Shown here: positions 1 through 64,000 of the stretch, piece after piece
Numbering within the stretch: position 1 is the stretch's first letter
How the letters are laid out: each line of letters opens with the position of its first letter
Origin: Hemileia vastatrix
Lineage: Eukaryota > Basidiomycota > Pucciniomycetes > Pucciniales > Zaghouaniaceae
Direction: 5' to 3'
DNA length: 64,000 bases
Assembly (NCBI GenBank): GCA_030280995.1
Contig: JASXTE010000017.1
Location: 22,830,498 to 22,894,497, forward strand
Translations under genes and position numbers: made by a program
The notes under the pieces: generated by a model
What the model was told of the DNA's origin: nothing
Seen by the model: only the letters and a program-made list of their open reading frames with translations
Databases searched by the model: none

Positions 1-1692
1 TATTTCTCAAGGTTCTTGAAATATAACAAATTACTTATTTTGATACTTTATCATTCATCACTTGTTTTTGATGGAGGCAGCACCAAGACCAATAAAACTG
101 GCATCAGTGTACAAAACAAATGGCTGATTAAAGTCAGGTAAAGCATGAATTGGTGCTGACATCAAACAGTGTTTCATAGTGTCAAAATCTCTCTGTCTTT
201 CAATATTCCAGACAAAAGCAACATCCTTTCTAGTCAGTTGGGTAAGGGGTAAAGCTATGACTTGGTAATTTTTAATATACTGTCTATAGTATCCACACAT
301 TCCCAAAAAACTCTGGATCTCTCTAACCATGGTGGGAGCCTTCACCTGCTGTATGGCTGCCACTTCATTTTGGTCAACACATATCTGTAACCCCAAAACA
401 ACATGGCACAGCACTTTTAAGGAATGAAAACCAAATTTACATTTCTTCAAAGCAAGTGTCATATTTTTTTCATCCATTTTGTGGAACACTTTACACAGGT
501 GGGTGAGATGGTCCTCAAATGTTTTTGAGAATATAATGATATCATCAATATAAACCATTAGCCATCCTTCAATTATCTCCTGATGGAATGTGTTATCCAT
601 AAATTTTTGAAAAACTGAAGGGGCAATTTTAGGGCCAAACAGCATCCTAATATACTTATAAATACCCATATGAGTAGTAATCATCAGAAAATTATGGGAA
701 TTCTTCTCAACATGTACCTGGTGATATCCCTTGTTACCATCCAAACAGCTTATATATTTAGCACCTTGTAAGGTAGCATTTATAGATCTAATTCTAGGTA
801 AAGGGTAGATATCATCAACAGTATAAGTATTAAATGCTTTATAGTCATCACATAACCTGGCTTTGTCTTTCTAATAAGAAATTAGGACAGGTGTGATAAC
901 ACAATATTTAGGTGTTTCAACTACCTTTTCAATAATATTCATTTTCAAAAGGGTAGAGATATTATCCTCAATATCTTTTCTCTTTGTGGGAGAAGCAGGG
1001 TAAGGCTTCTTCTACAAACTAGGTGGTATGTCAGTTAATGGACAAGATACTGAAAGTTTCATTTCTTCCTTAACTAATCCTAGTTCATGTGACCCATGAG
1101 CAAAGGCCATAAGAAAAGATTTTATCAATTTAATGATGGAATCTTTATCCTCACCAGAAAGTTGTTCTCCAAAAGAAGCATTGTCAATTTCAGACATAAG
1201 AGCATGCATTTCCTTTGTAGACCTTCCTTTATATTGAATCACAGAATTACATTTGTTCAATTCTGGTTTTAACAATTTTTTGGGGGAGGAAATCTTAAAT
1301 TTTCTCTTCCCATTCATCCCTATTGTGAAGCATTGGTTTGAAGGATCTAATTTTATGCCATATTTGGTTAAAATTTCATTTCCTATGATAAACCAACTGC
1401 TTAAATTATCATTTTTCATGACAACAAAATCACAAATAGCTCTTACAAAACCATGGTTATATTCAAAAAACACTGTGGCTTTGTATTTACCAATGGGGGA
1501 CAAAACAGAGCCATAACCTCTCTAATTTTCAGAAATGATAGGCATCAGTTTTTATTTATAGTCTTGATCCACTGAAGCAAGTGCTTTTTCATATACTACA
1601 CTTCCTCCAGCTCCAGAATCCAGAACAACTTCAATTCTGGTTCCATTGATCAAGACTGGTGCTTTGAGAGGGGCAATAACAATTGAGCTATC
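1..1692 (-). pseudogene. G1 pol: protease, reverse transcriptase, start of RNase H (broken)
   Basis: On the minus strand the aspartic protease active site appears as LDSGAGG, with D-S-G at 1612-1620, followed by the flap-side motif FIIGNEIL. The RT follows: ARLCDDYKAFN near 840-880, then the catalytic YIDD at 541-552 followed by IIIFSKTFEDH. The start of RNase H (VLYTDAS) lies near 100, and YISRTLR is readable in the first 40 bases after a stop and frame change. Stops near 1500, around 860 and near 58 break the frame. This is a standard Ty3 order PR-RT-RH; integrase is outside the window. Confidence 0.85.
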
Positions 1693-4155
1693 CTAAATGT
1701 TTCTGATGATCTCAGCATCCTCAACTGTAGATAAATCAATATTACCAATATCAATAGTATTTAAATAATGAATATCTTCTTCCAGAATCAAGATTTCTTG
1801 TTGAGATTCATATGAAATATTGCTTGCACAATCACTTGAAGTATCATCCAGTTCTATTGTGTCATCAGCCTGCTCCTCACTTTGTTCAACAAGATTTATC
1901 CTCTTTTCACAAACATGGCCTTTCTTCCAAGTCTTGTTGCACTTGAAGTAAGTGTTTGTTTCATACTTTTTAGGTGCAACAAGAACAGAAGGTTTACCAA
2001 CCTTTTCCAGAGGTTTCTGTTGGTAAGTGGAGGATTTCTCCAAAGGGGTCCTAGGAATGAATCTTCTGGCATCATACTTGTTGTTTAGAAGGATCTCATT
2101 ACAAGTATTAACGAAGGAAGAAGGTTCTCTGGAGAACTCAGTCCTGGCCACTATCAAGTCTCTCAAAGACATTGGTAATTTATAAAGGATCCTGTCCTTC
2201 AATAACTCAAACTCCATATTTGGGTCCATTTCCCTCAAGATTTTTAAAAGTTTCATTAATAATTCAATAGTTTTATCAGTAGAAGAGCTATATCTAGTTT
2301 CCTCATACTGCCTTTGTTGAGCCATCCTAAACTTGGAGCCACCAAATTGTGCTTTAATCAATTTTTTCCAATCTTCACATGAATAGTCATTCCTATCCAG
2401 GAGAACATATTCATACCACATTAGGGCTACATTGGTAAACAAAGAGATTAACTTAGACACAATTTCCTCATCTGGGAGTTTGTAAGAATTTTTTAAGATA
2501 TCAATTCTGCTAATGAATTTCTGCCAATCAGAAAAAGAATCACCATTAAATGTTGGGTACTGGTTAAGTTTTGGACAATTCTTTTGATTTGAAGGAGCCT
2601 CCTTAGTATTAGCTTGTTTCTGAGTAAGAAGCAGCTGTAACTTCTCCAATTGTGCAGTAATCTCATTGTTTAATATTTCTGTAGAAGTTCCTGGTGCATC
2701 ATCAATTTTTGATGGAAACTCAGTGGTATCAACAGGCATTTCTGAATCTAATTTTACTTTAGATGAACTAGCAACAGGTAAACTTGGAGGATCCTGTTCC
2801 ATATGTCCCTTCAAAGAAGATTCAGGATATTTTTGATCATTAAACAATGAATTCAATTTTTCTTCAATGGTTGTTAGTCTAGTTTTCATTCTTGGAAGAC
2901 TAGATAAACTCTCATTGATTGTTGCAAAGGATAACAGTGTTTTATTTTGAAAAGATGAATAATTATCACTCAATCTTTTCAGGTTCATCTTATCTACCTC
3001 TAGCTCCAGGAAAGAGGGAGATACAGTATCTTGAAGTTTAGAAAAATCATTTTTAATATGTTTCCATAAAGAAACTTTCTTTTCATGGGTTGCTTTGTAA
3101 TAAAACAAATCATCAGAAACTCTCTGTAACTCACTCCTCAATGCTTGATAACCCTTTTCAGTTAACAAACTATTATATTTCTGAGTCAATTGCATGTTGT
3201 TCATTATATAATTTTGTTTAGCAATATTATCTCTCAAATATTCATCATTAATGTTGGCTACATCTGGAGTATTTCTCAATAGTGAAAAAGAGTAACTTTC
3301 CAGATTCTCATAAAACTCAGGATCAAGTATCTCATCAATAATAGCCATATCCAGATTTATCATTGAGGCAGCAATTAAAACCAAAGGATTAGGTACATTT
3401 GAATATTGAGCAATTTGTCTACTGTTCTCAGCCTCTACTGGTCTCACAGTCTCATCTCCTCTTCCAGAATTACCTGAAGGAACTGAATCAGTTACAAGAA
3501 ATGGTACTTGAGATTCAATAGAGGTGCTCACCATGGCTTGGGAAAGACTTGGATGTGGTTTTTCTTTCTCATTCTTCCTCCTTGATAAGGATGAGGAGGT
3601 GTTGGGTTGAGCTGATTTGTTCTTGAAGGACCTGCCTGAGGTACTTGTTGCTGTTGTTTTTGCTGTTGGGACAGATAATCCGACTGCGTGTTCAGCCAAT
3701 CCCACTGCCACTTTGAGAATTCAACCTTTTCTTGTTTCTGGGGGGCCAGTTGTGGAAGGGCTTTTTGAGGAGGAGGTTTCTTCTTCTCTTGAAGAAAAGA
3801 CTCCATGTTTCTTACCTTGTCTTTTAGATAGTCTATTCTTGATCTCAGTTTGAGGTTTTCTGTCCTCAACTCCTTGATGTGAGTGGAGAGATTTTTTACC
3901 TGCTGGTTTAAGGGCATCTTTTTTATCTTGAAGCCTTTGGGAAGCTCTTCTGGTGAGTTGATGGAAGGCTTTTGTTCCTGAGCAGTTTTCTCCACCAATA
4001 TTTCCATCTCCTGCATTTCTACATCCTGATTGGTTCAGTAATTGATTAATTTGAGCCAGTTTTGTAGTCAAAGAAGAACTTACAGAAGAAGCTTCATCAT
4101 AATCAATCAAATCTAGCTCCTCATCATGGCCAGAAGAAGCACCTTGATCAGTCAT
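1693..4155 (-). pseudogene. G1 gag, one internal stop
   Basis: Reading starts at the MTDQ methionine at 4155, matching the start used by the intact homologue at 27196. An in-frame TGA near 3721 interrupts an otherwise open frame to 1693, about 820 codons. The middle part is alpha-helical, capsid-like sequence. Near the C-terminus a zinc-knuckle-like motif (KCNKTWKKGHVC) has lost its expected first Cys, which is Tyr here. A +1-frame ORF (3528-4016) overlaps the N-terminal third and is the better conserved frame there. Gag would form the virus-like particle; this copy would need readthrough. Confidence 0.8.
3528..4016 (-). CDS. conserved +1-frame ORF inside G1 gag, coiled-coil protein
   Basis: An ATG-started frame of 162 codons lies one base downstream of the gag frame. 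It has a counterpart at 26497-27063. Shared segments include PEELPKGFKIKKMPL, a leucine-rich coiled coil (KNLSTHIKEL), SKWQWDWLNTQ and NPTPPHPYQGG. In two stretches that I aligned by hand, differences between the copies fall mostly at third positions of this frame and change amino acids in the gag frame. That suggests it is translated, either as a separate protein or through frameshifting. Its function is unknown. Confidence 0.5.
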   Translation of the reverse strand: MQEMEILVEKTAQEQKPSINSPEELPKGFKIKKMPLNQQVKNLSTHIKELRTENLKLRSRIDYLKDKVRNMESFLQEKKKPPPQKALPQLAPQKQEKVEFSKWQWDWLNTQSDYLSQQQKQQQQVPQAGPSRTNQLNPTPPHPYQGGRMRKKNHIQVFPKPW

Positions 4156-4249
4156 TGTTTTAAATCTAACCTGAAGTGAGGGAAAGAAACAATAAGATGA
4201 ATCAGTTTTATTTTCACTTTTTTTAAAAGAAAAATAATAATAAAAAGAA

Positions 4250-4565
4250 AAATTCTTCAGGAAAAAAATCAACTGAAAATAATAATTAATTATTTATTAA
4301 TTCAAAATAATCTTATAACCAGGATTTAAAAGAAATCAACTGAACAAATAAAAATAAATTTTAATTTAACAAGTTTATATATCATTATTATCAGGATTTA
4401 AATCAACTGAAAGATATTTAATTACCAGGAGTCAATGTCAACTGAAATAATCTAATATAGTTTATTTTTCATTAATTTTTAAAATTTTTTTGTCAGGAAA
4501 ATTTGTCAAGTGGAACAAAAAAAAATCTTTTAATTTATCAGGACAAAGTCAACTGAAAATTACAA
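4250..4565. repeat. degenerate CAGGA...CAACTG repeats in G1 leader
   Basis: Six copies of a motif, CAGGA followed 4-9 bases later by TCAACTG (plus-strand sense), recur about every 40-70 bp between gag and the LTR. The younger G1 copy has about ten (27304-27800). AT-rich spacers separate them. No gene is present between 4159 and 4992. Confidence 0.7.
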
Positions 4566-4797
4566 TTAATTTTAAAAAAAAATTATTACTTCTAGGACTA
4601 AGAACACAATTGCTCTATCTTTTTCAACTAGGATAATAAATATAAAAAAAAAGTTCAATTTACCAGACACCTCCCCCTGTAAAATGAGCAAATTAATGAC
4701 ACTTACAGAGTGCTGAGTAAAAGGAAATACGTAGAGTATGAAGAGTGAAAAGTGACCCACGAATAGTAATCAATAATTACCACAAAATATATAACTA

Positions 4798-4853
4798 TTG
4801 GTTAGTATATAAGCCTAAGTTTTGGAGCGCGGTTCAATTCCCATTTTCAGCAA
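4798..4853 (+). other. tRNA-like sequence in the G1 leader (not a tRNA gene)
   Basis: The plus strand reads TTGGTTAGTATA, then GGTTCAATTCC 33 bases later, resembling a D-arm and a T-loop/B box at natural tRNA spacing, followed by CAGCA. No matching 5' acceptor strand and no good anticodon stem are visible. It is antisense to the element RNA and is also present at 28057-28115. Confidence 0.45.
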
Positions 4854-4975
4854 AAAAATAATTCACGTGATATATGGTGTTTGTCATTTTTGTTGTCCAC
4901 TCGTCCTTACAGGTACCCCAATGGCAATGGTCCCATGGTCTCTGGTCCTCAAGATACCAATGCGCGGTTGACGAT

Positions 4976-4990
4976 TTGGAAAGGCTTCCA
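4976..4990 (-). other. primer-binding site of G1 copy 1
   Basis: Two bases inside the LTR, the minus strand reads TGGAAGCCTTTCC, the usual TGG start that pairs with a tRNA CCA end. The younger copy has TGGGAACCTTTCC at the same place. I cannot name the tRNA. Confidence 0.6.
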
Positions 4991-4992
4991 AC

Positions 4993-5763
4993 TGTAAAGG
5001 GGTCTTTCAAGTCTAGAAGGTTTTATAGGGAGGTTCAATGGCTGTAACAACGGTTTTTAAGGGATTCATACTCAGGTACATATTTTCCTATCTTAATAAT
5101 TATTTACTCAATAATAAGATGTAAAGAGTTGGATTAGAATTATGTTTAATGTAAATACTAAGGCAATAATAAATAATAATAAAAGGACTGTAAATAGCTG
5201 TAATAAAATAAGTAAGTAATGAATACTAAAAAACAACCAAAAGAGAGGCCTTATATAGGCAAAGGAGGGACAAACCACAGAAATCAAATTCTAAAAACAG
5301 TAGTATGAGAGAGAGAGAAAAAGAATATTCCAGAAGAAGTATTTTCAAATAACAAAGTTGTTCTAAAAATAAGGCATAAAAAAGATGTATTTTAAAGATG
5401 TATTTACAGAGTATGTCAGAAATACATAAATTTATTTAATATTTAATGTAGAAGTCAATTCTAAATAAGAAATTTTAATTTTTTGTATTTATTTATTTTT
5501 ATTTGAATATTAAAACTTTATTTTAATTTAAAATCTTTCTTTTAATATAAAATTTTATTTCTTCTAACCTGTCAATGAGCACGGTGTTAGAGAAAAAATA
5601 TAAGGGACATTTTATATTTAATTTTTCCATTCTGTAATTAGTTAATTTATCACAGGTAATTTTAATGTAACTAATTTAATTAAATAATTAAAATAATAAG
5701 GCGTGGCTTCATCCAGTAAATAATTAATTATTTTACTGAGTAAGTCTAGTAGCCTGGCTGAAA
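4993..5763 (-). repeat. 5' LTR of G1 copy 1
   Basis: About 771 bp, homologous over its length to the 819-bp LTRs at 23334 and 28253. The plus-strand left end is TGTAAAGG, and the right end GGCTGAAA matches GGCTGACA in the young copy. The clear divergence from the young LTRs implies an older insertion. Confidence 0.8.
5249..5259 (-). promoter_or_regulatory. TATA box of G1 LTR
   Basis: The minus strand reads CCTATATAAGG, at the same place as CCTATAAAAGG in the young LTRs (28534-28544). This is the probable Pol II promoter of the element. Confidence 0.55.
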
Positions 5764-6183
5764 ACGTCCATATGACCTAAAATAAGCAGAAAAATAAAGG
5801 TTATAGGCTATTAAGAGGTTAAACCCCACTTATAGACCTAAATATACATAATATAGCTACATATTTCACTGAATATGAGGTTTATGTATACATATAAGCT
5901 TATGTAGGTCTATAATTACTTAATATCACTTAAGATAAGTATATAATGACTCCATTAGCACCTTAATAAGTATTATTAGGCTATGTATAAGCTATTTAAA
6001 CTACTATAAGTCACATAATAATGTAATAATTATATATAAATGTATTATAACCATATATATAAGTATTTTAACCATATATATAAGTATTTTAACCTTATTT
6101 TTAAGTTATAATCTTAATTTAGTTAAGGTTATCTTATTTTAAACATAAGAATTACTCAGTCCTGGGGATACATAGGCTGAAAC
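5764..6183. repeat. probable LTR fragment related to the solo LTR at 11014-12515
   Basis: The AT-rich stretch ends in GGGGATACATAGGCTGAAA, close to the end of the solo LTR (GGGGATATACAGGCTGACA). It appears cut on the left by the G1 element. No coding capacity is seen. Confidence 0.45.
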
Positions 6184-6809
6184 TCTACTTGACTTACAAT
6201 TCTGGGAAGACACTCTACCCAGTACAAAAGAATGCATGAGGACAACACTCTACTTAGCTTACAATGTGGGGAAGAAATTCTACCCAACTTAGGATCTGGG
6301 GATGACACTCTACCCATCAATGAAATAATAAAATGCAATTTGAAGGCTCTAAGGTAGATGAGAGTTAGGAACAAACAAAGACAGATATATATTTCATGTT
6401 AGTAAATCATAAAGAGTGTAACATGAAATAATACTAAGAATCAGTATATAACATTACTTGATTGATGTTAGAAGTAAAAAAAGATAGCAAAAATAATGAG
6501 TGTCACCATCTATGTATACTCTCAATTATCATTAGTATAGGCTTAATCATTAATGTAGGTTTCAATAAATGTAATGTAATTATGTTCAAAGAGATATATA
6601 TTTGTATGTGTATTAATTTTATGTTTAATTGACATTATATTGACTAACAAGTGACATTTGAGTAGAAATATATATCTGTACTTGAATCAGTGTTTTTTAA
6701 GATTAAAATTACACAAGTTATCTTAAGAGACTACTAAGAGTAAGGCTGAAAATCTTCCACACCCCCTGGCTCAAAGGATCACTTGCTCAATAATTAGTTA
6801 AGGTGAATT
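6184..6809. other. non-coding interval with short repeats
   Basis: Between 6176 and 6330 a phrase like GGGAAGACACTCTACCCA recurs three to four times in degenerate form. The rest to about 6740 is AT-rich with no recognisable feature. Confidence 0.4.
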
Positions 6810-7537
6810 AGATCTTCATCCACAAGTTCCATAATAGTTTTCTCAGTGTCCTCATCATCTTTTACTTTGAAGAAGCAATTCTTCTTAAGTAAAGGATGAA
6901 GTTGCCAACAGCTCTTAGGGGAGTGTGGGGCCTTTGGGCTATATTTACCATTTTGACAATATTTGGAAGTGTGATGTTTCCTGTTGATGACGTTTTCTTT
7001 TTAAAAAGATTGTGCAGCAGAGTTTTCAGAGCCATGCCTGTGTTTATATTGGATAACTCAGTAAATCACCTGTTGAATCTTCAGGGGCTCATTGTGTGTG
7101 TTGGAATTTTCAGAAAGAGAATCAACAAGTGATGAGAATTTTCTGGGAAGCTTATAGAGGAAGTAAGTGGAAAGCGTGTCTTTTTCAAGATTTATTCCAA
7201 CTTTTTTTAAATTACCTTCACTTTTCTTCATGTTCTAAATGAAATCCACAACATCATCATTGTATGAAATGTATAAGAAGCTCTTAAATTTGCGCATTTT
7301 ATTCTCTCTCTGGGTTGAGGTGTAATTCTTTGTAATAGCATTCCAGATAAGATTGGGTCTCTTTCTGTTTTTAGTAGTGAGGAAGACTTCTAGGTGGTAT
7401 GTATCAAGTTTATTGACGAGAATTCCAAATGCTTTGTTGTGATGAAATTTATAAGAGTCAGAAACACCTGGGGATGGAGCAGGTTCTGTGCCCTCAATTA
7501 TAAAAAATAAACTATGTTGGTGAAATAATACCTCCAT
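6810..7537 (-). pseudogene. Ty1/Copia gag, decayed
   Basis: The minus strand starting at 7537 shows a Copia gag core: IWNAITKNYTSTQRENKMRK, then FLYISYNDDVVDFI, a stop, and in frame GINLEKDTLSTYFLYKLP. Further down KCW-type text (HSPKSCWQLHPLLKK) resembles the region after Copia gag zinc knuckles in fungi. At least three stops break it, and no pol domain follows. It belongs with the Copia-like LTR at 7764. The identification rests on the family pattern of the UBN2-type gag domain; the zinc knuckle itself is not preserved. Confidence 0.7.
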
Positions 7538-7763
7538 TCATAGGGACCAAATAGAGTAATTAGTTTTGTCCAGAAAAGGGAAAGTGGCCACAATTGAGTC
7601 ATTTTGCAAACTCATTGCAAGTACTGGCAGTTCAGACTTTCAATCTGCTAGGCTTATTATTTAATAAATGAATAAAAATAATAAAAATAATAAAATGCAT
7701 AAGTAGGCCTGGAGGATTTTACCAAAATTAAATAGAGAACAGTGGGGAGACCACTCAACAGGT

Positions 7764-8318
7764 TGTAGAATAAAATCTCTATAATACTAAGCTATAGACA
7801 CAATCGGAGATAGGTTGGTTCTCCTTTCCAAAAAACTTATTTAAAAAATAAGCACCTGCCAATCTATCTTTTAAAAGAAAGTGAAAGCAAGTATTTTAAG
7901 TGTGGTTATATATATATTTAAGGAGAAGAAAGTAGAATTAATCTGTAGACATATTTAAAGAAAAGGGTAATATGTTTTAGTATAAGTGATCTATCTATTG
8001 GATAGATCTATTCTCAGTAAGCGCTAGTACTCTCAGTCACTCCCACTTGAAGCACTCTATCTAATACTATCCTTACTGTAGCAATAAAATAACTCTACAG
8101 CCGCACTTCTGGTATGAACACCCATTATGTAAAAAAAATATACCTATGTTTTCTTATCTTTGTATTAATAATAAATCTACTTCACTTTCTTCAGCCCTCT
8201 CTTTTAAAATTGAGTTCTATTTTATATACCTTGTATGATCAGCACCCTTCCCCTATGCTCTTTTTTCCATACTGGATTTCATAAAAAGATTTAGCACTAA
8301 TACAAGAATATCAAACAG
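7764..8318 (-). repeat. Copia-like LTR, truncated
   Basis: It begins TGTAGAATAAAATC and from CTATAATACTAAGCTATAG onward matches the sequence at 13519 and beyond. It is cut at 8319 by the start of a G2 LTR. 7538-7763 holds only non-coding leader. Confidence 0.6.
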
Positions 8319-11300
8319 TGTAGAAAGACTCTTATAGTTTCTTTGCTGCAAGCAGAATACAAGGGAGTTGGATAAACCAAAGAAAACCCTGTCCCTTTAA
8401 GTTAATAATTAGTTCACAACTAACTAAGATAAAAGCTCTACCTGATATAAAACAACCAAAAATCTATTTTTTATTAATGGTGTTGAGATGTAGAATCAGT
8501 GTTCTTTATAATTAAGGAAAGAAATACAACAGTGGAGCTGTATTAAGAAATGTTATTTTAATGATCAAATGGTATTTTTTATGAAGCTTTTATTTTTTAT
8601 CAGAAAAAGTTATAAAAATTAATACACTTATGTAGAGACCCTTACAATGGTACCCTATAAGTTATATATTATGAGTCGTTGAATAAAATTTATAAAATGT
8701 TATGCAAAAGTGTTATATTTATAAGGGTATTATAATTTATATTTTGTAATGTAAAATAATAATGATTGTTGTTTTATGATGTTAAGATGTATGTATGATG
8801 TCTCCTCCTGTTCTAATTTAGATTCTACAGGATTTATATGCATAGTATCTCACGTGCTTCCTTTTCCTAGCTGGAGCATCTTGGAGCTTGTCCTGAGCTT
8901 GTCTGGACTTCCGGACTTAAATAGAACTTTAAATCACAAATAAAAATCCAAAAAATTACAGATAATAGAGCTACTTCTCCTTTATAATCCCATCCAGATT
9001 TTTTAGTCTTCACAGCACTATTCATTTATTAAAAAACATCAATTTTAAGTAAAGTATGAAAAATCAAAATAATCAGAAATACTTTATAAAATTACTAAAA
9101 ATAGAAGAAAAATAGTAAAAATTCCCTGAAAATTTCCAAAGGTTCTTGAGACTCATGAATTCAATCTCCATGCACTTTTAGACCTGTAAATTAATTTCCT
9201 TACCATTAATTAATTTTTTAAATTTGACTCCTAAAATTAACCCCTTTTAACCCTTTTAAATACTCATTCCTTTAAATATAAACCATTATAAAATTAGATT
9301 GGCTTTTCCAATCTCAATAATCAGCTCTATAAATCCTCTTTTTTAATAAACCTAGATTGATACTAATCTTTAAACTTCCACATCCTCCGTCCAATGAAGA
9401 ATGTCCCCATTCTTGTAAATTTGCATAATTCATTTGATCATCTTTTCATCTTTTAATACAAAGATTTTATATTGATTTTTAAAGATTTTAAAGAGATTAT
9501 TTATTTTGATTTTCTTCTCTTCTTTTCAAATTTAATACTTTAATTCTTTTTGTGCTGATAGATTTTATTTTCTGGTTGATTTAATTTTTTTAATCTTCTT
9601 TTAATCATCACATTTGAAATAGACTTTTAATAAGCTGTATTTGTCTTTTTATAATTCCACTGCTGAGATCAAGGCTCAAATTCCCTCATACTCTCCTCTA
9701 CCAGTCTCTACCTTTTTCAAATCATGAGAGAGCAGTCCTCCCTAATGAGCCAATTACTTTTTATTCCATTCCTATTGGGTTTCCCCCTGAGCCAAATACT
9801 ATGATTCCATTCTTTCTGTAAGGTCCTCCAAGCTTCATCTAAATAGTCTACAAAAGAGACCTACTAAATTCAAATCCTATTCATCTTCTATGATTCAGCA
9901 TCACAACATTCATGTAAATTTCCAACACTTAAAAATCACTCCTTAATTTTTTTCAGAGTTCATAATTTTACCAGACATTCTTGGAAACTTTATTTTCAGC
10001 TTTTTAACAATCTCTATCAATAAACTTCAAAATTTCCATCTTTCATTAATCATAAAATAAAACTATTTAAGACATCTTCATTCCCTAAGTTTAGTTTTAC
10101 TGTTTCCATTAATAACTGAGTTGTTCAAATGAGTGAGTACCAGTTTGAGTACTGATGAACCAGTGATAAATTATTAATTACTGAATTGAATATCCAACTA
10201 GATTGAAATTTCCACCTAAAATCTTTAAAAACCAAATTTTTAATTGATTTCAAGTTTATAGTCTTGGTGAACTCCCCTTCTACAAAACACACATAAATTT
10301 TCAATAATAAAGATTTATTTGCCAGTCTTAGGTCTTGGTGGACAAATGAGAAAGTAATTTGTCATTTCAACATCATGTAGGACCCAATCCATATAGTTTT
10401 TTCCAGTTTTAGGTCATGGTGGACCCAAACCCTTCCATTTATAAAAGATTATTCCCAAAAATAAAATATTAAAATCATCTTAAAAAAATTCATTGAACCT
10501 CAGTTCTAATTATTGATGGACTAACAGATCCCATGGAGTTTGAAAATCCTCACAATTTCTCATTTTAAAGTCTTGAAAGACTAACAGATCCAAAAGCGCA
10601 AATCAAAAGTCTTGAAAAATTCTTGAAAACTAGCCAGTTTAAAGTCTTTAAGGACTAAAAGCATGTCTTGATGGATAATCAAATATTTGTTGAGCCTTGG
10701 TAAATTACATCTTTGTTTCAAAATATAAGAAAAGAAAATGGAATAATTAAAATAAAAAAATAAATAGGAAAAAGGAAATTTAATTATATATATATTAAAA
10801 AAGTATTAATATTAATTTATAGTTGTTATTATCATTATGCCTATTATTATTTTAAATTTAAAGACAAAAAAAAATTGAAAAGTTAAAGAAAAATTGAAAT
10901 AGAAAATATATAATTATAGAGTTGAAAATAAAATTCAAATAAATTTTTTTTTTAAAAGATGTCCCCCAGCCATTTGATCAGCTCTACCCCTAACATCATA
11001 CCCACACCAAAGTTGTCAGGCTGAGGTCAAGTACAAAGACGTGAACTAGCTTGAATGGTCAGTTGTCTAGAAGATTTTAATGGTCCTATATGAATACTGT
11101 CGTATGAATCCAATAAATAGTAAAATATAATCAAAAATAAAGGTCTCAGTAATAAAATTCTCACTATCTTTATATGTGGCTTACAATCTTTGTACTTGGT
11201 AGAAAAATAGATTTTAATAATTCAGATACTATTCAAAATTCTTATAAAAGTACTTATTGATATTTATTGTAATTTATTTGGTTATATTGGTTAAATTGTA

Positions 11301-12937
11301 ATAATAAAGAATGAAGAAATACAACCAAAAAACCTCCTCCTTTTATACACAATGAGTTTCCCAATGATTCCCTTGATGTACCACCCAATACACAGTTAAT
11401 GACGCCTCTAAAAAGCTAATAGACATTCCCATCAACATATACCAATGATCCATGACATAATTAGAAGAGTAACCACCGCCAAAATCCTGTATTAATAAGG
11501 AAAATCCATCAAAATTAAGAAATAAGGTAAAAAGAGAATATATGCGTAATAAACAATAATATAAGAGTTTAAAGGGAAATTTTTAAGGTTAATAATAGCT
11601 TTATAATAAGGGAGATTCACTGTATAAATAATGGGGCTAATCCTGACATTATACTATGTGAAATCCCCATTCAAAAATACCCAATATTGACTGAGAAACC
11701 ACCCACAAACTCAAAAAAGAGCTTGAGATGTGGGGTAACTACATGCAGTCCTTTGCAGGTTCTTGAACGGGTAAATCTTTGAATAAATTTAGGCAAATTT
11801 AAGCGTGGTGATGAAATAAGATGCCAAGAGTAAGGTTATTAATGAAATTAGTGCATATAAACAAGGTCAATGCATTATTAATTAAGCTAGGACACTAAAT
11901 AAGCGCCTGTCGCCTATTTTAGTGTGTTTCCCCACAGTGGGTGTAGAATGTGGGGTAATTATAGTGTGAAAAAGCTAACTTTGCTTAAAATGAAGCTATT
12001 CATACGGGAAAAAAGCAGGCAGTATGTGGCCAGTACACAGAAGCCATTTCTGGCATACAAAACACCAAGTTTGAGAAGTGTTATTTTTATGCATTTAAAT
12101 AGCCAAATCATTAGTCCTAAATGAGAAAAATTGATCTGTCAAAGCGCATTTTTTATATTCTCAAATTTATGGCGCATATAGACAACTTTAAAGTGAAATA
12201 AAAAGCAGTTCTTGTTTTTTGCATAAAACAGTGAAAATAACAGCTTTAAGTGTACTTAAAAATTATTTAGCCTTATACTTAAGGTTCTTAAGATTACCCT
12301 AACATATTCCAACTTAATATTAAGTACATAAGACTTATAAAATGTGGATATATGCGTGTATATAAGGTGTTATAATGGCATATTTCGTATATTATCATAA
12401 TTTTACTTATGTATACTGTTTGTGTAGTCTTAATTATTATTCCCATGTATAGTTCATGTGTTTAAAATAGCTTATAAATACTTTTTACTCTGTACTGGGG
12501 ATATACAGGCTGACAAAAGTGCACCTTGATGTGGGATACACAAGAAAAAATTGAAAATAAACATAAATGGTTTTGAAAGTTTTTTGAAAAAAAACATGAT
12601 TATAAAATAGAAATGATCCCTGGGTGGGTTCACTCCAATTTGTAAAATTTATTAGAGACTACCAATGAGAATTATCCATAAAAAATCAATTTTTAAAAAA
12701 TTTAAAATGAAAATAAAATAAAATTCAAACATAAAAAAAATCTCTTTAAAAAAAACAAAACATAAAAAAAATATTTAATCCCGCTTCGAATGAGTGTAAT
12801 CAATTGACATTGTTTTGATCCACTTTATAGTCTTAGAGGACTACTTATATAGCAAAAAAAAGCCAGGATTCAACTAGAAACAGGGAAACTATGGTGAAAA
12901 AAATTGTGGGGTAATTTTTTATAAAGCAGCCATCCCA
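8319..12937 (-). repeat. G2 LTR (copy B1), interrupted by a solo LTR
   Basis: It starts TGTAGAAAGACTC and ends near CAGCCATCCCA, matching LTRs at 15945-18923 and 33916-37129/51064-51196. Without the solo LTR (11014-12515 plus one 5-bp duplication) it is about 3.1 kb, very long for a Ty3 LTR. It contains diverged AGTTTA-hairpin motifs around 10320-10690. It is the most diverged of the three G2 LTRs. Confidence 0.75.
11014..12515. mobile_element. solo LTR, 1502 bp, TSD AAAGT
   Basis: It begins TGTCAGGCTG and ends CAGGCTGACA, with the exact 5-bp duplication AAAGT at 11009-11013 and 12516-12520. The G2 LTR sequence is continuous across the insertion. No internal region is present, so it is a solo LTR left by recombination. 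Its one open frame (11924-12124) has no recognisable domain. Confidence 0.85.
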
Positions 12938-14880
12938 TTGATTACTCCCAAACTTGCAAATGTTAAATTTAGAAGGTTCCCATGTGAACACTTTTACCAA
13001 AGACAATTACATTCCAGCATAAATATTTACCATAAACTTAAAAACTAATTCATATGGTGAATATCTAGTCTTCCTTTTGGCAGTAATTCTGTCAGAAAAG
13101 AAAACTAATTGTAAATAGTGCCTCCACTTCTCAGCACTTGCTCTACACATTTTAACTAAATCATCCTTTATAACTTGATGCCCTCTTTCAAAAATTTCTT
13201 CAGCTTCAGGATAATATGCGGTTGCCACCCTAACATTTGATCCAACTTTTGATATAGCCTCTCTAAACTCTTTCAACAATTCAGGACCTCCATCAACCAT
13301 TACCAACTTCATCACTCCATACCTATATACCCAATTTTTTATCAAAAATATGCCACATTCTTGGAATTCAAACTAATAATAGGTGCTTCCTCTACCCAAC
13401 CAGATAAATTTTCTCTGGCTACAATCAAATATTTATAGCTCACCTCTTTTATATGAACAGCATCCAAACTAATTCTACCAATAAGAGTGTTTTCACCAGT
13501 GTAGAAAGAAAAACTTTTCTATAATACTAAGCTATAGAAACAATCTGAGATGGGTTATTTCTCCTTTTTAACACTAATTTAAAAATAAGAACCTTCCAAT
13601 CTAATATTTAAAGACAGTAAAAGCACATATTATAAGTATGGTTATATATTTTGTGGAAAGAAAGTAGAATAGGTAAATAGAGAATTTTTTAAAAGAAAGA
13701 GAAAATATATTTTAATATGAGTAATCAATCTTTTGGATAGATATATTCCCAGTGAGTGCTATTATTATTATCAGTCACTACCTCTAGAAGTGCTTTGTCT
13801 AATACTATCCTTACTGTAGCAAAAAAATAACTCTACAGCGCTACTTCTGGTATGCACACCCAATGTGAAAAAAATAAAATATATATAAATTTCTTTTCTA
13901 TGAATAATAATTCTATTATAATCTCTATTCATTATACTTCACATCACAACTTTCTATAACACCCTCCTTATTAAAGTGAGTGTCTTTTTATAAATATTGT
14001 AAATTCAGAACCATTTCCCTATGGGTTTTCCTACACAAGTTAAACAATATTTTAAGATTATAAAATGGTGTCTAAATATCTCATTGATCTATGTACAGTG
14101 GTTGAAATAAGTCCTGATCCTAATAGCACTTGAAACATTATTTTAACTCTACTATTAGCATTCAATACTTTACCTTTCCATACATACCCTATACTCCATG
14201 AGATTATTAGCTATATATTAAGTACCGAGCCACATCTCATACCTATAATAATAAACTGCCCTTACCATGTGAGTATCCACAAATAGTGAAACTCTTAATT
14301 CTAAGTAAATAATCTTTCTTCAAGTCTTACTTTCTTATCTTTTATTAATTGAGCGCTGATCACCAACCCACTCCACCTTCTAGCACTACCCTTTTCCAAT
14401 CAATTTTTCTACTACCATTGTCTAAATATAGTTTAAATTCAGATACTGTTGCAAATCTCTAAGTGTGAAACTCATACCCTTGCTTATTGCTGAATACACC
14501 TTAATCTATACTATTTTTCTAGAGCTGGTTGTAGCTTCCTTAAATACATACTATATACTGCCTTATAGTCCATTATACACTTCTGCCTTTTCTCTGGTCA
14601 TTGCTGCTTGTATATCCATAATTCCCCTAAAAACTTCTTCACAGAGATTCTAACCTTTCCTCTACTTTTGAGGACACCTTATTTGGGCTTCAGTAAATAT
14701 CCTTCTTGGAAACCCCATTGTTTCACTTTAGAGAATCAAGCCCTCTGCTGTGCTTTTGAGACATTTTCTGTGTTTTTGCAAGATTAATACCACACTGGAT
14801 AAATGTCCAGGTTACTTTGACCTTAAATAACACCTCCTTTAACATTCTTTGCATGACTGAACCCACTTTTTAACAGCCAG
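12938..14880 (-). pseudogene. G2 integrase (copy B1), heavily decayed and interrupted
   Basis: Minus-strand 13007-13345 matches the integrase core of copy B3: NWVYRYGVMKLVMVDGGPE, then YYPEAEEIFERG, with the third acidic residue region altered. The reading continues to 13499 (ISLDAVHIKE), is broken by an LTR insertion, and resumes at about 14803-14880 over the zinc-binding part. The Gly of the GMVERG motif and several core residues are changed, and stops are frequent. RT and RNase H are missing because the element is cut at 14881. Confidence 0.75.
13500..14794. repeat. Copia-like LTR inserted in the G2 integrase
   Basis: The integrase text stops at TTCACCAG and resumes at about 14803. Between them, TGTAGAAAG...ACCACA matches the Copia-like LTR at 7764-8318 over its first half (for example ACTTCTGGTATGCACACCCA). 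About 1.3 kb, no ORF with recognisable domains, probably a solo LTR. I see no clean target duplication. Confidence 0.6.
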
Positions 14881-15944
14881 ATTCAGGGTGCAGTGAAACC
14901 AGTTTTGGGAACACCTTTTCTGATGGATTATTTGGTGACAACAGAATATTGATTGAATAAGACTATAGAAATCAGGATTATGTATGTTTCTGGTACTCAA
15001 GTAACAGCAGTATTAGTAATTCCTAAGGATGGTGGCTGGGAAACTATATATTTTGGATCTGTGAGTTTAGATGAGGAAAGAGAGTTTTATAAGGAAGAGG
15101 AGTATGGGCATCCTACAGGGTGGCACCAATATTTTCACTAGGAGCAAGAATTATAGGTATTACTATCTCCCAGAGTAAGAAGAGCCCAGATAGTGATCAG
15201 TCAGTCTAAGAAGGGATACGTAAAGTGGGGCTTCACAGGTGTCTTGGTAATACTACTATAGAGTGTATTGTCCTGGACTTTTTAGTTTCTTTGATTATGG
15301 ATTTTGTTATACTTCTATTAAGAAGAAGAGAAAAAAATATGATGCAGGTACAACACAAATTTATATTATAAAAAGTTTAATATTAGTGAATGAAAGCAGC
15401 AGTTGGGGCTTTCTAGCATTAAAGTACAAGCCAGTAGCGGTTGAAGTTAAACCAGTAAATGTACCAATGACCAATTTGAACGCTCCTTTTCAGAGGCCAG
15501 CAATATCAAGAAATCATTATGACACACCTTTAATAAATTTTCTACCAGAACTTATGCCTACAAGTATGATAACTCTAGAAAGAATTCAGATGGTTAATTT
15601 TGGACCGGAGGATTGGTTTTTGCAGGAGAAAAAGAATTTATTAATACATTTTATGGTGATTAATGAAAAAACTATTGCGTTTTCAGAAGAGGAAAAAGGT
15701 TTATTAAATCACTCTTATGGGAAACCTTATATTTTTCCAGTTATACCTCATGGGCCATGGTAAAAGAAGGCGTTTCCTATACCAGCATCAATAAAAGAAT
15801 ATACAGAATTTATTAGGGAAAGATTAAGGTGTGGCTTGTGTGAAAAATCAATGTCTAGTTACCATAGTCCAGTATTTTGTGATGGCAAGCATAAATGCAT
15901 GTTAAGGTTTGTTCATGATTTGAGAGAAATGAACAATGTTCCAG
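14881..15944 (+). pseudogene. inverted G2 fragment: region before and at the start of RT
   Basis: It is plus-strand, opposite to all other G2 copies. The frame 15263-15763 contains MVNFGPEDWFLQEKKNLL, IAFSEEEKGLLNHSYGKPY and VIPHGPW, which align with VNFGPDGWLSGEEKKLLL and VLKHSYGEPYKIPV of copy B3. After a stop, YHSPVFC and RFVHDLREMN are the start of RT. It is then cut at 15945 by the next G2 LTR. Stops and substitutions are frequent, so this is an old relic. The frame 14953-15141 is open but I cannot place it. Confidence 0.7.
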
Positions 15945-16564
15945 TGTAGGTAGACTCTTACAGTTGCCTTGCTGTAAGCAAAATCCAAAGGAGTTGGATA
16001 ATCAGAGAGAAACCTGTCCCTCTAAATGAATTTGTGAGTTTTTTAGATCAATAAGCTTAAAAGTCTACTTGATAATAATAAAGAATAAAACCCTGTCTAA
16101 TTAACACTTGTTAGGATGATTGAGTGGATCTTCTGTGCAAAACAACTGAAATGCAACAATAAAAATACACCAGAAACAATATTTTAAACGAAAGTAGTTT
16201 TAATTTCTTTTAGATTTTAATAATTTTTGAGAACAGATACTATGAATGAGTCCCTGGAGTTGAGACCTTTTTATTGATACCCTATATGTTAATGTTTAAG
16301 AGTTGTTGAGTAAAATATTTAAAGTGTAATGTAAAATTGTTATTTTATAAGGGTATTATAAATAATTAATTATTTTGTTGTTATATGTTAAAAAATTTTC
16401 ATAATCAAAAAAGACTCTCAATATCGAAACTAAAAGACAAAAAACATCTAGAAGACTAAGATTTTTTTTTCTATCTGATTCTCCTACTCCAGTCCTTTCC
16501 AACAATACCCTACATGCATAGGATCTAAAATAAACTATTGATCTAACAAGCATAATAAATTCTA

Positions 16565-16865
16565 AGCAAATTTTGCCACAATAGCCAAACTTTGCACTGG
16601 TGATCAGACTTTTCTACAGTGACCAAACTTTACCACAGTGCCCAGACTTTTCTGCAGTGACCAAACTTTGCACTGGTGATCAGACTTTCCCATTGTGAGC
16701 AAATTTTGCCACAATGAGCTCTTTTTTCCATAGTGAGCTAATTTTGCCATAATGGGTTAATTTTTCCATAATGAGCTAATTTGGCCAGAGTGAGCTTAAT
16801 TTTCCACAGTGAGTTAATCTTGTCACCATGACCAAACTTTGCCACAATGACAGAATTTTTCCAGT
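16565..16865. repeat. minisatellite, about 20-bp unit
   Basis: About fifteen degenerate units of the type AAATTTTGCCACAATGAGCT lie head to tail inside the G2 LTR. The other G2 LTRs in the window lack it. Confidence 0.75.
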
Positions 16866-17709
16866 ACACTTTGCTTTTGTGCTGGAAAATCACCGGAGAA
16901 AACTGGAGCGCACCAGAGAGCACCAGAAAAAAGTGGCCATTTTAAGAGCACACTTCATTCACCAAAAATACAAATCCATAAAACCATCAAATCAAAAAAG
17001 AAATACCACATATAACCATTCCAAAACACCAAAAATTAACCTAAAAGAAATCCAGTTAACTCCCTTCAACTAAATTAACACCTGGTAACACCATTTCTTT
17101 CTTCTAACCAAGTTCCAATCAAATTTTCACCTAAGTGGCATACCCAGATTTGAATTCCACATCCTCCCTCCAATAAGGAATGTTCCCATTCCAACCAATT
17201 ATGCTGTCTAATTAGTTTATTTTGATGAACATTGTTCTAGCTGGTCTTCTGCAAATTTAAACTGTTTGTCTTTTTCTCCCACTCATGATATAAATCATAA
17301 TAATAATAAAAATAAATTTTTGTGATGCTTCCACTGCTGAGAGCAAGGTTTGAATCCCTTCAGACTCCCATATACAAGTCTTCCCACTATGTCACAGCAT
17401 GAGAGAGTGGATCTCCCTAATGAGCCAAATACGCTTGATTCCATTCTCATAGGTCCCCCCACTGAGCTGAATTCTATGATTCCAATCTCGCCATAAGGTC
17501 CTACAAGCTTCACACCAAATAGCCTAACACTGAGGCTCTTATGAAATTCAATAATAATCCAAATACCACCCTGACTTCTTATTCCTTCATCACAATTTCA
17601 TCCATTTCTATTCAGCAAACTTTACAAAATTCTTTAGTCAGGCTTCAAATATTTAATTTTAAAATTTTAGACCATGTTAACGCACCACAAATTTCACCAA
17701 ATAGATTGA

Positions 17710-18135
17710 AATTTCAGTTTAAAGTCTTGGTAGACCAAACATTTAATTGATTTCTAGTTCCAACTACTATCCTAAACCTTTCTCCAAAATTATCCATAAA
17801 ATTTTGAAAGTCCTTGAAAATTAGCCAGTTTAAAGTCTTGGAGGACTAACAGCATATCTTGATATAAAATCATAAACAGCCAGTTTAAAGTCTTAGTGGA
17901 CTAACAGATCCAATGAGGAACCAAATTCTTGAAATAAAATTGTAAAAAACTATCCAGTTTAAAGTCTTAGTGGACTAACATATCTTGAATACAAATAAGA
18001 CCTTAAAGAAAGTCTTGAAAAGCGCCAGTTTAAAGTCTTGGAGGACTAACAGATCACAAAATATAAAATATAAACCTTTAAAGAAAGTCTTGAATAATAG
18101 CCAGTTTAAAGTCTTGGAGGACTAACAGATCTTGA
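17710..18135 (-). repeat. array of AGTTTA-hairpin motifs in G2 LTR
   Basis: Six copies of CAGTTTAAAGTCTTGGAGG followed by ACTAACAG occur at 50-80 bp spacing. AGTC and GACT can pair as a short stem; a variant at 17716 has AGTC/GACC. A related copy lies at 18807. Confidence 0.75.
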
Positions 18136-18923
18136 AGTAGGATCTGATTTTGCTCGAGCTCCACTTGACCCTTTTACCTATATAAAATATACTATAAAAG
18201 AAATAAACCAAAAGGAAAATTGAAAATTAAATTTAACAAAATTTTAAAAAAAATAATTGTATGTTTATATATTTATTTTATTTTAATTTTATTTATTTAT
18301 TTATTTTTTATTTTTTATTAGTTTTTTTTAATGATGAAAATAATAAAAGGTTATAAAAGATTGTTATTTAATAAAATTTAAAATTTAATTTAAAAAAAAA
18401 TAATAAACAAATTTGAAATATAAAATTTATGAAATGTAAAATAAAATTTAAAATATTCCCCCTGGACAATTGATGAGCCGTACCCTTGACATCATACCCA
18501 CATCCAAGTGCAGCTTGATGTGGTTACACAATTTTTAGAAATTGAAAATACAAAATTAATAAAAGAAAGTGTAGGAAAATAAAATTTTATGATAATGATC
18601 ACTGGGTGGGCTCCCTCCAATTTGTAAAAATAATTAGAGACCACTAGTGAGCATCACCTTTAACAATATTTATAGTATTATAAAAATTAAAAAAAAAGAA
18701 AAACATATTTCATTATATAAAAATCTAACATAAAAGAAATAAAAAAATAAAAAATAAAAAAAGAATCTTGAATCCGGAAGTGGGAGCATTTCTCTTTGTA
18801 CCTTCCAGTTTATAGTCTTAGAGGACTTCCTATAGATCAAAAACAAAGCCAGGATTCAACTAGAAACAGGGGAAAATTGGTACTGAACATTGTGGGGTAA
18901 TTGTGTATAGAGAATCCAGCCCA

Positions 18924-18945
18924 TCAATTACCCCCACACTTGCCA
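18924..18945 (-). other. polypurine tract of G2 copy B2
   Basis: The minus strand reads AAGTGTGGGGGTAATTGA directly before the LTR start TGGGCTGG. This is the expected plus-strand primer position. The B3 copy has the same run at 51197-51217. Confidence 0.5.
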
Positions 18946-19271
18946 ATATTAAATTTAGAAGGCTCCCCTGTGAACACTTCTACCAATAAAAAAAATTTAT
19001 CAATCCAAAATATATCTTCCCCATGATTTTTGTCACTTTTAAGAGTTTTAAGAATTTTCAAATGAATGTCTTCATAAATGTCGTAAATTTTGTTAACGGT
19101 TTTGTCCCCCATACCATAGTAAAACGACAGTAATATTTTTAATAAGAAAGTAGTTTATCCTCATTCCGGAGTTAAAATTTGACAAAATTGTATTTAATCG
19201 ATTATGTAGTTTATCCTCGTTTTGGAGTCCCTTTAAAATGATTGTAGAAACAGTTTACCCTCATTTCAGAG

Positions 19272-21102
19272 TTAAATTTCAGCACTCCAGGTGCCCCTAG
19301 GATAGAGCCATTTGACTTGATCAGCTGCTACCCTCTTCTTTAAAACTAATCCATCCAATTCTTCCAAAACATATGAACCGCCAGATACTTGTTCCTTGAC
19401 TTTATACGGTCCATTCCACCTATCTGCAAACATCTTGCCCCATTGACTCTCCAAACTCCTATTATGCACCAAAACCATATCTCCAGTTTTCAAAGGTTTT
19501 CTAAGTTGATGTGCCAACCACTCATCCCAATATATTACTGACTGATTTTAAATCTTCATCATCTGCAAATATGCCTTTTCTAAGTACTCTTCTTTCTTTT
19601 CTAGCTGCATCATTCTTGCACATAATAACTCTTCAGTAGTCTTGACCATGTCCCAATCAACTCCAAGATATGATTCAGCTTCCAAATCAACTGGTAAAAC
19701 TGCTTTCTGTCCAAAAACAAGTTCATAGGGTGAAAATCCGGTTGTCCTTTTGGCAGTAATTTGATCAGCAAATAAAACTAAAGGTAAATAATGCCTCCAC
19801 TTTTCTGCACTTGACCCACACATTTTGATTAAAGCATCCTTAATAACTTAATGCCCTCTTTCAACCATACCTTCAGCTTCAGGATAATTAGGGGTTGCTA
19901 CCCTAACCTTTGACCCAACTTTTGATATAGCTTCTCTAAACTCTGTCCCAAACTCAGGACCTCCATCTACCATAACCAATTTCATAACTCCATATCAATA
20001 CACCCAATTTTTCAAAATAAATTCTGCCACATTTTTTGGCAGTCAAATTAATAAGAGGCGCTGCCTCTACCCAACCAGATAAATCATTTCTGGCTACAAT
20101 TAAATATTTATACCATCCCTCCTTAATATGAATGGCATCAAAGCTAACCCTTTCAAAGAGATTATTTTTGCCGGTAGCGTGTCCAGGTTCTTTTGGCCTT
20201 AAATAACTTCGTCTTTGACATTCTTTGCATTACTGAACCCACTGTTTAACAGCCATCTTCATGCCTGGCCACCAAAATCAATCAGAAATTCTTCTGAAAG
20301 TTTCTCCAACACCTCTATGCCCAATATCTTCATGTGGTGAATTTAAAACTAATTCTTGCCCTTTCTTTTGAGCTAAAACTACTCGAGGATTTGAATACCT
20401 CCTTTTCATTAATTGTTGACCAGATAAGTAAAGCGTAGATGACTTCCTTTTTATAGCCACCCATTCATCATCTTCACAATCTTCTGGTCTTTCTAAAGTC
20501 AATACATATTTGACCAACAACAAATAAAAACCAGTCTGACCCCAGACTTCATCTTGAAAATCGATTAATATAATATCAATGGACACTTCTCTTTCACCAA
20601 TATCACCTGCACATGAATGACCCAATAGATGTTGACCACAAATTAGATTCTTGATTGAAATATGTTGATATTCTTTTTCCAAACCTTTTGATTTTTTGGA
20701 AACAAAATTTAAAAAAACCTCTTTCTCTTCTTCACCCTTTTTAATTGAATTTTCTAATTCTCCAACATATACACCCTTCCTTAACCTACTACTATCCCAA
20801 ACAACCAATCCATCTTCATCTATATACACAACATCTTCTTCTACCTCTTTTTTACCGAATTTATTCACACCAATTTCATAAATTTTATCAACATAAAAAT
20901 AATTTTCCAGTTTATCCTCTTGGTGGAGGTCATCACCACAATCATCTAAACACAATAGTCCTGTCAGTTTAACCAAATGGGGAAGGTATGGAAAGTCTTC
21001 AGCTCCTTTAAAGCTGGCTTTAATCATAGGTATATCTTCATTGAACTCTTCTGAGTCTGAATCATCTTCAGTGGGTGGTCTTCTTGACATAACATCTGGC
21101 AT
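19272..21102 (-). pseudogene. G2 integrase and RNase H-integrase linker (copy B2), broken
   Basis: Read on the minus strand, 20278-21102 holds an acidic linker (SDSEEFNEDIP) and the start of the HHCC domain (HEDIGHRG). 19548-19823 is core text (YLPLVLFADQITAKRTTGFS) and 19272-19517 is the C-terminal part with FADRWNGPYKVKEQVSGG and GTWSAEI. Stops near 20000 and 19530 separate the blocks. Compared with the 347-residue integrase of copy B3, this copy keeps the true C-terminus that B3 has lost by frameshift. The linker includes LHQEDKL, encoded by one of the element's AGTTTA hairpins. Confidence 0.8.
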
Positions 21103-22618
21103 AGTAAAATGTTTTTCCAGGCTTATGAACTAAGTCAAAAGAAAAATCTTGAATGAATGCTACCCATCTAGTCATAGGTGCATTTGGTAAACTTGGGGAA
21201 TTAATCATTTGAATTAAAGATTTCGCATCCACTTGCAATTCAAAGTGTTGGCCCCACAAAACATTTTGAAGTTTCTTTAAAATTTTTGCCACTCCACACA
21301 GTTCCAATTTTGGCTGAGAATATTGTGATTTGACTTAGGTGAATACCACAGATTCATACCTAACTGGCCTAATGTAACCAGCTTTATCCATCTGAGACAA
21401 AACTGTCCCAGCAGCAACCTGACTTGAGTCAACTGCTAAATAAATCCTACAAGCATCTTTTCCATAATCTAACTTGTGCAGGACAATATCTTTTCCCACA
21501 ACCTTCTTCAATCTCTCAAACGCCCTTTCACACTCTTCATCCCAATCCCAGTCTGCATCCTTTCTCGTCAACCTTCTCAACGGAGCTGCCACTGAAGAAA
21601 AGTCCTTGATAAACATTTGAACATAAACACATACGCCTAAAAACCCCCTAACATTGGTCTTATTTTTGGGTCTTGGCCAGGATTGAATTTTATTCACTTT
21701 CTTCTTGGACGTAATCCTACCCTCTCTACATACCACCTGCCCTAAAATCTCTAAAGCTGGCACACAACATGAAAATTTTGAACCTGAAATAGTTAAACCA
21801 GCTTTCTCAATTATAAACAAGATCATCTCTAAAGTGATTGCATACTCCCAGATGAATTTTCGTATCCCTGGGTTCTCCTCCAACACTTCATTATTGTAAT
21901 CTGTTGAAGGTCCTTTAATTCCTCCATTGTCAATAAAGATTTCAGCATATGGAGGAGTTTCATCTTGAAGAATCCAAGACATCTGAGCTTGATAAAAAGC
22001 AACTGAATTTGTTGCTCCTTGAGGTAATCTTGTCAATTGTAATTTTCCTAGTGGTGTATCAAAAGTAGTGAGAGGCCTAGAGTCTAGATGCAACTCTCTC
22101 TCATCATATCCCTCCATAAAATCTCCTTAACCATAACACACTCTCCCAGAAAATGCTTCCACAAACTCCTCAGCACTAGGTGGTATACCAGCATCCTTTA
22201 TTGTAACCCTATTTAATTCCCTGAGATCATGAACTACTCTAAGCTTTCCATTTGGTTTCTTGATACAAAATACTGGACCAGAATAACTTGATGATGTTTG
22301 CTCATACATTCCAGTGCAAATCTGTTCTCTGAAAACTTCAATATAAGCTTATTTTAATGCAGCCGGAATTGGGATTGGTTTTTTCTGCCACGGTTCATGA
22401 CATACTACAGGAATATTTTAAGGCTCCCTATAGGAATTCTTCAACACACCCCTCTCCTCTTCTACAAAAGCAATGGCCTTCTCTCTCTTTACCATCACAT
22501 CCAACAGAAACTTCTTCTGTTCTCCAGAAAACCAACCATCAGGTCCAAAATTAACAACACCTAATCTATCAAAAGTGATTCTTGACGTTTCAGAAAATTT
22601 GGGCAGATTCTTCACCAA
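21068..22618 (-). pseudogene. G2 reverse transcriptase and RNase H (copy B2), broken
   Basis: Minus-strand blocks in order: VVNFGPDGWFSGEQKKFLLD (22418-22618), FCIKKPNGKLRVVHDLRELN (22127-22309), LQLTRLPQGATNSVAFYQ with EIFIDNGGIKGP (21335-22117), then LAVDSSQVAAGTVLSQMDKA and WGQHFELQVDAKSLIQMI of RNase H (21068-21307). The catalytic pair D-D is D-N here, so the polymerase would be inactive even if it were translated. Stops separate the blocks at about 22120, 21335 and 21310. Confidence 0.8.
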
Positions 22619-23333
22619 GAGTCATTCATAAGGATCTCTTGATAGCCTTGGTCTTCTCAAAGGTGGGTTTAATTTAGCAGGTAGCGGTTCATTAATTGGT
22701 CAGATTTTATTTGCTACCTTCTTATATTTTGATGCCTCCACATCTACATAAACTTGAGGTAAAATATTTGATTTTTTATTGCCATTGGAAATTTCATCAA
22801 AGGAATTCACTTCTTTGTCAGAATCAGAATCAATATAAGTAGAAAAATATTTTATTTCATTTTTAAATTTAACCCTTTTCTCTTTTCACTTTTCTAGTTT
22901 ATCAACAATTTTTCCAACACCTTAAATTCCCTTATCCATCATAAAATCACCCATAAAAAAGTTGGCAGTTTATCCTCTTGCTGGAGGACCAGAATTGAAT
23001 TATCAAAAAAATTATTTTTTTGTGTTTTAATTATACTAAGATTTTTTAAAGAATTTTGATGAAATAATTGCAGTTTACCCTTTTTTTGGAGGTCAGAAAA
23101 TAAACCATTCAAATTTTTATTCAACATAATATTTCCCATCTTCCCTCTTGATCAATTCTTGAATGCAATCAAAAATCTTGACAGAGAAGTGAGACAAACC
23201 AAAAATTTGAAAAAATAATAACAATTTAATGTATTATCAACAGATAATAACTGAGAATCCACTTGAATTTTCTCCAAGTGAGCTGACCTATTGCAATCCG
23301 GGATCTCATCCTGGGGAGAGATTGCAACATTAG
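22619..23333 (-). pseudogene. G2 region between gag/protease and RT (copy B2)
   Basis: It aligns with 63500-63966 of copy B3 (RPINEPLPAELN and PQVYVDV-like text). It includes two AGTTTA-hairpin motifs, near 22966 and 23070, the second encoding LQKKGKLQLF. Several stops are present. The block is cut at 23333 by the G1 insertion and continues at 29077. I did not find the protease active site. Confidence 0.6.
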
Positions 23334-24152
23334 TGTCAAGGTATACTTTTTGTCTAGAAGATTTGGTACGTAGTTCTACGAGGATTTAAAAGGCTATAAT
23401 GGGTTCTCAACAGATTTGTACGTATTTCTTAATTCAAGTTGAATTTTTTACTCAATAAAAGAGGTAGGTTTTAAAATATTAATATAAATTATACTTTAGA
23501 ATTACGCTATTGTAAATACTAATAATATAGAATATAAGAATAAGTGTTTAGTTGGTTATTGTTGTAATAAAATGAGTTGGTAAAATAGAATGATCAAAAG
23601 ACAACAAAAGAGAGGCCTTTTATAGGCAAAGGAGAGACAAAACACGGAAATCAAATTCTAAAAACAGTAGGGAAAAAGAGAGAAAAAGAACATTCCAGAA
23701 AGAGTATTTCAAATAATAAAGTTATTCCAAAAAGAAGGCGTCAAAAAAGATGTATTTACAGAGTATTTCAGAAATACATCAATATTTTTAATATTTACTG
23801 TAAATGTCAATTCCAAATAAGAAATTTGATTTATTTGTATTTATTTAATATTATTTGAATATTTAAATCTTATTTTATCTTTGTATTTTATTTTTTAAAT
23901 ATAAAGTTTTATTTTCCCAACCTGTCAATTGAGCACGGTGTTAGAAAAAATATAAGGGACAAAATTATAATTATAATTTTACTTATTTATTTAATTAATT
24001 AATTTAATTTTAACATTCTGTAACTAGTTAATTTATAACTAATGTTAATGTAACTAAATGATAATTAAATAATAATTAAAGATGATAAGGTGCAGCTTCA
24101 TCCAGTAAATAATTACTTATTTCACTGGGTAAGTCTAGTAGCCTGGCTGACA
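23334..24152 (-). repeat. 3' LTR of young G1 derivative
   Basis: 819 bp, TGTCAAGG...GGCTGACA on the plus strand. It differs from the other LTR at about 23671, 23767, 23842 and 24094. Confidence 0.95.
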
Positions 24153-24164
24153 CTCCCTTACTCT
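24153..24164 (-). other. polypurine tract of young G1 derivative
   Basis: The minus strand AGAGTAAGGGAG directly precedes the LTR start TGTCAGCC. It is the expected plus-strand primer. Confidence 0.7.
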
Positions 24165-24187
24165 AAAAAAAATAATAAAAAAAAATG

Positions 24188-27100
24188 CTATGATTTTTTC
24201 TTCTTATACTTTTTTAGTAGAGTAGGAAGATTAGATATCTCCTTCCCAGGAATCCAAGAATCATATTCAGATGATTTATTCTTGAATCTCAATAAGTATT
24301 CTGTACCTTTCTCAGCAGTGACTATTCTGTCATTTAATATTTTTTCAATTTCTGCTGTCTCAGTGATTTCATTTGGGGTTTTCTTTGGTCTACCCCTCCT
24401 TCTTGGAAATAAATCACTATTGGATGTGTAAGGTTTCAAAAGAGATATTGGAAAAACAGGATGTTTTCTGTCATATGGGGAATACAGAATAACTTCAACT
24501 GCATTATCTCCAATCATTCTTCTGACAACAAAAGGACCAAAAAATGGATCTTTTAATTTGTTATTACCTTGTAAGTTGAAGTTTACTGTAGAAATCAACA
24601 CTTCATCACCCTTTTTAAAAGCGTATTCTTTATGGGATTTGTCCCATCTTTTCTTCTCATATTCAAATGATTTTTCAATACATTTTTGAGCATGATTTCT
24701 GCATAGTTGTTGCATTTGAAGAAAAGATTTTACACCAGGATGTATATCCAATTTAGGTATTTTGTTATTGAGAATTTGGGCAGGAGTATTAGGGACATAT
24801 CCAAGCCAGAGCTCAAAAGGCGTTCTTTGAGTAACAGAATGAACAGTGCTATTATAAGCAAATTCTAACCCAGGAAGTAAGGTAACCCAATCATGAGTGA
24901 ATCTGTCATTATCTTTATACTCAAGGCCAAAGGCACAATATCTTCTTATCATGTCCTCTAAAGTCTGAATCATTCTTTCAGCTAAACCATCAGTCTGAGG
25001 GTGATGGGCAGTAGAAAGTTTCAGATCACAACCACAAACATCCAACAGAGACATCCAAAATTCAGAAATAAATTTAGGGTCTCTGTCAGAGATTATGGCT
25101 TTAGGAAAACCAGCAGTATTAAACATATGAGACCACCATAAGAAAGCTAATTCTTTAGTGGAAACATCCTTGTGGGTAGGGATAAATTTACACATTTTTG
25201 TGAATCTGTCCACAATCAAGTCTCTCAGAGACATTGGTAATTTATAGAGGATCCTGTCCTTCCATAAATCAAACTCCATATTTGGGTCCATTGCCCTTAA
25301 GATTTTTACAAGTTTCATTAAAAACTCAATAGGTTTATCAGTAGAAGAGCTATATCTAGTTTCCTCATACTGCCTTTGTTGAGCCATTCTAAACTTGGAG
25401 CCACCAAATTGTGCTTTAATTAATTTCTTCCAATCCTCCCATGAGTAGTCATTCCCATCCAGGAGAACAGATTCATACCACATCAGGGCAACATTAGTGA
25501 ACAAAGAAATTAATTTGGACACAATTTCCTCATCTGGGAGTTTGTAAGAATTTTTTAAATTATCAATTCTGCAAATAAATTGTTGCCAATCAGAGGAGGA
25601 ATCACCATCAAATGTTGGGTACTGGTCAAGTTTTGGCCAATTCCTTTGATTTGGAGGAGTCTCCTTAGTACTAGCTTGTTTCTGAGTAAGAAGCAGCTGT
25701 AATTTCTCCAATTGTGCTGAAATCTCATTGTTTAATCCTTCTGTTGCAGATCCTGGTGCATCATCAGTTTTTGATGGAAACTCAGTGTTATCAACAGGTA
25801 TTTCTGGATCAATTTTTATTTTAGATGAACTAGCCACAGGTACTGGTTGAGAATCCTGCACTATATGTTCCTTCACAGAATTGTCAGAATATTTTTGGTC
25901 ATTTAACAATGAATTCAATGTTTCTTCAATGGTTGTTAGTCTTGTTTTCATTCTTGGAAGACTAGATAAACTTTCATTGACAGTTGCAAAAGATAATTGA
26001 TTTTTATGTTGAAAAGATGACAACTGGTCACTCAATCTTTTCAGATTTATCTTATCTATCTCTACCTCCTGGCAAAAGGCAGATACAGTATCTTTTAGTT
26101 TAGACAAATCATTTTTTATATTTTGCCATAAAGCAATTTTCTTTTCATGTGTTGCTTTGTAATGAGACAATTCATCAGAGACTCTCTGTGCTTCACTTTT
26201 TAATGCTTGATAACCCTGATCAGTTAACAAACTATTATATCTCTGAGTCAATTGCATATTGTTCATTATATGATTTTGCTTGGCAATAATATCTCTCAAG
26301 TGCTCATCATTAATTCTTGCTACATCCGGAGTGTTTCTCAATAAGGAAACTGAGTAACTTTCCAGACTCTCATAGAACTCAGGGTCAAGAGTTTCATCAA
26401 TCACAGCCATATCAGGATTAATCATTGAGGTAGCAATTAAAAGTAATGGATTGGATACATGAGATAACTGTCTACTATTCCCAGCCTCTATAGGTCTCAA
26501 GGTTTCATCTTGCCTTCCAGATTTACCTGAAGGAACAGAGTCAGCCACAAGAAAAGGCACTTGAGAATCAATAGAGGGACGTACCAGGGTTTGCTGGGTA
26601 TCACCATATTGGGCTTCCTTCTTCTTTTGCCTCCTTGATAAGGGTGGGGAGGAGTGGGATTGGTCTGGGTGGGCCTTGATGGACCTACCTGAGGTAACTG
26701 ATGCTGGTTTTGAGCCAAGTAGTCCCACTGAGTGTTGAGCCAGTCCCACTGCCACTTGGACACTTCTACCATCTCTTGGGATTGGGGAGCCAATTGTTGT
26801 TGATCCCTGGGAGGAAGAGGTTTCCTTTTCTCTTGGAGAGAAGTATTTTTTCTTTTCTCCCATTCTTCCAAGGCATCTACCCTTACCTTTAGTTTTAAGC
26901 TGCCTGTCTTTAACTCCTTTATGTGGGTTGACAGATTCTTTATCTGCTGGGACAACGGCATCTTTTTTATCTTGAAGCCTCTTGGAAGCTCTTCTGGTGG
27001 GTTTGTCTTGGGTTTCTGATCCTGAGTATTGTCCACTAGGATTTCTACTTCTTCCATTTCCACATCCTGTTTGGGGCAAGGATTTATTAGTTTGAGAAAT

Positions 27101-27196
27101 TCTTCTTGTTAAAGGAGAACTTACAGAAGTAGGCTCATCATAATCAATTAAGTCTAGTTCTTCTTCACGTGCAGTAAAACCACTTTGATCAGTCAT
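24188..27196 (-). CDS. Gag-integrase fusion protein, 1002 aa
   Basis: One uninterrupted frame. Residues 1-662 are G1 gag (about 70-80 percent like copy 1 after residue 200 by eye). At residue 663 the text jumps in frame from RDLIV to DRFTKMCKFIP, which is integrase core. Integrase then shows ISDRDPKF (second acidic residue) and GLAERMIQTLED (Glu), a C-terminal domain (GPFVVRRMIGDNAVEV) and a chromodomain-like tail (VEKIL-type: IEKILNDRIVTAEKGTEYLL). The gag zinc knuckle, protease, RT, RNase H, the HHCC domain and the first catalytic Asp are gone. The join lies in a shared CTTGAT-GTGG stretch, suggesting template switching. The product could be a particle protein with a DNA- or chromatin-binding tail, but not an active integrase. 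The start is the conserved MTDQ. Confidence 0.9.
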   Translation of the reverse strand: MTDQSGFTAREEELDLIDYDEPTSVSSPLTRRISQTNKSLPQTGCGNGRSRNPSGQYSGSETQDKPTRRASKRLQDKKDAVVPADKESVNPHKGVKDRQLKTKGKGRCLGRMGEKKKYFSPREKETSSSQGSTTIGSPIPRDGRSVQVAVGLAQHSVGLLGSKPASVTSGRSIKAHPDQSHSSPPLSRRQKKKEAQYGDTQQTLVRPSIDSQVPFLVADSVPSGKSGRQDETLRPIEAGNSRQLSHVSNPLLLIATSMINPDMAVIDETLDPEFYESLESYSVSLLRNTPDVARINDEHLRDIIAKQNHIMNNMQLTQRYNSLLTDQGYQALKSEAQRVSDELSHYKATHEKKIALWQNIKNDLSKLKDTVSAFCQEVEIDKINLKRLSDQLSSFQHKNQLSFATVNESLSSLPRMKTRLTTIEETLNSLLNDQKYSDNSVKEHIVQDSQPVPVASSSKIKIDPEIPVDNTEFPSKTDDAPGSATEGLNNEISAQLEKLQLLLTQKQASTKETPPNQRNWPKLDQYPTFDGDSSSDWQQFICRIDNLKNSYKLPDEEIVSKLISLFTNVALMWYESVLLDGNDYSWEDWKKLIKAQFGGSKFRMAQQRQYEETRYSSSTDKPIEFLMKLVKILRAMDPNMEFDLWKDRILYKLPMSLRDLIVDRFTKMCKFIPTHKDVSTKELAFLWWSHMFNTAGFPKAIISDRDPKFISEFWMSLLDVCGCDLKLSTAHHPQTDGLAERMIQTLEDMIRRYCAFGLEYKDNDRFTHDWVTLLPGLEFAYNSTVHSVTQRTPFELWLGYVPNTPAQILNNKIPKLDIHPGVKSFLQMQQLCRNHAQKCIEKSFEYEKKRWDKSHKEYAFKKGDEVLISTVNFNLQGNNKLKDPFFGPFVVRRMIGDNAVEVILYSPYDRKHPVFPISLLKPYTSNSDLFPRRRGRPKKTPNEITETAEIEKILNDRIVTAEKGTEYLLRFKNKSSEYDSWIPGKEISNLPTLLKKYKKKKS
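26497..27063 (-). CDS. conserved +1-frame ORF inside gag (young G1 copy)
   Basis: This 188-codon frame starts MEMEEVEILVDN and matches the ORF at 3528-4016: PEELPRGFKIKKMPL, KNLSTHIKELKT, SKWQWDWLNTQ, NPTPPHPYQGG. It runs about 27 codons further than the homologue because it lacks the stop after KPW; that extension is hydrophobic and probably meaningless. The gag frame stays open across the same interval. Changes relative to copy 1 in aligned stretches fall mostly at third positions of this +1 frame. Confidence 0.5.
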   Translation of the reverse strand: MEMEEVEILVDNTQDQKPKTNPPEELPRGFKIKKMPLSQQIKNLSTHIKELKTGSLKLKVRVDALEEWEKRKNTSLQEKRKPLPPRDQQQLAPQSQEMVEVSKWQWDWLNTQWDYLAQNQHQLPQVGPSRPTQTNPTPPHPYQGGKRRRKPNMVIPSKPWYVPLLILKCLFLWLTLFLQVNLEGKMKP

Positions 27197-27303
27197 TTTA
27201 AGATTCTACTGAAATGAAGGAAAAGAGACAAAATTAATTAGTCTTTTATTTTTAATTTTTATTTAATAGAAATAAAATAAAAATAAATCAAAAAAAAAAT
27301 CTT

Positions 27304-27800
27304 ATTAGGATAAAATCAACTTAAATAAAATTAATAAAAAATTTAAAACCAGGATAATGCAATCAACTGTAGAAATAAATTAGAATATCTATTAATTTTT
27401 ATTTTCAGGATTTAAATCAACTAATTTATTACCAGGATTTATTGTCAACTGAAATAATCAAATATGAATCTTTATTAATAAAAATTATTTTAACTGATTA
27501 ATTAACTACCAGGACTTAATGTCAACTGAAATAATTTAAATATGAATTTTATTACTTAAAAAGATTTATTGGATTACCAGGACTCAAAGTCAACTGAAGT
27601 AATGAAATGTTAATTATTAAAAAAAAATATATAATTGTCAGGACAATTTGTCAACTGGAACAATTAATTAATCAGGACAAATGTCAACTGAAAAATTATA
27701 ATAATTATTTTATTTAATAAAATATTTTATTGTCAGGACAGTTTGTCAACTGGAACAACTAAAATTCAAATTAATCAGGACAATTGTCAACTGAAAAATG
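27304..27800. repeat. about ten CAGGA...CAACTG leader repeats
   Basis: Copies lie near 27304, 27349, 27403, 27432, 27508, 27576, 27637, 27671, 27732 and 27774. Some centres are palindromic, for example GACAATTGTC at 27774. They sit between the PBS and gag in the element leader. 27197-28252 holds no gene. Confidence 0.75.
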
Positions 27801-28056
27801 ATAATAATTAATATAAAAATATAATTATTTTATTACCTCTGGGACTAAGAACAGTTATTGCTCTATTATGGTCAACCAGGAAAAATAAAAAAAATATAAT
27901 AATAAAATTAAATTCCAATTACCAGACACCTCCCCCTGCAAAATGAGCAAATTAATGCCACTTACAGAGTGCTGAGTAAAAGGAAATACGTAGCAAATGA
28001 AGAGTGAAGAGTAACCCACAAATAGTAATCACAATAATTACCACGATATATACGAT

Positions 28057-28115
28057 CCTTAGTCAGTATATGAACTTAAGTTTTGGAGCGCGGTTCGATT
28101 CCCGTTCGCAGCAAA
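28057..28115 (+). other. tRNA-like sequence in leader, antisense to element RNA
   Basis: The plus strand has TTAGTCAGTATA and then GGTTCGATTCC (28092-28102), an exact match to the Pol III B-box consensus GGTTCGANTCC, followed by CGCAGCA. A 5' acceptor strand and an anticodon arm are not formed. It is conserved in position with 4798-4853. Confidence 0.5.
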
Positions 28116-28235
28116 AACTTTTATCACATGACGTATGAAATTCGTCGTTTTCTTGCCTCCACTCGTCCTTTACAGGTGCTTCTACGCTGATGGTCCTCTC
28201 GATTATGCCTCAAGTAACGTTGCGCCGTCAATATT

Positions 28236-28250
28236 TCGGAAAGGTTCCCA
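28236..28250 (-). other. primer-binding site of young G1 derivative
   Basis: The minus strand TGGGAACCTTTCCGA begins two bases inside the 5' LTR. It would pair with a tRNA ending GGTTCCCA. The tRNA is not identified. Confidence 0.65.
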
Positions 28251-28252
28251 AT

Positions 28253-29071
28253 TGTCAAGGTATACTTTTTGTCTAGAAGATTTGGTACGTAGTTCTACGA
28301 GGATTTAAAAGGCTATAATGGGTTCTCAACAGATTTGTACGTATTTCTTAATTCAAGTTGAATTTTTTACTCAATAAAAGAGGTAGGTTTTAAAATATTA
28401 ATATAAATTATACTTTAGAATTACGCTATTGTAAATACTAATAATATAGAATATAAGAATAAGTGTTTAGTTGGTTATTGTTGTAATAAAATGAGTTGGT
28501 AAAATAGAATGATCAAAAGACAACAAAAGAGAGGCCTTTTATAGGCAAAGGAGAGACAAAACACGGAAATCAAATTCTAAAAACAGTAGGGAAAAAGAGA
28601 TAAAAAGAACATTCCAGAAAGAGTATTTCAAATAATAAAGTTATTCCAAAAAGAAGGCGTCAAAAAAGATGTATTTACAGAGTATGTCAGAAATACATCA
28701 ATATTTTTAATATTTACTGTAAATGTCAATTCCAAATAAGAAATTTGATTTATTTGTATATATTTAATATTATTTGAATATTTAAATCTTATTTTATCTT
28801 TGTATTTTATTTTTTAAATATAAAGTTTTATTTTCCCAACCTGTCAATTGAGCACGGTGTTAGAAAAAATATAAGGGACAAAATTATAATTATAATTTTA
28901 CTTATTTATTTAATTAATTAATTTAATTTTAACATTCTGTAACTAGTTAATTTATAACTAATGTTAATGTAACTAAATGATAATTAAATAATAATTAAAG
29001 ATGATAAGGTGCGGCTTCATCCAGTAAATAATTACTTATTTCACTGGGTAAGTCTAGTAGCCTGGCTGACA
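28253..29071 (-). repeat. 5' LTR of young G1 derivative
   Basis: 819 bp, the partner of 23334-24152. A TATA box reads CCTATAAAAGG on the minus strand at 28534-28544. Confidence 0.95.
28534..28544 (-). promoter_or_regulatory. TATA box in 5' LTR of young G1 derivative
   Basis: CCTATAAAAGG on the minus strand, inside the GAGGCC-flanked block shared by all G1 LTRs. It is the likely promoter for the gag-integrase mRNA. Confidence 0.6.
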
Positions 29072-29076
29072 ATTAG

Positions 29077-30402
29077 AGTGATAAGCCCCAGCTACCCCAA
29101 AAAATGAGGGTTTCCATAATAATTTGAATCCTGACTAAATTGAAGGAATGATAATAAAAGAAAATTTCAGACAATTTTAGGTAGTTTATCCTCATTTTGG
29201 AGGAATTAAATTCTTGATATCCCCAGGAGATAACCCATAATTTTGCCCCTAGGGCTTATCCACCGATTGCATAAAAGCCAAAAATAAATCCCCAGAATTT
29301 GTCCTAAAAAAGGACATAAAAAATAAACTACCTTTTTCCAAAATATGAGTGCATCCACTTTATGCACCCTATTATCCAATGGCACTAAACTCTCTATTAG
29401 TGCAGGGAAAACCATATCCTCCATAAAAATCTCTTCCTGAGATTGAAATAAATCCACCATACATATACCAGATTAATAAACCATATCTATGTCTGAATTT
29501 CAGACAGTCTTTGCTTTTGAAGACAAAACCTGAGGTAAATATTCCTCTAAATCTGATTCTGAATCATCCAACACAAAATTATCCCCATCATCCAAAATTT
29601 CATCATCAGTGTCAATAATTTCTTCATCTTCCAAAGCCTCTTCCTTCCCAACAGAATAGTCAACAAAAATAACATCTTCACTCTGAACAAAATATTCAGG
29701 AATGGCTGAATCCAAAATTTCAACAGAAACTAGTTCTTTTACACCATCCTCTTCTATCTCTTGAGCGATCAAAGTGTCTTCTCCAGAGTCCAAATCGACA
29801 GAGTTATGAGTATCCAGATGTTCCAAAATAACCTTCTTTAGCACCTCCATACCAGGAATCCTAGTTTCTCCATCTGTGAGATCCTTCATTAAATTTGCTT
29901 AAATAAGCACCATCAAAACATCTTTCTTAACCTTTTCCCTTATGGAACCCCAATAAACATACTTTGCCGCATTATCATGAAATAAAATTTCATACTCCAA
30001 CAAATAATCCAGAACTGCCTGGAATTCAGCCATAAACTGATGATACTGACCCAGAGATGCTATACCACCTTTTGATTCCCATTTTCTAGCTATATCTTTC
30101 AGATCCTCCAATGAATAAACCTTTGGCCACCTTTTTCCCATATCAATCTTCAGCATTCCCCAATCTTGATCTTTATAACCATCCATAGAAATAACCTCCT
30201 TTTCCACCTCTCCGTCCACAATAAAGAACCTAATCTGCTTAACCATCTCCAAAGGTAAAGCACCATCAATCCCAGATGCAGTTTCATACCTATGTAAGAA
30301 TCCCTCTTAATAATCTCCAGAAAACTTGGGCCCAACCCAAGAAACAATCCTAACTGATGGTGTCATAGGAAGAGACACACCAGATTCAGCAGCAGAAGAC
30401 AT
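29077..30402 (-). pseudogene. G2 gag (copy B2), broken
   Basis: The frame opens at the ATG at 30402 (MSSAAESGVSLPMTPS), hits a stop after FSGDY near 30308, then continues through KQIRFFIVDGEVEKEV, KDIARKWESKG and YHQFMAEFQAVLDYL (29899-30252), which resembles the helical gag of Ty3 elements. A second stop near 29897 leads into an acidic segment (29500-29889) rich in Glu and Asp. The block ends at 29077, where the G1 derivative interrupts it. The last part (29206-29460) probably also belongs to it but is frame-shifted. I infer gag from position after the PBS and composition; no zinc knuckle is visible. Confidence 0.65.
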
Positions 30403-30485
30403 CCTGAAAGCATAAGTAGGAAAGCCTCTTTCAGGCTAAAAGTCCAAGTATCAAGTAAGTATTTTTAAAAGCTAGAGAAATCAAA

Positions 30486-30502
30486 CCTCACGTTGAGCGC
30501 CA
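30486..30502 (-). other. primer-binding site of G2 copy B2
   Basis: Just inside the LTR the minus strand reads TGGCGCTCAACGTGAGG. It has the usual TGG start and lies four bases from the LTR end. Confidence 0.6.
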
Positions 30503-30506
30503 AATA

Positions 30507-30807
30507 TGTAGGTAGACTCTTACAGTTGCCTTGCTGTAAGTAGAATCCAAAGGAGTTGGATAATCAGAGAAAACCCTGTCCCTCTAAATGAATCTGTGAG
30601 TTTTTTAGATCAATAAGATTAAAAGTCTACTTGATAATAATAAAGAATGAAACCATGTCTAATCAACGCTTCTTAGTTTGATTGAGCAGTTCTTCAGTGC
30701 AAAACAACTGAAATGCAACAATAAAGTTACACCAGAAACAATATTTTAAAAGAAAGTAGTTTTAATGTTTTTTAGATTTTAATAATTTTTGAGAACAGAC
30801 ACCATGG
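30507..30807 (-). repeat. 5' LTR of G2 copy B2, truncated
   Basis: The first 300 bp match 15945-16240 closely (TGTAGGTAGACTCTTACAG). Similarity ends near GAGAACAGA, and unrelated sequence follows. Confidence 0.8.
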
Positions 30808-32072
30808 GAAATCTGGGGGTGAACTGCTAGCAGTTCCCTCTTTTTGAAACTATCAGGAATTTGTCAGGAAACTGTTGGGAAACCATCCTGAAACTTTCAG
30901 AAAGATGTTTTTAAATCTGATGAAAAAACATTGAAAAAATAAACTGCCACAGATTGAATCCAGAACAATCCCTCCTTGAGCAGAGCTTAAGAACCACATT
31001 GAACATCAGTTAATCTCAGGTTTGGCAAAAGGCTGAACAACATCACTTAGAATACCTTAATATTCAAATATTAAACTTGAATATATGTTGCGTGTATGAT
31101 ATAGATGCATATGCATTTTAATTTGCATGGTGGATACTTATTGCATGCTAAAAATTGATGTGAAATGCCTATCCAAAGTGTATGCATAATGACTATGAAG
31201 AATAAATATGCATAAAAAATATGCATAGTGATTATGCATAAAAAATATGCATAAAAATATGCATATTGAATATGCATTAAAAATATGCATATCGAATATG
31301 CAAAAAAAAGGTGCATATATGTATATGAATAGAATATGTTAATATGCATATAAATCTGTATAATGAATATGCATATGAATATGCATAAATATGCATAATG
31401 ATTGAAAAATGCAAAAAAATGATGCTTAACGAGTATATTTTATGCATAAATAGAAATATGCAATATGAATTCATATTGCATACAGATAACACTGGCAAAC
31501 CATTTTGACCAAAACTCATACTAAATTTTCATTCTGGACTAAAGGTGTGAGGGAAGGAAGAAAAACAGTCCGACATTAGAAAAATGCTACATGCACTCAT
31601 TTTGTAGCAGAGCAAATGAGAAGTGCTGAATTATGGTTGGTGCCCATAATTTAGTATGATATCATAATTTTATTTAATTGTTTTCAATATTGAAAAGACT
31701 TTAGGTTGGTTGGTATGGATCTAGCTGTGCCAGGGTCTAATCTAATTATTTTAACAATTTCTTAATAATTAACGGGCTTTAATACAAAAACAGGTTGTAT
31801 TTTTTGTGGGATATTGGATATGATAAGGTCTTTTGTAAAAAAAACTTATATTGTTTAAAAATATTCCTGAATCAGATGTGGGATAATCACTAAAAAAATT
31901 GTAGTACTGTGGGCAATAAAATATATGCACAAGCAGTAAAGAAAGGACCAAGTGAACCCTTTTTGTGCAGTGGGAATCATTAGAGTGGAATTGTGGATGA
32001 AAAATATAATTCATTATTACCATTTTATTTAATCAAAAAATTTATAATATTAAAAAGAACTATTGATTAATT
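30808..32072. other. non-coding interval
   Basis: No gene is supported. Open frames at 31071-31519 only reflect ATGCAT-rich repeats (His, Tyr, Met, Ile rich). The remainder is AT-rich sequence of unknown origin. Confidence 0.5.
31083..31480. repeat. cluster of ATGCAT palindromes
   Basis: At least fifteen ATGCAT hexamers, many extended to TATGCATA, occur in about 400 bp. They are irregularly spaced, usually 10-20 bp apart. Confidence 0.8.
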
Positions 32073-32564
32073 GGTATTTGACCATTGTGCCTCACTCATA
32101 TTTATCATTTGATTGATTTTTGTCACCATTATGTTATTAATATTATAAGTATAGCAAAAACTCGTGTGCCAAATGCATATCGGGTGATGTTACACCTTTT
32201 ATAATATTATAAAATAACGGTAAAAAAATATGAAAACGATTTGTTTTACAAAAAATAAATTGATATCCAAAAGCAATATGAGGGATAAAAAGGTAAAATT
32301 AAAGGGATCAAATATGAAATAAAAAATTAAAGTGAAATTCCTCCCATCAAGAGCAAGTAGACATGATGGGGTGAACGCCCACCAGTAGCACTAAACTTGG
32401 ACTATAATTTCTTTTTTGTAAAAATAAAAAAAAATCCAATGGAGCTTTACCAAAACTTCAGGATGACAATTTTGCAATATCAAACAACTTCTAGTGCAAT
32501 TATTGAAGAAAAATTCATTTTCATTGCAATAGAGAGAATTGATCACATCAGACTGCATGTGACC

Positions 32565-32610
32565 AAAAGTGTCCAGCACAAGTTTGGCCGAACTTGTGCT
32601 GGACACTTTT
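32565..32610. repeat. 46-nt palindrome, satellite unit 1
   Basis: Arms AAAAGTGTCCAGCACAAGTT and its complement meet at TGGCCG; 22 of 23 pairs match. Confidence 0.9.
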
Positions 32611-33145
32611 ATGATGGAGGTTAGCTAGGGTGGAATTTTTCTTCAGTTCATCTGGTATTTCTTATAAACATGTCCACTGGTATTTGATCTTTGTGCCTCA
32701 CTCATATTTTTCATTTGATTGATTTTTTGTCACCGTTATGTTTTAATATTATAAGTATAGCAAAAACTCGTGTGCCCAACACATACCAGGTTATGTTACA
32801 CCTTTTTTTAATATTATTAAATAAAGGTAAAAAAATATGAAAATGATTTGTTTTACAAAAAATAAATTGATGTACAAAAGCAATATGAGGGATAAAAAGG
32901 TAAAATTAAAGGAATCAAATATGAAATAAAAAATTAAAATAAAATTACTGCCATCAAGAGCAAGTAGACATGTTGGGGCAAATGTCCACTAGTGAGGCTA
33001 AACTTGGACTATAATTTCTTTTTTGAAAAACAAAAAAGTGCCAATCTGAGGTTTAAAAAAACTTCAGCAGAACCATTTAGCCATATCAAACAACTTCTAG
33101 TTCAATGATTGAGAGAGAATTGATCACACCAGACTGCATGTGACA

Positions 33146-33191
33146 AAAAGTGTCTAGCACAAGTTCGGCCGAACTTGTGCTGGACACATTT
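33146..33191. repeat. 46-nt palindrome, satellite unit 2
   Basis: The centre CAAGTTCGGCCGAACTTG is perfect; a few mismatches lie in the outer arms. Confidence 0.9.
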
Positions 33192-33755
33192 ATGAAGGAG
33201 AGTAGCTAGGGTAGAATTTTTCTTCAGTTAATCTGGTATTTCTTATAAACATGTCCATTGGTACTTGATCTTTGTGCCTCACTCATATATATCATTTGAT
33301 TAATTTATTGTCACCATTATATTATTAATATTATAAGTATAGCAAAAAGTCGTGTGCCCAAAGCATACTGGGTGATGTTACACCTTTTATAATATTATTA
33401 AATAAAGGTAAAAAAATATGAAAATGATTTGTTTTACAAAAAAAAATTGATATAAAAAAGCAATATGAGGGATTAAAAGGTAAAATTAATCTCAAAAAGA
33501 TCAATTATGAAAAACAAAATACTAGTAAAAATCTTGCTCTCAAGAGCCAGTAGAAGTGTTGAAAAAAATGGGAGCCATCAGGGCTAAATTGTAATAAGTG
33601 ACCTTTTTTTAAAAGATAAATAATTATACACCTGAGGTTGGGAAGAACAACAGGTGGATGATTCAGCTAAACAAAACTACTTGTAGTGAAGTTTAATAAA
33701 AAAATGATTTTTTGTTGCCATATAGAGAATTGATCCCATCTGACTGCATGTGACT

Positions 33756-33801
33756 AAAAGTGTCCAGCACAAGTTCGGCCAAACTTGTGCTGGACACTTT
33801 T
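33756..33801. repeat. 46-nt palindrome, satellite unit 3
   Basis: The same arms as unit 1, with a mismatch next to the GGCC centre (CGGCCA). Confidence 0.9.
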
Positions 33802-33915
33802 ATGATGTAAAGTAGCTTGGGTGGAAAATTTCTTCAGTTCCTTCATCTTGTATTTCTCATAAAAATATCTACTGGTATTTGATCAGTCTGTATCTTTTAT
33901 ATTTATCATCCGATA

Positions 33916-36900
33916 TGGTAAGGTAAACTCTTAGAGTCGCCTTGCTGTAAGCAGAATCCGGAGGAGATGTGTGGATTTAGCTGAAAACCCTGTCCTTCCA
34001 ATAAAAATAACAAAATGGGAATTCCAAATCACTAAGCTAACCAGTCTACTTGGATCTGATTAATAAAAATAATGAAACTCTAAAATAATTAACACTTATT
34101 GAGATTTAAATAAAAGTGGCTGTTGAGTAAAGAAATACTGATAACAACAATTAAGGTGGACCAGTGAAAGATCTGAAAAGATTGACTTTTATGTTTTTAT
34201 AATAATTTGAATTTTTATGAGTCAGCAATAATCAAGTCCCAGTGATGAAGACCTTTCTAAAGATACCCTGTATGAAGTGTGATTTAAATTGTTGAGTAGT
34301 ATTTCTAAAATGTTATTTATAAAATATAAAGTTATAAGGGTATTACAAATTTATTTAATTTGTTGAGTAATAAAAAATGAGACCGTGGTGGTTAATGATT
34401 AAGCTGTATGATCTATCCCCCGCTCAATTTTGAGTTTGAGAAGCGCTTAAGTATTCCTAGTCACATGCCTAAGTTTTCCCCTCCAGAGCTCTCCCAGAGT
34501 CAATCTGGAGCCCGTACAGAGTCCGTACGGAGTCCAAACGGAGTCCAAGAGGACTCAATTAGAACCTTTAAAACTATAATAAAAAATCTAGAAAAATTAC
34601 ACATAATAGAGCCACTTACCCTTTACACTCCAAACTAATTTTCGTAGTCTGCGCAGCTCTAATCACCCTGTGTAAATTCACCAAAGTTAAGTAATTTCTA
34701 AAAACGTAAGTATTTCTATAAAACTTTAAAATTCATTTAAAAAAAATATAAGAAAAATAGTAAAAATTCTGGGAAAATTTCCCAAGGTTCTTGAGTGACT
34801 CGACTTGATACTTATGAATTCTTCAGACCGTAAAAATAAGTTTTCTCCGTAAAATAAATTGTTTTTGCATAGGCATTTGCTCTTGACCAATTTCTTCATA
34901 TTTAAAACTCAAATAAATTAAATAAAACCCGTTTAAATATAAAAAAAATAATAACGCCAATCTTGCATGCTGTAGTAACTCCATTTACATACTTAGGTGC
35001 CATACTAAACTTTAGGCTACCACATCCTCCCTCCAATTGAGAATGTCCCCATTCTTAAAACTTTGCATAAGTGATTGAGCAATTCCAAAAGAATTATCTT
35101 TTCTAATAAAATAATTTGATAAACTTGTTTTAGCTGGTCTTCTTTTAATTCTTTATAATAAAAACGTTGTTTCTTCTTCTCTGGCTTGATATAACATGAA
35201 ATAAAATAATATAAATCTTGTGATGATTCCACTACTCAGAGCAAGGTTTGAATCCCTTCAGACTCCCATTAACCAGTCTTCCTTCTTGTCACAGCATTGA
35301 GAGAGTGGATCTTCCTATGAGCCAAATACTCCTGATTCCAACCTCATAGGGCCCCCCACTGAGCCGAATTCTATGATTCCAATCTCGCCATAAGGTCCTC
35401 CAAGCTTCACACCAAAAAAATGGCCTAACTATGAGGCACTAAAAAAAAATCATTCCCTAAAATCCAACTACCATCCTAACTTCTGATTCCTTCATCACAA
35501 TTTTCAAACTTTGCTATGCAGCAAACCCATAAAATACTTTTGCCAGGCTTCCAATAATAATATTAACTTTAGACCATGTTAAAGCGCCACAAATTTCACC
35601 TAATTAACCATTATGCTTTCCTTAGCATCATTACCACCTAAAATTTTAACCTCCTAAAGCTTATCAGCACCCAATTCCAGAAATAATTGAATAACCAGTT
35701 TAGAGTCTTAGTGGACAGTGATAAATTAAAAGATTGAATTGAGTTATCCAAACAAGATTGACTTTCCAGTTTAAAGTCTTGGTGGACCAAACATATAATC
35801 GATTGCCAGTTTATGGTCTTGGTGGACCAAAGATCGTTTAGGTGCATAAATAACTTGATGAATTCCTAAATAAGGCCTAGGCTTGACCAAAGATTGAATA
35901 AATTTGATAATCTAGTTTAATGTCATAGTGGACCAATGAATGTTGAATTATCCTGCAGATATTAATTTTCCAGTTTAAAGTCATGGTGGACCAAACATTT
36001 GATCGATAAGAAATCCAGTTTAAGGTCATGGTGGACCCAACAGCTTGATAACAGTCCAGTTTAGGGTCTTGGTGGACCTAACATTTGATAACACTCCAGT
36101 TTAAGGTCTTGGTGCACCTAACATTTGATTTATATAAAAAAAATCCGTCTCCAAAAATATCCATAAAATCTTAATCATCCTTGAAATTCAGTTTAAAGTC
36201 TTGAAGGACTAACAGCTCCAATATAAAATCTTTAATGAAAGTCTTGAAAATTAGCCAGTTTAAAGTCTTGGAGGACTAACAGCTCCAAAATTTGTATAAG
36301 AAAACCTTAAAGAATGTTTTGAACAGTAGCCAGTTTAAAGTCTTGGAGGACTAACAGATCCGAAATACGTATATAAAAAACCTTAAAGAACGTCTTGTAA
36401 AGTAGCCAGTTTAAAGTCTTGGAGGACTAACAGCTGTCTTGAAGTAAAATCCCATTGGTATTGAGTTCCCCTAGACCCTGTTTCCTGTCTAAACTAAATG
36501 AATAAAACTAAAAAGAATGAAGACTGAAAAATAAAACTATGAATTATAATAATAATTTTGATTTAATTAATTGATTTTTTTTTTTTTTTTTTTTGATTTT
36601 TTTATTATTTTATTTTTATTTATTTATTTATTTTTATTTTTATTTTTTTTATTTATTTAATTTTATTTAATTTTTTTTTTAAATTTAAAATATAAGATAG
36701 TTTTGAAATAAAAGTTAAAATTTAATTATTAAAGAAAGTTAAACAAATGTGAAAAGAAAGATAAAAAAAGTAATAATAATAAAAAAATTTCAAAATGAAA
36801 TTTTTAAAAGATGCCCCCCTGGCCATTTGATGAGCCGTACCCTCGACATCATACCCACATCCAAGTGCAACTTGATGTGGTTACACAATTTTGAGAAATT

Positions 36901-37129
36901 GAAAAGAAAAGAAAATAAATGAAAGTTTTTAGAAGATAATTTTTATAATGATAATCACTGGGTGGGCTCCCTCCAATTTATAAAAATGATTAGAGACCAC
37001 CAGTGAGCATCACCTTTACAATAATTCATAATATATATTAAAAAAAGAAATAACAATTTAACATAAAAAAATCAAAATCAAAATAAAATAAAAAGAATCT
37101 TGAATCCGGCGTTGAGAGTGGTGTCTCTT
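33916..37129 (-). repeat. 3' LTR of G2 copy B3, first part
   Basis: It begins TGGTAAGGTAAACTC and follows the LTR at 15945 through to GAATCTTGAATCCGGCGTTG, where C1 interrupts it. The remaining 133 bp are at 51064-51196, so the full LTR is about 3.35 kb. A T-rich tract lies at about 36565-36680. Confidence 0.8.
35690..36435 (-). repeat. array of AGTTTA-hairpin motifs in B3 LTR
   Basis: About twelve copies: a first group with GGTC...GACC or AGTC...GACC stems (35775-36120) and a second group with AGTC...GACT stems (36187-36435). Spacing is 35-75 bp. Confidence 0.8.
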
Positions 37130-37904
37130 TGTCACCGGACGACCTACGCACAAGGTTGAGGATGTTCCTGAAAATGAGATGAGGGATTTTAGAAACTTCT
37201 TCGAAGCACAGAGGAATGATTCGAGGAAATGATTCGAAGGTCACTCGAAGTAATAGCTATAGGTTTGAGGTTCGTTCGAGAAGAATTATAAACTAGTTTC
37301 AAAGGTAATAGTAATTCTTAAAATCTCACAAAGGGTTGGAAAACTCAATAATCAAATATTTAGGATTTAAAAATGAATATTGAGAAAATAAAAGAAAGAT
37401 ACAATAACAATGATTTAACTTTTAAGGATTTACCACTATTAATGTAAATACGATTTTATAATTTAATTCTAAGGAATATAGAACCAAATACCCAACTCCT
37501 TTTATATCCTTTGTTCCTCCTCACATTGACCTCCCTTCCATTGCAGCATTCCCATTCCATTGACCATTACTAACATACACTTAGACCCTCTTCACTAAAT
37601 ATCCGTCCATGCTCAATTTACCCCTTTTTAATTAAGTAACAAAACTTTAATGAAAAACTACTACTGTATTATTTCGTTGAACCTAGCGCTGTGCGTCGCT
37701 TATTGAAAAGGACTAATGTGCCCTATTGGGAGATTGACTAATTTAGATTTAGAGTTTAGGCTAGCGCAGTTAAATAGTAAGTACACAAAGGAAAATTGCA
37801 GTTGCTATGGAGAATTGCTTTCTGCGCTTCGAGTATAGATTTAGGACTCAATATTATTGATTTAATGAGTTGATTTCGCCTCGAGTGTCACGTGGCGCGT
37901 GACA
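37130..37904 (-). repeat. 3' LTR of C1
   Basis: 775 bp, TGTCACCGG...GCGTGACA. It is rich in TCGA and TTCGA words. Confidence 0.95.
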
Positions 37905-37914
37905 GATGCCCGGG

Positions 37915-37921
37915 TATAAAA
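37915..37921 (+). promoter_or_regulatory. TATA box of the antisense gene, C1
   Basis: GGGTATAAAAA lies about 75 bp upstream of the plus-strand ATG at 37996, just outside the LTR. C2 has GGGTATAAGAA at 55299-55304. Confidence 0.55.
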
Positions 37922-37995
37922 AATTGTGAACTCTGTTGAGCTTGAGCCATCTTCTCACACTAATTTCCCTCACCTCTTAATTACTTATTCTTATA

Positions 37996-38948
37996 ATGAA
38001 CTGCCCCACTCCCACACCTACGCCTCCACACCCTAAAGCGGATGGGGGAATAATCACACAACAGTTTTCACAGACTTGCACGGCTTGTGAAAGCATGGAA
38101 TATTTCTGTGTCGAAAGTACGGCGACTCGAGGCCCTCGCCAGAAATGCGAGTTTTGCCGTTGGCGGCGAGTGGCATGCGATGCGTTGGCGAAGAACGTGG
38201 AAATCGAAAAACGATATACCAAAACTAAGTTTTGGGTAGTTCTGAAAACCAAGGAGGTGGTTGAAGACATTTGGGATGTCTCCATCTAAGATGAACAATC
38301 GGTGGGGGAAAATGATAAGGAGTTAAACAACGAGATCTCAACCTGGGTAACCCAGGTCACGAGTTCGAAGCGAGGTGTCGAGGAAGAAGTCGACGAGTTG
38401 GTGGAGGAGGATGAAGATGAAGTCCCTGTTCCAGGGCGGGCACCCAAGAAACGACGGGTGGTCATTGAGGACAATGAGGAAGAGAGAGAGGTAGAGGTCA
38501 AAGTGACACCAAGGTTATTTCTAGAGCCTGACCCCATCTTCGAGGTAAGTTTTTATTTGTTTATTTTAAGGATGAAGTTACTGATGAGTTTTTTGTTTAG
38601 ACATTGAATAACCTTGAAGAGCCGATTGCGGAGCCTGCGCCGATTATACCAACTGAGGCACACCCTTCGGCCACGGAGGTAGTTGAAGAGCCCGAAGACA
38701 CCCTGGACCAAGTGTGGTCGAAGAAACCTCGTCAAGGTCGACGAGTAAGGTTTGCGGAAGAACTATGTGGGGAGGTCGACACTATTATCGAAGCTGCTTC
38801 CTTCGAAGTGGCAGAGGAGCTCTTGGAGATGGGAGAGGTGGTTCCGGTAGGAGAGGAGGAGGTATTTGAGAAATGCAGGAAGGAGATAAGGGTAGTTTTG
38901 GAGAAAATGAAAAGATTGGTTCGAGAGAAGTTAAAAGAAAAGATTTGA
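37996..38948 (+). pseudogene. antisense accessory gene of C1, Zn2Cys6-like, one nonsense mutation
   Basis: Exon 1 is 37996-38544, the intron 38545-38600 (GTAAGT...TTTAG, 56 bp, CTGAT branch-like site) and exon 2 38601-38948. It equals the open gene at 55396-56346 except for amino-acid changes and codon 98, GAA in C2 but TAA here (38287-38289). The Cys pattern CX2CX6CX12CX2CX6C (residues 28-61) is intact, as are PKKRRVV and the C-terminal helix. With the stop, only the first 97 residues including the Cys cluster could be made. It lies opposite to gag-pol and converges with it. Confidence 0.8.
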
Positions 38949-39876
38949 AATGAAAAGGAGATGTAAAGAAGTAGAAAAAGAAAATTGTATTTTAGTTTTA
39001 TTTTATTTTTATTTTATTTTATTATGATTTTTTTTTTTTTTTTTGTAGGTGATTGTTATTAATTTTATAAGATTTGAGAGAGAGAGAAAAAGAAAAAAAG
39101 AAAAAAAAGAAGTTTAAAATAAAAAATTTTAGAATTTGAAAGAAGAATTTTAAAGAAAGAAAAAAGGTTGTTTAATTGAAGGAAGTTTTAGTGTTTTAAA
39201 AGGAAAATTTTATGTAAGAAAAGAGAGAGAAAAAAAACGGTTTTGTGATTGAGATGAGTTTGTTAAATTGAGGATTTTTTAATTTTTTTTTTTTTTTTTG
39301 AAATTTTAGTTGAAAAGAGAGGAAGAAGAAAGAAAAGAAAAAAAAACAGAATTTAGAATTTAAGAGAATTTGAAAAGAAGAATTATTTGTTTCGAAGAAT
39401 TATTATAGGGAGATTTAGAGGTTGAAGTTAAGTTTGAGGAAATGGTCGTGTCATACAAGATTTGATGATTCGAAGGAAAGAAAATTTTTAAAAGAAAGAA
39501 TAAATATTTTGGAAGAGAAATTTTTGAAGAGAATTTAAATTTTAAGAAAAGAATGTATTTAAAGAATTGAAAAAGAAAAGAAAGAAAATATTTAGAGAGA
39601 TTTATGAGTTTTTTATTTTATTTTATTATTTATGTTTTATTCTATTTATTTTATTTTATTTTATCTTATTTTATTTTATTTTATTTTATTTAATTTTATT
39701 TTATTGTATTTAATTTTAATTTTGATTTTAATTTTAGTTGGTTTTGGAGGAAATTTTATAGAAGGAGAAGAAAGAAAAGAAGAGAGAAAGAAGAAAACAA
39801 GGCTAAGAAATTTAAGAGGTGTTTTAGATTTTAAAGAAAGAAAGAAAAAGAAAAGAAAATTTTAAATAAAGAAATT
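38949..39876. other. purine/pyrimidine-skewed spacer between antisense gene and pol, C1
   Basis: Its first part is strongly A/G-rich on the plus strand (GAAAGAAAAGAAA-type), with T runs near 39030 and 39280. A TTTTA-type microsatellite occupies about 39610-39735. No gene is seen. C2 has the same layout at 56347-57297. Confidence 0.7.
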
Positions 39877-41327
39877 TTAAGGTTTTAGTTTTAAAGGATA
39901 TTTCGAATGAAAAGATTTTAGGAGTTCAGGAGCGTTAGAAACATTGATGGCTGGTTCCCAGGATGTTTTGTCTGAGTCATTGAGGAAGCCTTCCCATTCC
40001 ACGAGGTATTGAAGTTTCCCCTTGCGTATTCTTGAATCAAGGATACGACTTACTTCCCACTCTAGATGATCTTCTACTTCGACCGGTTCCGGAGGGGGTT
40101 GGTTCTTGCCTGGGTATATTTCTCGAGCCAGTTCCAGGAGAGATACATGGAAAACAGGGTGAATCGCCTGCCATTTAGGAGGTAACTTGAGTCGAAATGC
40201 AGTTTTAGAGACTTCAGAGTTGATTTCAAATGGTCCCAAGCGCTTTTCAGCCAGTTTCTTTGATGGTCTTGTTGTTCGAATGTTTCGTGCGTCGAGCCAT
40301 ACTTTGTCGCCTGGTTTAAAGGAAGGAGCAGATTGTTGATGTTTGTCGGCCTGTTCCTTGTATCTTCGAATCGCTGATTCCAAATTTGTTTTAAGTTCTT
40401 CTTGGAGTCGTGATATAGTTTGAAGATAATGTTCCGCAGGATGATTAGTTCCTACATGGATTGAGTTGAATCAAGGATGTTGTCCATAAATGGTTTCGAA
40501 GGGAGATTGTCGTGTCGAATAATGAGTCAAGTTATTATAAGCAAATTCGGCCAATGGTAACCATGTGGTCCAATCGTCTTGTTGGTAACTGACATAAATT
40601 CGAAGATATTGTTCGAGGATTTGGTTAACTCTTTCTGTTTGACCATCCGTTTCAGGGTGATAGGCCGTGGAGAGATTCCTCGTGATATTGAGTTGTCAAC
40701 ACAGTTGGGTCCAGAATGTGGATACAAACAATGAGCCTCTATCTGAAATAATATCATTTGGTAAGACGTGTTTAGAAAATACATATTCTAGAAACAATTT
40801 TGACAAATCTTCTGCTGTAGCAGTAGTAGTGGTTTTAATAAAAATAGACATTTTTGAAAATCTACATACTATTACTAATATAGCATCAAAATCATTAGAA
40901 ATAGGAAGTTGAGAAATGAGATCCATCGATAAAGATTCCCAAGGTTTAGAGGGAATAGGAAGTGGTTGAAGCAACCCATGCTTCCGGTGACGGGGAGCCT
41001 TATTCCTATTACATTCGTAACAAGCTTTTATATAGGCCTTGATTTCCCTGGTCATACCTGGCCAGAAGAAATCCCTTGCTATTAACTGGTAGTTTTTATC
41101 AACCCCAAAATGACCAGCTAATGGAGAATCATGTCGACTGTTGAAAATCCATAATTTTATCTCATTGTTGTCGGGTATGACTACTCTACCTTCGAAGACC
41201 AATAGACCTGATTCAATACTAAATCTTTTGGCCCCTTGCTTCGAGAGTATTTTGTCTTTTAACCCTAAACAATAATCGTCCTTTGACTGAGCTTCGAGGA
41301 TGTTGGATAGTGGATTTCAAAAAGATT
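39877..41327 (-). pseudogene. C1 pol, 3' part: integrase and chromodomain
   Basis: Minus-strand 40696-41202 carries the zinc-binding H-x5-H (HDSPLAGH) and CX2C (CYEC), the first catalytic Asp (SMDLISQLP) and the second (SDRGSLF). A TGA at 40696-40698 replaces the Arg codon CGA found in C2, and a second CGA-to-TGA stop is at 40471-40473. 39877-40383 is intact and holds the GPF/Y-type segment (KRLGPFEINSEV) and a chromodomain (WEVSRILDSRIRKGKLQYLV, then WEPAINVSNAPELL). Chromodomains guide integration to particular chromatin. The frame is cut at 41327 by the DNA transposon. Confidence 0.85.
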
Positions 41328-41400
41328 AGGGGGTATCAATGTTGACCGATCCGCAATTAAATTAATTGCGGAAAATAATCTGCATACCCCAATTATCTTC
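41328..41400 (+). repeat. left TIR and subterminal palindrome
   Basis: AGGGGGTATCAATGTT is followed by CCGCAATTAAATTAATTGCGG-type inverted sequence and a further CCGCAATTA word near 41399. Confidence 0.85.
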
Positions 41401-41678
41401 CGCAATTATTTTTGCTAATAATTGGGTTATTAGACACTTTACGTGTCAATGTTCACCTCTTATCTGACATTTTTATCCTCAATATTTGATAACCACATCT
41501 TGGACAACTTTCTGGATATCCCAGCCTTCTACCTTGCTGCGCACTTCCATTCTCATCCCATCCTGTTCATTCTATCTGCTCAGAATTTCTCCCCATTTCA
41601 TCTATTTGATTCTTCTCCTTTTCATCTCACTATCTCATCTGCTTGTTTCTGCTCCTTTTCATCTTCATTTATAATAAC

Positions 41679-43076
41679 ATGCCTTGTCATCCTAGATCTT
41701 CTCAAAGGCAGCCATCACCCAGTTGTTCTTCAATTCCCACTACTTCCTCTTTCCCCCGCTCAGCCAAGAAATCAAAGACTGTTCAATTAAAAAAAGATGA
41801 ACATCTCATTCTTATCAACTGGCTGAAAACCAAATCTAACTATGATTCTTGTTTTGGTACTGAGTATGCCACTAAAGTAGGACGGCCCCCGACATCAAAA
41901 GTTAATGGCTATCTTCTAATGGCAAATGAATTACACAATAAGACCAAGGGAAGGATTGATCTATTGCCTAAACAGATGTCTGAACGCTTCAAGCATTATC
42001 GAGCAAAATACAAGAAGGCAAAGGCTCTTTCATCTTCCACTGGTTTTGGGGTTACTGACATTGATATAACTAAGGGTATAAAATCCATAGACAATAAACT
42101 TGATTCTTTATGTCCTTACTTTAAAGAGATGGATGCATTTTTTGGAGAGCGAGCCGATGTTAATCCTGTAAACATGTTGGATGGAGAAGATCCTATCTCC
42201 AAACATGATGTCGAAGCAAATCTTTTCCCATCCTCTTCCTCCACTCAAGCCTCCCCTCTTCTAAATTCTACGAATCTAGATAGCTTTGCTATTGATCCTA
42301 TTGGCGATTTAACCCAACCCAATCTAACTCAGGTCTGTTTCTTTTATCTTATCAATTCTATTTTTTTATTTACTTATCTTTTTCTTATTTCTTAAAAGGC
42401 TGATGAACAAACCCAGGATCCTCAATCAACTGAGTCTGAAGCTAGTGACAATGATGAGGAGGAAAATGCTACGTTGAACAAAAAGAGAAGGGCTTCAACT
42501 AGTCTAAATTTCCTCTCCCAAAGAAGACGAAAAAGTGATACTTCATCACAAACACCTTTTTCTTCGATGGAACAGTTTTTAGAGAAACGTGATGCTGGTA
42601 AGTGATATCATACCTCTTATTACTTTACTCTGCTTTTCTTCTACTTTATGTTAATTTTTATTCTCACTCTAGAACAAGTGGAAATTGCTAAAGAGACACT
42701 GAGCTTTGAAAAGAAGAAATACGAGCTCTCTTTAAGGAGGGATGACAGAGTACAAGATTTGGAAGAGAGGAAGTATGAGCTCTCCTTACGGAAGGATGAT
42801 CGGATCCAAGATTTGGAGGAGAAGAAGTTTGATCTCTCTTTACAGAAGGATGGTAGGGCCCAAGATTTGGAGGAGAAGAAGTTTGAGTTAACTCTTAGTA
42901 TTGAAAAATCCAAAAATAAGGAAAAAACACTCAAGCATCAAAACTTAATGGAACAGATGAAGTATAAGCATGATCTCCAAGAAAGTTCTAAAAAGAAAGA
43001 TTTCTTGATCGAATGCATTAAAGCAAACAAATCTGTTGAAGAAATAGAACGTTTAATGAAATTTTTTGTTGACTAG
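41679..43076 (+). CDS. Harbinger-associated Myb/SANT-like DNA-binding protein, 418 aa, three exons
   Basis: Exons 41679-42332, 42399-42597 and 42673-43076; introns are GTCTGT...AAAAG and GTAAGT...TCTAG, and joining them gives one open frame. Residues about 34-110 form a Myb/SANT-like domain (HLILINWLKTKSNYDSCFG, then GRPPTSK and ISERFKHYRAKYKKA-like text). Harbinger elements typically encode such a partner that helps bring the transposase to DNA. Residues about 130-285 are Ser/Asp rich with a basic KKRR stretch. The C-terminus is a long coiled coil with an 18-residue unit (KKYELSLRRDDRVQDLEE) repeated three and a half times. No stops are present, so the gene looks intact. Confidence 0.8.
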
Positions 43077-43214
43077 TTTCTTTTATTTCTTTCACACTTC
43101 ATGTGTTCATATTTATTTGTACATAAATTTTACAATTATTTTCTGTATTTCTTGAAATATTGTATTTTAATGTTAAATATTCTTTTTTTAAATAAAATTT
43201 TCAAGTCTCCTTTG

Positions 43215-43628
43215 AAAATTTGACAATCCCCCACCCCTGGATTTTTTTGAAGTAAGGGGTGGGTATCACAAAAATTCTTTCATGTCATGAATCTTGAAAG
43301 TTTTATATGAAAATTTGGCTTTACTACCCCCTGCATTTTACCGGTATCCTAAAAATTCTTACATGTCAAGAATTTCACAAGTCTTATCAAAAATTTTGGC
43401 ACAACCCCCCATGGATTTTATTGAAGTAAGGGACGGGTATCACAAAAATATTTACAAGTCAAAAAAATTCTATATCTGTTTAAAAAAATTGGCAATACTC
43501 TCCCCTGCATTTTATTGAAGCAAGGGGTGGGTATCACCAAAATTTTTCTAAGTCATCAATTTCACATGTCAGATTTGAAAATTTGGCAATACCCCCCCCC
43601 CTGCATTTTATTGAAGTAAGGGGTGGAA
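43215..43628 (+). repeat. about five tandem units of 90 bp with TIR-like GGGTATCAC words
   Basis: Units contain GGCAATACCCCCC, TGCATTTTATTGAAG and AAGGGGTGGGTATCAC. The last word resembles the element's own TIR start AGGGGGTATCAA. Unit copies start near 43222, 43312, 43400, 43491 and 43580. 43629-43968 holds nothing I recognise. Confidence 0.75.
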
Positions 43629-43968
43629 GTCATCTAAATTTAATATAATTACATAAATTATTAAATAAATATCTAATATATATCAATTTCCCTAGTTTAA
43701 AGTAATGACAATCCCTCAAGCCAAAATGCAGACCAAGTCGAGAAACATAAGTTTGGGACTTTCTACAGGTATAGGAAAGAGGAACCCCATGAAACAAATA
43801 AATGTTATCATGATTACCTGTTATACAACACAAGGTCGATGGCTCATCACATTATTTGAGAAAATTGATATATAAAAAATATTTATTAAAAATTTATGAA
43901 AAAATATAAAATTTTCGATGACAACTCTAATCCCCATACTTTTTGGATCTAGATAAAGTTTTTTTAAA

Positions 43969-44544
43969 TCAAATAACTTTACCTTCTTTCTTTACCTTAT
44001 TGATTCTTTGTATCAACTTATTACTGATTTGAAATGAGCAACCGAAATGAGTGAAATCTTGACAGGATTTCAAACCAGGAGGAGCTTTGGTCGTTTGATG
44101 ATTATCCTTAGAAGAATTCCAAATAGTTTCGATGATACCATTTCCCAAACCAAAATCAATGATGCACCGGTGGTCTGGAAAATATAAACCATGTCCTTTG
44201 ATTTTAGCTGGAGATGGTATTGGGTGGCCAGTTATCAGATTGATATATGAGAATATTCCAAAAGTAAGAAAATTGGCATCATTCCTATCGATATGAATCC
44301 TATTGTGGAATCCAGAATGAGTGATAATAACATTAGAAAATAAAAGATATTCGTGGCTGATATCTTCCAATTCGGAGTCACACCAATTCAGTATTCCAAC
44401 TTTGGTTGCAAGTTCATGATTTTTTTCAAATGCTTTATTACAGAGCTTGTTGAGTTGAAAAGCAAGAAAAGAGTCAAAGGAAGGTAGAGTGTCCCATAAG
44501 CAAAAATCTTCATCTTTTTGAGCTTTAGTGATATTCTTGACCAA
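43969..44544 (-). CDS. TET-like 2OG-Fe(II) oxygenase domain protein, 191 aa, possibly N-terminally incomplete
   Basis: The frame matches what I know of the TET/JBP-like oxygenases expanded in basidiomycetes. It has THSGFHNRIHIDRND with the iron-binding HxD pair (H84, D86), TFGIFSYINLITG, GHGLYFPDH, IIETIW, the distal His in DNHQTTKAP (H149), and THFGCSFQISNKL near the C-terminus. Such enzymes oxidise 5-methylcytosine or related bases using 2-oxoglutarate and Fe(II). The family is usually longer at the N-terminus; 44545-44590 adds only a few in-frame codons (RHFNYIGIYS), so an upstream exon may be missing or lost. It lies inside the Harbinger-like element, on the same strand as the transposase. 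Activity is not proven. Confidence 0.7.
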   Translation of the reverse strand: MVKNITKAQKDEDFCLWDTLPSFDSFLAFQLNKLCNKAFEKNHELATKVGILNWCDSELEDISHEYLLFSNVIITHSGFHNRIHIDRNDANFLTFGIFSYINLITGHPIPSPAKIKGHGLYFPDHRCIIDFGLGNGIIETIWNSSKDNHQTTKAPPGLKSCQDFTHFGCSFQISNKLIQRINKVKKEGKVI

Positions 44545-44651
44545 CGAATATATGCCTATATAATTGAAATGCCTAGATAATAATCATATAAGAGTTTCAG
44601 AATCCTTATCCTCTAAATATGCAATATAAAAGTGTGAAATAAGACAAGTGA

Positions 44652-44973
44652 AATTTGGAAAAAAGGCTCAACTTCAAAGGTCAAAATCTCAGCAACCACT
44701 GAACCTAATTCAAACCTGTTTGTGGAAAATGAAAGATATGCTTTAGTAGAATCTTCAGTTAAAGGACATGCGATTTAAATAAACCTAACCCTAATTTGTT
44801 ACATAAAAAATGAAATAAAAATTTAAATTGGGAAAAAAAAGGCTCAACTTTAACGGTCAATATCTCAGCAACCACTGAATCAAATTCAAATCTGTTTGCA
44901 GGAAATGAAAGGTAGCCTTCAGGAGAATCTTCAGTAAAAAGAACATTAGATTTGAATAAACCTAACCCTAATT
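44652..44973. repeat. tandem duplication of about 150 bp
   Basis: 44652-44799 and 44824-44973 share AAGGCTCAACTT, ATCTCAGCAACCACTGAA and AAACCTAACCCTAATT with moderate divergence. It lies just upstream (minus sense) of the TET-like ORF. 44974-45717 is AT-rich without a recognisable gene. Confidence 0.75.
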
Positions 44974-45717
44974 CCGAGTCTGATTTTCAAAATTTTACAA
45001 AAACTTGAAAAGTGGTAATGAAGATGAGATCAAAAGGAGTTTTATAAGTTCACTGTTATCCAGATAAGAGTCATACATATATTTAAGTATGAACTTTTCA
45101 TAAATGGAATGAGATATCATATAGGCATGAAAAAAAGGAGATGAAACTTACCTTGATTGAAAAGTAGGAAAAATAGAGTGAGAAAGATTGATGTTGGAAT
45201 TGTGGGGAAATTGAATATGGAGTAAGTGAAATGCATAAAGAATGTGCAATGTATGTGTTTCAATGAAATGGAGCCAAAAAAAAGTGAAATAAGGGAAAGG
45301 GGGGATAATGACAATGTCAAGGAGGGATGAAGAGTAGGGTGATGGAGCTAAAAAATAAAGTAAAGAGGGAGAGAAAAAAAAGGTTAATTATACCATTGAA
45401 ATCCAAAATAACCACTTACAAAAAAAATTTAGATAAAAAAAATAAAATAAACAGAAAAAAACAAAAAAAATTATAATTAGTAATCAAAAAATCAAAAAAA
45501 AAAAGAATATAATGACTTACCTGGAGAGATGAGATGACAAAATGAATGAAACCAAATTGTTTGAGGGATGTTGGAGGAGAATAGAAAAAGGATATGAGGG
45601 ATGAATGAAAAAAAAAATCACTGACAAAATATGCAATTTCAGAAAATATGCGATTTCATGTTGAGCTGGTGAAAGAAAACCAATGAGCCATCCAAAAAAA
45701 AGATATTCACCGTAAAT

Positions 45718-46503
45718 TCAAAAAAAAAAATGAATATGCAACAAACCAAAATACAAAACCAAGTGATTAAAGTACACAAAGAGGACATTTGGAAAGTATG
45801 AAAACATAAAAATTAAAAATAAAAAGGGTGAAGAGAAATGTTGGAGAGTAATTGCAGGCTTTTGACTCAAAGGGATGGTTGTGCCATCAACAAAACCTAC
45901 ACAGCCAGGGAAACCTTCAGCTTGCATTACTTGAGAGGATTCAAGTCGCTGTTCTGGAGTTGGCCAAGCAAGAGTTTGAGACTTGAGGGAAAGGATAGCA
46001 ATCATACAGCGCTTGGTGTATAATATCACGGTACCATATCCTATGTTAAAGAGATTATCCAAACGTCTTACGGCAGCACCATTTCCATTTGAGCCAAAGT
46101 GACATAGAGCAACAGCAAGTTGGATGGCAGGATTACGCTGTTTGTTATGAGAATTGTTATGGAAGATAGGATGATCGGAGATGAGTTGATAAAGTTTGAA
46201 GAAAGAATCGGGAGAAGTTCTAAAAAGTTGTGTGAAGTTTAAATGAGGAATGTTGAGAATGGAGGCCAGATCATATCGGGGATCATGATAAAGATTTGGC
46301 CCCCTGGTGATGATGTAACGCTTTTTGGAAAGAAAACACATATAAGCTAAAGCATCTTCCAAATCAGAGTCAGATTTATAGTAAAGAACTAAAAGAAAAG
46401 TAATAGCATTCATTGTTGAGTGAAGTAGCTTCCTAGTAGAGAGGTGTTTCATTGTTGCCGGTGGAAGGGTTATGTGATGAGGGAAGTGGGAATTCACCGC
46501 CAA
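45718..46503 (-). pseudogene. PIF/Harbinger transposase, truncated after the first catalytic Asp
   Basis: The frame starts MAVNSHFPHHITL and shows PIF/Harbinger-type transposase text: QLAVALCHFGSNGNGAAV, GTVILYTKRCMIAILSL and EGFPGCVGFVDGTTIPL, where D206 is the first residue of the DDE triad. Family resemblance ends at about residue 216 (QKPA, near 45855). The frame then runs into hydrophobic low-complexity sequence. I looked for the YFDRK, second Asp and Glu segments on both strands to 43080 and did not find them, nor a convincing 5' splice site after QKPA. This copy would need a transposase from elsewhere. Confidence 0.8.
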
Positions 46504-46754
46504 ATGTGCAGTTGGGGTGTGTAGATAGAAAAAAAACTTAAGTGTTCGCCACCAAAATTAAGTAGCATAGAGTGAGGAAATACTTAAGGATGGCATCAGC
46601 AATTATAAGTCATGTGACTTTCTTAAAAATCCATCATGGATGAGATGAGTTTGGGATCAGGAATTAGGAATGGAAATTGGGGTATAAGGGGCGGGATAAT
46701 GCATTATCGTGGATTTCTTATCCACTAGCCCTGGGGCTAGTGGATAAGAATCTT

Positions 46755-46832
46755 CCGCAATTAATAATGTCTGATCCCGGGAAAAAAAATTCCTGATCCC
46801 TAATTGCGGATCCCTGAACATTGATACCCCCT
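46755..46832 (-). repeat. right TIR and subterminal CCGCAATTA words
   Basis: The minus strand starts AGGGGGTATCAATGTT, then GGATCCGCAATTAG; a further CCGCAATTA lies at about 46755 on the plus strand. Confidence 0.85.
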
Positions 46833-46835
46833 ATT

Positions 46836-49033
46836 GAATTGTCATCGAATTAAGTTGATGAGTCGTTAACATTGATTCGTTGAAGATTGATTGCACATTT
46901 GCTGGGTTCTTGTCAGCAAATGCGTCCCCCCGCTGTGGGTAAACGTCGTCCCGACGTGAAAAGATATCTGGGACAATGCAGTTTTTTCCTGGGCAATAGG
47001 AAATAGAGAAAGAAAATTCAGACAAAAATTCAGCCCACCTGGCTTGACGCCTGGTTAACACTTTAGAAGACATGAAGTATTTCAAAGCATTATGATCTGT
47101 TAAAATTTGAAAAGGACTATCTAGGCTGAGAAGAAAAGAAAGCCATTTTTTAAGACAATGGATAATAGCTAAAAGCTCTTTGTCATGAATTTCATAATTT
47201 AATTCTGCGGCTATGAGTTTGCGTGACTCAAAAGCAACAGGATGAAACAAATTTGTTTCAGGATATAATTGGGAGATGACCCCTGCAATAGCATAATCGC
47301 TCGCATCTGTCTCAACTATTGTCGAGGCAGAAGGATCAAAATGTCGAAGAATTGGGGCTGTGGTGAACGCTGTTTTTAGTGCTTCCAATTCCTTTCGTGC
47401 TGTAGAAGTAAAAACAAAAGGAATATCTTTTCTAAGAAGAGAAGTAAGATTGGAAATAGTTTTAGAGTAATCTTTAATAAATCTTCTATAGAAGTTTTCA
47501 AAACCCAAAAATCCTTGGAGTGATTTAATGTTTTTGGGCTCAGGCCATTCCAGGATTTTCTGGACTTTTTTGTCATCCATGACTAAACCGTCAGTGGATA
47601 ACATAAAACCCAAAAAATCAATTGATTTGAGGTGGAATTCACATTTATTATGCTTGGCGTAGAGACCATGATCTCGAAGACAATTTAGGACCTGTAGAAC
47701 ATGATGAATATGTTCATCCAGTGTTTTCGAGAATATTAAAATATCATCTAAATAGACGACTACAAATTGTTCAACAACATCTTGAAAGATATCATTAACA
47801 AAAGTTTGAAAAGTTGAAGGTGCGTTACATAATCCAAAAGGCATAACTAAATATTCAAAACTACCAAATCTAGTGCGCATTGCAGTCAGTGGTTCATGAC
47901 CTTCCGCAATGCGAATAAGATTGTAAGCGCCTCTAAGATCAATTTTAGAAAAGAAATTAGCACCATTGAAAAGGGTAAGAAGTAATGACATAGGAGGAAC
48001 AGGATATGCATTCTTCTTAGTGACTGTGTTGAGCTTTCTATAGTCAACACACAACCTAAGACTACCATCTTTATTTTTTACAAAGAGGACAGGGGAGCTG
48101 GTTGGAGATTTACTGGCTCTGATGAAACCTTTGGCTACATTCTCTGCAATGTAGTCTTGAAGAACTTGAGATTCGTCCTTCGATAAAGAATAGACAGGAC
48201 CTGCTGGAGGTACTGGGCCTATTAACTCTATTTGATGGTCGTAGGGTCGATGAGGTGGTAACTTATCGGCCTTGCGGATTGAGAAAACATCGAGGAAATC
48301 GTGGTAGATTTCTGGTAGAGTTGATTTAATGGCTTCAACGTTGATTTGGTTGTCCTCTTCATTTTCGAGAGAAGCTGTCGAGGGGATACCTGTATTGAGA
48401 GAGCAGAATTCAATTACTTCGAGGCAATTTAAATCCTCTTCGAGTGAAGTCATCAAGCTAGAAGGGTTAGCCAATTGCACATTTAGAGAAGGATCAGATG
48501 CTTGCAAGTCATCTGGCAGAGACTTGTCCTCTAACAGGATGTTGTCAGGCGGGTTTTTTAACTCCCTATTGACCTGCATTGAAGAATCAGAAATATACTT
48601 ATATTGTGGGGTGATGAATCCCTTAGTCCAATCAATTTCGGGATTCCAATGCGTTAAAAAGTCATGGCCAAGAATGGTATCGTCCATCCTTGGGGCGTCC
48701 AAGACTGATAATTCCCACTCGAAGGGGGAAAAGTTTGGAAAGTTGAAAACCCATAAAACTTTCTTACTTACCCAATATTTGGGTTCCTCTGATTCAACCA
48801 AATGGATTGGAGTTCGATCGATATCTGTAAATGTTAGTTGAAGCTTCTCGGCAAAAGATAAACTAACAAAAGAAATTGAAGCTCAAGAGTCTATAAGACA
48901 ACTGAAGGGGATATCCTCCTTAAAAAGAATGAATCTCAAGCGGTTTAAGGCAACTCCAGTCCTTAATACATGGAGGTTCTGTGCATGGGAGAGATAAGAT
49001 AGTTTGCTTTGCACACAAGTAAACTATCTACTA
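46836..49033 (-). pseudogene. C1 pol, 5' part: protease, RT, RNase H
   Basis: After the frameshift site at 49034-49040 the protease active site reads DS-stop-AS: the Gly codon GGA of C2 is TGA at 48883-48885. From 48801 the frame is open for 656 codons: LGHDFLTHWNP (protease C-terminal part), [33 protein letters not shown] (catalytic YLDD), then RNase H with VETDASDYAIAGV and ILTDHNALKYF. It ends at HQLNSMTIQ, where the DNA transposon begins, and the remainder is at 39877-41327. The RT itself looks undamaged. Confidence 0.88.
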
Positions 49034-49040
49034 GTTTTTT
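48998..49040 (-). promoter_or_regulatory. programmed -1 frameshift signal between gag and pol, C1
   Basis: On the minus strand: slippery A AAA AAC (49034-49040) in the gag frame, then TAG as the gag stop. Five bases after the slippery site comes a hairpin whose outer stem GATAGTTT/AAACTATC is perfect (48998-49028). Pol continues in the -1 frame. It is identical in C2. Confidence 0.8.
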
Positions 49041-50217
49041 GACTTCGAACTAGTACCTTCTCTTTCCTTCAACTTTACACAGTCTTCCAACTTGTGCTTA
49101 CCCCCACAATACATACATAACCCATTATCTGCTTGTCTCTTCCTCTCAGCTTCTTTAAGTTCCCCTTTAGGATCCAGTACTTTGCTGATATGGCCTGGGG
49201 TCAAGCCTTTTGGTCGAGGTTTATCCTTTTCCTTATTGGGTTTGGATTGAGTCGAGGAGGATTGATTTGGTTGTGGGTGTGAAGAAGGTCCCGATTTAAA
49301 ATTTAGGCCTTGAGATTTGTTGGCATATCGATGATGTTGAAGTCGTCCTTGATAAACGCCGTCAAGTTCGAGGGTTCGATCCATTAAGTCCGTTAAAGTA
49401 GTCATCTTCTGACCGTGAAGTTAAATTGATCTAGAATCCTCAAAGGAAGTCTTTTCTTGAAATGATACTTAAGGGTAGCATCATTCCAACTTACTCGAGT
49501 TTGAAGTGCTCTGAAGTTTGTGATATATTCAGAAGCCTTACCATTATCACTCATGCGAAGAAAATCAAGTTCAATTTCCGCGTTGTCCGTTTCATTAGGG
49601 TCCCCAAACAACGTAAAAAGTTGGTCCTTGAACTTTTCCCAATTATTGATAAGTAAGTGGGTTTCTGTCAAAGAAAGCATGAGTAGATAAGGTTTGAACC
49701 ATCTTGCTGCTTTCCCGGCTAGGAATGAAGAAGCGTAAACAACCTTTGATCGGTTGCTGTTAAAGGTTCGAGGGTCATTATTGAACAGTAGCTTGCAGGA
49801 TTGCAAGAAGAGTCGCAATCTGTTGGGGTGATCTCCGTCAAATTTGTCAGGAGATTTCATAGAAGGAGTTTTGAACTTAGATCCCTCTGAAGACGTTGGA
49901 TTTGAAAGGGTTTTCATGAAAAGTCTCATGAAATCTTCCAGAGAGTTAGATGGTCCAGGTTCTGAGGATTGGCCAGAAGGGTGATTGGCAGGGGCGGATG
50001 GTGCCTCGTGCATTGTATCCTCTCCTTCTTCTTCATCACTAGAATCCTCAAAATCTTGTGGAATGTCTTCTACAGATTGAACTGAATGTTGCCGTTCCCT
50101 AAGGTCGAGTGGTTCCAAAGAGTGAGTGCGAGAAAAAGACCTTGTGGCTGTTGGCCTGCCTCTAGCGCGAGCTCTAGTAGTAGAGCCCGTAGGAGGAGTG
50201 TGTTGAACAGGTGCCAT
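49031..50217 (-). pseudogene. C1 gag, one-base frameshift
   Basis: It starts at the ATG at 50217 (MAPVQHTPPTG), only 71 bases after the LTR. The first part has a Ser/Glu-rich stretch (EDSSDEEEGED) and gag core text (FDGDHPNRLRLFLQSCKLLF, AGKAARWFKPYL, WEKFKDQLFTLFGDPNE). Near 49420 a one-base change relative to C2 shifts the frame (LDQFNFTVRR then stop). The other frame carries on through MTTLTDLMDRTLELDGVY to a zinc knuckle CMYCGGKHKLEDC (CX2CX3HX4C) and ends SKSKN at the frameshift site. Gag builds the particle and binds RNA through the knuckle. Confidence 0.85.
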
Positions 50218-50273
50218 TTAAAATTTTAGAAACACCTAAAAGGACGTAGTAGTGCAAAGAATTAGAACGACGG

Positions 50274-50287
50274 AGAATTAAATTATA
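50274..50287 (-). other. self-priming-type primer-binding site of C1
   Basis: One base inside the 5' LTR the minus strand reads TATAATTTAATTCT. It is the exact complement of AGAATTAAATTATA in the LTR (minus sense, 50616-50629). It does not begin with TGG. Confidence 0.65.
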
Positions 50288-50615
50288 CTGTCACCGGACA
50301 ACCTACGCACAAGGTCGAGGATGTTCCTGAAAATGAGATGAGGGATTTTAGAAACTTCTTCGAAGCACAGAGGAATGATTCGAGGAAATGATTCGAAGGT
50401 CACTCGAAGCAATAGCTACAGGTTCGAGGTTCGTTCGAGAAGAATTATAAACTAGTTTCAAAGGTAATAGTAATTCTTAAAATCTCACGAAGGGTTGGAA
50501 AACTCAATAATCAAAGATTTAGGATTTAAAAATGAATATTGAGAAAATAAAAGAAAGATACAATAAAAATGATTTAACTTTTAAGGATTTACCACTATTA
50601 ATGTAAATACGATTT

Positions 50616-50629
50616 TATAATTTAATTCT
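50616..50629 (-). other. predicted mRNA 5' end / self-primer of C1
   Basis: AGAATTAAATTATA on the minus strand starts 36 bases downstream of the TATA box (50657-50667, GATATAAAAGG). This is the place where transcription should begin. Confidence 0.55.
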
Positions 50630-50656
50630 AAGGAATATCGAACCAAATACCCAACT

Positions 50657-50667
50657 CCTTTTATATC
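50657..50667 (-). promoter_or_regulatory. TATA box of C1 LTR
   Basis: GATATAAAAGG on the minus strand, conserved in all four G3 LTRs (GGATATAAAAGG). Confidence 0.6.
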
Positions 50668-51063
50668 CTTTGTTTCTCCTCGCATTGACCTCCCTTCCAT
50701 CGCAGCATTCCCATTCCATTGACCATTACTAACATACACTTAGACCCTCTTCACTAAATATCCGTCCATGCTCAATTTACCCCTTTTTAATTAAGTAACA
50801 AAACTTTAACAAAAAACTACTACTGTACTATTTCGTTGAACCTAGCGCTGTGCGTCGCTTATTGAAAAGGACTAAGGTACCCTATTGGGAGATTGACTAA
50901 TTTAGATTTAGAGTTTAGGCTAGCACAGTTAAATAGTAAGTACACAAAGGAAAATCGCAGTTGCTATGGAGAATTGCTTTCTGCACTTCGAGTATAAATT
51001 TATGACTTGATATTATTGATTTAATGAGCTGCTTTTGCCTCGAGTGTCACGTGGCGCGCGACA

Positions 51064-51196
51064 CTCTTGATTCATTCCAGTTTATAGTCTTAGTGGACTT
51101 CCTATAATTAAAAGACAAAGCCAGGATTCAACTAGAAACAGGGAAAATTTTGGAAACGAACATTTTGGGGTAATTGTGTATAGAGCAGCCAGCCCA
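51064..51196 (-). repeat. 3' LTR of G2 copy B3, last 133 bp
   Basis: It continues the LTR interrupted at 37129 (CTCTTGATTCATTCCAG...CCAGCCCA), matching 18791-18923. Confidence 0.8.
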
Positions 51197-51424
51197 TCAA
51201 TTACCCCCACACTTGCCAATATTAAATTAAGAAGGTTGCCCTGTGAACACTTCTTCCAATAAATTTTTAAAATTTTCCAACACTATCTTCACCCATATTT
51301 TAAGAATTTTAAATTTTGAAAATTTTCAAAGAATGTTTTCTCGCATTTCCTTATGTTTCATCACAGTTTCGTCGCCCATATGCAGTGTAACGATAGTAAA
51401 GTATTTTTTATAAAAATAAGAAGA

Positions 51425-51678
51425 TAGTTTATCCTCGTTGCGGAGGACGATAAGGTTTTTATAAACATCATAGTTTATCCTCAATGCGGAGGAATCCATA
51501 AAATTTCATAGATATCATAGTTTATCCTCATTGCGGAGGATCCATAAAATTTAAGAAATTTCATAGTTTATCCTCATTGCGGAGGTTCCATAAAATTTAA
51601 GAAATTTCTTAGTTTATCCTCATTGCAGAGGTTCCAAAAAATTTAAGAAATTTCATAGTTTATCCTCATTGCGGAGGT
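51425..51678 (-). repeat. six tandem AGTTTATCCTC hairpin repeats downstream of B3 integrase
   Basis: Units of 46-49 bp carry AGTTTATCCTCATTGCGGAG plus G; CCTC and GAGG form the stem. B2 has three diverged copies at 19150-19275. 51197-51424 holds no gene. Confidence 0.85.
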
Positions 51679-51768
51679 CGACTTTGGCACTCCTGGTGCC
51701 TCTAGGATAGAACCGTTTCACTTGATCGGCCGCTACCCTCTTCTTCAATACTACTCTATCCAACTCTT

Positions 51769-52812
51769 CTAACACATATGAACCACCAGAAACTTGCTCT
51801 TGATTTTATACAGTCCATTCCACCTATCTGCAAACATCTTTCCCCATTGACTCTCTAGACTTCTATTATACACCAGGACCATATCACCTGGGTTCAAAGG
51901 TTTCCTTAATCGATGTGCCAACCGCTCATCCCAATATCTGACTGATTGATTTCGGATCTTCATCATCCGCCAATATGCCTTTTCTAAATATTCTTCTTTC
52001 TTTTCTAGCTGCATCATTCTTGCACACAATAATTCATCAGTAGTTTTGACAGTGTCCCAGTCAACTCCAAGATATGATTCAGCTTCTAAATCAACCGGTA
52101 AAACTGCTTTTTGTCCAAAAACAAGTTCATAAGGTGAAAATCCGGTTGTCCTTTTGGCAGTGATTTGATCAGCAAATAAAACTAATGGTAAATAGCGCCT
52201 CCACTTTTCGGCACTTGTCCCACACATTTTAACTAAAGCATCCTTAATAACTTGATTCCCTCTTTCCACCATGCCTTCAGCTTCAGGATAATATGGGGTT
52301 GCTACCCTAACCTTTGATCCAACTTTCAATACGGCCTCTTTAAACTCTGTCCCAAATTCAGGACCTCCATCTACCGTTACCAACTTCATCACCCCATACC
52401 TATATACCCAATTATTCAAAAAAAATTCTGCCACATTTTTGGCAGTTAAATTAATAAGAGGCGCTGCCTCTACCCAACCAGATAAATCATCTCTGGCCAC
52501 AATTAAATATTTATACCGTCCCTCTTTTATATGAACAGCATCTAAACTAACTCTCCCAAAGAGCGTATATTCACCAGTTGGGCGTCCAGGTTCTTTTGGC
52601 CTTAAATAACTTCGTCTTTGACATTCTTTGCATGACTGAACCCACTGTTTAACAGCCATCTTCATTCCAGGCCACCAAAATCGATCAGAAATTCTTCTAA
52701 ACGTTTCTCCAACGCCTCTATGCCCGAGATCTTCATGCAGTGATTTCAAAACTAATTCTTGCCCCTTCTGTTGAGTTATAACTACTTGAGGATTTAGATA
52801 CCTTCTCCTCAT
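51769..52812 (-). pseudogene. G2 integrase (copy B3), full catalytic core, frameshifted C-terminus
   Basis: 347 codons are open. The zinc-binding residues are H26, H31, C61 and C64 (HEDLGHRG, CKECQ). The catalytic triad is D91 (RVSLDAVHIK), D148 (VTVDGGPEFG) and E183 (GMVERGNQ), with the normal 35-residue D-E spacing. Near the end DRWNGLYKI changes to KSKFLVVHMC, where copy B2 has DRWNGPYKVKEQVSGG. A single base missing near 51797 explains this, so the last 35-40 residues are lost. The core may fold, but the protein is cut off from the rest of pol by a stop before 52812. Confidence 0.85.
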
Positions 52813-52818
52813 TAAACG

Positions 52819-54514
52819 TCAACCAGATAGGTAAAATGTAGATGAATTCCTCTTGATAGCCACACATTCATCGTCTTCACAATCTTCTGGCCTCTCTAAA
52901 GTCAACAAATATTTGACTAACAAAAAATAAAAACCAGTCTGACCCCAGACTTCATCTTGAAAATCAATTAATATAACATCAATAGGGACTTCTCTATCAC
53001 CAATATCACCTGCACATGAATGAGCCAATAATCTTTGACCCCTAAAAAAATCTTTAATTGAGCTATGTCAACATTTTTCTTCTGAACCTTTGGATCCTTT
53101 GTAAACCGTATTCGAAAATACCTCTTTCTCTTTATCCACCTTTTTATTTAAATTCTCTAATTCTCCAACATATACACCATTCCTTAATTTACTACTATCC
53201 CACACTACCAATCCATCTTCCTCTACATACACCACATCTTCTTCTACCTCCTTTCTACCAAATTTATCTACACATTTTCCAACACCTTTATTAACATGAA
53301 AACTATTTTCCAGTTTATCCTCTTGGTGGAGGTCATCATCATAATCTAAACATAATAATCCTGCCAGTTTAACCTCATGGGGGAGGTATGGAAAGTCTTC
53401 AGCTCCTTTAGTGCTGGCTTTGATAATAGGTATATCTTCATCGAACTCTTCTGAGTCTGAATCTTCTTCAGTGGGTGGTCTCCTTGATAAACCATCTGGC
53501 ATAGTAAAAGTCTTGCCAGGCTTATGAACTAAATAAAATGAAAAATGTTGAATAAAAGCTACCCATATCGTCATGGGTGCTTTCGGTAAACTTGGGGAAT
53601 TAATCATCTGGATTAACGATTTCGCATCCACTTGCAACTCAAAATGTTGCCCCCACAAAATATGCTGAAGTTTCTTCAGTATTTTAGCCACACCACATAA
53701 TTCCAATTTTGGTTGAAAATATCTTGATTTGACCTCAGTAAATACTACAGATTCATACCTAACTGGCCTGATGTAACCAGCTTTATCCATCTGAGACAAA
53801 ACCGCCCCAGCTGCAACCTGACTTCAATCAACTGCAAAATAAATTCTACCAGCATCTTTTCCATAATCCAACTTGTGCAGGACTAAATACTTCCCTACAA
53901 CCTCCTTCAACTTTACAAATGCCTTCTCACACTCTTCATCCCACTCCCAGTCTGCATCCTTTCTCGTTAACCGTCTCAATGGAGCTGCCAATGAATAAAA
54001 TTCCTTTATAAACATTCTAACATATGCGCAAACGCCTAAAAACCCTCTAACTTTGATTGTATTCTTGGGTCTTGGCCAGGACTGAATTTTGTTAACTTTC
54101 TTCTTGGACATAATCCTACCCTCTCTACATACCACATGGCCTAATATTTCTAAGGCTGGCACACAACATGAAAATTTTGAACCTGAAATAGTTAAACCAG
54201 CCTCTTCAATTCGAAACAAGATTCTTTCTAATGTAATTGCAAACTCCCAAATGAATTTGTGTATCCCGGGATTCTCTTCCAACACCTGGTTATCATAGTT
54301 GGTTGTTGGTCCCTTAATTCCTCCATCATCTATAAAGATTCCAGCATATTGTGGAATTTTGTCTTGAAGGATCCAAGCCATCTGAGCTTGATAAACTGCA
54401 ACTGAATTTGTTGCTCCTTGAGGTAATCTTCTTAACTGTAAACGTCCTAGTGGCGTATCGAATGTAGTGAGAGGCCTTGAGTCCAGATGTAACTCTCTCT
54501 CATCATATCCGCCC
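52819..54514 (-). pseudogene. G2 reverse transcriptase, RNase H and linker (copy B3), broken
   Basis: 53824-54381 reads RT with GIFIDDGGIKGP (both catalytic Asp kept) and the thumb region QSWPRPKNTIKVRGFLGVCAY. 53068-53799 holds RNase H (YFQPKLELCGVAKILKKLQ, LQVDAKSLIQMI), DGLSRRPP and the acidic linker. 52819-53028 leads to integrase. Stops occur near 53822 (CAA-type change in the RNase H start), 53066 and 52816. The segment at 53311 encodes LHQEDKL through an AGTTTA hairpin. The RT is cut at 54514 by C2 and its N-terminal part is at 62979-63966. Confidence 0.85.
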
Positions 54515-55288
54515 TGTCACCGGACGACCTACGCACAAGGTTGAGGATGTTCCTGGAAGTGAGATGAGGGATTAAGAAACTTCTTTGAAGCACAGAGGAA
54601 TGATTCGAGGAAATGATTTGAAGGTCACTCGAAGTAAGAGCTACAGGTTCGAGGTTTGTTCGAGAAGAATTATAGACTAGTTTCAAAGGTAATAGTAATT
54701 CTTAAAATCTCACGAAGGGTTGGAAAACTCAATAATCAAAGATTAAGGATTTTAGAAATGAATATTGAGAAAATAAAAGAAAGATACAATAACAATGATT
54801 TTAACTTTAAAGGTTTACCACTATTAATGTAAATACGATTTTATAATTTAATTCTAAGGAATATCGAACCAAATACCCAACCCCTTTTATATCCTTTGTT
54901 CCTCCTCACATTGACCTCCCTTCCATCGCAGCATTCCCATTCCATTGACCATTACTAACATACACTTAGACCCTCTTCACTAAATATCCGTCCATGCTCA
55001 ATTTACCCCTTTTTAATTAATTAACAAAACTTTAATGAAAACTACTACTGTACTATTTTGTTGAACCTAGCGCTGTGCGTCGCTTATTGAAAAGGACTAA
55101 GGCACCCTATTGGGAGATTGACTAATTTAGATTTAGAGTTTAGGCTAGCGCAGTTAAATAGTAAGTACACAAAGGAAAATTGCAGTTGCTATGGAGAATT
55201 GCTTTCTGCACATTGAGTATAGATTTATGACTTGATATTATTGATTTAATGAGCTTCTTTTGCCTCGAGTGTCACGTGGCGCGTGACA
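54515..55288 (-). repeat. 3' LTR of C2
   Basis: 774 bp, TGTCACCGG...GCGTGACA. Confidence 0.95.
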
Positions 55289-55298
55289 GATTCCCGGG

Positions 55299-55304
55299 TA
55301 TAAG
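55299..55304 (+). promoter_or_regulatory. TATA box of the antisense gene, C2
   Basis: GGGTATAAGAA lies about 95 bp upstream of the ATG at 55396, immediately outside the LTR. Confidence 0.5.
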
Positions 55305-55395
55305 AATTGTGAACTCTGTTGAGCTTGAGCCATCTTCCCACACTAGTTTCCCTTCTAATAATTTTTTCCTCACTTATTAATTTCTCTTTTTTATA

Positions 55396-56346
55396 ATGAA
55401 CTGCCCCACTCCCACACCTACGCCTCCACACCCTAAAGCGGATGGGGGAATGATCACAGGACAGTTTTCACAAACTTGCACGGCTTGTGAAAGCATGGAG
55501 TATTTCTGTGTCGAAAGTACGGCGACTCGAGGACCTCGCCAGAAATGCGAGTTTTGCCGTTGGCGACGAGTGGCGTGCGATGCATTGACGAAGAACGCAG
55601 AAATCGAAAAGAGATTTACCAAGACCAAGTTTTGGGTAATCCCTAAAACCAAAGAGGTGGTCAAAGACATTTGGGACGTCTCGATTGAAGATGAACAATC
55701 GGTGGGGGAAAATGATAAGGAATTAAATAACGAGATCTCAACCTGGGTAACCCAGGCCACGAGTTTGAAGCGAGGTGTCGAGGAAGAGGTCAACGAGTTG
55801 GTGGAGGAAGATGAAGATGAAATCCCTGTTCCAGGGGGGGCACCCAAGAAACGACGGGTGGTCATCGAAGACGACGAGGAGGAGAGAGAGGCAGAGGTCG
55901 AAGTGGCGCCAAGCTTTTTTTTAGAGCCTGACCCCATCTTCGAGGTAAGTTTTAATTGTTATTTTTTAAGGATGAAGTTACTGATGAGTTATGTTTAGAC
56001 ATTGAATACCCTCGAAGAGCCGATTGGGGAGCCTGCACTGGTTATACCAACTGAGGCAAACCCTCCGGCCAAGGAGGTAGTTGAAGAACCTGAAGACACC
56101 CTGGACCAGGTGTGGTCGAAGAAACCTCGTCAAGGTCAACGAGTAAGGTTCGCGGAAGAATTATGTGGGGAGGTCGACACAATTATTGACGCTGCTTCCT
56201 TCGACGTGGAAGAGGAGCTCTTGGAGATGGGAGAGGTGGTTCCGGTAGGAGAGGAGGAGGTATTTGAGAAATGCAGGAAGGAGATAAGGGTAGTTTTGGA
56301 GAAAATGAAAAGATTGGTTCGAGAGAAATTAAAAGAAAAGATTTGA
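55396..56346 (+). CDS. antisense accessory protein of G3 elements, Zn2Cys6-like, 298 aa, one intron
   Basis: Exon 1 55396-55944 (183 codons), intron 55945-55998 (GTAAGT...TTTAG, 54 bp), exon 2 55999-56346. Cysteines 28, 31, 38, 51, 54 and 61 give CX2CX6CX12CX2CX6C, the spacing of fungal Zn(II)2Cys6 clusters, though the basic residues sit mainly after Cys5 (CRWRRVAC). Residues 129-142 are very acidic, PKKRRVV at 150-156 resembles a nuclear localisation signal, and the C-terminus is a charged helix (LEKMKRLVREKLKEK). It is transcribed toward pol, opposite to gag-pol. Between C1 and C2, codons 24-64 show six synonymous and no amino-acid changes. A nuclear regulatory role is my inference; I do not recognise a named family. 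Confidence 0.8.
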
Positions 56347-57297
56347 AATGAAAAGGAGATGTAAAGAAGTAGAAAAAAAATTTGTATTTTAGTTTTATTT
56401 TATTTTATTTTTTTTTTGTAGGTGAATATTATTAATTTTATAAGATTTGGGAGAGAGAGAAAAAGAATGAAGAAGTTTAAAATAAAAATTTTAGAATTTG
56501 AAAGAAGAAGTTTAAAGAAAGAAAAAGGTTGTTTAATTGAAGGAAGTTTTAATGTTTTTAAAAGGAAAATTTTATGTAAGGAAAGAGAGAGAAAAAGAAA
56601 CGTTTTTGTGATTGAGATGAGTTTGTTAAATTGAGGATTTAATGAAAGAAAAATATATGTTTTTTTTTTTTTTTTTTTATTATTTTATTTTAGGAAATTT
56701 TAGTTTGAAAAGAAAGGAAGAAGAAAGAAAAGAAAAAAAACAGAATTTAGAATTTAAGAGAATTTGAAAAGAAGAATTATTTGTTTCAAAGAATTATTAT
56801 AGGGAGATTTAGAGGTTGAAGTTAAGTTCGAGGAAATGGTCGTGTCCTACAAGATTTGGTGCTTCGAAGGAAAGAAAGTTTTTAAAGAGAGAATAAATTT
56901 TTAGAAAAGAAATTTTTAAAGAGAATTTTAAATTTAAGAAAAGAATGTATTTAAAGAATTGAAAAAGAAAAGGAAGAAAATATTTAGAGAGATTTAAGAG
57001 TTTTTTTAGTTTATTTTATTATTCATGTTTATTCTATTTTTTTTATTTTATTTTTATTTCTATTTTATTAATTATGTTTATTCTATTTATTTTATTTTAT
57101 TTTATTTTTATTTTATTTCATTTCATTTTATTTAATTTTAATTTTGATTTTACTTTGAGTTGGTTTTGGAGAAAATTTTATAGAAGGAGAAGAAAGAAAA
57201 AAGAAGAGAAAAAAAAAACAAGGCTAAGAAATTTAAGAGGTGTTTTAGATTTTAAAGAAAGAAAGAAAAAGAAAAGAAAATTTTAAATAAAGAAATT
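56347..57297. other. purine/pyrimidine-skewed spacer between antisense gene and pol, C2
   Basis: A/G-rich on the plus strand, with T tracts near 56400 and 56660 and TTTTA/TTTAT microsatellite at 57010-57145. The small frames here (for example 56422-56634) are Lys/Arg/Glu low complexity and not convincing. Confidence 0.7.
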
Positions 57298-60200
57298 TTA
57301 AGGTTTTGGTTTTAAAGGATATTTCAAATGAAAAGATTTTAGGAGTTCAGGGGCGTTAGAAACATTGATGGCTGGTTCCCAGGATGTTTTGTCTGAGCCA
57401 TTGAGGAAGCCTTCCCATTCCACAAGGTATTGAAGTTTCCCCTTGCGTATTCTTGAATCAAGGATACGACTTACTTCCCACTCTAGATGATCTTCTACTT
57501 CGACCGGTTCCGGAGGGGTTGGTTCTTGCCCGGGTATATTTCTCGAGCCAGTTCCAGGAGGGATACATGGAAAACAGGGTGAATCGCCTGCCATTTAGGA
57601 GGTAACTTGAGTCAAAATGCAGTTTTAGATACTTCAAAGTTGATTTCGAATGGTCCCAAGCGCTTTTCAGCCAGTTTCTTTGATGGTCTTGTTGTTCTAA
57701 TGTTTCGTGCGTCGAGCCATACTTTGTCGCCTGGTTTAAAGGAAGGAGCAGATTGTTGATGTTTGTTGGCCTGTTCCTTGTATCTTCGAATTGCTGATTC
57801 CAAATTTGTTTTAAGTTCTTCTTGGAGTTGTGATATAGTTTGAAGATAATGTTCCGCAGGATGATAAGTTCCTACATGGATTGAGTTGAATCGAGGATGT
57901 TGTCCATAAATGGTTTCGAAGGGAGATTGTTGTGTCAAAGAATGAGTCGAGTTATTATAAGCAAATTCGGCCAATGGTAACCATGTGGTCCAATCATCTT
58001 GTTGGTAACTGACATACATTCAAAGATATTGTTTGAGGATTTGGTTAACTCTTTCTGTTTGACCATCGGTTTCAGGGTGATAGGCCGTGGAGAGATTCCT
58101 CGTGATATTGAGTTGTCGACACAGTTGGGTCCAGAATGTGGATACAAACAATGAGCCTCTATCTGAAATAATATCATTTGGTAAGCCGTGTTTAGAAAAT
58201 ACATATTCTAGAAACAATTTTGACTAATCTTCTGCTGTGACAGTAGTAGTGGTTTTAATGAAAATAGACATTTTTGAAAATATATCTACTATTACTAATA
58301 TAGCATCAAAATCATTAGAAATAGGAAGTTGAGAAATGAAATCCATCGATAAAGATTATCAAGGTTTAGAGGGAATAGGAAGTGGTTGAAGCAACCCATG
58401 CTTCCGGTGACGGGGAGCCTTATTCCTATTACATTGATAACAAGCTTTTATATAGGCCTTGATTTCCCTGGTCATACCTGGCCAGAAGAAATCCCTCGCT
58501 ATTAACTGGTAGGTTTTATCAAACCCAAAATGACCAGCTAATGGAGAATCATGTCAACTGTTGAAAATCCATAATTTTATCTCATTGTTGTTGGGTATGA
58601 CTACTCTACCTTCGAAGACTAATAGACCTGATTCAATACTAAATCTTTTGGCCCCTTGCTTCGAGAGTATTTTGTCTTTTAACCCTAAACAATATTCGTC
58701 CTTCGACTGAGCTTCGAGGATGTTGGAAAGTGGATTTCGAAAAGATTGAATTGTCATTGAATTAAGTTGATGAGTCGTTAACATTGATTCGTTGAAGATT
58801 GATTGCACATTTGCTGGGTTCTTGTCAGCAAATGCGTCCCCCCGCTGTGGGTAAATGTCGTCCCAACGTGACAAGATATATGGGACAATGCAGTTTTTTC
58901 CTGGGCAATAGAAAATAGAGAAAGAAAATTCAGACAAAAATTCAGCCCATCTGGCTTTACGCCTGGTTAACACTTTAGAAGACATGAAGTATTTCAAAGC
59001 ATTATGATCTGTTAAAATTTGAAAAGGACTATCTAGGCTGAGAAGAAAAGAACGCCATTTTTTAAGACAATGGATAATAGCTAAAAGCACTTTGTCATGA
59101 ATTTCATAATTTAATTCTGCGGCTATGAGTTTGCGTGACTCAAAAGCAACAGGATGAAACAAATTTGTTTCAAGATTTAATTGGGAGATGACCCCTGCAA
59201 TAGCATAATCGCTCGCATCTGTCTCAACTATTGTCGAGGCAGAAGGATCAAAATGTTGAAGAATTGGGGCTGTGGTGAACGCTGTTTTTAGTGCTTCGAA
59301 TTCCTTTCGTGCTGTAGAAGTAAAATCAAAAGGAATGTCTTTTCTAAGAAGAGAAGTAAGATTGGAAATAGTTTTAGAGTAATCTTTAATAAATCTTCTA
59401 TAGAAGTTTGCAAAACCCAAAAATCCTTGGAGCAATTTAATGTTTTTGGGCTAAGGCCATTCCAGGATTATCTGGAATTTTTTATCATCCATGACTAAAC
59501 CGTCAGTGGACAACGTAAAACCCAAAAAATCAATTGATTTGAGGTGGAATTCACATTTATTATGCTTGGCGTAGAGACCATGATCTCGAAGACGATTTAG
59601 GACCTGTCGAACATGATGAATATGTTCATCTAGTGTTTTCGAGAATATTAAAATATCATCTAAATAGACGACTACAAATTGTTCAACAACATCTGGAAAG
59701 ATATCATTAACAAAATTTTGAAAAGTTGAAGGTGCGTTACATAATCCAAAAGGCATAACTAAATATTCAAAACTACCAAATCTAGTGCGCATTGCAGTAA
59801 GTGGTTCATGAACTTCTGCAATGCAAATCAGATTGTAAGCGCCTCTAAGATCAATTTTTAGAAAAGAAATTAGCACCATTGAAAAGGGTAAGAAGTAATG
59901 ACATAGGAGGAACAGGATATGCATTCTTCTTCGTGACTGTGTTGAGCTTTCTATAGTCAACACACAACCTAAGACTACCATCCTTCTTTTTTACAAAGAG
60001 GACAGGGGAGCCGGTTGGAGATTTACTGGCTCTGATGAAACCTTTGGCTACATTCTCTGCAATGTAGTCTCGAAGAACTTGATACTCGTCCTTCGATAAA
60101 GAATAGACAGGACCTGCCGGAGGTACTGGGCCTATTAACTCTATTTGATGGTCGTAGGGTCGATGAGGTGGTAACTTATCAGCCTTGCGGATTGAGAAAA

Positions 60201-60954
60201 CATTGAGGAAATCGTGGTAGATCTCCGGTAGAGTTGATTTGATGGCTTCAACGTTGATTTGGTTGTCCTCTTCATTTTCGAGAGAAGCTGTTGAGGGGAT
60301 ACCTGTATTGAGAGAGCAGAATTCAATTACTTCGAGGCAATTTAAATCCTCTTCGAGTGAAGTCATCAAGCTAGAAGGGTTAGCCAATTGCTCATTTAGA
60401 GAAGGATCAGATGCTTGCAAGTCATCTGGCAGAGACTTGTCCTCTAACAGGATGTTGTCAGGCGGGTTGTTTAACTCCCTATTGACCTGCATTGAAGAAT
60501 CAGAAATATACTTAGATCGTGGGGTGATCAATCCCTTAGTCCAATCAATTTCGGGATTCCAATGCATTAAAAAGTCATGGCCAAGAATGGTATCGTCCAT
60601 CCTTGGGGCGTCCAAGACTGATAATTCCCACTCTAAGGGGGGAAAGTTTGGAAAGTTGAAAACCCATAAAACTTTCTTACTTACCCAATATTTGGGTTCC
60701 TCTGATTCGATCAAATAGATTGGAGTTTGATAGATATCTGTAAATTTTAGTTGAAGCTTCTTGGCAAAAGATAAACTAACAAAAGAAATTGAAGCTCCAG
60801 AGTCTATAAGACAACTGAAGGGGATATCCCCCTTAAAAATAATGAATCTCAAGCGGTTTAAGGCAACTCCAGTCCTTAATACATGGAGGTTCTGTGCACT
60901 GGGAAAGATAAGATAGTTTGCTTTGCACACAAGTAAACTATCTACTAGTTTTTT
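57298..60954 (-). pseudogene. C2 pol: protease, RT, RNase H, integrase, chromodomain, multiply broken
   Basis: It enters from the -1 frameshift site. Protease has an intact CLIDSGAS (60796-60804). RT shows [20 protein letters not shown], a one-base insertion near 59857, then VVYLDDILIFSKT (YLDD about 59655-59666). A stop follows at 59451 (GAG to TAG). RNase H has VETDASDYAIAGV and ILTDHNALKYF (58554-59435), ending in a CGA-to-TGA stop at 58554-58556. Integrase has SDRGSLF and GQTERVNQ (58020-58217). The GPF-type segment and chromodomain (WEVSRILDSRIRKGKLQYLV) lie at 57298-58019, with a frame break near 57600. It cannot make a working polyprotein. Confidence 0.88.
60912..60954 (-). promoter_or_regulatory. 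programmed -1 frameshift signal between gag and pol, C2
   Basis: Slippery A AAA AAC at 60948-60954, TAG TAG as the gag stops, 5-nt spacer, hairpin at 60912-60942 with stem GATAGTTT/AAACTATC and an inner CTTG/CAAAG pairing around TGTG. Gag and pol frames differ by exactly -1 across it. Confidence 0.85.
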
Positions 60955-62132
60955 GACTTTGAACTAGTACCTTCTCTTTCCTTCAATTTTACACAGTCAT
61001 CCAACTTGTGCTTACCCCCACAATACATACATAACCCATTATCTTCTCGTCTCTTCCTCTCAGCTTCTTTAAGTTCCCCTTTAGGACCCAGTACCTTGCT
61101 GATATCGCCTAGGGTCGAGCCTTTTGGTCGAGGTTTATCCTTTCCCTTATTGGGTTTGGATTGAGTCGAGGAGGATTGATTTGGTCGTGGGTGTGAAGAA
61201 GGTCCCGATTTAAAATTTAGGCCTTGAGATTTGTTGGCATATCGACAATGTTGAAGTCGTCCTTGATAAACGCCATCAAGTTCGAGGGTTCGATCCATTA
61301 AATCCGTTAAAGTAGTCATCTTCTGACCATGAAGATTTAATTGATCCAGAATTCTCGAAGGAAGTCCTTTCTTGAAATGATACTTAAGGGCAGCATCATT
61401 CCAACCTACTCGAGTTTGAAGTGCTCTGAAGTTTGAGATATATTCAGAGGCTTTACCATTATCACTCATGCGAAGAAAATCAAGTTCAATTTCTGCGTTG
61501 TCCGTTTCATTAGGGTCCCCAAACAACGTAAAAAGATGGTCTTCGAACTTTTCCCAATTATTGATAAGTAAGTGGGTTTCTGTCGAAGAAAGTATGAGTA
61601 GATAAGGTTCGAACCATCTTTCTGCTTTCCTCGCTAGGAATGAAGAAGCGTAAACAACCTTTGATCGGTCTCTGTTAAAGGTTCAAGGGTCATTATGGAA
61701 CAGTAACTTGCAGGTTTGCAAGAAGGGTCGCAATCTGTCGGGGTGATCTCCGTCAAATTTGTCAGGAGATTTCATAGAAGGAGTTTTGATTTTAGATCCC
61801 TCTAAGGACGTTGGATTTGAAAGGGTTTTCATGAAAAGTCTCATGAAATCTTCCAGAGAGTTAGATGGTCCAGGTTCTGAGGATTGGCCAGAAGGGTGAT
61901 TGGCAGGGGCGGATGGTGCCTCGTGTATTGTATCCTCTCCTTCTTCTTCATCACTAGAATCCTCAAAATCTTGTGGGATGTCTTCTACAGATTGAACTGA
62001 ATGTTGCCTTTCCCTAAGGTTGAGTGGTTCCAAAGAGTGAGTGCTGGAAAGTGACCTTGTGGCTGTTGGCCTGCCTCTAGCGGGAGCTCTAGTAGTAGCG
62101 CCCATAGGAGGAGTGCGTTGAACAGGTGCCAT
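60945..62132 (-). pseudogene. C2 gag, one CGA-to-TGA stop
   Basis: It starts at the ATG at 62132 (MAPVQRTPPMG), 72 bases inside the LTR. A TGA at 61683-61685 replaces the Arg codon of C1 after FHNDP; the frame then continues unbroken through WEKFEDHLFTLFGDPNE, KYHFKKGLPSRILDQLNLHG and the zinc knuckle CMYCGGKHKLDDC to the SKSKN stop at 60945. Apart from this single nonsense change the frame is complete, unlike C1, which has a frameshift. About 395 codons. Confidence 0.87.
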
Positions 62133-62189
62133 TTAAAATTTTTAGAAACACCTAAAAGGACGTAGTAGTGCAAAGAAGGAAAACTACGG

Positions 62190-62203
62190 AGAATTAAATT
62201 ATA
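62190..62203 (-). other. self-priming-type primer-binding site of C2
   Basis: TATAATTTAATTCT on the minus strand, one base from the LTR, complementary to AGAATTAAATTATA at 62532-62545 in the LTR. Confidence 0.65.
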
Positions 62204-62204
62204 C

Positions 62205-62978
62205 TGTCACGGGACGACCTACGCACAAGGTCGAGGATGTTCCTGGAAGTGAGATGAGGGATTTAGAAACTTCTTCGAAGCACAGAGGAATGATTCGAGG
62301 AAATGATTCGAAGGTCACTCGAAGTAAGAGCTACAGGTTCGAGGTTCATTCGAGAAGAATTTTAGACTAGTTTCAAAGGTAATAGTAATTCTTAAAATCT
62401 CACGAAGGGTTGGAAAACTCAATAATCAATGATTAAGGATTTTAGAAATAAATATTGAGAAAATAAAAGAAAGATACAATAACAATGATTCTAACTTTAA
62501 AGGTTTACCACTATTAATGTAAATACGATTTTATAATTTAATTCTAAGGAATATCGAACCAAATACCCAACCCCTTTTATATCCTTTGTTCCTACTCGCA
62601 TTGACCTCCCTTCCATTGCACCATTCCCATTCCATTGACCATTACTAACATACATTTAGACCCTCTTCGCTAAATATCCGTCCATGCTCAATTTACCCCT
62701 TTTTAATTAATTAACAAAACTTTAATGAAAACTACTACTGTACTATTTCGTTGAACCTAGCGCTGTGCGTCGCTTATTGAAAAGGACTAAGGCACCCTAT
62801 TGGGAGATTGACTAATTTAGATTTAGAGTTTAGGCTAGCGCAGTTAAATAGTAAGTACACAAAGGAAAATCGCAGTTGCTATGGAGAATTACTTTCTGCA
62901 CTTCGAGTATAGATTTAGGACTCGATATTATTGATTTAATGAGCTGCTTTTGCCTCGAGTGTCACGTGGCACGTGACA
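62205..62978 (-). repeat. 5' LTR of C2
   Basis: 774 bp, TGTCACGGG...CACGTGACA, with TATA (GATATAAAAGG) and the predicted self-primer at 62532-62545. Confidence 0.95.
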
Positions 62979-64000
62979 CACCCATAATATCTCCCAAACC
63001 ATAACACACTCTCCCTGAAAATGCTTCGACAAACTCCTCAGCACTAGGTGGTATTCCAGCATCCTTTATTGTAACCCTATTTAATTCCCTAAGATCATGA
63101 ACAACTCTAAGCTTGCCATTCGGTTTCTTGATACAAAATACCGGACTAGAATAACTTGACGTTGATTGGTAATACAGTCCAGTGTGTATCCGTTCTCTGA
63201 CAACTTCAATATAGGCTTCTTTTAATGCAGCCGGAATAGGAATTGGTTTCTGCTGCCACGGTTCATGACATACCACAGGAATCTTGTAAGGCTCCCCATA
63301 GGAATGCTTCAACACACCCCTCTCCTCTTCTACAAAAGCAATGGCCTTCTCTCTCTTGACCATCACATCCAACAACAACTTCTTCTCTTCTCCAGACAAC
63401 CAACCATCAGGTCCAAAATTAACAACACCCAGTCTCTCAAAAGTGATTCTTGACGTCTCAGGAAATTCAGGCGGATTCTTTTCCAAGGGACTTTCATAAG
63501 GATCTCTTGATAACCTTGGTATTCTCAAGGGTGGATTTAATTCGGCAGGTAGCGGTTCATTTATAGGTCTAACTTTATTTGCTACTTTTTTATACTTGGC
63601 TGCGTCCACATCTAAATAAACTTGAGGTAAATCATTTACTTTTGTATCGCCATTAAAAATTTCATCAAATGAAACTTCTTCATCGTCAGAATCGGAATAA
63701 GAAAAAGTAGAAAAATATTTTATTTCATTTTTTAATTTTACCCTTTTCTCCTTTCCCTCGTCTAATTTATAAACAGATTTTCCAACACCTTTGCTTCCCT
63801 TATCCAACAGTAAATCACCCGTAAAGAAAGTTGGCAGTTTAACCTCTTGCCAGAGGAGCGGAATTGAATTTTCACAAAAATTATTTTTTTGTGTTTTAAT
63901 TATACTGAGATTTTCAATCGGATTTAGATAAGATTTTCGCAGTTTACCCTCTTTCTGGAGGTCCATAATAGAAGGAGATACTTGCAGTTTAACCTCTTGC
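62979..64000 (-). pseudogene. G2 pol N-terminal part (copy B3), open to the C2 junction
   Basis: A continuous frame of over 320 codons runs from 63966 to the C2 boundary. It carries an acidic stretch (SYSDSDDEEVSFDEIF), a conserved RT-upstream block (VVNFGPDGWLSGEEKKLLLD, GVLKHSYGEPYKIPV) and RT start motifs (FCIKKPNGKLRVVHDLRELN, CYGLGDIMG). The last five codons before the stop come from C2 sequence. LQKEGKL and LLWQEVKL are encoded by AGTTTA hairpins at 63940 and 63834, and another begins at 63985. The rest of gag is beyond the window. Confidence 0.82.

What the first reader, a model, noticed from the sequence alone, without database searches (positions are those of the whole stretch)
55396..56346. 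Antisense, intron-containing Zn-cluster gene carried by a Ty3 chromovirus
Both G3 copies carry, between pol and the 3' LTR and on the opposite strand, a two-exon gene with its own TATA. Its Cys spacing is CX2CX6CX12CX2CX6C, and it has an acidic region and PKKRRVV. In codons 24-64 I count six synonymous and zero amino-acid differences between copies, a sign of purifying selection on this strand. An intron can persist because it is antisense to the genomic RNA and is not removed at each retrotransposition cycle. Antisense genes are known in a few retroviruses (for example HTLV-1 HBZ), but I know of no described fungal LTR element with an antisense zinc-cluster gene. It might control the element or host silencing.
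Basis: partly seen in the sequence, partly recalled or inferred. Interest (0 to 1): 0.87.

Follow-up and report, generated by a model that had tools for sequence, protein, structure and literature searches.

The report
Backwards spliced gene inside fungal retrotransposon
A very common jumping element in a large, probably fungal genome carries, on the strand opposite its own genes, a small gene with intron signals whose protein, with a possible DNA-binding motif, has been kept by natural selection, so it is probably a helper or control gene of the element and not junk.

Summary
The gene is real. An 8.5-kb Ty3 chromovirus on the minus strand carries on the plus strand, between pol and 3' LTR, a two-exon gene (55396-55944, 55999-56346) for 298 residues. 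All 20 pol-selected elements read have it, 19 with both exons. In 81 distinct copies without exon indels, 79 introns are GT..AG though 42 differ from 54 nt; a spliced-junction pattern has no match genome-wide. pN/pS is 0.25-0.28 against a neutral 0.62-0.65 from LTR mutations. Constraint follows the plus frame more than the overlapping minus ORF. The six Cys stand in 482 of 486 cells, but the Zn-cluster match is below Pfam's cut-off and no homologue was found. Between the two window copies the gene's silent divergence is four to five times that of pol, as if the module had its own history. Antisense genes at this place are known in plants and in fungal Boty (PMC7264820); a spliced, Zn-cluster-like one in a chromovirus was not found in my searches. 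Expression and function are untested.

The parts
54515..55288 (-). 3' LTR of the element (TG...CA), flanked outside by CGCCC (54510-54514)
55299..55304 (+). TATA-like box of the antisense gene, beginning 11 nt past the 3' LTR boundary
   Evidence: TATAA kept in at least 95% of 61 aligned copies per base; promoter activity not shown
55396..55944 (+). exon 1 of the antisense gene (residues 1-183)
55477..55578 (+). six-cysteine region, CX2CX6CX12CX2CX6C (residues 28-61)
   Evidence: sequence; Cys kept in 482 of 486 cells of 81 copies; Pfam Zn_clus only E 0.65
55843..55863 (+). PKKRRVV, possible nuclear localisation signal (residues 150-156) between acidic stretches
   Evidence: sequence; localisation is inference
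55945..55998 (+). spliceosomal-type intron, GTAAGT..ACTGATGAG..TTTAG; read through in frame it ends in TAG
   Evidence: splicing itself not observed
55999..56346 (+). exon 2 (residues 184-298 and stop), charged C-terminal end
57298..57594 (-). C-terminal part of pol with chromodomain
   Evidence: PF00385 E 5.9e-13
57298..62132 (-). gag-pol of the element, split over several open frames in this copy
62205..62978 (-). 5' LTR, 96.6% identical to the 3' LTR; followed outside by CACCC (62979-62983)
37996..38948 (+). antisense gene in the second window copy (92% identical; intron 38545-38600, 56 nt; one stop in exon 1)

Best explanation
It is an accessory gene of a Ty3 chromovirus family, expressed from its own promoter next to the 3' LTR as a spliced antisense mRNA. 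Shown here: it is a regular part of the element, its two-exon reading frame is under purifying selection, and intron signals are kept with no intron-less copy found. Inferred: it is transcribed and spliced; the protein goes to the nucleus (basic PKKRRVV, acidic stretches), binds DNA through the Cys-rich region, and regulates the element's own transcription or chromatin state, as proposed for plant aORF-3R proteins and known (recalled) for antisense HBZ of HTLV-1. The intron would persist because the genomic RNA, the template for reverse transcription, carries only its complement and is not spliced there.
For: Gene in 20 of 20 pol-selected elements read, 19 with both exons. An LTR upstream in 60 of 60 fetched loci, 58 in one piece within 300 nt and 2 in two pieces; 7 of the 60 repeat a place. 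Introns 79 of 81 GT..AG, lengths 52-71 nt in all three phases. Junction pattern 0 hits genome-wide; it would match 79 of 81 copies if intron-less. pN/pS 0.251 (0.170-0.366) between DNA-selected groups and 0.283 (0.211-0.375) in 12 of 20 pol-selected copies, against a neutral 0.62-0.65. Changes silent in plus but not minus: 0.108 per site; silent in minus but not plus: 0.029. Cys kept 482 of 486.
Against: No transcript data. Zn_clus match below cut-off and aligned to the second half of the motif only; models poor (pLDDT 40.1 and 64.5) and no fold match. No homologue found. 46 of 81 copies have at least one stop in the spliced frame. Changes silent in both strands (0.260 per site) are commoner than those silent in plus only (0.108), so some effect of the minus frame or of base context is not excluded. 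Splice sites are not universal: 2 of 81 copies lack GT..AG, and L081, dropped for an exon indel, starts TT. A compact chromovirus in the same window, with LTRs identical over the 300 nt compared, has no room for such a gene, so it is not needed for chromovirus mobility in general.
Confidence: 0.5

Rival explanations
1. The product matters as protein, but not as a DNA-binding regulator: for example a nuclear-import or particle accessory factor, or a counter-silencing factor that acts on host proteins.
For: Conservation is spread over the whole protein (mean residue conservation 0.92-0.96 in each of six segments), not centred on the Cys region; codons 65-100 and 101-183 have the lowest dN/dS between groups (0.060 and 0.149); basic and acidic stretches fit protein contacts; no Zn2Cys6 family match at cut-off.
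Against: Six Cys with Zn2Cys6-like spacing kept in 482 of 486 cells against a mean of 0.951 per residue.
Confidence: 0.3
2. The antisense RNA is what matters: it pairs with genomic RNA and tunes silencing or copy number; the ORF is secondary.
For: Antisense transcripts with such roles are discussed for LTR elements (PMC7264820 section 8 read).
Against: Codon-level constraint in the plus frame across two exons, and kept intron signals, are not expected of an RNA-only role.
Confidence: 0.08
3. The real coding sequence is the overlapping 186-aa minus-strand ORF (55377-55937), sense to the element.
For: Its frame also shows a low ratio (0.258) and is free of stops in exon 1 nearly as often as the plus frame (52 of 81 copies against 57 of 81; 6 against 9 of 12 pol-selected); changes silent in both frames are the commonest class per site.
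Against: Changes that replace in plus and are silent in minus are rarer (0.029 per site) than changes silent in plus that replace in minus (0.108); the plus frame ratio is lower (0.164 against 0.258 in exon 1); it does not explain the intron or exon 2, which is also constrained.
Confidence: 0.02
4. A host gene captured by chance and now a decaying passenger.
For: GC of the gene is 0.50 against 0.39 for pol; 46 of 81 copies carry stops.
Against: Present in 20 of 20 pol-selected elements read and constrained between older lineages.
Confidence: 0.05
5. Selection acts on a host gene exapted from the element at one locus, and the copies only reflect it.
For: None found.
Against: 60 of 60 inspected loci have the LTR upstream; places without LTR were not searched for specially.
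Confidence: 0.03

Closest known systems
Boty / brtn of Botrytis cinerea (Ty3 element with an additional antisense gene; Zhao et al. 2011, Virology 417:248)
   Same: Fungal LTR element with an antisense gene between pol and 3' LTR, as stated in PMC7264820 section 5 (read); title seen in PMC8365987 references.
   Different: The original paper was not read and its protein was not at hand; whether brtn has an intron or a Cys cluster was not checked.
Plant aORF-3R genes: Grande gene23, RIRE2, Retand ORF4/TRP28, PvRetro13 (PMC7264820 abstract and sections 5-8 read; PMC11963269 abstract, discussion and passages)
   Same: Same place and strand, own upstream promoter (Grande), present in most copies, nuclear or DNA-binding role suspected, function unknown.
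   Different: Retand is a non-chromovirus lineage; TRP28 is another domain; the word intron does not occur in the main text of PMC11963269.
HTLV-1 HBZ (nuclear antisense protein, mentioned in PMC11963269; its mode of action recalled)
   Same: Antisense nuclear protein of a retroelement.
   Different: A bZIP protein of a retrovirus (recalled); no sequence relation tested.
Fungal Zn2Cys6 (GAL4-type) transcription factors, PF00172
   Same: Cys spacing within the class consensus (consensus recalled).
   Different: Score 10.6 bits, cut-off 21; the basic stretch follows the fourth and fifth Cys instead of the first and second (canonical order recalled).

Membership tests
Ty3 chromovirus | LTRs, gag-pol with RT/RNase H and a C-terminal chromodomain | tested here: met
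   LTRs; chromodomain, RNase H and protease in copy 1 and RT in copy 2; gag in copy 2
Ty3 chromovirus | short target-site duplication | tested here: inconclusive
   CGCCC / CACCC flank the LTRs, one mismatch
antisense accessory ORF between pol and 3' LTR (aORF-3R) | position and strand | tested here: met
antisense accessory ORF between pol and 3' LTR (aORF-3R) | present in most copies of the family | tested here: met
   20 of 20 pol-selected copies read: 18 with both exons matched end to end, L095 with exon 2 cut by the end of the stretch, L091 with exon 2 only
antisense accessory ORF between pol and 3' LTR (aORF-3R) | coding constraint like other element proteins | tested here: met
   pol of the same copy pair has pN/pS 0.52, gene 0.23
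antisense accessory ORF between pol and 3' LTR (aORF-3R) | antisense transcript | not testable with these tools
   no RNA data
Zn2Cys6 transcription factor (PF00172) | Pfam gathering score | tested here: not met
   10.6 bits, cut-off 21
Zn2Cys6 transcription factor (PF00172) | six Cys with CX2CX6CX5-12CX2CX6-8C spacing (recalled) | tested here: met
Zn2Cys6 transcription factor (PF00172) | binuclear zinc fold | tested here: inconclusive
   low-confidence model, no match
Boty brtn | sequence relation to the brtn protein | not tested
   brtn sequence not at hand

The most novel reading that the evidence does not exclude
The antisense gene is an exchangeable regulatory cassette. Elements with nearly the same pol (mean distance 0.024 in 20 elements) carry gene alleles that, in the one pair measured, differ four to five times more at silent sites than pol while the protein stays nearly the same. 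Recombination between lineages would spread alleles that keep the regulator but no longer match the silencing RNAs raised against older copies, and the antisense mRNA itself may be a source of such RNAs. The element would thus carry a self-made DNA-binding regulator in silently re-worded form.
Probability: 0.15. Interest if true: 0.8.

Novelty: new variant of a known kind. Interest (0 to 1): 0.62.

Why it matters
Antisense accessory genes of LTR elements were described by 1997-1999 (Grande, RIRE2, as cited in PMC7264820) and their function is still called unknown there. Here is one with coding constraint shown in both exons and tested against a neutral expectation, in an element with thousands of candidate places in one genome. 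If the protein binds the LTR, it would give a non-viral parallel to HBZ-like antisense control and a handle on how genomes of this size fill with such elements.

Tried and rejected
Homology: exon 1 and three spliced proteins found no relative at E 0.01 and 0.1. The pol control found 6840 at E <= 1e-10 among 7943 scored, with many rust (Austropuccinia psidii) proteins among the 120 listed, so the database does hold fungi; but the method needs shared 5-residue words, and repeats may be missing from gene models (inference). Viral contigs: nothing. PDB by sequence: two chance-level hits (E 0.9 and 1.1) and none. Structure: two jobs, pLDDT 40.1 (exon 1, two sequences) and 64.5 (residues 20-80, single), Foldseek best E 6: no conclusion drawn. 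Pfam's weak Death_3 (E 0.03) and DUF7161 (E 0.04) hits, below cut-off, were taken as chance. The first codon counts used loci in mixed orientation and were discarded. Simple codon-position counts in young copies gave no clear signal; only older comparisons did. L032-L060 were chosen by protein similarity, so the stated ratios rest on groups chosen by DNA or pol. Passages of PMC12477816, PMC12810828 and PMC5408684 were looked at; the first mentions an opposite-strand gene in a Sola1 DNA transposon, otherwise nothing bearing on this. The host was not identified; a rust fungus is a guess from pol relatives and the genome size of 747.6 Mb.

Full report
What is there. The window holds a Ty3-type element on the minus strand from 54515 to 62978. 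Its LTRs are 96.6% identical (26 differences in 775), it is flanked by CGCCC and CACCC, and its pol ends in a chromodomain (PF00385, E 5.9e-13). On the plus strand, from 55396 to 56346, between the end of pol and the 3' LTR, lies the gene of the finding. Translation gives 183 residues in exon 1, a 54-nt intron, and 115 residues in exon 2. Cys spacing is CX2CX6CX12CX2CX6C. A TATA-like TATAAG at 55299 begins 11 nt past the LTR end; each base of TATAA is kept in at least 95% of 61 aligned copies.

It belongs to the element. A first look finds 3714 candidate places for the gene by DNA and 6843 by exon 1 protein; only 40 and 150 of these were scored, so these are not copy counts. In 60 of 60 fetched loci an LTR lies upstream, in 58 as one piece within 300 nt and in L014 and L043 in two pieces of which the inner one ends 110 and 108 nt before exon 1; 7 of the 60 repeat a place already fetched. 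To avoid choosing copies by the gene, I took the 20 best-ranked of the 40 hits of a 601-nt pol query, leaving out the window's two copies and two places already fetched, and read the stretch where the gene should be. All 20 have it: 18 with both exons matched end to end, L095 with exon 2 running off the end of the stretch, and L091 with exon 2 only. Of the remaining 16 hits, 14 were not read and two belong to elements fetched before.

The intron behaves like an intron. From 101 sequences (100 loci and the second window copy) 81 were distinct and free of exon indels; 8 were dropped as duplicates and 12 for exon indels (9), an incomplete exon 2 (L042, L095) or a missing exon (L091). Of the 81 introns 79 are GT..AG, 1 GT..CG, 1 AT..AG; 42 are not 54 nt long, lengths run from 52 to 71 and fall in all three phases; 78 keep GTAAG[TC] and 78 keep CTGAT near the 3' end. 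So length changes are in 42 of 81 introns of about 54 nt but in exons of 897 nt in only 9 of 93 distinct copies; part of this may come from the T-runs of the intron. Of the 12 dropped, L081 has lost GT. A pattern for the joined exons, with up to two mismatches, has no match in the genome, yet would match 79 of 81 copies if they lacked the intron and matches none of the 81 genomic texts; the genome-wide counts of the unspliced junctions, asked as further controls, did not complete. So I find no retro-processed copy, as expected if only the opposite-strand genomic RNA is reverse transcribed. That last step is inference. Splicing itself was not observed.

Selection. Between two groups chosen by DNA similarity (28 of 30 copies near the window copy; 20 near copy 2 plus copy 2 itself) NG86 dN/dS is 0.177 for the whole frame, 0.142 for exon 1, 0.186 for codons 24-64 and 0.273 for exon 2; in 12 of the 20 pol-selected copies (8 dropped for indels or missing parts) it is 0.207; within the two young groups it is 0.40. 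Codons 1-23 show about 1 within the young groups and 0.53 between them. Because CpG decay and transitions bias this measure, I computed what LTR mutations would give on this gene: 0.62-0.65 for five copies. With a stricter count the observed ratio is 0.251 (codon bootstrap 0.170-0.366) between groups and 0.283 (0.211-0.375) in the pol-selected set. The bootstrap treats codons, not copies, as units, and copies are related, so these limits are approximate. Relative to the neutral value the constraint is thus about 0.4, diluted by free decay after insertion: 46 of 81 copies have at least one stop. The overlapping minus-strand ORF also shows a low ratio in its frame (0.258 against 0.164 for the plus frame of exon 1) and is open in exon 1 nearly as often (52 against 57 of 81). 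But changes silent in plus and not in minus (0.108 per site) exceed those silent in minus and not in plus (0.029), so the plus frame is the more constrained one; changes silent in both (0.260) are commonest, so some minus-frame or context effect is not excluded. As a yardstick, pol of the two window copies has pN/pS 0.52 on 655 codons, with few changes; its neutral expectation is 0.68.

An unexpected point. The two window copies differ by 1-7% in 200-nt bins over the element outside the gene, by 9-11.5% from 55514 to about 56114, and by 7.1% with 17 gap columns in the bin before. Silent divergence is 0.196 in the gene and 0.047 in pol; without CpG sites 22 of 154 against 11 of 391 (Fisher p 2.4e-6). 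In 20 of 22 elements (window copies included, both exons measurable) mean pairwise distance is 0.024 in pol (selected to be close), 0.082 in exon 1 and 0.078 in exon 2. Pairs with LTR distance under 0.04 have gene silent divergence from 0 to 0.237. Against full independence: LTR distance and gene silent divergence correlate at 0.65, pol and exon 1 distance at 0.53. The simplest reading is occasional exchange of the gene module between lineages, for example by template switching; no formal recombination test was run. Whether selection drives the exchange is open; this is my novel case, at low probability.

What it may do. The Cys of the cluster are kept in 482 of 486 cells. But Pfam Zn_clus gives 10.6 bits against a cut-off of 21, matching only the second half of the motif, with the basic residues after the fourth and fifth Cys; no fold support was obtained. 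So I call it Zn-cluster-like. PKKRRVV and acidic stretches fit a nuclear protein. The best guess is a nuclear regulator of the element's own expression or chromatin state; confidence 0.5 for that mechanism, much higher (about 0.95) that this is a selected element gene. Conservation is spread along the protein, so a protein-contact role is a serious rival.

Known relatives in kind. PMC7264820 (abstract and sections 5-8 read) states that antisense ORFs between pol and 3' LTR exist in Grande, RIRE2, Retand, PvRetro13 and in Boty of Botrytis and Sclerotinia, that Grande gene23 is transcribed from its own upstream promoter and its protein is nuclear, and that functions are unknown. PMC11963269 (abstract, discussion and passages) finds antisense coding regions in all recent Retand elements studied, with TRP28 in 97% of clusters. 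PMC8365987 (passages) cites Zhao et al. 2011 on the additional antisense gene brtn; that paper itself was not read. The listings of searches showed no antisense Zn-cluster gene in an LTR element; one search had no hit. Most subscription papers are not in that library. A compact chromovirus in the same window (about 23334-28835, LTRs identical over 300 nt) leaves under 280 nt between the repeated stretch and the end of its pol ORF, too little for such a gene.

Verdict. The gene, its splicing signals and its coding constraint are well supported; DNA binding, transcription, splicing and function are not shown. It is a new variant of a known kind.

Noticed in passing
41328-46832: The second copy of the element is interrupted by a 5.5-kb insert with perfect 14-nt terminal inverted repeats (AGGGGGTATCAATG), an ORF that to my eye reads like a DDE transposase (45718-46503, no Pfam hit), a weak below-cut-off Myb/SANT-like ORF (41643-42392), and an ORF matching Tet-like 2OG-Fe(II) oxygenase PF20515 (E 8.6e-27, 43972-44544): possibly a DNA transposon carrying a Tet-like gene.
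   Followed up: partly
23334-28835: A compact chromovirus with LTRs identical over the 300 nt compared and a 1002-aa pol ORF with chromodomain; no room for an antisense gene.
   Followed up: partly
54515-55288 and 46 other LTRs: CpG C-to-T differences run at 0.117 per site against 0.030 at non-CpG C in 47 LTRs, which looks like decay by cytosine methylation.
   Followed up: no
55396-56346: GC of the antisense gene is 0.50 against 0.39 in pol, and silent divergence between groups peaks in codons 61-80 (pS 0.505).
   Followed up: no
55270-55288: The LTR end by the antisense promoter is an inverted repeat, TGTCACG-CGCCA-CGTGACA, which could be a regulator or integrase site.
   Followed up: no
32117-33933: Repeats spaced about 580-610 bp, two to three copies, of unknown nature.
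   Followed up: no
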